This document shows positions 1 to 64,000 of a stretch of DNA of 64,000 bases, piece by piece. This DNA is from Odiellus spinosus (taxonomy: Eukaryota; Arthropoda; Arachnida; Opiliones; Phalangiidae). The stretch spans positions 248,001-312,000 of the forward strand of contig CAWUCO010000272.1 of assembly GCA_963920705.1 (NCBI GenBank), read 5' to 3'. The notes beneath the pieces are model-generated. The model searched no databases, was not told the DNA's origin, and worked only from the letters and a program-made list of their open reading frames with translations. Position 1 is the stretch's first letter, and every line of letters begins with the position of its first letter. A program made the translations under genes and the position numbers.

Positions 1-156
1 AAAACGTGATTGGAAAAACGTGATTTGGAAAAACGTGATTTGGAAAAACGTGACGTGATTGGAAAAACGTGATTGGAAAAACGTGATTGGAAAAACGTGA
101 TTGGAAAAACGTGATTGGAAAAACGTGATTGGAAAAACGTGATTGGAAAAACGTGA

Positions 157-310
157 GTGGAAAAACGTGAGTGGAAAAACGTGAGTGGAAAAACGTGAGT
201 GGAAAAACGTGAGTGGAAAAACGTGAGTGGAAAAACGTGATCGGAAAAACGTGATCGGAAAAACGTGATCGGAAAAACGTGATCGGAAAAACGTGATCGG
301 AAAAACGTGA
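157..310 (+). repeat. GTGG run (6 units) then TCGG run (5 units)
   Basis: Positions 157-240 hold six units starting GTGG (T1 to G), followed directly at 241-310 by five units starting TCGG (T2 to C). Both changes remove the ATTGG pentamer at unit boundaries. The same GTGG-then-TCGG order recurs near 4727, 13240, 18255 and 19837, so the pair moves as one cassette. Confidence 0.95.
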
Positions 311-548
311 TTGGAAAAACGTGATTGGAAAAACGTGATTGGAAAAACGTGATTGGAAAAACGTGATTGGAAAAACGTGATTGGAAAAACGTGATTGGAA
401 AAACGTGATTGGAAAAACGTGATTGGAAAAACGTGATTGGAAAAAGGTGATTGGAAAAACGTGATTGGAAAAACGTGATTGAAAAAACGTGATTGGAAAA
501 ACGTGATTGGAAAAACGTGAATGGAAAAACGTGATTGGAAAAACGTGA

Positions 549-1654
549 TTGGAAAAACCTGATTGGAAAAACCTGATTGGAAAAACGTGATTGGAAAAAC
601 GTGATTGGAAAAACGTGATTGGAAAAACGTGATTGGAAAAACCTGATTGGAAAAACCTGATTGGAAAAACCTGATTGGAAAAACGTGATTGGAAAAACGT
701 GATTGGAAAAACGTGATTGGAAAAACGTGATTGGAAAAACGTGATTGGAAAAACGTGATTGGAAAAACGTGATTGGAAAAACCTGATTGGAAAAACCTGA
801 TTGGAAAAACCTGATTGGAAAAACCTGATTGGAAAAACCTGATTGGAAAAACCTGATTGGAAAAACCTGATTGGAAAAACCTGATTGGAAAAACCTGATT
901 GGAAAAACCTGATTGGAAAAACCTGATTGGAAAAACCTGATTGGAAAAACGTGATTGGAAAAACGTGATTGGAAAAACGTGATTGGAAAAACGTGATTGG
1001 AAAAACGTGATTGGAAAAACGTGATTGGAAAAACGTGATTGGAAAAACGTGATTGGAAAAACGTGATTGGAAAAACGTGATTGGAAAAACCTGATTGGAA
1101 AAACCTGATTGGAAAAACCTGATTGGAAAAACCTGATTGGAAAAACCTGATTGGAAAAACCTGATTGGAAAAACCTGATTGGAAAAACCTGATTGGAAAA
1201 ACGTGATTGGAAAAACGTGATTGGAAAAACCTGATTGGAAAAACCTGATTGGAAAAACCTGATTGGAAAAACCTGATTGGAAAAACCTGATTGGAAAAAC
1301 CTGATTGGAAAAACCTGATTGGAAAAACCTGATTGGAAAAACCTGATTGGAAAAACCTGATTGGAAAAACCTGATTGGAAAAACCTGATTGGAAAAACCT
1401 GATTGGAAAAACCTGATTGGAAAAACCTGATTGGAGAAACCTGATTGGAAAAACCTGATTGGAAAAACCTGTATGGAAAAACCTGATTGGAAAAACCTGA
1501 TTGGAAAAACCTGATTGGAAAAACCTGATTGGAAAAACCTGATTGGAAAAACCTGATTGGAAAAACCTGATTGGAAAAACCTGATTGGAAAAACCTGATT
1601 GGAAAAACCTGATTGGAAAAACCTGATTGGAAAAACCTGATTGGAAATACCTGA
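549..1654 (+). repeat. CCTGA variant domain, block A copy 1
   Basis: Runs of TTGGAAAAACCTGA (G11 to C, removing the CpG) alternate with canonical runs and become almost continuous from about 1211. The final unit carries GGAAATACC. Rare internal markers (GGAGAAACC, CCTGTATGG) recur in the homologous domain at 5119-6182. Confidence 0.94.
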
Positions 1655-2302
1655 TTGGAAAAACGTGATTGGAAAAACGTGATTTGGAAAAACGTGATTG
1701 GAAAAACGTGATTGGAAAAACGTGATTTGGAAAAACGTGATTTGGAAAAACGTGATTTGGAAAAACGTGATTGGAAAAACGTGATTTGGAAAAACGTGAT
1801 TGGAAAAACGTGAATGGAAAAACGTGTTTTGGAAAAACGTGATTTGGAAAAACGTGATTGGAAAAACGTGATTGGAAAAACGTGATTTGGAAAAACGTGA
1901 TTTGGAAAAACGTGATTTGGAAAAACGTGATTGGAAAAACGTGATTGGAAAAACGTGATTGGAAAAACGTGATTGGAAAAACGTGATTGGAAAAACGTGA
2001 TTGGAAAAACGTGATTGGAAAAACGTGATTGGAAAAACGTGATTGGAAAAACGTGATTGGAAAAACGTGATTGGAAAAACGTGATTGGAAAAACGTGATT
2101 GGAAAAACGTGATTGGAAAAACGTGATTGGAAAAACGTGATTGGAAAAACGTGATTGGAAAAACGTGATTGGAAAAACGTGATTGGAAAAACGTGATTGG
2201 AAAAACGTGATTGGAAAAACGTGATTGGAAAAACGTGATTGGAAAAACGTGATTGGAAAAACGTGATTGGAAAAACGCGATTGGAAAAACGCGATTGGAA
2301 AA

Positions 2303-4572
2303 ACGTGATTTGGAAAAACGTGATTGGAAAAACGTGATTGGAAAAACGTGATTGGAAAAACGTGATTGGAAAAACGTGATTTGGAAAAACGTGATTTGGA
2401 AAAACGTGATTGGAAAAACGTGATTGGAAAAACGTGATTGGAAAAACGTGATTTGGAAAAACGTGATTGGAAAAACGTGATTGGAAAAACGTGATTTGGA
2501 AAAACGTGATTTGGAAAAACGTGATTTGGAAAAACGTGATTTGGAAAAACGTGATTGGAAAAACGTGATTTGGAAAAACGTGATTGGAGAAACGTGAATG
2601 GAAAAACGTGATTTGGAAAAACGTGATTTGGAAAAACGTGATTGGAAAAACGTGATTGGAAAAACGTGATTTGGAAAAATGTGATTGGAAAAACGTGATT
2701 GGAAAAACGTGATTGGAAAAACGTGATTGGAAAAACGTGATTGGAAAAACGTGATTGGAAAAACGTGATTGGAAAAACGTGATTGGAAAAACGTGATTGG
2801 AAAAACGTGATTGGAAAAACGTGATTGGAAAAACGTGATTGGAAAAACGTGATTGGAAAAACGTGATTGGAAAAACGTGATTGGAAAAACGTGATTGGAA
2901 AAACGTGATTGGAAAAACGTGATTGGAAAAACGTGATTGGAAAAACGTGATTGGAAAAACGTGATTGGAAAAACGTGATTGGAAAAACGTGATTTGGAAA
3001 AACGTGATTGGAAAAACGTGATTACAAAACGTGATTGGAAAAACGTGATTGGAAAAACGTGATTGGAAAAACGTGATTGGAAAAACGTGATTGGAAAAAC
3101 GTGATTGGAAAAACGTGATTGGAAAAACGTGATTGGAAAAACGTGATTGGAAAAACGTGATTGGAAAAACGTGATTTGGAAAAACGTGATTTGGAAAAAC
3201 GTGATTTGGAAAAACGTGATTGGAAAAACGTGATTGGAAAAACGTGATTGGAAAAACGTGATTGGAAAAACGTGATTGGAAAAACGTGATTTGGAAAAAC
3301 GTGATTGGAAAAACGTGATTACAAAACGTGATTGGAAAAACGTGATTGGAAAAACGTGATTGGAAAAACGTGATTGGAAAAACGTGATTGGAAAAACGTG
3401 ATTTGGAAAAACGTGATTGGAAAACGTGATTGGAAAAACGTGATTTGGAAAAACGTGATTGGAAAAACGTGATTGGAAAAACGTGATTGGAAAAACGTGA
3501 TTGGAAAAACGTGATTTGGAAAAACGTGATTTGGAAAAACGTGATTGGAAAAACGTGATTGGAAAAACGTGATTGGAAAAACGTGATTTGGAAAAACGTG
3601 ATTGGAAAAACGTGATTGGAAAAACGTGATTTGGAAAAACGTGATTTGGAAAAACGTGATTTGGAAAAACGTGATTTGGAAAAACGTGATTGGAAAAACG
3701 TGATTTGGAAAAACGTGATTGGAGAAACGTGAATGGAAAAACGTGATTTGGAAAAACGTGATTTGGAAAAACGTGATTGGAAAAACGTGATTGGAAAAAC
3801 GTGATTTGGAAAAATGTGATTGGAAAAACGTGATTGGAAAAACGTGATTGGAAAAACGTGATTGGAAAAACGTGATTGGAAAAACGTGATTGGAAAAACG
3901 TGATTGGAAAAACGTGATTGGAAAAACGTGATTGGAAAAACGTGATTGGAAAAACGTGATTGGAAAAACGTGATTGGAAAAACGTGATTGGAAAAACGTG
4001 ATTGGAAAAACGTGATTGGAAAAACGTGATTGGAAAAACGTGATTGGAAAAACGTGATTGGAAAAACGTGATTGGAAAAACGTGATTGGAAAAACGTGAT
4101 TGGAAAAACGTGATTGGAAAAACGTGATTTGGAAAAACGTGATTGGAAAAACGTGATTACAAAACGTGATTGGAAAAACGTGATTGGAAAAACGTGATTG
4201 GAAAAACGTGATTGGAAAAACGTGATTGGAAAAACGTGATTGGAAAAACGTGATTGGAAAAACGTGATTGGAAAAACGTGATTGGAAAAACGTGATTGGA
4301 AAAACGTGATTTGGAAAAACGTGATTTGGAAAAACGTGATTTGGAAAAACGTGATTGGAAAAACGTGATTGGAAAAACGTGATTGGAAAAACGTGATTGG
4401 AAAAACGTGATTGGAAAAACGTGATTTGGAAAAACGTGATTGGAAAAACGTGATTACAAAACGTGATTGGAAAAACGTGATTGGAAAAACGTGATTGGAA
4501 AAACGTGATTGGAAAAACGTGATTGGAAAAACGTGATTTGGAAAAACGTGATTGGAAAACGTGATTGGAAAA
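2303..4572 (+). repeat. 1135-bp tandem duplication
   Basis: Rare markers recur exactly 1135 bp apart: GGAGAAACG at 2586 and 3721, TTACAAAA at 3022 and 4157 and again at 3319 and 4454, and a 4-A unit near 3420 and 4555. The intervening order of 14- and 15-bp units also matches. The limits are approximately 2303-3437 and 3438-4572. Block A copy 2 has only one copy, so the duplication arose after the two blocks separated or was lost there. Confidence 0.9.
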
Positions 4573-4726
4573 ACGTGATTTGGAAAAACGTGATTTGGAA
4601 AAACGTGATTTGGAAAAACGTGACGTGATTGGAAAAACGTGATTGGAAAAACGTGATTGGAAAAACGTGATTGGAAAAACGTGATTGGAAAAACGTGATT
4701 GGAAAAACGTGATTGGAAAAACGTGA

Positions 4727-4880
4727 GTGGAAAAACGTGAGTGGAAAAACGTGAGTGGAAAAACGTGAGTGGAAAAACGTGATCGGAAAAACGTGATCGG
4801 AAAAACGTGATCGGAAAAACGTGATCGGAAAAAAGTGATCGGAAAAACGTGATCGGAAAAACGTGATCGGAAAAACGTGA
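4727..4880 (+). repeat. GTGG run (4 units) then TCGG run (7 units)
   Basis: Four GTGG units (4727-4782) are followed by seven TCGG units (4783-4880), one of which has AAAAAAGTGA in place of AAAAACGTGA. Unit numbers differ from the homologous 157-310 cassette (6 and 5), showing independent gain and loss of single units. Confidence 0.95.
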
Positions 4881-5118
4881 TTGGAAAAACGTGATTGGAA
4901 AAACGTGATTGGAAAAACGTGATTGGAAAAACGTGATTGGAAAAACGTGATTGGAAAAACGTGATTGGAAAAACGTGATTGGAAAAACGTGATTGGAAAA
5001 AGGTGATTGGAAAAACGTGATTGGAAAAACGTGATTGGAAAAACGTGATTGAAAAAACGTGATTGGAAAAACGTGATTGGAAAAACGTGAATGGAAAAAC
5101 GTGATTGGAAAAACGTGA

Positions 5119-6182
5119 TTGGAAAAACCTGATTGGAAAAACCTGATTGGAAAAACGTGGTTGGAAAAACGTGATTGGAAAAACGTGATTGGAAAAACGT
5201 GATTGGAAAAACCTGATTGGAAAAACCTGATTGGAAAAACCTGATTGGAAAAACGTGATTGGAAAAACGTGATTGGAAAAACGTGATTGGAAAAACGTGA
5301 TTGGAAAAACGTGATTGGAAAAACGTGATTGGAAAAACGTGATTGGAAAAACCTGATTGGAAAAACCTGATTGGAAAAACCTGATTGGAAAAACCTGATT
5401 GGAAAAACCTGATTGGAAAAACCTGATTGGAAAAACCTGATTGGAAAAACCTGATTGGAAAAACCTGATTGGAAAAACCTGATTGGAAAAACCTGATTGG
5501 AAAAACCTGATTGGAAAAACGTGATTGGAAAAACGTGATTGGAAAAACGTGATTGGAAAAACGTGATTGGAAAAACGTGATTGGAAAAACGTGATTGGAA
5601 AAACGTGATTGGAAAAACCTGATTGGAAAAACCTGATTGGAAAAACCTGATTGGAAAAACCTGATTGGAAAAACCTGATTGGAAAAACCTGATTGGAAAA
5701 ACCTGATTGGAAAAACCTGATTGGAAAAACGTGATTGGAAAAACGTGATTGGAAAAACCTGATTGGAAAAACCTGATTGGAAAAACCTGATTGGAAAAAC
5801 CTGATTGGAAAAACCTGATTGGAAAAACCTGATTGGAAAAACCTGATTGGAAAAACCTGATTGGAAAAACCTGATTGGAAAAACCTGATTGGAAAAACCT
5901 GATTGGAAAAACCTGATTGGAAAAACCTGATTGGAAAAACCTGATTGGAAAAACCTGATTGGAGAAACCTGATTGGAAAAACCTGATTGGAAAAACCTGT
6001 ATGGAAAAACCTGATTGGAAAAACCTGATTGGAAAAACCTGATTGGAAAAACCTGATTGGAAAAACCTGATTGGAAAAACCTGATTGGAAAAACCTGATT
6101 GGAAAAACCTGATTGGAAAAACCTGATTGGAAAAACCTGATTGGAAAAACCTGATTGGAAAAACCTGATTGGAAATACCTGA
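5119..6182 (+). repeat. CCTGA variant domain, block A copy 2
   Basis: This is the counterpart of 549-1654, with the same alternation of CCTGA and CGTGA runs and the same late markers (GGAGAAACC near 5963, CCTGTATGG near 5999, GGAAATACC near 6171). The CpG is absent from all CCTGA units. Confidence 0.94.
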
Positions 6183-8889
6183 TTGGAAAAACGTGATTGG
6201 AAAAACGTGATTTGGAAAAACGTGATTGGAAAAACGTGATTGGAAAAACGTGATTTGGAAAAACGTGATTTGGAAAAACGTGATTTGGAAAAACGTGATT
6301 GGAAAAACGTGATTTGGAAAAACGTGATTGGAAAAACGTGAATGGAAAAACGTGTTTTGGAAAAACGTGATTTGGAAAAACGTGATTGGAAAAACGTGAT
6401 TGGAAAAACGTGATTTGGAAAAACGTGATTTGGAAAAACGTGATTTGGAAAAACGTGATTGGAAAAACGTGATTGGAAAAACGTGATTGGAAAAACGTGA
6501 TTGGAAAAACGTGATTGGAAAAACGTGATTGGAAAAACGTGATTGGAAAAACGTGATTGGAAAAACGTGATTGGAAAAACGTGATTGGAAAAACGTGATT
6601 GGAAAAACGTGATTGGAAAAACGTGATTGGAAAAACGTGATTGGAAAAACGTGATTGGAAAAACGTGATTGGAAAAACGTGATTGGAAAAACGTGATTGG
6701 AAAAACGTGATTGGAAAAACGTGATTGGAAAAACGTGATTGGAAAAACGTGATTGGAAAAACGTGATTGGAAAAACGTGATTGGAAAAACGTGATTGGAA
6801 AAACGTGATTGGAAAAACGTGATTGGAAAAACGTGATTGGAAAAACGTGATTGGAAAAACGCGATTGGAAAAACGCGATTGGAAAAACGTGATTTGGAAA
6901 AACGTGATTGGAAAAACGTGATTGGAAAAACGTGATTGGAAAAACGTGATTGGAAAAACGTGATTTGGAAAAACGTGATTTGGAAAAACGTGATTGGAAA
7001 AACGTGATTGGAAAAACGTGATTGGAAAAACGTGATTTGGAAAAACGTGATTGGAAAAACGTGATTGGAAAAACGTGATTTGGAAAAACGTGATTTGGAA
7101 AAACGTGATTTGGAAAAACGTGATTTGGAAAAACGTGATTGGAAAAACGTGATTTGGAAAAACGTGATTGGAGAAACGTGAATGGAAAAACGTGATTTGG
7201 AAAAACGTGATTTGGAAAAACGTGATTGGAAAAACGTGATTGGAAAAACGTGATTTGGAAAAATGTGATTGGAAAAACGTGATTGGAAAAACGTGATTGG
7301 AAAAACGTGATTGGAAAAACGTGATTGGAAAAACGTGATTGGAAAAACGTGATTGGAAAAACGTGATTGGAAAAACGTGATTGGAAAAACGTGATTGGAA
7401 AAACGTGATTGGAAAAACGTGATTGGAAAAACGTGATTGGAAAAACGTGATTGGAAAAACGTGATTGGAAAAACGTGATTGGAAAAACGTGATTGGAAAA
7501 ACGTGATTGGAAAAACGTGATTTGGAAAAACGTGATTGGAAAAACGTGATTACAAAACGTGATTGGAAAAACGTGATTGGAAAAACGTGATTGGAAAAAC
7601 GTGATTGGAAAAACGTGATTGGAAAAACGTGATTGGAAAAACGTGATTGGAAAAACGTGATTGGAAAAACGTGATTGGAAAAACGTGATTGGAAAAACGT
7701 GATTTGGAAAAACGTGATTTGGAAAAACGTGATTTGGAAAAACGTGATTGGAAAAACGTGATTGGAAAAACGTGATTGGAAAAACGTGATTGGAAAAACG
7801 TGATTGGAAAAACGTGATTTGGAAAAACGTGATTGGAAAAACGTGATTACAAAACGTGATTGGAAAAACGTGATTGGAAAAACGTGATTGGAAAAACGTG
7901 ATTGGAAAAACGTGATTGGAAAAACGTGATTGGAAAAACGTGATTGGAAAAACGTGATTGGAAAAACGTGATTGGAAAAACGTGATTGGAAAAACGTGAT
8001 TGGAAAAACGTGATTGGAAAAACGTGATTGGAAAAACGTGATTGGAAAAACGTGATTGTAAAAACGTGATTGGAAAAACGTGATTGGAAAAACGTGAATG
8101 GAAAAACGTGATTTGGAAAAACGTGATTTGGAAAAACGTGATTGGAAAAACGTGATTGGAAAAACGTGAGTGGAAAAACGTGATTGGAAAAACGTGATTG
8201 GAAAAACGTGATTGGAAAAACGTGATTGGAAAAACGTGATTGGAAAAACGTGATTGGAAAAACGTGATTGGAAAAACGTGATTGGAAAATCGTTATTGGA
8301 AAAACGTGATTGGAAAAACGTGATTGGAAAAACGTTATTGGAAAAACGTGATTGGAAAAACGTGATTGGAAAAACTTGATTGGAAAAACGTGATTTGGAA
8401 AAACGTGATTGGAAAAACGTGATTGGAAAAACGTGATTTGGAAAAACGTGATTTGGAAAAACGTGATTGGAAAAACGTGATTGGAAAAACGTGATTGGAA
8501 AAACGTGATTTGGAAAAACGTGATTTGGAAAAACGTGATTGGAAAAACGTGATTGGAAAAACGTGATTTGGAAAAACGTGATTTGGAAAAACGTGATTTG
8601 GAAAAACGTGATTGGAAAAACGTGATTGGAAAAACGTGATTTGGAAAAACGTGATTTGGAAAAACGTGATTGGAAAAACGTGATTGGAAAAACGTGATTG
8701 GAAAAACGTGATTTGGAAAAACGTGATTTGGAAAAACGTGATTGGAAAAACGTGATTGGAAAAACGTGATTTGGAAAAACGTGATTTGGAAAAACGTGAT
8801 TTGGAAAAACGTGACGTGATTGGAAAAACGTGATTGGAAAAACGTGATTGGAAAAACGTGATTGGAAAAACGTGATTGGAAAAACGTGA

Positions 8890-9197
8890 GTGGAAAAACG
8901 TGGGTGGAAAAACGTGAGTGGAAAAACGTGAGTGGAAAAACGTGAGTGGAAAAACGTGAGTGGAAAAACGTGAGTGGAAAAACGTGAGTGGAAAAACGTG
9001 AGTGGAAAAACGTGAGTGGAAAAACGTGAGTGGAAAAACGTGAGTGGAAAAACGTGAGTGGAAAAACGTGAGTGGAAAAACGTGAGTGGAAAGACGTGAG
9101 TGGAAAAACGTGAGTGGAAAAACGTGAGTGGAAAAACGTGAGTGGAAAAACGTGAGTGGAAAAACGTGAGTGGAAAAACGTGAGTGGAAAAACGTGA
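8890..9197 (+). repeat. Homogeneous GTGG run, 22 units
   Basis: Twenty-two consecutive units start with GTGG (T1 to G). One is preceded by GGG instead of GAG near 8903, and one has AAAGACG near 9090. This is the longest GTGG run in the window and is not followed by TCGG units, unlike most others. Confidence 0.96.
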
Positions 9198-9240
9198 TTG
9201 GAAAAACGTGATTGGAAAAACGTGATTTGGAAAAACGTGA

Positions 9241-10220
9241 TTGGAAAAACGTGATTGGAAAAACGTGATTGGAAAAACGTGATTGGAAAAACGTGATTGG
9301 AAAAACGTGATTGGAAAAACGTGATTGGAAAAACGTGATTGGAAAAACGTGATTGGAAAAACGTGATTGGAAAAACGTGATTGGAAAAACGTGATTGGAA
9401 AAACGTGATTGGAAAAACGTGATTGGAAAAACGTGATTGGAAAAACGTGATTGGAAAAACGTGATTGGAAAAACGTGATTGGAAAAACGTGATTGGAAAA
9501 ACGTGATTGGAAAAACGTGATTGGAAAAACGTGATTGGAAAAACGTGATTGGAAAAACGTGATTGGAAAAACGTGATTGGAAAAACGTGATTGGAAAAAC
9601 GTGATTGGAAAATCGTGATTGGAAAAACGTGATTGGAAAAACGTGATTGGAAAAACGTGATTGGAAAAACGTGATTGGAAAAACGTGATTGGAAAAACGT
9701 GATTGGAAAAACGTGATTGGAAAAACGTGATTGGAAAAACGTGATTGGAAAAACGTGATTGGAAAAACGTGATTGGAAAAACGTGATTGGAAAAACGTGA
9801 TTGGAAAAACGTGATTGGAAAAACGTGATTGGAAAAACGTGATTGGAAAAACGTGATTGGAAAAACGTGATTGGAAAAACGTGATTGGAAAAACGTGATT
9901 GGAAAAACGTGATTGGAAAAACGTGATTGGAAAAACGTGATTGGAAAAACGTGATTGGAAAAACGTGATTGGAAAAACGTGATTGGAAAAACGTGATTGG
10001 AAAAACGTGATTGGAAAAACGTGATTGGAAAAACGTGATTGGAAAAACGTGATTGGAAAAACGTGATTGGAAAATCGTGATTGGAAAAACGTGATTGGAA
10101 AAACGTGATTGGAAAAACGTGATTGGAAAAACGTGATTGGAAAAACGTGATTGGAAAAACGTGATTGGAAAAACGTGATTGGAAAAACGTGATTGGAAAA
10201 ACGTGATTGGAAAAACGTGA
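9241..10220 (+). repeat. 70 uninterrupted canonical 14-mers
   Basis: The distance between the flanking 15-bp units is exactly 980 bp, or 70 units. Only single substitutions are seen (AAAATCGTGA near 9612 and 10074). Nothing else is present. Confidence 0.93.
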
Positions 10221-10801
10221 TTTGGAAAAACGTGATTTGAAAAAACGTGATAGGAAAAACGTGATTGGAAAAACGTGATTGGAAAAACGTGATTTGGAAA
10301 AACGTGATTGGAAAAACGTGATTGGAAAAACATGATTTGGAAAAACGTGATTTGGAAAAACGTGATTTGGAAAAACGTGATTGGAAAAACGTGATTTGGA
10401 AAAACGTGATTGGAAAAACGTGATTGGAAAAACGTGATTGGAAAATCGTGATTGGAAAAACGTGATTGGAAAAACGTGATTGGAAAAACGTGATTGGAAA
10501 AACGATTGGAAAAACGTGATTGGAAAAACGTGATCGGAAAAACGTGATTGGAAAAACGTGATTGGAAAAACGTGATTGGAAAAACGTGATTGGAAAAACG
10601 TGATTGGAAAAACGTGATTGGAAAAACGTGATTGGAAAAACGTGATTGGAAAAACGTGATTGGAAAAACGTGATTGGAAAAACGTGATTGGAAAAACGTG
10701 ATTGGAAAAACGTGATTGGAAAAACGTGATTGGAAAAACGTGATTGGAAAAACGTGATTGGAAAAACGTGATTGGAAAAACGTGATTGGAAAAACGTGAT
10801 T

Positions 10802-13155
10802 GGAAAACGTGATTGGAAAAACGTGATTGGAAAAACGTGATTGGAAAAACGTGAATGGAAAAACGTGATTTGGAAAAACGTGATTTGGAAAAACGTGATT
10901 GGAAAAACGTGATTGGAAAAACGTGATTCGAAAAACGTGATTGGAAAAACGTGATTGGAAAAACGTGATTGGAAAAACGTGATTGGAAAAACGTGATTGG
11001 AAAAACGTGATTTGGAAAAACGTGATTGGAAAAACGTGATTGGAAAAACGTGATTGGAAAAACGTGATTGGAAAAACGTGATTTGGAAAAACGTGATTTG
11101 AAAAAACGTGATTGGAAAAACGTGATTGGAAAAACGTGATTGGAAAAACGTGATTTGGAAAAACGTGATTGGAAAAACGTGATTGGAAAAACGTGATTTG
11201 GAAAAACGTGATTTGGAAAAACGTGATTTGGAAAAACGTGATTGGAAAAACGTGATTTGGAAAAGCGTGATTGGAAAAACGTGAATGGAAAAACGTGATT
11301 TGGAAAAACGTGATTTGGAAAAACGTGATTGGAAAAACGTGATTGGAAAAACGTGATTTGGAAAAACGTGATTTGGAAAAACGTGATTTGGAAAAACGTG
11401 ATTGGAAAAACGTGATTGGAAAAACGTGATTTGGAAAAACGTGATTTGGAAAAACGTGATTGGAAAAACGTGATTGGACAAACGTGATTTGGAAAAACGT
11501 GATTTGGAAAAACGTGATTTGGAAAAACGTGACGTGATTGGAAAAACGTGATTGGAAAAACGTGATTGGAAAAACGTGATTGGAAAAACGTGATTGGAAA
11601 AACGTGATTGGAAAAACGTGATTTGGAAAAACGTGATTGGAAAAACGTGATTGGAAAAACGTGATTTGGAAAAACGTGATTTGGAAAAACGTGATTTGGA
11701 AAAACGTGATTGGAAAAACGTGATTTGGAAAAACGTGATTGGAAAAACGTGAATGGAAAAACGTGATTTGGAAAAACGTGATTTGGAAAAACGTGATTGG
11801 AAAAACGTGATTGGAAAAACGTGATTTGGAAAAACGTGATTGGAAAAACGTGATTGGAAAAACGTGATTGGAAAAACGTGATTGGAAAAACGTGATTGGA
11901 AAAACGTGATTGGAAAAACGTGATTGGAAAAACGTGATTGGAAAAACGTGATTGGAAAAACGTGATTGGAAAAACGTGATTGGAAAAACGTGATTGGAAA
12001 ACGTGATTGGAAAAACGTGATTGGAAAAACGTGATTGGAAAAACGTGAATGGAAAAACGTGATTTGGAAAAACGTTATTTGGAAAAACGTGATTGGAAAA
12101 ACGTGATTGGAAAAACGTGATTCGAAAAACGTGATTGGAAAAGCGTGATTGGAAAAACGTGATTGGAAAAACGTGATTGGAAAAACGTGATTGGAAAAAC
12201 GTGATTGGAAAAACGTGATTGGAAAAACGTGATTTGGAAAAACGTGATTGGAAAAACGTGATTGGAAAAACGTGATTGGAAAAACGTGATTGGAAAAACG
12301 TGATTTGGAAAAACGTGATTTGAAAAAACGTGATTGGAAAAACGTGATTGGAAAAACGTGATTGGAAAAACGTGATTTGGAAAAACGTGATTGGAAAAAC
12401 GTGATTGGAAAAACGTGATTTGGAAAAACGTGATTTGGAAAAACGTGATTTGGAAAAACGTGATTGGAAAAACGTGATTTGGAAAAGCGTGATTGGAAAA
12501 ACGTGAATGGAAAAACGTGATTTGGAAAAACGTGATTTGGAAAAACGTGATTGGAAAAACGTGATTGGAAAAACGTGATTTGGAAAAACGTGATTTGGAA
12601 AAACGTGATTTGGAAAAACGTGATTGGAAAAACGTGATTGGAAAAACGTGATTTGGAAAAACGTGATTTGGAAAAACGTGATTGGAAAAACGTGATTGGA
12701 CAAACGTGATTTGGAAAAACGTGATTTGGAAAAACGTGATTTGGAAAAACGTGACGTGATTGGAAAAACGTGATTGGAAAAACGTGATTGGAAAAACGTG
12801 ATTGGAAAAACGTGATTGGAAAAACGTGATTGGAAAAACGTGATTTGGAAAAACGTGATTGGAAAAACGTGATTGGAAAAACGTGATTTGGAAAAACGTG
12901 ATTTGGAAAAACGTGATTTGGAAAAAACGTGATTGGAAAAACGTGATTTGGAAAAACGTGATTGGAAAAACGTGAATGGAAAAACGTGATTTGGAAAAAC
13001 GTGATTTGGAAAAACGTGATTGGAAAAACGTGATTGGAAAAACGTGATTTGGAAAAACGTGATTTGGAAAAACGTGATTGGAAAAACGTGATTGGAAAAA
13101 CGTGATTTGGAAAAACGTGATTTGGAAAAACGTGATTTGGAAAAACGTGACGTGA
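10802..13155 (+). repeat. ~1.2-kb tandem duplication with 311-bp cores
   Basis: A 4-A unit at 10802 and 11996 and TTCGAAAAAC at 10927 and 12121 are each 1194 bp apart. The TGACGTGA junctions at 11530 and 12752 and the GGACAAACG markers just before them are about 1222 bp apart, a difference of two units (28 bp). The segment ends with a well-preserved 22-unit core at 12844-13155 (312 bp because of one extra A). Confidence 0.82.
12844..13155 (+). repeat. Reference copy of the 22-unit composite core
   Basis: Unit lengths in order: 15, 14, 14, 15, 15, 15, 14, 15, 14, 14 (starts ATGG), 15, 15, 14, 14, 15, 15, 14, 14, 15, 15, 15, 5. The sum is 311 bp; this copy has one extra A. The same series ends at many other TGACGTGA junctions. 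For example, 17754 to 18149 is 395 bp (core plus six 14-mers) and 44319 to 44728 is 409 bp (core plus seven). Confidence 0.9.
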
Positions 13156-13239
13156 TTGGAAAAACGTGATTGGAAAAACGTGATTGGAAAAACGTGATTG
13201 GAAAAACGTGATTGGAAAAACGTGATTGGAAAAACGTGA

Positions 13240-13435
13240 GTGGAAAAACGTGAGTGGAAAAACGTGAGTGGAAAAACGTGAGTGGAAAAACGTGAGTGGA
13301 AAAACGTGAGTGGAAAAACGTGATCGGAAAAACGTGATCGGAAAAACGTGATCGGAAAAACGTGATCGGAAAAAAGTGATCGGAAAAACGTGATCGGAAA
13401 AACGTGATCGGAAAAACGTGATCGGAAAAACGTGA
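13240..13435 (+). repeat. GTGG run (6 units) then TCGG run (8 units)
   Basis: Six GTGG units (13240-13323) are followed by eight TCGG units (13324-13435). The unit containing AAAAAAGTGA is shared with the cassette at 4783-4880, linking the two cassettes by descent. Confidence 0.94.
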
Positions 13436-13659
13436 TTGGAAAAACGTGATTGGAAAAACGTGATTGGAAAAACGTGATTGGAAAAACGTGATTGGAAAAA
13501 CGTGATTGGAAAAACGTGATTGGAAAAACGTGATTGGAAAAACGTGATTGGAAAAACGTGATTGGAAAAACGTGATTGGAAAAACGTGATTGAAAAAACG
13601 TGATTGGAAAAACGTGATTGGAAAAACGTGAATGGAAAAACGTGATTGGAAAAACGTGA

Positions 13660-14723
13660 TTGGAAAAACCTGATTGGAAAAACCTGATTGGAAAAACGTG
13701 ATTGGAAAAACGTGATTGGAAAAACGTGATTGGAAAAACGTGATTGGAAAAACCTGATTGGAAAAACCTGATTGGAAAAACCTGATTGGAAAAACGTGAT
13801 TGGAAAAACGTGATTGGAAAAACGTGATTGGAAAAACGTGATTGGAAAAACGTGATTGGAAAAACGTGATTGGAAAAACGTGATTGGAAAAACGTGATTG
13901 GAAAAACCTGATTGGAAAAACCTGATTGGAAAAACCTGATTGGAAAAACCTGATTGGAAAAACCTGATTGGAAAAACCTGATTGGAAAAACCTGATTGGA
14001 AAAACCTGATTGGAAAAACCTGATTGGAAAAACCTGATTGGAAAAACCTGATTGGAAAAACGTGATTGGAAAAACGTGATTGGAAAAACGTGATTGGAAA
14101 AACGTGATTGGAAAAACGTGATTGGAAAAACGTGATTGGAAAAACGTGATTGGAAAAACGTGATTGGAAAAACCTGATTGGAAAAACCTGATTGGAAAAA
14201 CCTGATTGGAAAAACCTGATTGGAAAAACCTGATTGGAAAAACCTGATTGGAAAAACGTGATTGGAAAAACGTGATTGGAAAAACGTGATTGGAAAAACG
14301 TGATTGGAAAAACCTGATTGGAAAAACCTGATTGGAAAAACCTGATTGGAAAAACCTGATTGGAAAAACCTGATTGGAGAAACCTGATTGGAAAAACCTG
14401 ATTGGAAAAACCTGATTGGAAAAACCTGATTGGAAAAACCTGATTGGAAAAACCTGATTGGAAAAACCTGATTGGAAAAACCTGATTGGAAAAACCTGAT
14501 TGGAGAAACCTGATTGGAAAAACCTGATTGGAAAAACCTGATTGGAAAAACCTGATTGGAAAAACCTGATTGGAAAAACCTGATTGGAAAAACCTGATTG
14601 GAAAAACCTGATTGGAAAAACCTGATTGGAAAAACCTGATTGGAAAAACCTGATTGGAAAAACCTGATTGGAAAAACCTGATTGGAAAAACCTGATTGGA
14701 AAAACCTGATTGGAAAAACCTTA
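13660..14723 (+). repeat. CCTGA variant domain, block A copy 3
   Basis: CCTGA and CGTGA runs alternate, with two GGAGAAACC units, and the domain ends with a unit whose last bases are CCTTA (14710-14723). The same CCTTA ending is found at 16393-16406, so copies 3 and 4 form a subfamily distinct from copies 1 and 2. Confidence 0.93.
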
Positions 14724-15053
14724 TTGGAAAAACGTGATTGGAAAAACGTGATTTGGAAAAACGTGATTGGAAAAACGTGATTGGAAAAACGTGATTTGGA
14801 AAAACGTGATTTGGAAAAACGTGATTTGGAAAAACGTGATTGGAAAAACGTGATTTGGAAAAACGTGATTGGAAAAACGTGAATGGAAAAACGTGATTTG
14901 CAAAAACGTGATTGGAAAAACGTGATTGGAAAAACGTGATTGGAAAAACGTGATTTGGAAAAACGTGATTTGGAAAAACGTGATTGGAAAAACGTGATTG
15001 GAAAAACGTGATTTGGAAAAACGTGATTTGGAAAAACGTGATTTGGAAAAACG

Positions 15054-16735
15054 TGACGTGATTGGAAAAACGTGATTGGAAAAACGTGATTGGAAAAACG
15101 TGATTGGAAAAACGTGATTGGAAAAACGAGATTGGAAAATCGTGATTGGAAAAACGTGATTGGAAAAACGTGATTGGAAAAACGTGATTGGAAAAACGTG
15201 ATTGGAAAAACGTGATTGGAAAAACGTGATTGGAAAAACGTGATTGGAAAAACGTGATTGAAAAAACGTGATTGGAAAAACGTGATTGGAAAAACGTGAA
15301 TGGAAAAACGTGATTGGAAAAACGTGATTGGAAAAACCTGATTGGAAAAACCTGATTGGAAAAACGTGATTGGAAAAACGTGATTGGAAAAACGTGATTG
15401 GAAAAACGTGATTGGAAAAACCTGATTGGAAAAACCTGATTGGAAAAACCTGATTGGAAAAACGTGATTGGAAAAACGTGATTGGAAAAACGTGATTGGA
15501 AAAACGTGATTGGAAAAACGTGATTGGAAAAACGTGATTGGAAAAACGTGATTGGAAAAACCTGATTGGAAAAACCTGATTGGAAAAACCTGATTGGAAA
15601 AACCTGATTGGAAAAACCTGATTGGAAAAACCTGATTGGAAAAACCTGATTGGAAAAACCTGATTGGAAAAACCTGATTGGAAAAACCTGACTGGAAAAA
15701 CCTGATTGGAAAAACCTGATTGGAAAAACTTGATTGGAAAAACCTGATTGGAAAAACCTGATTGGAAAAACGTGATTGGAAAAACGTGATTGGAAAAACG
15801 TGATTGGAAAAACGTGATTGGAAAAACGTGATTGGAAAAACGTGATTGGAAAAACGTGATTGGAAAAACGTGATTGGAAAAACCTGATTGGAAAAACCTG
15901 ATTGGAAAAACCTGATTGGAAAAACCTGATTGGAAAAACCTGATTGGAAAAACCTGATTGGAAAAACCTGATTGGAAAAACCTGATTGGAAAAACCTGAT
16001 TGGAAAAACATTGATTGGAAAAACGTGATTGGAAAAACGTGATTGGAAAAACCTGATTGGAAAAACCTGATTGGAAAAACCTGATTGGAAAAACCTGATT
16101 GGAAAAACCTGATTGGAAAAACCTGATTGGAAAAACCTGATTGGAAAAACCTGATTGGAAAAACCTGATTGTAAAAACCTGATTGGAAAAACCTGATTGG
16201 AAAAACCTGATTGGAAAAACCTGATTGGAGAAACCTGATTGGAAAAACCTGATTGGAAAAACCTGATTGGAAAAACCTGATTGGAAAAACCTGATTGGAA
16301 AAACCTGATTGGAAAAACCTGATTGGAAAAACCTGATTGGAAAAACCTGATTGGAAAAACCTGATTGGAAAAACCTGATTGGAAAAACCTGATTGGAAAA
16401 ACCTTATTGGAAAAACGTGATTGGAAAAACGTAATTTGGAAAAACGTGATTGGAAAAACGTGATTGGAAAAACGTGATTTGGAAAAACGTGATTTGGAAA
16501 AACGTGATTTGGAAAAACGTGATTGGAAAAACGTGATTTGGAAAAACGTGATTGGAAAAACGTGAATGGAAAAACGTGATTTGCAAAAACGTGATTGGAA
16601 AAACGTGATTGGAAAATGTGATTGGAAAAACGTGATTTGGAAAAACGTGATTTGGAAAAACGTGATTGGAAAAACGTGATTGGAAAAACGTGATTTGGAA
16701 AAACGTGATTTGGAAAAACGTGATTTGGAAAAACG
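15054..16735 (+). repeat. Higher-order block A, copy 4
   Basis: This lacks the GTGG/TCGG cassette but keeps the ATGG marker, the CCTGA domain (15328-16406, with an ACATTGATT unit near 16009) and the final core. Its CCTTA marker lies 1683 bp after that of copy 3, giving a tandem period of about 1.7 kb. Confidence 0.86.
15328..16406 (+). repeat. CCTGA variant domain, block A copy 4
   Basis: This alternates with canonical runs as in copy 3 and ends in the same CCTTA unit. Individual units vary (CCTGACTGG near 15688, ACTTGA near 15728, GTAAAAACC near 16170). Confidence 0.93.
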
Positions 16736-18148
16736 TGACGTGATTGGAAAAACGTGATTGGAAAAACGTGATTGGAAAAACGTGATTGGAAAAACGTGAT
16801 TGGAAAAACGTGATTGGAAAAACGTGATTGGAAAATCGTGATTGGAAAAACGTGATTGGAAAAACGTGATTGGAGAAACGTGATTGGAAAAACGTGATTG
16901 GAAAAACGTGATTGGAAAAACGTGATTGGAAAAACGTGATTGGAAAAACGTGATTGGTAAAACGTGATTGGAAAAACGTGATTGGAAAAACGTGATTGGA
17001 AAAACGTGATTTGAAAAACGTGATTGGAAAAACGTGATTGGAAAAACGTGATTGGAAAAACGTGATTGGAAAAACGTGATTGTAAAAACGTGATTGGAAA
17101 AACGTGATTGGAAAAACGTGATTGGAAAAACGTGATTGGAAAAACGTGATTGGAAAAACGTGATTGGAAAAACGTGATTGGAAAAACGTGATTGGAAAAA
17201 CGTGATTGGAAAAACGTGATTGGAAAAACGTGATTGGAAAAACGTGATTGGAAAAACGTGATTGGAAAAACGTGATTGGAAAAACGTGATTGGAAAAACG
17301 TGATTGGAAAAACGTGATTGGAAAAACCTGATTGGAAAAACCTGATTGGAAAAACGTGATTGGAAAAACGTGATTGGAAAAACGTGATTGGAAAAACGTG
17401 ATTGGAAAAACGTGATTGGAAAAACGTGATTGGAAAAACGTGATTGGAAAAGCGTGATTGGAAAAACGTGATTGGAAAAACGTGATTGGAAAAACGTGAT
17501 TGGAAAAACGTGATTGGAAAAACGTGATTGGAAAAACGTGATTGGAAAAACGTGATTGGAAAAACGTGATTGGAAAAACGTGATTGGAAAAACGTGATTG
17601 GAAAAACGTGATTCGAAAAACGTGATTGGAAAAACGTGATTGGAAAAACGTGATTTGGAAAAACGTGATTTGGAAAAACGTGATTGGAAAAACGTGATTG
17701 GACAAACGTGATTTGGAAAAACGTGATTTGGAAAAACGTGATTTGGAAAAACGTGACGTGATTGGAAAAACGTGATTGGAAAAACGTGATTGGAAAAACG
17801 TGATTGGAAAAACGTGATTGGAAAAACGTGATTGGAAAAACGTGATTTGGAAAAACGTGATTGGAAAAACGTGATTGGAAAAACGTGATTTGGAAAAACG
17901 TGATTTGGAAAAACGTGATTTGGAAAAACGTGATTGGAAAAACGTGATTTGGAAAAACGTGATTGGAAAAACGTGAATGGAAAAACGTGATTTGGAAAAA
18001 CGTGATTTGGAAAAACGTGATTGGAAAAACGTGATTGGAAAAACGTGATTTGGAAAAACGTGATTTGGAAAAACGTGATTGGAAAAACGTGATTGGAAAA
18101 ACGTGATTTGGAAAAACGTGATTTGGAAAAACGTGATTTGGAAAAACG
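16736..18148 (+). repeat. Canonical runs and one junction-bounded core
   Basis: This is mostly 14-mers with scattered single changes (AAAATCG near 16826, GGAGAAACG near 16873, GGTAAAACG near 16955, GTAAAAACG near 17081, two CCTGA units near 17330-17357, TTCG near 17613). A GGACAAACG marker precedes the 17754 junction, and a full 395-bp core-plus-six-unit repeat runs to 18149. Confidence 0.85.
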
Positions 18149-19618
18149 TGACGTGATTGGAAAAACGTGATTGGAAAAACGTGATTGGAAAAACGTGATT
18201 GGAAAAACGTGATTGGAAAAACGTGATTGGAAAAACGTGATTGGAAAAACGTGAGTGGAAAAACGTGAGTGGAAAAACGTGAGTGGAAAAACGTGAGTGG
18301 AAAAACGTGAGTGGAAAAACGTGATCGGAAAAACGTGATCGGAAAAACGTGATCGGAAAAACGTGATCGGAAAAACGTGATCGGAAAAACGTGATCGGAA
18401 AAACGTGATCGGAAAAACGTGATTGGAAAAACGTGATTGGAAAAACGTGATTGGAAAAACGTGATTGGAAAAACGTGATTGGAAAAACGTGATTGGAAAA
18501 ACGTGATTGGAAAAACGTGATTGGAAAAACGTGATTGGAAAAACGTGATTGGAAAAACGTGAGTGGAAAAACGTGAGTGGAAAAACGTGAGTGGAAAAAC
18601 GTGAGTGGAAAAACGTGAGTGGAAAAACGTGATTGGAAAAACGTGATTGGAAAAACGTGATTGGAAAAACGTGATTGGAAAAACGTGATTGGAAAACGTG
18701 ATTGGAAAAACGTGATTGGAAAAACGTGATTGGAAAAACGTGATTGGAAAAACGTGATTGGAAAAACGTGATTGGAAAAACGTGATTGGAAAAACGTGAT
18801 TGTTAAAACGTGATTGGAAAAACGTGATTGGAAAAACGTGATTGGAAAAACGTGAGTGGAAAAACGTGAGTGGAAAAACGTGAGTGGAAAAACGTGAGTG
18901 GAAAAACGTGAGTGGAAAAACGTGATTTGGAAAAACGTGATTGGAAAAACGTGATTGGAAAAACGTGATTGGAAAAACGTGATTGGAAAAACGTGATTTG
19001 GAAAAACGTGATTTGGAAAAACGTGATTGGAAAAACGTGATTGGAAAAACGTGATTGGAAAAACGTGATTTGGAAAAACGTGATTGGAAAAACGTGATTG
19101 GAAAAACGTGATTGGAAAAACGTGATTTGGAAAAACGTGATTTGGAAAAACGTGATTTGGAAAAACGTGTTTGGAAAAACGTGATTTGGAAAAACGTGAT
19201 TTGGAAAAACGTGATTTGGAAAAACGTGATTGGAAAAACGTGATTTGGAAAAACGTGATTGGAAAAACGTGAATGGAAAAACGTGATTTGGAAAAACGTG
19301 ATTTGGAAAAACGTGATTGGAAAAACGTGATTGGAAAAACGTGATTGGAAAAACGTGATTTGGAAAAACGTGATTTAGAAAAACGTGATTTGGAAAAACG
19401 TGATTGGAAAAACGTGATTTGGAAAAACGTGATTGGAAAAACGTGAATGGAAAAACGTGATTTGGAAAAACGTGATTTGGAAAAACGTGATTGGAAAAAC
19501 GTGATTGGAAAAACGTGATTTGGAAAAACGTGATTTGGAAAAACGTGATTGGAAAAACGTGATTGGAAAAACGTGATTTGGAAAAACGTGATTTGGAAAA
19601 ACGTGATTTGGAAAAACG
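18149..19618 (+). repeat. GTGG/TCGG higher-order cassette, copy 1
   Basis: Zones in order: canonical units, GTGG x5 (18255-18324), TCGG x7 (18325-18422), canonical, GTGG x5 (18563-18632), canonical with one 13-bp unit, GTGG x5 (18856-18925), then 14/15-bp core patterns. The next 1.3 kb repeats the order and the same run lengths of 5, 7, 5 and 5. Confidence 0.9.
18255..18925 (+). repeat. GTGG x5, TCGG x7, GTGG x5, GTGG x5 runs
   Basis: The runs are at 18255-18324 (GTGG), 18325-18422 (TCGG), 18563-18632 (GTGG) and 18856-18925 (GTGG), separated by canonical units. A TTGTTAAAAC unit lies near 18799. Confidence 0.94.
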
Positions 19619-20910
19619 TGACGTGATTGGAAAAACGTGATTGGAAAAACGTGATTGGAAAAACGTGATTGGAAAAACGTGATTGGAAAAACGTGATTGG
19701 AAAAACGTGATTGGAAAAACGTGATTGGAAAAACGTGATTGGAAAAACGTGATTGGAAAAACGTGATTGGAAAAACGTGATTGGAAAAACGTGATTGGAA
19801 AAACGTGATTGGAAAAACGTGATTGGAAAAACGTGAGTGGAAAAACGTGAGTGGAAAAACGTGAGTGGAAAAACGTGAGTGGAAAAACGTGAGTGGAAAA
19901 ACGTGATCGGAAAAACGTGATCGGAAAAACGTGATCGGAAAAACGTGATCGGAAAAACGTGATCGGAAAAACGTGATCGGAAAAACGTGATCGGAAAAAC
20001 GTGATTGGAAAAACGTGATTGGAAAAACGTGATTGGAAAAACGTGATTGGAAAAACGTGATTGGAAAAACGTGATTGGAAAAACGTGATTGGAAAAACGT
20101 GATTGGAAAAACGTGATTGGAAAAACGTGAGTGGAAAAACGTGAGTGGAAAAACGTGAGTGGAAAAACGTGAGTGGAAAAACGTGAGTGGAAAAACGTGA
20201 TTGGAAAAACGTGATTGGAAAAACGTGATTGGAAAAACGTGATTGGAAAACGTGATTGGAAAAACGTGATTGGAAAAACGTGATTGGAAAAACGTGATTG
20301 GAAAAACGTGATTGGAAAAACGTGATTGGAAAAACGTGATTGGAAAAACGTGATTGGAAAAACGTGATTGGAAAAACGTGATTGGAAAAACGTGATTGGA
20401 AAAACGTGAGTGGAAAAACGTGAGTGGAAAAACGTGAGTGGAAAAACGTGAGTGGAAAAACGTGAGTGGAAAAACGTGATTTGGAAAAACGTGATTGGAA
20501 AAACGTGATTGGAAAAACGTGATTGGAAAAACGTGATTGGAAAAACGTGATTTGGAAAAACGTGATTTGGAAAAACGTGATTGGAAAAACGTGATTGGAA
20601 AAACGTGATTGGAAAAACGTGATTTGGAAAAACGTGATTGGAAAAACGTGATTGGAAAAACGTGATTTGGAAAAACGTGATTTGGAAAAACGTGATTTGG
20701 AAAAACGTGATTGGAAAAACGTGATTTGGAAAAACGTGATTGGAAAAACGTGAATGGAAAAACGTGATTTGGAAAAACGTGATTGGAAAAACGTGATTGG
20801 AAAAACGTGATTTGGAAAAACGTGATTTGGAAAAACGTGATTGGAAAAACGTGATTGGAAAAACGTGATTTGGAAAAACGTGATTTGGAAAAACGTGATT
20901 TGGAACAACG
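19619..20910 (+). repeat. GTGG/TCGG higher-order cassette, copy 2
   Basis: This has the same zone order as copy 1 with identical run lengths: GTGG x5 (19837-19906), TCGG x7 (19907-20004), GTGG x5 (20131-20200) and GTGG x5 (20410-20479). Offsets from copy 1 fall from 1582 to 1568 to 1554 bp across the cassette, each step being one unit. Confidence 0.9.
19837..20479 (+). repeat. GTGG x5, TCGG x7, GTGG x5, GTGG x5 runs, second set
   Basis: This reproduces the run lengths of 18255-18925 exactly, with a 13-bp (4-A) unit near 20250 between the second and third GTGG runs, as in copy 1 near 18694. The identity of the run lengths suggests recent duplication of the whole cassette. Confidence 0.94.
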
Positions 20911-22234
20911 TGACGTGATTGGAAAAACGTGATTGGAAAAACGTGATTGGAAAAACGTGATTTGGAAAAACGTGATTGGAAAAACGTGATTGGAAAAACG
21001 TGATTTGGAAAAACGTGATTTGGAAAAACGTGATTTGGAAAAACGTGATTGGAAAAACGTGATTTGGAAAAACGTGATTTGGAAAAACGTGATTTGGAAA
21101 AACGTGATTGGAAAAACGTGATTTGGAAAAACGTGATTGGAAAAACGTGAATGGAAAAACGTGATTTGGAAAAACGTGATTTGGAAAAACGTGATTGGAA
21201 AAACGTGATTGGAAAAACGTGATTGGAAAAACGTGATTTGGAAAAACGTGATTTGGAAAAACGTGATTTGGAAAAACGTGATTGGAAAAACGTGATTTGG
21301 AAAAACGTGATTGGAAAAACGTGAATGGAAAAACGTGATTTGGAAAAACGTGATTTGGAAAAACGTGATTGGAAAAACGTGATTTGGAAAAACGTGATTT
21401 GGAAAAACGTGATTGGAAAAACGTGATTGGAAAAACGTGATTTGGAAAAACGTGATTGGAAAAACGTGAATGGAAAAACGTGATTTGGAAAAACGTGATT
21501 TGGAAAAACGTGATTGGAAAAACGTGATTGGAAAAACGTGATTTGGAAAAACGTGATTTGGAAAAACGTGATTGGAAAAACGTGATTGGAAAAACGTGAT
21601 TTGGAAAAACGTGATTTGGAAAAACGTGATTTGGAAAAACGTGACGTGATTGGAAAAACGTGATTGGAAAAACGTGATTGGAAAAACGTGATTGGAAAAA
21701 CGTGATTGGAAAAACGTGATTGGAAAGACGTGATTTGGAAAAACGTGATTTGGAAAAACGTGATTTGGAAAAACGTGTTTGGAAAAACGTGATTTGGAAA
21801 AACGTGATTTGGAAAAACGTGATTTGGAAAAACGTGATTGGAAAAACGTGATTTGGAAAAACGTGATTGGAAAAACGTGAATGGAAAAACGTGATTTGGA
21901 AAAACGTGATTTGGAAAAACGTGATTGGAAAAACGTGATTGGAAAAACGTGATTGGAAAAACGTGATTTGGAAAAACGTGATTTAGAAAAACGTGATTTG
22001 GAAAAACGTGATTGGAAAAACGTGATTTGGAAAAACGTGATTGGAAAAACGTGAATGGAAAAACGTGATTTGGAAAAACGTGATTTGGAAAAACGTGATT
22101 GGAAAAACGTGATTGGAAAAACGTGATTTGGAAAAACGTGATTTGGAAAAACGTGATTGGAAAAACGTGATTGGAAAAACGTGATTTGGAAAAACGTGAT
22201 TTGGAAAAACGTGATTTGGAAAAACGTGACGTGA
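20911..22234 (+). repeat. Mixed 14/15-bp cores with a 2608-bp-offset duplicate
   Basis: This contains the junctions at 20911, 21642 and 22227. The markers CGTGTTTGG (21774) and ATTTAGAA (21981) and the junction at 22227 each lie exactly 2608 bp after 19166, 19373 and 19619, so roughly 470 bp ending at 22234 is a copy of the end of the 18149-19618 cassette. Confidence 0.85.
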
Positions 22235-22696
22235 TTGGAAAAACGTGATTGGAAAAACGTGATTGGAAAAACGTGATTGGAAAAACGTGATTGGAAAAAC
22301 GTGATTGGAAAAACGTGATTGGAAAAACGTGATTGGAAAAACGTGATTGGAAAAACGTGATTGGAAAAACGTGATTGGAAAAACGTGATTGGAAAAACGT
22401 GATTGGAAAAACGTGATTGGAAAAACGTGATTGGAAAAACGTGATTGGAAAAACGTGATTGGAAAAACGTGATTGGAAAAACGTGATTGGAAAAACGTGA
22501 TTGGAAAAACGTGATTGGAAAAACGTGATTGGAAAAACGTGATTGGAAAAACGTGATTGGAAAAACGTGATTGGAAAAACGTGATTGGAAAAACGTGATT
22601 GGAAAAACGTGATTGGAAAAAGGTGATTGGAAAAAGGTGATTGGAAAAAGGTGATTGGAAAAAGGTGATTGGAAAAAGGTGATTGGAAAAAGGTGA
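22235..22696 (+). repeat. 27 canonical 14-mers then six GGTGA units
   Basis: Exactly 27 canonical units (22235-22612) are followed by six units with AAAAAGGTGA (C10 to G, CpG lost) at 22613-22696. Elsewhere GGTGA occurs only as one or two units (near 441, 4999, 39777-39795, 40826), so this is the only place it has been amplified. Confidence 0.94.
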
Positions 22697-25695
22697 TTGG
22701 AAAAACGTGATTGGAAAAACGTGATTGGTTAAACTTGATTGGAAAAACGTGATTGGAAAAACGTGATTGGAAAAACGTGATTGGAAAAACGTGATTGGAA
22801 AAACGTGATTGGAAAAACGTGATTGGAAAAACGTGATTGGAAAAACGTGATTGGAAAAACGTGATTGGAAAAACGTGATTGGAAAAACGTGATTGGAAAA
22901 ACGTGAGAGGAAAAACGTGATTGGAAAAACGTGATTGGAAAACGTGATTGGAAAAACGTGATTGGAAAAACGTGATTGGAAAAACGTGATTGGAAAAACG
23001 TGATTGGAAAAACGTGATTGGAAAAACGTGATTGGAAAAACGTGATTGGAAAAACGTGATTGGAAAAACCTGATTGGAAAAACGTGATTGGAAAAACGTG
23101 ATTGGAAAAACGTGATTTGGAAAAACGTGATTGGAAAAACGTGATTGGAAAAACGTGATTTGGAAAAACGTGATTGGAAAAACGTGAATGGAAAAACGTG
23201 ATTTGGAAAAACGTGATTTGGAAAAACGTGATTGGAAAAACGTGATTGGAAAAACGTGATTTGGAAAAACGTGATTTGGAAAAACGTGATTGGAAAAACG
23301 TGATTGGAAAAACGTGATTTGGAAAAACGTGATTTGGAAAAACGTGATTTGGAAAAACGTGACGTGATTGGAAAAACGTGATTGGAAAAACGTGATTGGA
23401 AAAACGTGATTGGAAAAACGTGATTTGGAAAAACGTGATTGGAAAAACGTGATTGGAAAAACGTGATTTGGAAAAACGTGATTTGGAAAAACGTGATTGG
23501 AAAAACGTGATTTGGAAAAACGTGATTGGAAAAACGTGAATGGAAAAACGTGATTTGGAAAAACGTGATTTGGAAAAACGTGATTGGAAAAACGTGATTG
23601 GAAAAACGTGATTTGGAAAAACGTGATTTGGAAAAACGTGATTTGGAAAAACGTGATTGGAAAAACGTGATTGGAAAAACGTGATTTGGAAAAACGTGAT
23701 TTGGAAAAACGTGATTGGAAAAACGTGATTGGAAAAACGTGATTTGGAAAAACGTGATTTGGAAAAACGTGATTTGGAAAATCGTGATTTGGAAAAAAGT
23801 GACGTGATTGGAAAAACGTGATTGGAAAAACGTGATTGGAAAAACGTGATTTGGAAAAACGTGATTGGAAAAACGTGATTGGAAAAACGTGATTTGGAAA
23901 AACGTGATTGGAAAAACGTGAATGGAAAAACGTGATTTGGAAAAACGTGATTTGGAAAAACGTGATTGGAAAAACGTGATTGGAAAAACGTGATTTGGAA
24001 AAACGTGATTTGGAAAAACGTGATTGGAAAAACGTGATTGGAAAAACGTGATTTGGAAAAACGTGATTTGGAAAAACGTGATTTGGAAAAACGTGACGTG
24101 ATTGGAAAAACGTGATTGGAAAAACGTGATTGGAAAAACGTGATTGGAAAAACGTGATTTGGAAAAACGTGATTGGAAAAACGTGATTGGAAAAACGTGA
24201 TTTGGAAAAACGTGATTTGGAAAAACGTGATTGGAAAAACGTGATTTGGAAAAACGTGATTGGAAAAACGTGAATGGAAAAACGTGATTTGGAAAAACGT
24301 GATTTGGAAAAACGTGATTGGAAAAACGTGATTGGAAAAACGTGATTTGGAAAAACGTGATTTGGAAAAACGTGATTTGGAAAAACGTGATTGGAAAAAC
24401 GTGATTGGAAAAACGTGATTTGGAAAAACGTGATTTGGAAAAACGTGATTGGAAAAACGTGATTGGAAAAACGTGATTTGGAAAAACGTGATTTGGAAAA
24501 ACGTGATTTGGAAAATCGTGATTTGGAAAAAAGTGACGTGATTGGAAAAACGTGATTGGAAAAACGTGATTGGAAAAACGTGAATGGAAAAACGTGATTT
24601 GGAAAAACGTGATTGGAAAAACGTGATTGGAAAAACGTGATTGGAAAAACGTGATTGGAAAAACGTGATTGGAAAAACGTGATTGGAAAAACGTGATTGG
24701 AAAAACGTGATTGGAAAAACGTGATTGGAAAAACGTGATTGGAAAAACGTGATTGGAAAAACGTGAGAGGAAAAACGTGATTGGAAAAACGTGATTGGAA
24801 AACGTGATTGGAAAAACGTGATTGGAAAAACGTGATTGGAAAAACGTGATTGGAAAAACGTGATTGGAAAAACGTGATTGGAAAAACGTGATTGGAAAAA
24901 CGTGATTGGAAAAACGTGATTGGAAAAACCTGATTGGAAAAACGTGATTGGAAAAACGTGATTGGAAAAACGTGATTTGGAAAAACGTGATTGGAAAAAC
25001 GTGATTGGAAAAACGTGATTTGGAAAAACGTGATTGGAAAAACGTGAATGGAAAAACGTGATTTGGAAAAACGTGATTTGGAAAAACGTGATTGGAAAAA
25101 CGTGATTGGAAAAACGTGATTTGGAAAAACGTGATTTGGAAAAACGTGATTGGAAAAACGTGATTGGAAAAACGTGATTTGGAAAAACGTGATTTGGAAA
25201 AACGTGATTTGGAAAAACGTGACGTGATTGGAAAAACGTGATTGGAAAAACGTGATTGGAAAAACGTGATTGGAAAAACGTGATTGGAAAAACGTGATTG
25301 GAAAAACGTGATTTGGAAAAACGTGATTGGAAAAACGTGATTGGAAAAACGTGATTTGGAAAAACGTGATTTGGAAAAACGTGATTGGAAAAACGTGATT
25401 TGGAAAAACGTGATTGGAAAAACGTGAATGGAAAAACGTGATTTGGAAAAACGTGATTTGGAAAAACGTGATTGGAAAAACGTGATTGGAAAAACGTGAT
25501 TTGGAAAAACGTGATTTGGAAAAACGTGATTTGGAAAAACGTGATTGGAAAAACGTGATTGGAAAAACGTGATTTGGAAAAACGTGATTTGGAAAAACGT
25601 GATTGGAAAAACGTGATTGGAAAAACGTGATTTGGAAAAACGTGATTTGGAAAAACGTGATTTGGAAAATCGTGATTTGGAAAAAAGTGACGTGA
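22697..25695 (+). repeat. Nested higher-order repeats with 734- and 1860-bp periods
   Basis: Junctions at 23360, 23800, 24094, 24534, 25220 and 25688 show two nested duplications. The 23360/23800 pair recurs 734 bp later at 24094/24534. The markers GTGAGAGG (near 22905 and 24765), a lone CCTGA unit (near 23069 and 24929) and the junctions 23360 and 25220 recur 1860 bp apart. A distinctive AAAATCG plus AAAAAAGTGACG ending is shared by 23800, 24534 and 25688. An unusual GGTTAAACTTGA unit lies at 22725-22738. Confidence 0.86.
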
Positions 25696-28349
25696 TTGGA
25701 AAAACGTGATTGGAAAAACGTGATTGGAAAAACGTGATTGGAAAAACGTGATTGGAAAAACGTGATTGGAAAAACGTGATTTGGAAAAACGTGATTGGAA
25801 AAACGTGATTGGAAAAACGTGATTTGGAAAAACGTGATTTGGAAAAACGTGATTTGGAAAAACGTGATTGGAAAAACGTGATTTGGAAAAACGTGATTGG
25901 AAAAACGTGAATGGAAAAACGTGATTTGGAAAAACGTGATTTGGAAAAACGTGATTGGAAAAAACGTGATTGGAAAAACGTGATTTGGAAAAACGTGATT
26001 TGGAAAAACGTGATTGGAAAAACGTGATTGGAAAAACGTGATTGGAAAAACGTGATTTGGAAAAACGTGATTTGGAAAAACGTGATTTGGAAAAACGTGA
26101 CGTGATTGGAAAAACGTGATTGGAAAAACGTGATTGGAAAAACGTGATTGGAAAAACGTGATTGGAAAAACGTGATTGGAAAAACGTGATTGGAAAAACG
26201 TGATTGGAAAAACGTGATTGGAAAAACGTGATTGGAAAAACGTGATTGGAAAAACGTGATTGGAAAAACGTGATTGGAAAAACGTGATTGGAAAAACGTG
26301 ATTGGAAAAACGTGATTGAAAAAACGTGATTGGAAAAACGTGATTGGAAAAACGTGATTGGAAAAACGTGATTGGAAAAACGTGATTGGAAAAACGTGAT
26401 TGGAAAAACGTGATTGGAAAAACGTGATTGGAAAAACGTGATTGGAAAAACGTGATTGGAAAAACGTGATTGGAAAAACGTGATTGGAAAAACGTGATTG
26501 GAAAAACGTGAGTGGAAAAACGTGAGTGGAAAAACGTGAGTGGAAAAACGTGAGTGGAAAAACGTGAGTGGAAAAACGTGAGTGGAAAAACGTGAGTGGA
26601 AAAACGTGAGTGGAAAAACGTGAGTGGAAAAACGTGAGTGGAAAAACGTGAGTGGAAAAACGTGAGTGGAAAAACGTGAGTGGAAAAACGTGATTTGGAA
26701 AAACGTGATTGGAAAAACGTGATTGGAAAAACGTGATTGGAAAAACGTGATTTGGAAAAACGTGATTGGAAAAACGTGATTGGAAAAACGTGATTTGGAA
26801 AAACGTGATTTGGAAAAACGTGATTTGGAAAAACGTGATTGGAAAAACGTGATTTGGAAAAACGTGATTGGAAAAACGTGAATGGAAAAACGTGATTTGG
26901 AAAAACGTGATTTGGAAAAACGTGATTGGAAAAACGTGATTGGAAAAACGTGATTTGGAAAAACGTGATTTGGAAAAACGTGATTGGAAAAACGTGATTG
27001 GAAAAACGTGATTTGGAAAAACGTGATTTGGAAAAACGTGATTTGGAAAAACGTGATTGGAAAAACGTGATTGGAAAAACGTGATTGGAAAAACGTGATT
27101 GGAAAAACGTGATTTGGAAAAACGTGATTGGAAAAACGTGATTGGAAAAACGTGATTTGGAAAAACGTGATTTGGAAAAACGTGATTTGGAAAAACGTGA
27201 TTGGAAAAACGTGATTTGGAAAAACGTGATTGGAAAAACGTGAATGGAAAAACGTGATTTGGAAAAACGTGATTTGGAAAAACGTGATTGGAAAACGTGA
27301 TTGGAAAAACTTGATTTGGAAAAACGTGATTTGGAAAAACGTGATTGGAAAAACGTGATTGGAAAAACGTGATTTGGAAAAACGTGATTTGGAAAAACGT
27401 GATTTGGAAAAACGTGACGTGATTGGAAAAACGTGATTGGAAAAACGTGATTGGAAAAACGTGATTGGAAAAACGTGATTGGAAAAACGTGATTGGAAAA
27501 ACGTGATTTGGAAAAACGTGATTGGAAAAACGTGATTGGAAAAACGTGATTTGGAAAAACGTGATTTGGAAAAACGTGATTTGGAAAAACGTGATTGGAA
27601 AAACGTGATTTGGAAAAACGTGATTGGAAAAACGTGAATGGAAAAACGTGATTTGGAAAAACGTGATTTGGAAAAACGTGATTGGAAAAACGTGATTGGA
27701 AAAACGTGATTTGGAAAAACGTGATTTTGAAAAACGTGACTTGGAAAAACGTGATTCGAAAAACGTGATTGGAAAAACGTGATTTGGAAAAACGTGATTT
27801 GGAAAAACGTGATTGGAAAAACATGATTGGAAAAACGTGATTTGGAAAAACGTGATTTGGAAAAACGTGATTTGGAAAAACGTGACGTGATTGGAAAAAC
27901 GTGATTGGAAAAACGTGATTGGAAAAACGTGATTGGAAAAACCTGATTGGAAAAACGTGATTGGAAAAAAGTAATTGGAAAAACGTGATTTGGAAAAACG
28001 TGATTGGAAAAACGTGATTGGAAAAACGTGATTTGGAAAAACGTGATTTGGAAAAACGTGATTTGGAAAAACGTGATTGGAAAAACGTGATTTGGAAAAA
28101 CGTGATTGGAGAAACGTGAATGGAAAAACGTGATTTGGAAAAACGTGATTTGGAAAAACGTGATTGGAAAAACGTGATTGGAAAAACGTGATTTGGAAAA
28201 ACGTGATTTGGAAAAACGTGATTGGAAAAACGTGATTGGAAAAACGTGATTTGGAAAAACGTGATTTGGAAACACGTGATTGGAAAAACGTGATTGGAAA
28301 AACGTGATTTGGAAAAACGTGATTTGGAAAAACGTGATTTGGAAAAACG
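25696..28349 (+). repeat. Canonical run, 13-unit GTGG run and three cores
   Basis: This holds a core ending at 26098, a canonical run, a GTGG run at 26512-26693, further cores ending at 27415 and 27883, and a degenerate patch near 27723-27760 (GATTTTGAAA, GACTTGG, TTCG). It ends with a core carrying GGAGAAACG and CACGTG before the 28350 junction. The 27415, 27883 and 28350 junctions are 468 and 467 bp apart. Confidence 0.85.
26512..26693 (+). repeat. Homogeneous GTGG run, 13 units
   Basis: Thirteen consecutive GTGG units run directly into a 15-mer core with no TCGG units. Confidence 0.95.
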
Positions 28350-30349
28350 TGACGTGATTGGAAAAACGTGATTGGAAAAACGTGATTGGAAAAATGTGAT
28401 TTGGAAAAACGTGATTTGGAAAAACGTGATTGGAAAAACGTGATTGGAAAAACGTGATTGGAAAAACGTGATTTGGAAAAACGTGATTGGAAAAACGTGA
28501 TTGGAAAAACGTGATTGGAAAAACGTGATTGGAAAAACGTGATTGGAAAAACGTGATTGGAAAAACGTGATTGGAAAAACGTGATTGGAAAAACGTGATT
28601 GGAAAAACGTGATTGGAAAAACGTGATTGGAAAAACGTGATTGGAAAAACGTGATTGGAAAAACGTGATTGGAAAAACGTGATTGGAAAAACGTGATTGG
28701 AAAAACGTGATTGGAAAAACGTGATTGGAAAAACGTGATTGGAAAAACGTGATTGGAAAAACGTGATTGGAAAAACGTGATTGGAAAAACGTGATTGGAA
28801 AAACGTGATTGGAAAAACGTGATTGGAAAAACGTGAATGGAAAAACGTGATTTGGAAAAACGTGATTTGGAAAAACGTGATTGGAAAAACGTGATTGGAA
28901 AAACGTGATTGGAAAAACGTGATTGGAAAAACGTGATTTAAAAAACGTGATTGGAAAAACGTGATTGGAAAAACGTGATTGGAAAAACGTGATTGGAAAA
29001 ACGTGATTGGAAAAACGTGATTTGGAAAAACGTGATTGGAAAAACGTGATTGGAAAAACGTGATTGGAAAAACGTGATTGGAAAAACGTGATTTGGAAAA
29101 ACGTGATTTGGAAAAACGTGATTGGAAAAACGTGATTGGAAAAACGTGATTGGAAAAACGTGATTTGGAAAAACGTGATTGGAAAAACGTGATTTGGAAA
29201 AAAGTGATTTGGAAAAACGTGATTTGGAAAAACGTGATTGGAAAAACGTGATTTGGAAAAACGTGATTGGAAAAACGTGAATTGAAAAACGTTATTTGGA
29301 AAAACGTGATTTGGGAAAACGTGATTGGAAAAACGTGATTGGAAAAACGTGATTTGGAAAAACGTGATTTGGAAAAACGTGATTGGAAAAACGTGATTGG
29401 AAAAACGTGATTTGGAAAAACGTGATTTGGAAAAACGTGATTTGGAAAAACGTGACGTGATTGGAAAAACGTGATTGGAAAAACGTGATTGGAAAAACGT
29501 GATTGGAAAAACGTGATTGGAAAAACGTGATTGGAAAAACGTGATTTGGAAAAACGTGATTGGAAAAACGTGATTGGAAAAACGTGATTTGGAAAAACGT
29601 GATTTGGAAAAACGTGATTTGGAAAAACGTGATTGGAAAAACGTGATTTGGAAAAACGTGATTGGAAAAACGTGAATGGAAAAACGTGTTTTGGAAAAAC
29701 GTGATTTGGAAAAACGTGATTGGAAAAACGTGATTGGAAAAACGTGATTTGGAAAAACGTGATTTGGAAAAACGTGATTTGGAAAAACGTGATTGGAAAA
29801 ACGTGATTGGAAAAACGTGATTTGGAAAAACGTGATTTGGAAAAACGTGATTGGAAAAACGTGATTGGAAAAACGTGATTTGGAAAAACGTGATTTGGAA
29901 AAACGTGATTTGGAAAAACGTGATTGGAAAAACGTGATTGGAAAAACGTGATTGGAAAAACGTGATTGGAAAAACGTGATTGGAAAAACGTGATTGGAAA
30001 AACGTGATTGGAAAAACGTGATTGGAAAAACGTGATTGGAAAAACGCGATTGGAAAAACGTGATTTGGAAAAACGTGATTGGAAAAACGTGATTGGAAAA
30101 ACGTGATTGAAAAAACGTGATTGGAAAAACGTGATTTGGAAAAACGTGATTTGGAAAAACGTGATTGGAAAAACGTGATTGGAAAAACGTGATTGGAAAA
30201 ACGTGATTTGGAAAAACGTGATTGGAAAAACGTGATTGGAAAAACGTGATTTGGAAAAACGTGATTTGGAAACACGTGATTGGAAAAACGTGATTGGAAA
30301 AACGTGATTTGGAAAAACGTGATTTGGAAAAACGTGATTTGGAAAAACG
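28350..30349 (+). repeat. ~2-kb higher-order repeat B, copy 1
   Basis: A long canonical run precedes 14/15-bp patterns. The shared markers are a GAATTGAAAAACGTTA unit at 29279, which lies 174 bp before the junction at 29453, and GTGTTTTGG near 29687. The repeat ends with a core carrying CACGTG (30273) 77 bp before the 30350 junction. Copy 2 reproduces the 174- and 77-bp spacings. Confidence 0.87.
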
Positions 30350-32699
30350 TGACGTGATTGGAAAAACGTGAATGGAAAAACGTGATTTTAAAAACGTGAT
30401 TTAGAAAAACGTGATTTGGAAAAACGTGATTGGAAAAACGTGATTGGAAAAACGTGATTGGAAAAACGTGATTTGGAAAAACGTGATTGGAAAAACGTGA
30501 TTGGAAAAACGTGATTGGAAAAACGTGATTGGAAAAACGTGATTGGAAAAACGTGATTGGAAAAACGTGATTGGAAAAACGTGATTGGAAAAACGTGATT
30601 GGAAAAACGTGATTGGAAAAACGTGATTGGAAAAACGTGATTGGAAAAACGTGATTGGAAAAACGTGATTGGAAAAACGTGATTGGAAAAACGTGATTGG
30701 AAAAACGTGATTGGAAAAACGTGATTGGAAAAACGTGATTGGAAAAACGTGATTGGAAAAACGTGATTGGAAAAACGTGATTGGAAAAACGTGATTGGAA
30801 AAACGTGATTGGAAAAACGTGATTGGAAAAACGTGATTGGAAAAACGTGATTGGAAAAACGTGATTGGAAAAACGTGAATGGAAAAACGTGATTTGGAAA
30901 AACGTGATTTGGAAAAACGTGATTGGAAAAACGTGATTGGAAAAACGTGATTGGAAAAACGTGATTGGAAAAACGTGATTGGAAAAACGTGATTGGAAAA
31001 ACGTGATTGGAAAAACGTGATTGGAAAAACGTGATTGGAAAAACGTGATTGGAAAAACGTGATTGGAAAAACGTGATTTGGAAAAACGTGATTGGAAAAA
31101 CGTGATTGGAAAAACGTGATTGGAAAAACGTGATTGGAAAAACGTGATTTGGAAAAACGTGATTTGGAAAAACGTGATTGGAAAAACGTGATTGGAAAAA
31201 CGTGATTGGGAAAACGTGATTTGGAAAAACGTGATTGAAAAAACGTGATTTGGAAAAACGTGATTTGGAAAAACGTGATTTGGAAAAACGTGATTGGAAA
31301 AACGTGATTTGGAAAAACGTGATTGGAAAAACGTGAATTGAAAAACGTTATTTGGAAAAACGTGATTTGGGAAAACGTGATTGGAAAAACGTGATTGGAA
31401 AAACGTGATTTGGAAAAACGTGATTTGGAAAAACGTGATTGGAAAAACGTGATTGGAAAAACGTGATTTGGAAAAACGTGATTTGGAAAAACGTGATTTG
31501 GAAAAACGTGACGTGATTGGAAAAACGTGATTGGAAAAACGTGATTGGAAAAACGTGATTGGAAAAACGTGATTGGAAAAACGTGATTTGGAAAAACGTG
31601 ATTGGAAAAACGTGAATGGAAAAACGTGATTGGAAAAACGTGATTTGGAAAAACGTGATTTGGAAAAACGTGATTTGGAAAAACGTGATTGGAAAAACGT
31701 GATTGGAAAAACGTGATTGGAAAAACGTGATTGGAAAAACGTGATTGGAAAAACGTGATTGGAAAAACGTGATTGGAAAAACGTGATTGGAAAAACGTGA
31801 TTAAAAACGTGATTGGAAAAACGTGATTGGAAAAACGTGATTGGAAAAACGTGATTGGAAAAACGTGATTGGAAAAACGTGATTGGAAAAACGTGATTGG
31901 AAAAACGTGATTGGAAAAACGTGATTGGAAAAACGTGATTGGAAAAACGTGATTGGAAAAACGTGATTGGAAAAACGTGATTGGAAAAACGTGATTGGAA
32001 AAACGTGATTGGAAAAACGTGATTGGAAAAACGTGATTGGAAAAACGTGATTGGAAAAACGTGATTGGAAAAACGCGATTGGAAAAACGTGATTTGGAAA
32101 AACGTGATTGGAAAAACGTGATTGGAAAAACGTGATTGGAAAAACGTTATTTGGAAAAACGTGATTTGGAAAAACGTGATTGGAAAAACGTGATTGGAAA
32201 AACGTGATTGGAAAAACGTGATTTGGAAAAACGTGATTGGAAAAACGTGATTGGAAAAACGTGATTTGGAAAAACGTGATTTGGAAAAACGTGATTTGGA
32301 AAAACGTGATTTGGAAAAACGTGATTGGAAAAACGTGATTTGGAAAAACGTGATTGGAGAAACGTGAATGGAAAAACGTGATTTGGAAAAACGTGATTTG
32401 GAAAAACGTGATTTGGAAAAACGTGATTGGAAAAACGTGATTTGGAAAAACGTGATTGGAGAAACGTGAATGGAAAAACGTGATTTGGAAAAACGTGATT
32501 TGGAAAAACGTGATTGGAAAAACGTGATTGGAAAAACGTGATTTGGAAAAACGTGATTTGGAAAAACGTGATTGGAAAAACGTGATTGGAAAAACGTGAT
32601 TTGGAAAAACGTGATTTGGAAACACGTGATTGGAAAAACGTGATTGGAAAAACGTGATTTGGAAAAACGTGATTTGGAAAAACGTGATTTGGAAAAACG
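30350..32699 (+). repeat. ~2.35-kb higher-order repeat B, copy 2
   Basis: Markers repeat those of copy 1: GAATTGAAAAACGTTA at 31335 (174 bp before the 31509 junction), paired GGAGAAACG units near 32355 and 32460, and CACGTG at 32623 (77 bp before 32700). It is longer than copy 1 through extra canonical units and a duplicated GGAGAAACG core. Confidence 0.86.
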
Positions 32700-34260
32700 T
32701 GACGTGATTGGAAAAACGTGATTGGAAAAACGTGATTGGAAAAACGTGATTGGAAAAACGTGATTTGGAAAAACGTGATTTGGAAAAACGTGATTGGAAA
32801 AACGTGATTGGAAAAACGTGATTGGAAAAACGTGATTTGGAAAAACGTGATTGGAAAAACGTGATTGGAAAAACGTGATTGGAAAAACGTGATTGGAAAA
32901 ACGTGATTGGAAAAACGTGATTGGAAAATGTGATTGGAAAAACGTGATTGGAAAAACGTGATTGGAAAAACGTGATTGGAAAAACGTGATTGGAAAAACG
33001 TGATTGGAAAAACGTGATTGGAAAAACGTGATTGGAAAAACGTGATTGGAAAAACGTGATTGGAAAAACGTGATTGGAAAAACGTGATTGGAAAAACGTG
33101 ATTGGAAAAACGTGATTGGCAAAACGTGATTGGAAAAACGTGATTGGAAAAACGTGATTGGAAAAACGTGATTGGAAAAACGTGATTGGAAAAACGTGAT
33201 TGGAAAAACGTGATTGGAAAAACGTGAATGGAAAAACGTGATTTGGAAAAACGTGATTTGGAAAAACGTGATTGGAAAAACGTGATTGGAAAAACGTGAT
33301 TGGAAAACGTGATTGGAAAAACGTGATTGGAAAAACGTGATTGGAAAAACGTGATTGGAAAAACGTGATTGGAAAAACGTGATTGGAAAAACGTGATTGG
33401 AAAAACGTGATTGGAAAAACGTGATTTGGAAAAACGTGATTGGAAAAACGTGATTGGAAAAACGTGATTGGAAAAACGTGATTGGAAAAACGTGATTTGG
33501 AAAAACGTGATTTGGAAAAACGTGATTGGAAAAACGTGATTGGAAAAACGTGATTTGGAAAAACGTGATTTGGAAAAACGTGATTTGGAAAAACGTGATT
33601 GGAAAAACGTGATTGGAAAAACGTGATTTGGAAAAACGTGATTTGGAAAAACGTGATTGGAAAAACGTGATTGGAAAAACGTGATTTGGAAAAACGTGAT
33701 TTGGAAAAACGTGATTTGGAAAAACGTGATTGGAAAAACGTGATTGGAAAAACGTGATTGGAAAAACGTGATTGGAAAAACGTGATTGGAAAAACGTGAT
33801 TGGAAAAACGTGATTGGAAAAACGTGATTGGAAAAACGTGATTAAAAACGTGATTGGAAAAACGTGATTGGAAAAACGTGATTGGAAAAACGTGATTGGA
33901 AAAACGTGATTGGAAAAACGTGATTGGAAAAACGTGATTAGAAAAACGTGATTGGAAAAACGTGATTGGAAAAACTTGATTGGAAAAACGTGATTGGAAA
34001 AACGTGATTGGAAAAACGTGATTGGAAAAACGTGATTGGAAAAACGTGATTGGAAAAACGTGATTGGAAAAACGTGATTGGAAAAACGTGATTGGAAAAA
34101 CGTGATTGGAAAAACGTGATTGGAAAAACGCGATTGGAAAAACGCGATTGGAAAAACGTGATTTGGAAAAACGTGATTGGAAAAACGTGATTGGAAAAAC
34201 GTGATTGGAAAAACGTGATTGGAAAAACGTGATTGGAAAAACGTGATTGGAAAAACGTGA
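32700..34260 (+). repeat. Partial repeat B and canonical runs
   Basis: This begins like copies 1 and 2 of repeat B, then has long canonical runs. A 12-bp unit (TTAAAAACGTGA) near 33842 is matched by one near 31801. Two CGCGA units lie near 34129-34147. The last 15-mer is at 34162, after which the array is in strict 14-bp register into the variant domain. Confidence 0.82.
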
Positions 34261-35967
34261 TTGGAAACACGTGATTGGAAACACAGGATTGGAAACACAG
34301 GATTGGAAACACAGGATTGGAAACACAGGATTGGAAACACAGGATTGGAAACACAGGATTGGAAACACAGGATTGGAAACACAGGATTGGAAACACAGGA
34401 TTGGAAACACAGGATTGGAAACACAGGATTGGAAACACAGGATTGGAAAAACAGGATTGGAAAAACAGGATTGGAAAAACAGGATTGGAAAAACAGGATT
34501 GGAAAAACAGGATTGGAAAAACAGGATTGGAAAAACAGGATTGGAAAAACAGGATTGGAAAAACAGGATTGGAAAAACAGGATTGGAAAAACAGGATTGG
34601 AAAAACAGGATTGGAAAAACAGGATTGGAAAAACAGGATTGGAAAAACAGGATTGGAAAAACAGGATTGGAAAAACAGGATTGGAAAAACAGGTTTGGAA
34701 AAACAGGATTGGAAAAACGGGATTGGAAAAACGGGATTGGAAAAACGGGATTGGAAAAACGTGATTGGAAAAACGTGATTGGAAAAACGTGATTGGAAAA
34801 ACGTGATTGGAAAAACGTGATTGGAAAAACGTGATTGGAAAAACGTGATTGGAAAAACGTGATTGGAAAAACGGGATTGGAAAAACGGGATTGGAAAAAC
34901 GGGATTGGAAAAACGGGATTGGAAAAACGGGATTGGAAAAACGGGATTGGAAAAACGGGATTGGAAAAACGGGATTGGAAAAACGGGATTGGAAAAACGG
35001 GATTGGAAAAACGGGATTGGAAAAACGGGATTGGAAAAACGGGATTGGAAAAACGGGATTGGAAAAACGGGATTGGAAAAACGGGATTGGAAAAACGGGA
35101 TTGGAAAAACGGGATTGGAAAACGGGATTGGAAAAACGGGATTGGATAAACGGGATTGGAAAAACGGGATTGGAAAAACGGGATTGGAAAAACGGGATTG
35201 GAAAAACGGGATTGGAAAAACGGGATTGGAAAAACGGGATTGGAAAAACGGGATTGGAAAAACGGGATTGGAAAAACGGGATTGGAAAAACGGGATTGGA
35301 AAAACGGGATTGGAAAAACGGGATTGGAAAAACGGGATTGGAAAAACGGGATTGGAAAAACGGGATTGGAAAAACGGGATTGGAAAAACGGGATTGGAAA
35401 AACGGGATTGGAAAAACGGGATTGGAAAAACGGGATTGGAAAAACGGGATTGGAAAAACGGGATTGGAAAAACGGGATTGGAAAAACGGGATTGGAAAAA
35501 CGGGATTGGAAAAACGGGATTGGAAAAACGGGATTGGAAAAACGGGATTGGAAAAACGGGATTGGAAAAACGGGATAGGAAAAACGGGATTGGAAAAACG
35601 GGATTGGAAAAACGGGATTGGAAAAACGGGATTGGAAAAACGGGATTGGAAAAACGGGATTGGAAAAACGGGATTGGAAAAACGGGATTGGAAAAACGGG
35701 ATTGGAAAAACGGGATTGGAAAAACGGGATTGGAAAAACGGGATTGGAAAAACGGGATTGGAAAAACGGGATTGGAAAAACGTGATTGGAAAAACGTGAT
35801 TGGAAAAACGTGATTGGAAAAACGTGATTGGAAAAACGTGATTGGAAAAACGTGATTGGAAAAACGTGATTGGAAAGACGTGATTGGAAAGACGTGATTG
35901 GAAAGACGTGATTGGAAAGACGTGATTGGAAAGACGTGATTGGAAAGACGTGATTGGAAAGACGTGA
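34261..35967 (+). repeat. Variant domain 1 (CACAGGA, CAGGA, CGGGA, AAGACGTGA)
   Basis: Ordered homogeneous runs: one AACACGTGA unit (34261-34274), 12 AACACAGGA (34275-34442), 19 CAGGA (34443-34708, one ending AGGT), 3 CGGGA (34709-34750), 8 canonical (34751-34862), 65 CGGGA (34863-35771, one of 13 bp), 7 canonical (35772-35869) and 7 AAAGACGTGA (35870-35967). There are no 15-mers or 5-bp remnants. Because CAGGA and CGGGA remove the TGA, all three plus-strand frames open here; the apparent reading frames are not genes. Confidence 0.96.
34863..35771 (+). repeat. CGGGA run, 65 units
   Basis: Sixty-five units of TTGGAAAAACGGGA (T12 to G), with one 13-bp unit near 35120, one GGATAAACG near 35153 and one GGATAGG near 35574. 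This is one of three long CGGGA runs in the window. Confidence 0.96.
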
Positions 35968-37303
35968 TTGGAAAAACGTGATTGGAAAAACGTGATTGGA
36001 AAAATGTGATTGGAAAAACGTGATTTGGAAAAACGTGATTTGGAAAAACGTGATTTGGAAAAACGTGATTTGGAAAAACGTGACGTGATTGGAAAAACGT
36101 GATTGGAAAAACGTGATTGGAAAAACGTGATTTGGAAAAACGTGATTTGGAAAAACGTGATTGGAAAAACGTGATTGGAAAAACGTGATTGGAAAAACGT
36201 GATTTGGAAAAACGTGATTGGAAAAACGTGATTGGAAAAACGTGATTGGAAAAACGTGATTGGAAAAACGTGATTGGAAAAACGTGATTGGAAAAACGTG
36301 ATTGGAAAAACGTGATTGGAAAAACGTGATTGGAAAAACGTGATTGGAAAAACGTGATTGGAAAAACGTGATTGGAAAAACGTGATTGGAAAAACGTGAT
36401 TGGAAAAACGTGATTGGAAAAACGTGATTGGAAAAACGTGATTGGAAAAACGTGATTGGAAAAACGTGATTGGAAAAACGTGATTGGAAAAACGTGATTG
36501 GAAAAACGTGATTGGAAAAACGTGATTGGAAAAACGTGATTGGAAAAACGTGATTGGAAAAACGTGATTGGAAAAACGTGATTGGAAAAACGTGATTGGA
36601 AAAACGTGATTGGAAAAACGTGATTGGAAAAACGTGAATGGAAAAACGTGATTTGGAAAAACGTGATTGGAAAAACGTGATTTGGAAAAACGTGATTGGA
36701 AAAACGTGATTGGAAAAACGTGATTGGAAAAACGTGATTGGAAAAACGTGATTGGAAAAACGTGATTGGAAAAACGTGATTGGAAAAACGTGATTGGAAA
36801 AACGTGATTGGAAAAACGTGATTGGAAAAACGTGATTGGAAAAACGTGATTTGGAAAAACGTGATTGGAAAAACGTGATTGGAAAAACGTGATTGGAAAA
36901 ACGTGATTGGAAAAACGTGATTTGGAAAAACGTGATTTGGAAAAACGTGATTGGAAAAACGTGATTGGAAAAACGTGATTGGAAAAACGTGATTTGGAAA
37001 AACGTGATTGGAAAAACGTGATTTGGAAAAACGTGATTTGGAAAAACGTGATTTGGAAAAACGTGATTGGAAAAACGTGATTTGGAAAAACGTGATTGGA
37101 AAAACGTGAATTGAAAAACGTTATTTGGAAAAACGTGATTTGGGAAAACGTGATTGGAAAAACGTGATTGGAACAACGTGATTTGGAAAAACGTGATTTG
37201 GAAAAACGTGATTGGAAAAACGTGATTGGAAAAACGTGATTGGAAAAACGTGATTTGGAAAAACGTGATTTGGAAAAACGTGATTTGGAAAAACGTGACG
37301 TGA
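35968..37303 (+). repeat. Canonical runs and cores with the repeat B marker
   Basis: After variant domain 1 there are four 15-mers and the 36081 junction, long canonical runs, and a third copy of the GAATTGAAAAACGTTA marker at 37109, 187 bp before the junction at 37296. A GGAACAACG unit lies near 37171. Confidence 0.84.
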
Positions 37304-40300
37304 TTGGAAAAACGTGATTGGAAAAACGTGATTGGAAAAACGTGATTGGAAAAACGTGATTGGAAAAACGTGATTGGAAAAACGTGATTTGGAAAAACGT
37401 GATTGGAAAAACGTGATTGGAAAAACGTGATTTGGAAAAACGTGATTTGGAAAAACGTGATTTGGAAAAACGTGATTGGAAAAACGTGATTTGGAAAAAC
37501 GTGATTGGAAAAACGTGAATGGAAAAACGTGTTTTGGAAAAACGTGATTTGGAAAAACGTGATTGGAAAAACGTGATTGGAAAAACGTGATTTGGAAAAA
37601 CGTGATTTGGAAAAACGTGATTTGGAAAAACGTGATTGGAAAAACGTGATTGGAAAAACGTGATTTGGAAAAACGTGATTTGGAAAAACGTGATTTGGAA
37701 AAACGTGATTGGAAAAACGTGATTGGAAAAACGTGATTTGGAAAAACGTGATTTGGAAAAACGTGATTGGAAAAACGTGATTGGAAAAACGTGATTTGGA
37801 AAAACGTGATTTGGAAAAACGTGATTTGGAAAAACGTGATTGGAAAAACGTGATTGGAAAAACGTGATTGGAAAAACGTGATTGGAAAAACGTGATTGGA
37901 AAAACGTGATTGGAAAAACGTGATTGGAAAAACGTGATTGGAAAAACGTGATTGGAAAAACGTGATTGGAAAAACGTGATTGGAAAAACGTGATTGGAAA
38001 AACGTGATTGGAAAAACGTGATTGGAAAAACGTGATTGGAAAAACGTGATTGGAAAAACGTGATTGGAAAAACGTGATTGGAAAAACGTGATTGGAAAAA
38101 CGTGATTGGAAAAACGTGATTGGAAAAACGTGATTGGAAAAACGTGATTGGAAAAACGTGATTGGAAAAACGTGATTGGAAAAACGTGATTTGGAAAAAC
38201 GTGATTGGAAAAACGTGAATGGAAAAACGTGATTTGCAAAAACGTGATTGGAAAAACGTGATTGGAAAAACGTGATTGGAAAAACGTTATTTGGAAAAAC
38301 GTGATTTGGAAAAACGTGATTGGAAAAACGTGATTGGAAAAACGTGATTTGGAAAAACGTGATTTGGAAAACGTGACGTGATTGGAAAAACGTGATTGAA
38401 AAAACGTGATTGAAAAAACGTGATTGGAAAAACGTGATTGGAAAAACGTGATTGGAAAAACGTGATTGGAAAAACGTGATTGGAAAAACGTGATTGGAAA
38501 AACGTGATTGGAAAAACGTGATTGGAAAAACGTGATTGGAAAAACGTGATTGGACAAACGTGATTGGACAAACGTGATTGGAAAAACGTGATTGGACAAA
38601 CGTGATTGGAAAAACGTGATTGGAAAAACGTGATTGGAAAAACCTGATTGGAAAAACGTGATTGGAAAAACGTGATTGGAAAAACGTGATTGGAAAAACG
38701 TGATTGGAAAAACGTGATTGGAAAAACGTGATTGGAAAAACGTGATTGGAAAAACGTGATTGGAAAAACGTGATTGGAAAAACGTGATTGGAAAAACGTG
38801 ATTGGAAAAACGTGATTGGAAAAACGTGATTGGAAAAACGTGATTGGAAAAACGTTATTGGAAAAACGTGATTGGAAAAACGTGATTGGAAAAACGTGAT
38901 TGGAAAAACGTGATTGGAAAAACGTGATTGGAAAAACGTGATTGGAAAAACGTGATTGGAAAAACGTGATTGGAAAAACGTGATTGGAAAAACGTGATTG
39001 GAAAAACTTGATTGGAAAAACGTGATTGGAAAAACGTGATTGGAAAAACGTGATTGGAAAAACGTGATTGGAAAAACGTGATTGGAAAAACGTGATTGGA
39101 AAAACGTGATTGGAAAAACGTGATTGGAAAAACGTGATTGGAAAAACGTGATTGGAAAAACGTGATGGAAAAACGTGATTGGAAAAACGTGAATGGAAAA
39201 ACGTGATTTGGAAAAACGTGATTTGGAAAAACGTGATTGGAAAAACGTGATTGGAAAAACGTGATTGGAAAAACGTGATTGGAAAAACGTGATTGGAAAA
39301 ACGTGATTGGAAAAACGTGATTGGAAAAACGTGATTGGAAAAACGTGATTGGAAAAACGTGATTTGGAAAAACGTGATTGGAAAAACGTGATTGGAAAAA
39401 CGTGATTGGAAAAACGTGATTAGAAAAACGTGATTTGGAAAAACGTGATTTGGAAAAACGTGATTGGAAAAACGTGATTGGAAAAACGTGATTGGAAAAA
39501 CGTGATTTGGAAAAACGTGATTGGAAAAACGTGATTGGAAAAACGTGATTTGGAAAAACGTGATTTGGAAAAACGTGATTGGAAAAACGTGATTGGAAAA
39601 ACGTGATTTGGAAAAACGTGATTTGGAAAAACGTGATTTGGAAAAACGTGACGTGATTGGAAAAACGTGATTGGAAAAACGTGATTGGAAAAACGTGATT
39701 GGAAAAACGTGATTGGAAAAACGTGATTGGAAAAACGTGATTGGAAAAACGTGATTGGAAAAACGTGATTGGAAAAAGGTGATTGGAAAAAGGTGATTGG
39801 AAAAACGTGATTGGAAAAACGTGATTGAAAAAACGTGATTGGAAAAACGTGATTGGAAAAACGTGATTGGAAAAACGTGATTGGAAAAACGTGATTGGAA
39901 AAACGTGATTGGAAAAACGTGATTGGAAAAACGTGATTGGAAAAACGTGATTGGAAAAACGTGATTGGAAAAACGTGATTGGAAAAACGTGATTGGAAAA
40001 ACGTGATTGGAAAAACGTGATTGGAAAAACGTGATTGGAAAAACGTGATTGGAAAAACGTGATTGGAAAAACGTGATTGAAAAAACGTGATTGGAAAAAC
40101 GTGATTGGAAAAACGTGATTGGAAAAACGTGATTGGAAAAACGTGATTGGAAAAACGTGATTGGAAAAACGTGATTGGAAAAACGTGATTGGAAAAACGT
40201 GATTAGAAAAACGTGATTGGAAAAACGTGATTGGAAAAACGTGATTGGAAAAACGTGATTGGAAAAACGTGATTGGAAAAACGTGATTGGAAAAACGTGA

Positions 40301-41662
40301 TTGGAAAAACGTGATTGGAAAAACGTGATTGGAAAAACGTGATTGGAAAAACGTGATTGGAAAAACGTGATTGGAAAAACGTGATTGGAAAAACGTGATT
40401 GGAAAAACGTGATTGGAAAAACGTGATTTGGAAAAACGTGATTGGAAAAACGTGATTGGAAAAACGTGATTGGAAAAACGTGATTGGAAAAACGTGATTT
40501 GGAAAAACGTGATTTGGAAAAACGTGATTGGAAAAACGTGATTGGAAAAACGTGATTGGAAAAACGTGATTTGGAAAAACGTGATTGGAAAAACGTGATT
40601 GGAAAAACGTGATTTGGAAAAACGTGATTTGGAAAAACGTGATTGGAAAAACGTGATTGGAAAAACGTGATTTGGAAAAACGTGATTTGGAAAAACGTGA
40701 TTTGGAAAAACGTGACGTGATTGGAAAAACGTGATTGGAAAAACGTGATTGGAAAAACGTGATTGGAAAAACGTGATTGGAAAAACGTGATTGGAAAAAC
40801 GTGATTGGAAAAACGTGATTGGAAAAAGGTGATTGGAAAAACGTGATTGGAAAAACGTGATTGGAAAAACGTGATTGAAAAAACGTGATTGGAAAAACGT
40901 GATTGGAAAAACGTGATTGGAAAAACGTGATTGGAAAAACGTGATTGGAAAAACGTGATTGGAAAAACGTGATTGGAAAAACGTGATTGGAAAAACGTGA
41001 TTGGAAAAACGTGATTGGAAAAACGTGATTGGAAAAACGTGATTGGAAAAACGTGATTGGAAAAACGTGATTGGAAAAACGTGATTGGAAAAACGTGATT
41101 GAAAAAACGTGATTGAAAAAACGTGATTGGAAAAACGTGATTGGAAAAACGTGATTGGAAAAACGTGATTGGAAAAACGTGATTGGAAAAACGTGATTGG
41201 AAAAACGTGATTGGAAAAACGTGATTAGAAAAACGTGATTGGAAAAACGTGATTGGAAAAACGTGATTGGAAAAACGTGATTGGAAAAACGTGATTGGAA
41301 AAACGTGATTGGAAAAACGTGATTGGAAAAACGTGATTGGAAAAACGTGATTGGAAAAACGTGATTGGAAAAACGTGATTGGAAAAACGTGATTGGAAAA
41401 ACGTGATTGGAAAAACGTGATTGGAAAAACGTGATTGGAAAAACGTGATTTGGAAAAACGTGATTTGGAAAAACGTGATTGAAAAACGTGATTGGAAAAA
41501 CGTGATTGGAAAAACGTGATTTGGAAAAACGTGATTGGAAAAACGTGATTGGAAAAACGTGATTTGGAAAAACGTGATTTGGAAAAACGTGATTGGAAAA
41601 ACGTGATTGGAAAAACGTGATTTGGAAAAACGTGATTTGGAAAAACGTGATTTGGAAAAACG
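37304..41662 (+). repeat. Cores with long canonical spacers, ~1-kb period at the end
   Basis: Junctions lie at 38374, 39649 and 40713. Single-unit markers include GTGTTTTGG near 37529, GGACAAACG three times in 38551-38600, a lone CCTGA near 38643, GGTGA near 39777, 39791 and 40826, and GATTAGAA at 40204 and 41224 (1020 bp apart). From 41.1 kb the sequence matches the flank of the right-hand segmental duplicate near 57.8 kb. Confidence 0.83.
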
Positions 41663-41670
41663 TGACGTGA

Positions 41671-42181
41671 TTGGAATAACGTGATTGGAAAAACGTGATT
41701 GGAAAAACGTGATTGGAAAAACGTGATTGGAAAAACGTGATTGGAAAAACGTGATTGGAAAAACGTGATTGGAAAAACGTGATTTGGAAAAACGTGATTG
41801 GAAAAACGTGATTGGAAAAACGTGATTTGGAAAAACGTGATTTGGAAAAACGTGATTTGGAAAAACGTGATTGGAAAAACGTGATTAGGAAAAACGTGAT
41901 TGGAAAAACGTGAATGGAAAAACGTGATTTGGAAAAACGTGATTTGGAAAAACGTGATTGGAAAAACCAGATTGGACAAACGTGATTTGGAAAAACGTGA
42001 TTTGGAAAAACGTGATTTGGAAAAACGTGATTGGAAAAACGTGATTGGAAAAACGTGATTTGGAAAAACGTGATTTGGAAAAACGTGATTGGAAAAACGT
42101 GATTGGAAAAACGTGATTTGGAAAAACGTGATTTGGAAAAACGTGATTTGGAAAAACGTGATTTGGAAAAACGTGACGTGA
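41671..42181 (+). repeat. 27-unit expanded core with GGAATAACG, TTAGG and CCAGA
   Basis: This is a representative of eight copies (after the junctions at 41663, 43823, 45202, 46906, 58231, 60348, 61742 and 62981). Canonical units beginning with GGAATAACG precede a 384-bp series of 14, 15 and 5-bp units that includes one TTAGGAAAAACGTGA unit and one ending in CCAGA. The 496-bp spacing seen in most copies is 384 bp plus eight 14-mers; this copy is 15 bp longer, one extra 15-mer. Confidence 0.86.
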
Positions 42182-45100
42182 TTGGAAAAACGTGATTGTA
42201 AAAACGTGATTGGAAAAACGTGATTGGAAAAACGTGATTGGAAAAACGTGATTGGAAAAACGTGATTGGAAAAACGTGATTTGGAAAAACGTGATTGGAA
42301 AAACGTGATTGGAAAAACGTGATTTGGAAAAACGTGATTTGGAAAAACGTGATTTGGAAAAACGTGATTGGAAAAACGTGATTTGGAAAAACGTGATTGG
42401 AAAAACGTGAATGGAAAAACGTGATTTGGAAAAACGTGATTTGGAAAAACATGATTGGAAAAACGTGATTGGAAAAACGTGATTTGGAAAAACGTGATTT
42501 GGAAAAACGTGATTGGAAAAACGTGATTGGAAAAACGTGATTTGGAAAAACGTGATTTGGAAAAACGTGATTTGGAAAAACGTGACGTGATTGGAAAAAC
42601 GTGATTGGAAAAACGTGATTGGAAAAACGTGATTGGAAAAACGTGATTGGAAAAACGTGATTGGAAAAACGTGATTGGAAAAACGTGATTGGAAAAACGT
42701 GATTGGAAAAACGTGATTGGAAAAACGTGATTTGGAAAAACGTGATTTGGAAAAACGTGATTGGAAAAACGTGATTGGAAAAACGTGATTTGGAAAAACG
42801 TGATTTGGAAAAACGTGATTTGGAAAAACGTGACGTGATTGGAAAAACGTGATTGGAAAAACGTGATTGGAAAAACGTGATTGGAAAAACGTGATTGGAA
42901 AAACGTGATTGGAAAAACGTGATTGGAAAAACGTGATTGGAAAAACGTGATTGGAAAAACGTGATTGGAAAAACGTGATTGGAAAAACGTGATTGGAAAA
43001 ACGTGATTGGAAAAACGTGATTGGAAAAACGTGATTGGAAAAACGTGATTGGAAAAACGTGATTGGAAAAACGTGATTGGAAAAACGTGATTGGAAAAAC
43101 GTGGTTGGAAAAACGTGATTGGAAAAACGTGATTGGAAAAACGTGATTGGAAAAACGTGATTGGAAAAACGTGATTGGAAAAACGTGATTGGAAAAACGT
43201 GATTGGAAAAACGTGATTGGAAAAACGTGATTGGAAAAACGTGATTGGAAAAACGTGATTGAAAAAACGTGATTGAAAAAACGTGATTGGAAAAACGTGA
43301 TTGGAAAAACGTGATTGGAAAAACGTGATTGGAAAAACGTGATTGGAAAAACGTGATTGGAAAAACGTGATTGGAAAAACGTGATTAGAAAAACGTGATT
43401 GGAAAAACGTGATTGGAAAAACGTGATTGGAAAAACGTGATTGGAAAAACGTGATTGGAAAAACGTGATTGGAAAAACGTGATTGGAAAAACGTGATTGG
43501 AAAAACGTGATTGGAAAAACGTGATTGGAAAAACGTGATTGGAAAAACGTGATTGGAAAAACGTGATTGGAAAAACGTGATTGGAAAAACGTGATTGGAA
43601 AAACGTGATTTGGAAAAACGTGATTTGGAAAAACGTGATTGAAAAACGTGATTGGAAAAACGTGATTGGAAAAACGTGATTTGGAAAAACGTGATTGGAA
43701 AAACGTGATTGGAAAAACGTGATTTGGAAAAACGTGATTTGGAAAAACGTGATTGGAAAAACGTGATTGGAAAAACGTGATTTGGAAAAACGTGATTTGG
43801 AAAAACGTGATTTGGAAAAACGTGACGTGATTGGAATAACGTGATTGGAAAAACGTGATTGGAAAAACGTGATTGGAAAAACGTGATTGGAAAAACGTGA
43901 TTGGAAAAACGTGATTGGAAAAACGTGATTGGAAAAACGTGATTTGGAAAAACGTGATTGGAAAAACGTGATTGGAAAAACGTGATTTGGAAAAACGTGA
44001 TTTGGAAAAACGTGATTTGGAAAAACGTGATTGGAAAAACGTGATTAGGAAAAACGTGATTGGAAAAACGTGAATGGAAAAACGTGATTTGGAAAAACGT
44101 GATTTGGAAAAACGTGATTGGAAAAACCAGATTGGAAAAACGTGATTTGGAAAAACGTGATTTGGAAAAACGTGATTTGGAAAAACGTGATTGGAAAAAC
44201 GTGATTGGAAAAACGTGATTTGGAAAAACGTGATTTGGAAAAACGTGATTGGAAAAACGTGATTGGAAAAACGTGATTTGGAAAAACGTGATTTGGAAAA
44301 ACGTGATTTGGAAAAACGTGACGTGATTGGAAAAACGTGATTGTAAAAACGTGATTGGAAAAACGTGATTGGAAAAACGTGATTGGAAAAACGTGATTGG
44401 AAAAACGTGATTGGAAAAACGTGATTTGGAAAAACGTGATTGGAAAAACGTGATTGGAAAAACGTGATTTGGAAAAACGTGATTTGGAAAAACGTGATTT
44501 GGAAAAACGTGATTGGAAAAACGTGATTTGGAAAAACGTGATTGGAAAAACGTGAATGGAAAAACGTGATTTGGAAAAACGTGATTTGGAAAAACATGAT
44601 TGGAAAAACGTGATTGGAAAAACGTGATTTGGAAAAACGTGATTTGGAAAAACGTGATTGGAAAAACGTGATTGGAAAAACGTGATTTGGAAAAACGTGA
44701 TTTGGAAAAACGTGATTTGGAAAAACGTGACGTGATTGGAAAAACGTGATTGGAAAAACGTGATTGGAAAAACGTGATTGGAAAAACGTGATTGGAAAAA
44801 CGTGATTGGAAAAACGTGATTGGAAAAACGTGATTGGAAAAACGTGATTGGAAAAACGTGATTGGAAAAACGTGATTGGAAAAACGTGATTGGAAAAACG
44901 TGATTGGAAAAACGTGATTGGAAAAACGTGATTGGAAAAACGTGATTGGAAAAACGTGATTGGAAAAACGTGATTGGAAAAACGTGATTTGGAAAAACGT
45001 GATTTGGAAAAACGTGATTGAAAAACGTGATTGGAAAAACGTGATTGGAAAAACGTGATTTGGAAAAACGTGATTGGAAAAACGTGATTGGAAAAACGTG

Positions 45101-45869
45101 ATTTGGAAAAACGTGATTTGGAAAAACGTGATTGGAAAAACGTGATTGGAAAAACGTGATTTGGAAAAACGTGATTTGGAAAAACGTGATTTGGAAAAAC
45201 GTGACGTGATTGGAATAACGTGATTGGAAAAACGTGATTGGAAAAACGTGATTGGAAAAACGTGATTGGAAAAACGTGATTGGAAAAACGTGATTGGAAA
45301 AACGTGATTGGAAAAACGTGATTTGGAAAAACGTGATTGGAAAAACGTGATTGGAAAAACGTGATTTGGAAAAACGTGATTTGGAAAAACGTGATTTGGA
45401 AAAACGTGATTGGAAAAACGTGATTAGGAAAAACGTGATTGGAAAAACGTGAATGGAAAAACGTGATTTGGAAAAACGTGATTTGGAAAAACGTGATTGG
45501 AAAAACCAGATTGGAAAAACGTGATTTGGAAAAACGTGATTTGGAAAAACGTGATTTGGAAAAACGTGATTGGAAAAACGTGATTGGAAAAACGTGATTT
45601 GGAAAAACGTGATTTGGAAAAACGTGATTGGAAAAACGTGATTGGAAAAACGTGATTTGGAAAAACGTGATTTGGAAAAACGTGATTTGGAAAAACGTGA
45701 CGTGATTGGAAAAACGTGATTGTAAAAACGTGATTGGAAAAACGTGATTGGAAAAACGTGATTGGAAAAACGTGATTGGAAAAACATGATTGGAAAAACG
45801 TGATTTGGAAAAACGTGATTGGAAAAACGTGATTGGAAAAACGTGATTTGGAAAAACGTGATTTGGAAA

Positions 45870-46640
45870 AACGTGATTGAAAAAACGTGATTGAAAAAAC
45901 GTGATTGGAAAAACGTGATTGGAAAAACGTGATTGGAAAAACGTGATTGGAAAAACGTGATTGGAAAAACGTGATTGGAAAAACGTGATTGGAAAAACGT
46001 GATTAGAAAAACGTGATTGGAAAAACGTGATTGGAAAAACGTGATTGGAAAAACGTGATTGGAAAAACGTGATTGGAAAAACGTGATTGGAAAAACGTGA
46101 TTGGAAAAACGTGATTGGAAAAACGTGATTGGAAAAACGTGATTGGAAAAACGTGATTGGAAAAACGTGATTGGAAAAACGTGATTGTAAAAACGTGATT
46201 GGAAAAACGTGATTGGAAAAACGTGATTGGAAAAACGTGATTGGAAAAACGTGATTGGAAAAACGTGATTTGGAAAAACGTGATTGGAAAAACGTGATTG
46301 GAAAAACGTGATTTGGAAAAACGTGATTTGGAAAAACGTGATTGAAAAAACGTGATTGAAAAAACGTGATTGGAAAAACGTGATTGGAAAAACGTGATTG
46401 GAAAAACGTGATTGGAAAAACGTGATTGGAAAAACGTGATTGGAAAAACGTGATTGGAAAAACGTGATTAGAAAAACGTGATTGGAAAAACGTGATTGGA
46501 AAAACGTGATTGGAAAAACGTGATTGGAAAAACGTGATTGGAAAAACGTGATTGGAAAAACGTGATTGGAAAAACGTGATTGGAAAAACGTGATTGGAAA
46601 AACGTGATTGGAAAAACGTGATTGGAAAAACGTGATTGGA
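45870..46640 (+). repeat. ~465-bp tandem duplication inside segment C, left copy
   Basis: A doublet of units with TTGAAAAAACG near 45880 recurs near 46344, and GATTAGAA near 46004 recurs near 46468, both 464 bp apart. The right-hand segment has only one of each (near 62420 and 62543). Boundaries are approximate. Confidence 0.82.
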
Positions 46641-48072
46641 AAAACGTGATTGGAAAAACGTGATTGGAAAAACGTGATTGGAAAAACGTGATTTGGAAAA
46701 ACGTGATTTGGAAAAACGTGATTGAAAAACGTGATTGGAAAAACGTGATTGGAAAAACGTGATTTGGAAAAACGTGATTGGAAAAACGTGATTGGAAAAA
46801 CGTGATTTGGAAAAACGTGATTTGGAAAAACGTGATTGGAAAAACGTGATTGGAAAAACGTGATTTGGAAAAACGTGATTTGGAAAAACGTGATTTGGAA
46901 AAACGTGACGTGATTGGAATAACGTGATTGGAAAAACGTGATTGGAAAAACGTGATTGGAAAAACGTGATTGGAAAAACGTGATTGGAAAAACGTGATTG
47001 GAAAAACGTGATTGGAAAAACGTGATTTGGAAAAACGTGATTGGAAAAACGTGATTGGAAAAACGTGATTTGGAAAAACGTGATTTGGAAAAACGTGATT
47101 TGGAAAAACGTGATTGGAAAAACGTGATTAGGAAAAACGTGATTGGAAAAACGTGAATGGAAAAACGTGATTTGGAAAAACGTGATTTGGAAAAACGTGA
47201 TTGGAAAAACCAGATTGGAAAAACGTGATTTGGAAAAACGTGATTTGGAAAAACGTGATTTGGAAAAACGTGATTGGAAAAACGTGATTGGAAAAACGTG
47301 ATTTGGAAAAACGTGATTTGGAAAAACGTGATTGGAAAAACGTGATTGGAAAAACGTGATTTGGAAAAACGTGATTTGGAAAAACGTGATTTGGAAAAAC
47401 GTGACGTGATTGGAAAAACGTGATTGTAAAAACGTGATTGGAAAAACGTGATTGGAAAAACGTGATTGGAAAAACGTGATTGGAAAAACGTGATTGGAAA
47501 AACGTGATTTGGAAAAACGTGATTGGAAAAACGTGATTGGAAAAACGTGATTTGGAAAAACGTGATTTGGAAAAACGTGATTTGGAAAAACGTGATTGGA
47601 AAAACGTGATTTGGAAAAACGTGATTGGAAAAACGTGAATGGAAAAACGTGATTTGGAAAAACGTGATTTGGAAAAACATGATTGGAAAAACGTGATTGG
47701 AAAAACGTGATTTGGAAAAACGTGATTTGGAAAAACGTGATTGGAAAAACGTGATTGGAAAAACGTGATTTGGAAAAACGTGATTTGGAAAAACGTGATT
47801 TGGAAAAACGTGACGTGATTGGAAAAACGTGATTGGAAAAACGTGATTGGAAAAACGTGATTGGAAAAACGTGATTGGAAAAACGTGATTGGAAAAACGT
47901 GATTGGAAAAACGTGATTGGAAAAACGTGATTGGAAAAACGTGATTGGAAAAACGTGATTGGAAAAACGTGATTTGGAAAAACGTGATTTGGAAAAACGT
48001 GATTGGAAAAACGTGATTGGAAAAACGTGATTTGGAAAAACGTGATTTGGAAAAACGTGATTTGGAAAAACG

Positions 48073-49174
48073 TGACGTGATTGGAAAAACGTGATTGGAA
48101 AAACGTGATTGGAAAAACGTGATTGGAAAAACGTGATTGGAAAAACGTGATTGGAAAAACGTGATTGGAAAAACGTGATTGGAAAAACGTGATTGGAAAA
48201 ACGTGATTGGAAAAACGTGATTGGAAAAACGTGATTGGAAAAACGTGATTGGAAAAACGTGATTGGAAAAACGTGATTGGAAAAACGTGATTGGAAAAAC
48301 GTGGTTGGAAAAACGTGATTGGAAAAACGTGATTGGAAAAACGTGATTGGAAAAACGTGATTGGAAAAACGTGATTGGAAAAACGTGATTGGAAAAACGT
48401 GATTGGAAAAACGTGATTGGAAAAACGTGATTGGAAAAACGTGATTGGAAAAACTTGATTGGAAAAACGTGATTGGAAAAACGTGATTGGAAAAACGTGA
48501 TTGGAAAAACGTGATTGGAAAATCCTGATTGGAAAAACCTGATTGGAAAAACCTGGTTGGAAAAACCTGATTGGAAAAACCTGATTGGAAAAACCTGATT
48601 GGAAAAACCTGATTGGAAAAACCTGATTGGAAAAACCTGATTGGAAAAACGTGATTGGAAAAACGTGATTGGAAAAACGTGATTGGAAAAACGTGATTGG
48701 AAAAACGTGATTGGAAAAACGTGATTGGAAAAACCTGATTGGAAAAACCTGATTGGAAAAACGTGATTGGAAAAACCTGATTGGAAAAACCTGATTGGAA
48801 AAACCTGATTGGAAAAACCTGATTGGAAAAACCTGATTGGAAAAACCTGATTGGAAAAACCTGATTGGAAAAACCTGATTGGAAAAACGTGATTGGAAAA
48901 ACGTGATTGGAAAAACGTGATTGGAAAAACGTGATTGGAAAAACGTGATTGGAAAAACGTGATTGGAAAAACGTGATTGGAAAAACGTGATTGGAAAAAC
49001 GTGATTGGAAAAACGTGATTGGAAAAACGTGATTGGAAAAACGTGATTGGAAAAACGTGATTGGAAAAACGTGATTTGGAAAAACGTGATTTGGAAAAAC
49101 GTGATTGGAAAAACGTGATTGGAAAAACGTGATTTGGAAAAACGTGATTTGGAAAAACGTGATTTGGAAAAACG
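48073..49174 (+). repeat. 1.1-kb CCTGA cassette, copy 1
   Basis: In order: canonical units, a GTGGTTGG marker near 48303, an ACTTGA unit near 48454, a CCTGA domain (48514-48878, first unit AATCCTGA, one CCTGGTTGG), a canonical run and a core tail. The same order occurs at 50112-51227 and 51228-52429. Confidence 0.9.
48514..48878 (+). repeat. CCTGA domain, right-hand cassette 1
   Basis: Nine CCTGA units, six canonical, two CCTGA, one canonical and eight CCTGA. This short alternating pattern is shared with the two cassettes downstream. Confidence 0.92.
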
Positions 49175-50111
49175 TGACGTGATTGGAAAAACGTGATTGG
49201 AAAAACGTGATTGGAAAAACGTGATTGGAAAAACGTGATTGGAAAAACGTGATTGGAAAAACGTGATTGGAAAAACGTGATTGGAAAAACGTGATTGGAA
49301 AAACGTGATTGGAAAAACGTGATTGGAAAAACGTGATTGGAAAAACGTGATTGGAAAAACGTGATTGGAAAAACGTGATTGGAAAAACGTGATTGGAAAA
49401 ACGTGATTGGAAAAACGTGATTGGAAAAACGTGATTGGAAAAACGTGGTTGGAAAAACGTGATTGGAAAAACGTGATTGGAAAAACGTGATTGGAAAAAC
49501 GTGATTGGAAAAACGTGATTGGAAAAACGTGATTTGGAAAAACGTGATTGGAAAAACGTGATTGGAAAAACGTGATTTGGAAAAACGTGATTTGGAAAAA
49601 CGTGATTTGGAAAAACGTGATTGGAAAAACGTGATTTGGAAAAACGTGATTGGAAAAACGTGAATGGAAAAACGTGATTTGGAAAAACGTGATTTGGAAA
49701 AACATGATTGGAAAAACGTGATTGGAAAAACGTGATTTGGAAAAACGTGATTTGGAAAAACGTGATTGGAAAAACGTGATTGGAAAAACGTGATTTGGAA
49801 AAACGTGATTTGGAAAAACGTGATTTGGAAAAACGTGACGTGATTGGAAAAACGTGATTGGAAAAACGTGATTGGAAAAACGTGATTGGAAAAACGTGAT
49901 TGGAAAAACGTGATTGGAAAAACGTGATTGGAAAAACGTGATTGGAAAAACGTGATTGGAAAAACGTGATTGGAAAAACGTGATTGGAAAAACGTGATTG
50001 GAAAAACGTGATTTGGAAAAACGTGATTTGGAAAAACGTGATTGGAAAAACGTGATTGGAAAAACGTGATTTGGAAAAACGTGATTTGGAAAAACGTGAT
50101 TTGGAAAAACG
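49175..50111 (+). repeat. Canonical run and two cores without CCTGA
   Basis: A GTGGTTGG marker near 49446 lies 271 bp after the junction, as at 42831/43103. It is followed by a full core ending at 49836 with the single CATGA unit marker near 49701, then a 276-bp sub-repeat. This resembles the 42.2-43.1 kb part of segment C more than the CCTGA cassettes on either side. Confidence 0.82.
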
Positions 50112-51227
50112 TGACGTGATTGGAAAAACGTGATTGGAAAAACGTGATTGGAAAAACGTGATTGGAAAAACGTGATTGGAAAAACGTGATTGGAAAAACG
50201 TGATTGGAAAAACGTGATTGGAAAAACGTGATTGGAAAAACGTGATTGGAAAAACGTGATTGGAAAAACGTGATTGGAAAAACGTGATTGGAAAAACGTG
50301 ATTGGAAAAACGTGATTGGAAAAACGTGATTGGAAAAACGTGGTTGGAAAAACGTGATTGGAAAAACGTGATTGGAAAAACGTGATTGGAAAAACGTGAT
50401 TGGAAAAACGTGATTGGAAAAACGTGATTGGAAAAACGTGATTGGAAAAACGTGATTGGAAAAACGTGATTGGAAAAACGTGATTGGAAAAACTTGATTG
50501 GAAAAACGTGATTGGAAAAACGTGATTGGAAAAACGTGATTGGAAAAACGTGATTGGAAAAACCTGATTGGAAAAACCTGATTGGAAAAACCTGGTTGGA
50601 AAAACCTGATTGGAAAAACCTGATTGGAAAAACCTGATTGGAAAAACCTGATTGGAAAAACCTGATTGGAAAAACCTGATTGGAAAAACCTGATTGGAAA
50701 AACGTGATTGGAAAAACGTGATTGGAAAAACGTGATTGGAAAAACGTGATTGGAAAAACGTGATTGGAAAAACGTGATTGGAAAAACCTGATTGGAAAAA
50801 CCTGATTGGAAAAACGTGATTGGAAAAACCTGATTGGAAAAACCTGATTGGAAAAACCTGATTGGAAAAACCTGATTGGAAAAACCTGATTGGAAAAACC
50901 TGATTGGAAAAACCTGATTGGAAAAACCTGATTGGAAAAACGTGATTGGAAAAACGTGATTGGAAAAACGTGATTGGAAAAACGTGATTGGAAAAACGTG
51001 ATTGGAAAAACGTGATTGGAAAAACGTGATTGGAAAAACGTGATTGGAAAAACGTGATTGGAAAAACGTGATTGGAAAAACGTGATTGGAAAAACGTGAT
51101 TGGAAAAACGTGATTGGAAAAACGTGATTTGGAAAAACGTGATTTGGAAAAACGTGATTGGAAAAACGTGATTGGAAAAACGTGATTTGGAAAAACGTGA
51201 TTTGGAAAAACGTGATTTGGAAAAACG
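50112..51227 (+). repeat. 1.1-kb CCTGA cassette, copy 2
   Basis: GTGGTTGG near 50341, ACTTGA near 50494 and a CCTGA domain (50554-50931) with CCTGGTTGG near 50589. The length is 1116 bp against 1102 bp in copy 1, a difference of one unit. Confidence 0.9.
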
Positions 51228-52429
51228 TGACGTGATTGGAAAAACGTGATTGGAAAAACGTGATTGGAAAAACGTGATTGGAAAAACGTGATTGGAAAAA
51301 CGTGATTGGAAAAACGTGATTGGAAAAACGTGATTGGAAAAACGTGATTGGAAAAACGTGATTGGAAAAACGTGATTGGAAAAACGTGATTGGAAAAACG
51401 TGATTGGAAAAACGTGATTGGAAAAACGTGATTGGAAAAACGTGATTGGAAAAACGTGGTTGGAAAAACGTGATTGGAAAAACGTGATTGGAAAAACGTG
51501 ATTGGAAAAACGTGATTGGAAAAACGCGATTGGAAAAACGCGATTGGAAAAACGCGATTGGAAAAACGTGATTGGAAAAACGTGATTGGAAAAACGTGAT
51601 TGGAAAAACTTGATTGGAAAAACGTGATTGGAAAAACGTGATTGGAAAAACGTGATTGGAAAAACGTGATTGGAAAAACCTGATTGGAAAAACCTGATTG
51701 GAAAAACCTGGTTGGAAAAACCTGATTGGAAAAACCTGATTGGAAAAACCTGATTGGAAAAACCTGATTGGAAAAACCTGATTGGAAAAACCTGATTGGA
51801 AAAACCTGATTGGAAAAACCTGATTGGAAAAACGTGATTGGAAAAACGTGATTGGAAAAACGTGATTGGAAAAACGTGATTGGAAAAACGTGATTGGAAA
51901 AACGTGATTGGAAAAACCTGATTGGAAAAACCTGATTGGAAAAACGTGATTGGAAAAACCTGATTGGAAAAACCTGATTGGAAAAACCTGATTGGAAAAA
52001 CCTGATTGGAAAAACCTGATTGGAAAAACCTGATTGGAAAAACCTGATTGGAAAAACCTGATTGGAAAAACCTGATTGGAAAAACGTGATTGGAAAAACG
52101 TGATTGGAAAAACGTGATTGGAAAAACGTGATTGGAAAAACGTGATTGGAAAAACGTGATTGGAAAAACGTGATTGGAAAAACGTGATTGGAAAAACGTG
52201 ATTGGAAAAACGTGATTGGAAAAACGTGATTGGAAAAACGTGATTGGAAAAACGTGATTGGAAAAACGTGATTTGGAAAAACGTGATTTGGAAAAACGTG
52301 ATTGGAAAAACGTGATTGGAAAAACGTGATTGGGAAAAACGTGATTTGGAAAAACGTGATTGGAAAAACGTGATTGGAAAATAGTGATTTGGAAAAACGT
52401 GATTTGGAAAAACGTGATTTGGAAAAACG
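51228..52429 (+). repeat. 1.2-kb CCTGA cassette, copy 3
   Basis: GTGGTTGG near 51456, three CGCGA units near 51525-51553 that are private to this copy, ACTTGA near 51608 and a CCTGA domain (51670-52075). The tail before 52430 is slightly degenerate (TTGGGAAAAAC near 52331, AATAGTGA near 52380). Confidence 0.9.
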
Positions 52430-53115
52430 TGACGTGATTGGAAAAACGTGATTTGGAAAAACGTGACGTGATTGGAAAAACGTGATTGTAAAAACGTGAT
52501 TGGAAAAACGTGATTGGAAAAACGTGATTGGAAAAACGTGATTGGAAAAACGTGATTGGAAAAACGTGATTTGGAAAAACGTGATTGGAAAAACGTGATT
52601 GGAAAAACGTGATTTGGAAAAACGTGATTTGGAAAAACGTGATTTGGAAAAACGTGATTGGAAAAACGTGATTTGGAAAAACGTGATTGGAAAAACGTGA
52701 ATGGAAAAACGTGATTTGGAAAAACGTGATTTGGAAAAACATGATTGGAAAAACGTGATTGGAAAAACGTGATTTGGAAAAACGTGATTTGGAAAAACGT
52801 GATTGGAAAAACGTGATTTGGAAAAACGTGATTTGGAAAAACGTGATTTGGAAAAACGTGATTTGGAAAAACGTGACGTGATTGGAAAAACGTGATTGGA
52901 AAAACGTGATTGGAAAAACGTGATTGGAAAAACGTGATTGGAAAAACGTGATTGGAAAAACGTGATTGGAAAAACGTGATTGGAAAAACGTGATTGGAAA
53001 AACGTGATTTGGAAAAACGTGATTTGGAAAAACGTGATTGGAAAAACGTGATTGGAAAAACGTGATTTGGAAAAATGTGATTTGGAAAAACGTGATTTGG
53101 AAAAACGTGACGTGA
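52430..53115 (+). repeat. Closely spaced junctions and one core
   Basis: Junctions at 52430, 52464, 52874 and 53108 are 34, 410 and 234 bp apart. The 34-bp interval is the shortest seen: one 14-mer, one 15-mer and one 5-bp remnant. The 410-bp interval carries the GTAAAAACG and single CATGA markers typical of segment C. Confidence 0.88.
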
Positions 53116-53773
53116 TTGGAAAAACGTGATTGGAAAAACGTGATTGGAAAAACGTGATTGGAAAAACGTGATTGGAAAAACGTGATTGGAAAAACGTGAT
53201 TGGAAAAACGTGATTGGAAAAACGTGATTGGAAAAACGTGATTGGAAAAACGTGATTGGAAAAACGTGATTGGAAAAACGTGATTGGAAAAACGTGATTG
53301 GAAAAACGTGATTGGAAAAACGTGATTGGAAAAACGTGATTGGAAAAACGTGATTGGAAAAACGTGATTGGAAAAACGTGATTGGAAAAACGTGATTGGA
53401 AAAACGTGATTGGAAAAACGTGATTGGAAAAACGTGATTGGAAAAACGTGATTGGAAAAACGTGATTGGAAAAACGTGATTGGAAAAACGTGATTGGAAA
53501 ATCGTGATTGGAAAATCGTGATTGGAAAAACGTGATTGGAAAAACGTGATTGGAAAAACGTGATTGGAAAAACGTGATTGGAAAAACGTGATTGGAAAAA
53601 CGTGATTGGAAAAACGTGATTGGAAAAACGTGATTGGAAAAACGTGATTGGAAAAACGTGATTGGAAAAACGTGATTGGAAAAACGTGATTGGAAAAACG
53701 TGATTGGAAAAACGTGATTGGAAAAACGTGATTGGAAAAACGTGATTGGAAAAACGTGATTGGAAAAACGTGA

Positions 53774-54586
53774 TTGGAAAAACGGGATTGGAAAAACGTG
53801 ATTGGAAAAACGGGATTGGAAAAACGGGATTGGAAAAACGGGATTGGAAAAACGGGATTGGAAAAACGGGATTGGAAAAACGGGATTGGAAAAACGGGAT
53901 TGGAAAAACGGGATTGGAAAAACGGGATTGGAAAAACGGGATTGGAAAAACGGGATTGGAAAAACGGGATTGGAAAAACGGGATTGGAAAAACGGGATTG
54001 GAAAAACGGGATTGGAAAAACGGGATTGGAAAAACGGGATTGGAAAAACGGGATTGGAAAAACGGGATTGGAAAAACGGGATTGGAAAAACGGGATTGGA
54101 AAAACGGGATTGGAAAAACGGGATTGGAAAAACGGGATTGGAAAAACGGGATTGGAAAAAACGGGATTGGAAAAACGGGATTGGAAAAACGGGATTGGAA
54201 AAACGGGATTGGAAAAACGGGATTGGAAAAACGGGATTGGAAAAACGGGATTGGAAAAACGGGATTGGAAAAACGGGATTGGAAAAACGGGATTGGAAAA
54301 ACGGGATTGGAAAAACGGGATTGGAAAAACGGGATTGGAAAAACGGGATTGGAAAAACGGGATTGGAAAAACGGGATTGGAAAAACGGGATTGGAAAAAC
54401 GGGATAGGAAAAACGGGATAGGAAAAACGGGATTGGAAAAACGGGATTGGAAAAACGGGATTGGAAAAACGGGATTGGAAAAACGGGATTGGAAAAACGG
54501 GATTGGAAAAACGGGATTGGAAAAACGGGATTGGAAAAACGGGATTGGAAAAACGGGATTGGAAAAACGGGATTGGAAAAACGGGA
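53774..54586 (+). repeat. CGGGA run, about 57 units
   Basis: One CGGGA unit, one canonical unit, then 56 CGGGA units to 54586, including an extra A near 54153 and two GGATAGG changes near 54403-54420. It is followed, as in variant domain 1, by exactly seven canonical units and an AAAGACGTGA run. Confidence 0.95.
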
Positions 54587-54684
54587 TTGGAAAAACGTGA
54601 TTGGAAAAACGTGATTGGAAAAACGTGATTGGAAAAACGTGATTGGAAAAACGTGATTGGAAAAACGTGATTGGAAAAACGTGA

Positions 54685-54852
54685 TTGGAAAGACGTGATT
54701 GGAAAGACGTGATTGGAAAGACGTGATTGGAAAGACGTGATTGGAAAGACGTGATTGGAAAGACGTGATTGGAAAGACGTGATTGGAAAGACGTGATTGG
54801 AAAGACGCGATTGGAAAGACGCGATTGGAAAGACGCGATTGGAAAGACGCGA
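54685..54852 (+). repeat. AAAGACGTGA (8) and AAAGACGCGA (4) runs
   Basis: Eight units with A8 to G are followed by four that also have T12 to C. The double variant sits directly beside the single variant, which orders the two changes. Confidence 0.95.
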
Positions 54853-55076
54853 TTGGAAAAACGTGATTGGAAAAACGTGATTGGAAAAACGTGATTGGAA
54901 AAACGTGATTGGAAAAACGTGATTGGAAAAACGTGATTGGAAAAACGTGATTGGAAAAACGTGATTGGAAAAACGTGATTGGAAAAACGTGATTGGAAAA
55001 ACGTGATTGGAAAAACGTGATTGGAAAAACGTGATTGGAAAAACGTGATTGGAAAAACGTGATTGGAAAAACGTGA

Positions 55077-55706
55077 TTGGAAAAACGGGATTGGAAAAAC
55101 GGGATTGGAAAAACGGGATTGGAAAAACGGGATTGGAAAAACGGGATTGGAAAAACGGGATTGGAAAAACGGGATTGGAAAAACGGGATTGGAAAAACGG
55201 GATTGGAAAAACGGGATTGGAAAAACGGGATTGGAAAAACCGGATTGGAAAAACCGGATTGGAAAAACCGGATTGGAAAAACGGGATTGGAAAAACGGGA
55301 TTGGAAAAACGGGATTGGAAAAACGGGATTGGAAAAACGGGATTGGAAAAACGGGATTGGAAAAACGGGATTGGAAAAACGGGATTGGAAAAACGGGATT
55401 GGAAAAACGGGATTGGAAAAACGGGATTGGAAAAACGGGATTGGAAAAACGGGATTGGAAAAACGGGATTGGAAAAACGGGATTGGAAAAACGGGATTGG
55501 AAAAACGGGATTGGAAAAACGGGATTGGAAAAACGGGATTGGAAAAACGGGATTGGAAAAACGGGATTGGAAAAACGGGATTGGAAAAACGGGATTGGAA
55601 AAACGGGATTGGAAAAACGGGATTGGAAAAACGGGATTGGAAAAACGGGATTGGAAAAACGGGATTGGAAAAACGGGATTGAAAAAACGGGATTGGAAAA
55701 ACGGGA
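55077..55706 (+). repeat. CGGGA run, 45 units with three CCGGA
   Basis: Forty-five units in register. Units at 55231-55272 are CCGGA (G11 to C added to T12 to G). Confidence 0.95.
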
Positions 55707-56238
55707 TTGGAAAAACATGATTGGAAAAACATGATTGGAAAGACATGATTGGAAAGACATGATTGGAAAGACATGATTGGAAAGACATGATTGGAAAGAC
55801 ATGATTGGAAAGACATGATTGGAAAGACATGATTGGAAAGACATGATTGGAAAGACATGTTTGGAAAGACATGTTTGGAAAGACATGATTGGAAAGACAT
55901 GATTGGAAAGACATGATTGGAAAAACATGATTGGAAAAACATGATTGGAAAAACATGATTGGAAAAACATGATTGGAAAAACATGATTGGAAAAACATGA
56001 TTGGAAAAACATGATTGGAAAAACATGATTGGAAAAACATGATTGGAAAAACATGATTGGAAAAACATGATTGGAAAAACATGATTGGAAAAACATGATT
56101 GGAAAAACATGATTGGAAAAACATGATTGGAAAAACATGATTGGAAAAACATGATTGGAAAAACATGATTGGAAAAACATGATTGGAAAAACATGATTGG
56201 AAAAACATGATTGGAAAAACATGATTGGAAAAACATGA
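55707..56238 (+). repeat. CATGA and AAAGACATGA runs, left flank
   Basis: Two CATGA units, 13 AAAGACATGA units (two followed by TTTGG through A14 to T, near 55860 and 55874) and 23 CATGA units. CATGA is what CpG deamination on the minus strand would give from CGTGA. Confidence 0.95.
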
Positions 56239-56910
56239 TTGGAAAAACAGGATTGGAAAAACAGGATTGGAAAAACAGGATTGGAAAAACAGGATTGGAA
56301 ACACAGGATTGGAAACACAGGATTGGAAACACAGGATTGGAAACACAGGATTGGAAACACAGGATTGGAAACACAGGATTGGAAACACAGGATTGGAAAC
56401 ACAGGATTGGAAACACAGGATTGGAAACACAGGATTGGAAACACAGGATTGGAAACACAGGATTGGAAACACAGGATTGGAAACACAGGATTGGAAAAAC
56501 AGGATTGGAAAAACAGGATTGGAAAAACAGGATTGGAAAAACAGGATTGGAAAAACAGGATTGGAAAAACAGGATTGGAAAAACAGGATTGGAAAAACAG
56601 GATTGGAAAAACAGGATTGGAAAAACAGGATTGGAAAAACAGGATTGGAAAAACAGGATTGGAAAAACAGGATTGGAAAAACAGGATTGGAAAAACAGGA
56701 TTGGAAAAACAGGATTGGAAAAACAGGATTGGAAAAACAGGATTGGAAAAACAGGATTGGAAAAACAGGATTGGAAAAACAGGATTGGAAAAACAGGATT
56801 GGAAAAACAGGATTGGAAAAACAGGATTGGAAAAACAGGATTGGAAAAACAGGATTGGAAAAACAGGATTGGAAAAACAGGATTGGAAAAACAGGATTGG
56901 AAAGACAGGA
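56239..56910 (+). repeat. CAGGA and AACACAGGA runs, centre
   Basis: Four CAGGA, 14 AACACAGGA (A8 to C), 29 CAGGA and one AAAGACAGGA unit. No CpG remains in this 672-bp stretch. The same AACACAGGA/CAGGA pairing opens variant domain 1 at 34275-34708. Confidence 0.95.
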
Positions 56911-57442
56911 TTGGAAAGACATGATTGGAAAGACATGATTGGAAAGACATGATTGGAAAGACATGATTGGAAAGACATGATTGGAAAGACATGATTGGAA
57001 AGACATGATTGGAAAGACATGATTGGAAAGACATGATTGGAAAGACATGATTGGAAAGACATGATTGGAAAGACATGATTGGAAAGACATGATTGGAAAA
57101 ACATGATTGGAAAAACATGATTGGAAAAACATGATTGGAAAAACATGATTGGAAAAACATGATTGGAAAAACATGATTGGAAAAACATGATTGGAAAAAC
57201 ATGATTGGAAAAACATGATTGGAAAAACATGATTGGAAAAACATGATTGGAAAAACATGATTGGAAAAACATGATTGGAAAAACATGATTGGAAAAACAT
57301 GATTGGAAAAACATGATTGGAAAAACATGATTGGAAAAACATGATTGGAAAAACATGATTGGAAAAACATGATTGGAAAAACATGATTGGAAAAACATGA
57401 TTGGAAAAACATGATTGGAAAAACATGATTGGAAAAACATGA
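56911..57442 (+). repeat. AAAGACATGA and CATGA runs, right flank
   Basis: Thirteen AAAGACATGA units followed by 25 CATGA units. The AAAGACATGA run length (13) equals that of the left flank at 55735-55916 and is again followed by CATGA units (23 on the left, 25 here), which suggests the CAGGA centre lies between two copies of one segment. Confidence 0.95.
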
Positions 57443-58230
57443 TTGGAAAAACGTGATTGGAAAAACGTGATTGGAAAAACGTGATTGGAAAAACGTGATT
57501 GGAAAAACGTGATTGGAAAAACGTGATTGGAAAAACGTGATTGGAAAAACGTGATTGGAAAAACGTGATTGGAAAAACGTGATTGGAAAAACGTGATTGG
57601 AAAAACGTGATTGGAAAAACGTGATTGGAAAAACGTGATTGGAAAAACGTGATTGGAAAAACGTGATTGGAAAAACGTGATTGGAAAAACGTGATTGGAA
57701 AAACGTGATTGGAAAAACGTGATTGGAAAAACGTGATTGGAAAAACGTGATTGGAAAAACGTGATTGGAAAAACGTGATTGGAAAAACGTGATTAGAAAA
57801 ACGTGATTGGAAAAACGTGATTGGAAAAACGTGATTGGAAAAACGTGATTGGAAAAACGTGATTGGAAAAACGTGATTGGAAAAACGTGATTGGAAAAAC
57901 GTGATTGGAAAAACGTGATTGGAAAAACGTGATTGGAAAAACGTGATTGGAAAAACGTGATTGGAAAAACGTGATTGGAAAAACGTGATTGGAAAAACGT
58001 GATTGGAAAAACGTGATTTGGAAAAACGTGATTTGGAAAAACGTGATTGAAAAACGTGATTGGAAAAACGTGATTGGAAAAACGTGATTTGGAAAAACGT
58101 GATTGGAAAAACGTGATTGGAAAAACGTGATTTGGAAAAACGTGATTTGGAAAAACGTGATTGGAAAAACGTGATTGGAAAAACGTGATTTGGAAAAACG
58201 TGATTTGGAAAAACGTGATTTGGAAAAACG
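57443..58230 (+). repeat. Canonical run and core leading into segment C
   Basis: Forty-one canonical units (one GATTAGAA at 57793), then 15/14-bp patterns to the 58231 junction. GATTAGAA lies 438 bp before the junction, matching 41224/41663 (439 bp). The duplication with the left copy therefore starts near 57.8 kb. Confidence 0.88.
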
Positions 58231-61200
58231 TGACGTGATTGGAATAACGTGATTGGAAAAACGTGATTGGAAAAACGTGATTGGAAAAACGTGATTGGAA
58301 AAACGTGATTGGAAAAACGTGATTGGAAAAACGTGATTGGAAAAACGTGATTTGGAAAAACGTGATTGGAAAAACGTGATTGGAAAAACGTGATTTGGAA
58401 AAACGTGATTTGGAAAAACGTGATTTGGAAAAACGTGATTGGAAAAACGTGATTAGGAAAAACGTGATTGGAAAAACGTGAATGGAAAAACGTGATTTGG
58501 AAAAACGTGATTTGGAAAAACGTGATTGGAAAAACCAGATTGGACAAACGTGATTTGGAAAAACGTGATTTGGAAAAACGTGATTTGGAAAAACGTGATT
58601 GGAAAAACGTGATTGGAAAAACGTGATTTGGAAAAACGTGATTTGGAAAAACGTGATTGGAAAAACGTGATTGGAAAAACGTGATTTGGAAAAACGTGAT
58701 TTGGAAAAACGTGATTTGGAAAAACGTGACGTGATTGGAAAAACGTGATTGTAAAAACGTGATTGGAAAAACGTGATTGGAAAAACGTGATTGGAAAAAC
58801 GTGATTGGAAAAACGTGATTGGAAAAACGTGATTTGGAAAAACGTGATTGGAAAAACGTGATTGGAAAAACGTGATTTGGAAAAACGTGATTTGGAAAAA
58901 CGTGATTTGGAAAAACGTGATTGGAAAAACGTGATTTGGAAAAACGTGATTGGAAAAACGTGAATGGAAAAACGTGATTTGGAAAAACGTGATTTGGAAA
59001 AACATGATTGGAAAAACGTGATTGGAAAAACGTGATTTGGAAAAACGTGATTTGGAAAAACGTGATTGGAAAAACGTGATTGGAAAAACGTGATTTGGAA
59101 AAACGTGATTTGGAAAAACGTGATTTGGAAAAACGTGACGTGATTGGAAAAACGTGATTGGAAAAACGTGATTGGAAAAACGTGATTGGAAAAACGTGAT
59201 TGGAAAAACGTGATTGGAAAAACGTGATTGGAAAAACGTGATTGGAAAAACGTGATTGGAAAAACGTGATTGGAAAAACGTGATTTGGAAAAACGTGATT
59301 TGGAAAAACGTGATTGGAAAAACGTGATTGGAAAAACGTGATTTGGAAAAACGTGATTTGGAAAAACGTGATTTGGAAAAACGTGACGTGATTGGAAAAA
59401 CGTGATTGGAAAAACGTGATTGGAAAAACGTGATTGGAAAAACGTGATTGGAAAAACGTGATTGGAAAAACGTGATTGGAAAAACGTGATTGGAAAAACG
59501 TGATTGGAAAAACGTGATTGGAAAAACGTGATTGGAAAAACGTGATTGGAAAAACGTGATTGGAAAAACGTGATTGGAAAAACGTGATTGGAAAAACGTG
59601 ATTGGAAAAACGTGATTGGAAAAACGTGGTTGGAAAAACGTGATTGGAAAAACGTGATTGGAAAAACGTGATTGGAAAAACGTGATTGGAAAAACGTGAT
59701 TGGAAAAACGTGATTGGAAAAACGTGATTGGAAAAACGTGATTGGAAAAACGTGATTGGAAAAACGTGATTGGAAAAACGTGATTGAAAAAACGTGATTG
59801 AAAAAACGTGATTGGAAAAACGTGATTGGAAAAACGTGATTGGAAAAACGTGATTGGAAAAACGTGATTGGAAAAACGTGATTGGAAAAACGTGATTGGA
59901 AAAACGTGATTAGAAAAACGTGATTGGAAAAACGTGATTGGAAAAACGTGATTGGAAAAACGTGATTGGAAAAACGTGATTGGAAAAACGTGATTGGAAA
60001 AACGTGATTGGAAAAACGTGATTGGAAAAACGTGATTGGAAAAACGTGATTGGAAAAACGTGATTGGAAAAACGTGATTGGAAAAACGTGATTGGAAAAA
60101 CGTGATTGGAAAAACGTGATTGGAAAAACGTGATTTGGAAAAACGTGATTTGGAAAAACGTGATTGAAAAACGTGATTGGAAAAACGTGATTGGAAAAAC
60201 GTGATTTGGAAAAACGTGATTGGAAAAACGTGATTGGAAAAACGTGATTTGGAAAAACGTGATTTGGAAAAACGTGATTGGAAAAACGTGATTGGAAAAA
60301 CGTGATTTGGAAAAACGTGATTTGGAAAAACGTGATTTGGAAAAACGTGACGTGATTGGAATAACGTGATTGGAAAAACGTGATTGGAAAAACGTGATTG
60401 GAAAAACGTGATTGGAAAAACGTGATTGGAAAAACGTGATTGGAAAAACGTGATTGGAAAAACGTGATTTGGAAAAACGTGATTGGAAAAACGTGATTGG
60501 AAAAACGTGATTTGGAAAAACGTGATTTGGAAAAACGTGATTTGGAAAAACGTGATTGGAAAAACGTGATTAGGAAAAACGTGATTGGAAAAACGTGAAT
60601 GGAAAAACGTGATTTGGAAAAACGTGATTTGGAAAAACGTGATTGGAAAAACCAGATTGGAAAAACGTGATTTGGAAAAACGTGATTTGGAAAAACGTGA
60701 TTTGGAAAAACGTGATTGGAAAAACGTGATTGGAAAAACGTGATTTGGAAAAACGTGATTTGGAAAAACGTGATTGGAAAAACGTGATTGGAAAAACGTG
60801 ATTTGGAAAAACGTGATTTGGAAAAACGTGATTTGGAAAAACGTGACGTGATTGGAAAAACGTGATTGTAAAAACGTGATTGGAAAAACGTGATTGGAAA
60901 AACGTGATTGGAAAAACGTGATTGGAAAAACGTGATTGGAAAATCGTGATTTGGAAAAACGTGATTGGAAAAACGTGATTGGAAAAACGTGATTTGGAAA
61001 AACGTGATTTGGAAAAACGTGATTTGGAAAAACGTGATTGGAAAAACGTGATTTGGAAAAACGTGATTGGAAAAACGTGAATGGAAAAACGTGATTTGGA
61101 AAAACGTGATTTGGAAAAACATGATTGGAAAAACGTGATTGAAAAAACGTGATTTGGAAAAACGTGATTTGGAAAAACGTGATTGGAAAAACGTGATTGG

Positions 61201-64000
61201 AAAAACGTGATTTGGAAAAACGTGATTTGGAAAAACGTGATTTGGAAAAACGTGACGTGATTGGAAAAACGTGATTGGAAAAACGTGATTGGAAAAACGT
61301 GATTGGAAAAACGTGATTGGAAAAACGTGATTGGAAAAACGTGATTGGAAAAACGTGATTGGAAAAACGTGATTGGAAAAACGTGATTGGAAAAACGTGA
61401 TTGGAAAAACGTGATTGGAAAAACGTGATTGGAAAAACGTGATTGGAAAAACGTGATTGGAAAAACGTGATTGGAAAAACGTGATTGGAAAAACGTGATT
61501 GGAAAAACGTGATTTGGAAAAACGTGATTTGGAAAAACGTGATTGAAAAACGTGATTGGAAAAACGTGATTGGAAAAACGTGATTTGGAAAAACGTGATT
61601 GGAAAAACGTGATTGGAAAAACGTGATTTGGAAAAACGTGATTTGGAAAAACGTGATTGGAAAAACGTGATTGGAAAAACGTGATTTGGAAAAACGTGAT
61701 TTGGAAAAACGTGATTTGGAAAAACGTGATTTGGAAAAACGTGACGTGATTGGAATAACGTGATTGGAAAAACGTGATTGGAAAAACGTGATTGGAAAAA
61801 CGTGATTGGAAAAACGTGATTGGAAAAACGTGATTGGAAAAACGTGATTGGAAAAACGTGATTTGGAAAAACGTGATTGGAAAAACGTGATTGGAAAAAC
61901 GTGATTTGGAAAAACGTGATTTGGAAAAACGTGATTTGGAAAAACGTGATTGGAAAAACGTGATTAGGAAAAACGTGATTGGAAAAACGTGAATGGAAAA
62001 ACGTGATTTGGAAAAACGTGATTTGGAAAAACGTGATTGGAAAAACCAGATTGGAAAAACGTGATTTGGAAAAACGTGATTTGGAAAAACGTGATTTGGA
62101 AAAACGTGATTGGAAAAACGTGATTGGAAAAACGTGATTTGGAAAAACGTGATTTGGAAAAACGTGATTGGAAAAACGTGATTGGAAAAACGTGATTTGG
62201 AAAAACGTGATTTGGAAAAACGTGATTTGGAAAAACGTGACGTGATTGGAAAAACGTGATTGTAAAAACGTGATTGGAAAAACGTGATTGGAAAAACGTG
62301 ATTGGAAAAACGTGATTGGAAAAACGTGATTGGAAAAACGTGATTTGGAAAAACGTGATTGGAAAAACGTGATTGGAAAAACGTGATTTGGAAAAACGTG
62401 ATTTGGAAAAACGTGATTGAAAAAACGTGATTGAAAAAACGTGATTGGAAAAACGTGATTGGAAAAACGTGATTGGAAAAACGTGATTGGAAAAACGTGA
62501 TTGGAAAAACGTGATTGGAAAAACGTGATTGGAAAAACGTGATTAGAAAAACGTGATTGGAAAAACGTGATTGGAAAAACGTGATTGGAAAAACGTGATT
62601 GGAAAAACGTGATTGGAAAAACGTGATTGGAAAAACGTGATTGGAAAAACGTGATTGGAAAAACGTGATTGGAAAAACGTGATTGGAAAAACGTGATTGG
62701 AAAAACGTGATTGGAAAAACGTGATTGGAAAAACGTGATTGGAAAAACGTGATTGGAAAAACGTGATTTGGAAAAACGTGATTTGGAAAAACGTGATTGA
62801 AAAACGTGATTGGAAAAACGTGATTGGAAAAACGTGATTTGGAAAAACGTGATTGGAAAAACGTGATTGGAAAAACGTGATTTGGAAAAACGTGATTTGG
62901 AAAAACGTGATTGGAAAAACGTGATTGGAAAAACGTGATTTGGAAAAACGTGATTTGGAAAAACGTGATTTGGAAAAACGTGACGTGATTGGAATAACGT
63001 GATTGGAAAAACGTGATTGGAAAAACGTGATTGGAAAAACGTGATTGGAAAAACGTGATTGGAAAAACGTGATTGGAAAAACGTGATTTGGAAAAACGTG
63101 ATTGGAAAAACGTGATTGGAAAAACGTGATTTGGAAAAACGTGATTTGGAAAAACGTGATTTGGAAAAACGTGATTGGAAAAACGTGATTAGGAAAAACG
63201 TGATTGGAAAAACGTGAATGGAAAAACGTGATTTGGAAAAACGTGATTTGGAAAAACGTGATTGGAAAAACCAGATTGGAAAAACGTGATTTGGAAAAAC
63301 GTGATTTGGAAAAACGTGATTTGGAAAAACGTGATTGGAAAAACGTGATTGGAAAAACGTGATTTGGAAAAACGTGATTTGGAAAAACGTGATTGGAAAA
63401 ACGTGATTGGAAAAACGTGATTTGGAAAAACGTGATTTGGAAAAACGTGATTTGGAAAAACGTGACGTGATTGGAAAAACGTGATTGTAAAAACGTGATT
63501 GGAAAAACGTGATTGGAAAAACGTGATTGGAAAAACGTGATTGGAAAAACGTGATTGGAAAAACGTGATTTGGAAAAACGTGATTGGAAAAACGTGATTG
63601 GAAAAACGTGATTTGGAAAAACGTGATTTGGAAAAACGTGATTTGGAAAAACGTGATTGGAAAAACGTGATTTGGAAAAACGTGATTGGAAAAACGTGAA
63701 TGGAAAAACGTGATTTGGAAAAACGTGATTTGGAAAAACATGATTGGAAAAACGTGATTGGAAAAACGTGATTTGGAAAAACGTGATTTGGAAAAACGTG
63801 ATTGGAAAAACGTGATTGGAAAAACGTGATTTGGAAAAACGTGATTTGGAAAAACGTGATTTGGAAAAACGTGATTTGGAAAAACGTGACGTGATTGGAA
63901 AAACGTGATTGGAAAAACGTGATTGGAAAAACGTGATTGGAAAAACGTGATTGGAAAAACGTGATTGGAAAAACGTGATTGGAAAAACGTGATTGGAAAA
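58231..64000 (+). repeat. Higher-order segment C, right copy of a ~6-kb duplication
   Basis: Junction spacings are 496, 409, 248, 964, 496, 409, 489, 496, 743, 482 and 424 bp, the same series as the left copy from 41663. The GGAATAACG, TTAGG, CCAGA, GTAAAAACG and single CATGA markers recur at corresponding places. The offset between copies is 16.5 kb at the start and 16.1 kb at the end. The segment runs off the window, as does the array. Confidence 0.9.

Follow-up and report, generated by a model that had tools for sequence, protein, structure and literature searches.

The ordered series of 14-, 15- and 20-bp units that recurs in a satellite array of Odiellus spinosus is, in our judgement probably and with good confidence, a higher-order repeat (HOR) by descent, spread through block copying in an array which had grown from the minisatellite of a mobile element. 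The array, the series, the substitution shared by its copies, the block duplications, the element end at the array's edge and the other copies of that element were observed directly in the assembly, and they are described below in relation to the readings that compete with this one. The window, that is, the whole stretch of 64,000 nucleotides that was analysed, corresponds to C264:248001-312000 (contig CAWUCO010000272.1) in the 443-Mb assembly of 286 contigs, GCA_963920705.1. Positions refer to the window unless a contig is named.

Structure of the tandem array

The plus strand of the window is, from position 1 to position 64000 and with no interruption, a tandem array of the 14-bp unit TTGGAAAAACGTGA, for which TRF gave 4,483 copies and 96% matches. 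Wrap-around alignment to the cyclic monomer TTGGAAAAACGTGA parsed the whole window into 4,482 units of TTGGAAAAACGTGA, of which 3,512 measure 14 bp, 872 measure 15 bp and 65 measure 20 bp, the rarer lengths being 13 bp (28 units), 12 bp (three units), 16 bp and 19 bp (one unit each). The 15+5 pair of the first-pass annotation is the 20-bp unit, and 64 of the 65 such units were counted by means of the mark CGTGACGTGA together with its variants. The mark CGTGACGTGA itself ends 63 units, and the gaps between its successive occurrences range from 34 to 5,123 bp, with a median of 738.5 bp. The array as a whole occupies C264 from about 101,748 to 322,283, or approximately 220.5 kb; its edges were read in two further pieces (L045 and L016), and about 119.5 kb of this length was read directly.

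Two blocks of the plus strand are ordered by substitutions. The first, at 34271-35781, is made of nearly all 14-mers and contains runs of TTGGAAACACAGGA and TTGGAAAAACGGGA. The second, at 55073-57452, is devoid of GTGA, has a length string of 14-mers throughout and is ordered by substitution variants, among which CGGGA, CCGGA, ACAGGA and ACATGA are visible in its printed ends.

The units with an extra T (T2-to-T3) number 818, while the A-tract variants in otherwise plain units amount to ten A4 (losses) and two A6 (gains). Because the extra-T units stand against so few changes in the longer A tract, the 15-mers were copied rather than remade repeatedly, and recurrent T-slippage was rejected as their origin.

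On the minus strand of the window, frames run without a stop for as many as 6,568 codons. None of the frames of the plain unit contains a stop codon on this strand, so that the long open frames are a property of the repeat, and protein coding there was rejected. Read on the minus strand, the plain unit is CCAATCACG, a word that is broken in the 15-mer and in the ATGG, GTGG and TCGG variants and that we take to resemble a CCAAT-box. Exact-match scans of a bacterial/archaeal genome collection and of viral contigs gave 0 matches, and a literature search with 12-14-letter pieces of the 14-bp unit yielded nothing related.

Recurrence of the unit-length series

When 14-mers are coded as a, 15-mers as b and the 15+5 unit as c, the series reads baabbbabaabbaabbaabbc and comprises 21 symbols. 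The first-pass annotation had stated that an ordered series of 14-, 15- and 5-bp units recurs through the window, and this was borne out: the length string of the window contains 7 exact copies, 17 copies at one mismatch or fewer and 21 at two or fewer, compared with 0 copies at each mismatch level in 200 shuffles of the unit order. Because local structure in an array makes shuffling a weak null, Markov models of orders 1, 2, 3, 5 and 8 were added; these were fitted to the window's own length string and run 50 times per order. The order-8 model gave means of 2.2, 5.2 and 9.0 copies and maxima of 5, 10 and 16, to be compared with the observed 7, 17 and 21. The enrichment in the length string on which the earlier proposal depended was therefore found, above the shuffles and above the order-8 model as well, and first-order chance was rejected as the only null.

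Cores that are exact by length lie on the plus strand at 17846-18156 (311 bp, with ATGG at unit 10), at 42280-42590, 44425-44735, 47508-47818, 49533-49843 and 58833-59143 (a subfamily with G12A at unit 12), and at 60950-61260, where G4A at unit 14 is a further substitution within the G12A subfamily. The copy named at the outset, at 12844-13155 on the same strand, follows the series otherwise, but it is not exact; it measures 312 bp and has a 16-mer at unit 6, for which reason it was counted as a one-mismatch copy. The spacers, which had been described as exact multiples of 14, are such where they consist of 14-mers throughout, but others contain 13-, 15- or 20-mers. The accompanying decomposition of the intervals of 248, 395 and 409 bp is arithmetically correct; 395 bp was found once, 409 bp five times and 248 bp twice, and the commonest interval is 496 bp, with six occurrences. 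The 21-unit series is one of several relatives, a 26-unit version and the motif bbmaabaabbaabbc recurring nearby.

The copies selected by length also agree in a substitution. T1A (ATGG) occupies unit 10 in all 21 of them, including two in which this unit is an AT unit with further changes (ATTG..). Units that begin with AT are rare in the window (72 of 4,482), and when the selection was reversed, starting from these units, 40 of the 72 had the register of the core, with no more than 4 length mismatches, compared with 1.0% of all units, whereas the 13 other commonest 14-bp substitution types gave 0 each. Between 42 and 64 kb, all 8 copies have the substitution G12A at unit 12, and none of the 13 others does; substitutions thus define subfamilies of the core.

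Regarded as an HOR, the series shows a multi-unit segment that recurs above chance (7, 17 and 21 copies versus 0 in the shuffles) and units in the same place that are alike in their substitutions (ATGG in 21/21 copies, 40/72 AT units in register). It does not show a regular head-to-tail arrangement, the cores being separated by spacers of very unequal length. The series is a real HOR, which is interspersed, irregular and specific to this locus.

Block duplications and the mixing of unit lengths

Exact duplications of the unit string with mixed content and a length of at least 40 units number 36 in the window, at distances of 734 to 19,144 bp. The longest comprises 113 units, or 1,631 bp, and its two copies on the plus strand, at 43259-44889 and at 46342-47972, are identical in lengths and in substitutions. 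Of the 4,482 units, 2,572 belong to exact duplications of mixed content that span 21 units or more, compared with 0 in each of three shuffles. A larger repeat was recognized at 41449-42838 (plus strand), consisting of the motif bbmaabaabbaabbc, a spacer, the longer core version, a spacer, the 21-unit core, a spacer and a tail. This motif occurs eight times between 41,449 and 62,767, and a spacer followed by the longer core version comes after it on every occasion; the 21-unit core is next in six of the eight, one of them having an extra unit before the end mark.

Core copies that lie farther apart in the window are no less similar than close ones (Mantel p 0.23 with substitutions, 0.85 with lengths), and therefore a simple exchange between neighbours is insufficient. 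Repeated block copying with changing boundaries explains the recurrence of the series. What had been put forward as an unusual way for a satellite to be organised looks, in this light, like the ordinary footprint of such copying.

The mixing of unit lengths might itself help to produce stable higher-order structure in satellites with short units, in addition to marking it, although we regard such a phase lock as improbable. Stretches made entirely of 14-mers would slip easily by single units, so that substitutions would become runs, while in mixtures of 14- and 15-mers a slip by one unit would leave a phase mismatch and be suppressed, the mosaic being copied only as long blocks in register. 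In agreement with it, the next unit is the same in 76 to 93% of cases for six common substitution variants and in only 44% for the 15-mer, and runs of 15-mers are never longer than 4, with 20-mers counted. The run of 14-mers that follows the end mark of the core varies from 3 to 67 units, and the distance from the AT unit to the end mark is mostly 12 or 17 units (20 and 10, respectively, of the 56 AT units that follow ba; a further 12 have no mark within 30 units). However, ATGG, which is also a 14-mer substitution, is found in runs in 0 of 63 cases, and this fits the mixed context but also a single origin. The variation of the runs may mirror block boundaries, the core copies were selected by similarity, and spacers of 7 and 8 units are likewise almost constant among recent copies. 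The data allow a phase lock without showing it.

The right edge: a dispersed mobile element

A segment of 162 bp, at and beyond the right edge of the array, represents the 5' end of a mobile element with dispersed copies. All 40 scored copies of the segment (itself included, and one of them on C264), which were the best 40 of 1,041 first-look candidates, have at least 98% identity, the 39 others falling at 98-99%. The edge of the long array is therefore the element's own end. In 12 of 12 other copies, taken as the next 12 in the ranked list and not as a random sample, this end abuts an array of the 14-bp family of about 45 to 744 bp, so that short arrays of this family occupy the corresponding position in other element copies. 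In 11 of the 12 the array is followed by CAACYTGGCTA and a second array, the period of which is 50 bp in the four copies measured. The five dispersed arrays met first (L017, L019, L020, L024 and L025) belong to the same 14-bp family, and the 162-bp end lies beside or near the array in four of them, not being visible in L019. The long satellite most likely grew out of the minisatellite of this mobile element.

Some further copies and arrays show features of their own. In L055 (C274) a 17-bp variant, TTTTCAAATCATGTAAC, replaces the 14-bp unit of the array from about 50 bp onwards, and at L025:7245-8830 a copy of the element has the 14-bp-like sequence AAAACAGGATTT on both sides, as if it had been inserted in another array of the family. 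Other arrays of the family (L020 on C1, L018 on C158, L021 on C125, L022 on C58 and L023 on C4) have their own main units, that of L020 being the 15-bp TTTGGAAAAACGTCA; the 10-kb samples of C4, C58, C125 and C158 consist of 14-bp array from end to end.

The element carries a 12-nt subterminal inverted repeat, TAGCTAGACCCA / TGGGTCTAGCTA, at both ends in six of eight copies and at one end only in the other two. Where the 3' end was within reach, it consists of the palindrome AGCTAGACCC..GGGTCTAGCT and, after it, a stretch of A. The palindrome was found in 5 of 12 sampled copies, within the stretch fetched, as well as in L017 (in imperfect form), L019 and L025, and it folds at -18.1 kcal/mol with RNA parameters. 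No flank match longer than 3 bp was detected in any of five sampled copies with both ends, and the 5' flanks of 11 copies are A/T-rich and have no fixed TT. The layout of the element resembles that of non-autonomous Helentrons with central arrays, as far as it is given in passages of PMC4067079 and PMC7492417. Among these, the Cg_HINE elements of the Pacific oyster have, in the account excerpted from PMC7492417, two end modules, subterminal inverted repeats of 11-12 bp, a 3' palindrome and a central tandem array. The element described here differs in possessing two distinct internal arrays, of 14 bp and about 50 bp, in the start of its 5' inverted-repeat copy about 26 nt from the end, and in that no clear TT target was seen.

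The left edge and the mode of amplification

On the left, the array meets a different dispersed repeat instead of the 50-bp repeats that belong to the element, and no remainder of the element was found at this edge. The left-flank repeat was located at 40 places after 46 rows had been merged, the best 40 of 995 first-look candidates having been scored. The array is absent from the corresponding point in 7 of 7 other copies of the left flank, two of which (L061 and L064) are identical. Since these seven copies are without it, the long array is one-sided, with an element end on the right and a foreign repeat on the left, and the idea that one autonomous Helitron contains both the array and the left flank was rejected. 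Both on C264 and on C183 the left-flank segment is 3.4 kb from a match to Helitron_like_N. Pairs of a Helitron_like_N match and a flank with the expected side and strand, versus those without, numbered 4 versus 0 within 6 kb, 6 versus 2 within 11 kb and 7 versus 6 within 25 kb; this count used 145 of 150 Helitron rows, the five left out being second pieces of a match or overlooked. With a piece of a different element on each side, the array has an origin that is only partly traced.

The one-sidedness raises the question of whether the array expanded through aberrant rolling-circle replication, starting from an element copy without a 3' terminator, and not through unequal exchange. The array does retain the 5' end alone, at its right edge; a model of this kind, together with one-sided 'intermediate' arrays, is presented in part of the review PMC12628747, and the genome contains at least 150 matches to Helitron_like_N, one of them at the 3.4 kb from the left-flank segment mentioned above. 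Rolling-circle replication, however, predicts larger repeated segments with 5' ends, whereas the 119.5 kb that was read contained a single 5' end, and the observed blocks are variable internal segments. This route is thus considered unlikely.

According to the reading preferred here, block copying in an array of mobile-element origin, the array would have started as the minisatellite inside a Helentron-like element, dispersed and non-autonomous, and would have grown at one locus from tens or hundreds of bases to approximately 220 kb. The large array would have kept the 5' end of the element at its right edge and would have lost, or never had, the 50-bp repeats and the 3' end on its left. An ancestral stretch of the 14-bp array may have been a mosaic of 14-mers, 15-mers with a T-insertion, one CGTGA duplication and one ATGG unit, which would then have been copied over and over in the form of blocks, within one locus, presumably by unequal exchange or by replication-based amplification. 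The mechanism of exchange and the order of these events are what we infer from the sequences described.

Lengths and substitutions as carriers of the higher order

The first-pass annotation assigned the higher-order identity mainly to indel phase and not to substitutions. Compared with the monomer, the 311-bp core contains 12 T-insertions, one 5-bp duplication and one consensus substitution, and length marks consequently outnumber substitutions by 13 to 1 inside it. To this extent the assignment stands. The substitutions carry higher order too, and the view that they do not take part in the pattern is contradicted by ATGG at unit 10 in all 21 copies and by a substitution string with about as much order as the length string. 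In the window, the entropy of the length-only string is 0.227 bits per unit versus 0.740 in shuffled strings (five shuffles), a drop of 69%, and that of the substitution-only string is 0.428 versus 1.344 bits per unit (also five shuffles), a drop of 68%; over the window the two strings show about the same degree of order. The length and substitution distances among core copies agree (Mantel rho 0.45, p 0.004), the pairwise length differences being low partly because the copies were selected by length.

That unit length itself should be the organising principle, with substitutions irrelevant, is therefore very doubtful. Such a view accounts for the 13 of 14 differences between core and monomer that are T-insertions or the 5-bp duplication, and for the long repeats present in the length string. 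It does not accommodate a substitution fixed in register in 21 of 21 copies, nor the AT substitution, which leads to cores (40 of 72) when lengths are not used at all; in the parts of the window made of nearly all 14-mers the organisation is provided by runs of substitutions, and the order of the substitution string is about that of the length string.

Distribution in the assembly

Beyond the window, 27 copies of the series (at most two mismatches) were found in five 10-kb samples (L011-L015), with copies in all five, and none in three short samples near the left end of the array (L037, L038 and L044). The first 145 bp of the core occur 62 times in the 443-Mb assembly, always on a single strand, 61 times on C264 (between 122,630 and 316,757) and once on C183. 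Two shorter marks gave 233 and 305 occurrences, all on the same strand, and among the 100 places listed for each of them all were on C183 and C264. At three spots on C183, chosen by mark prediction, the core is present once without a mismatch and twice with one, ATGG standing at unit 10 in each. Furthermore, the left flank known from the C264 array is also present on C183, where it scores 787 of 796 bits across 441 bp (L058), and because of this common flank the two arrays were taken to be alleles or a duplicated locus. An artefact, in which the assembler itself made block duplications in a simple repeat, might be suspected from C264, which looks unplaced and has exactly 355,000 bases, and from other pieces of round size (671,000; 130,000; 2,575,000) that suggest cut scaffolds, but it is most improbable in view of the private substitutions carried by many core copies and of the presence of the series on both C264 and C183.

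Some observations concern other parts of the assembly. In L010 (C264:60001-70000), Pfam matches to an integrase core, an adenovirus-type protease and a BIR domain were obtained in three of five frames scanned, and we take these genes to represent a Polinton/adintovirus-like element. The mitochondrial contig contains COX1 under the invertebrate mitochondrial code and a gene run ND2-COX1-COX2-ATP6, read from the frames; a tRNA scan of the mitochondrial piece detected none. C17, a contig of nuclear size, includes several fragments of mitochondrial COX1, some of them longer than 800 bp.

Comparison with known systems and significance

The unit of the insulin minisatellite is 14-15 bp long. Maps of variant repeats with block duplications have long been described for minisatellites, as outlined in part of PMC2674676, and the human insulin and MSY1 minisatellites treated there resemble the present array in their short units, in interspersed variants whose order is informative and in block duplications. 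The array described here is far longer (about 220 kb) and is of mobile-element origin. Human satellites 2 and 3 likewise have a very short ancestral unit (CATTC) with subfamilies, and a section of PMC4022460 reports five subfamilies in which its authors suspected a longer predominant repeat unit. Their sequence is unrelated to that of the present satellite, in which many of the marks of the longer repeat are length variants of whole units. The conversion of internal tandem repeats of a non-autonomous element into satellite arrays has a parallel in Tetris / TIR-220 of Drosophila virilis, according to PMC4079207; Tetris is a foldback element with 220-bp repeats, in contrast to the 14-bp unit and Helentron-like ends found here. 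Parallels are known for each step, and the higher-order pattern, which is ordinary in itself, is explicable without any function.

The value of the system lies in the two unit lengths, which make block copying traceable unit by unit, so that slippage versus block exchange becomes testable, and in C183, where a second long array with the same left flank is available for comparison. A single genome shows here both the likely start of the birth of a satellite, in the short arrays of a dispersed element, and its outcome, an array of approximately 220 kb with an HOR of its own.
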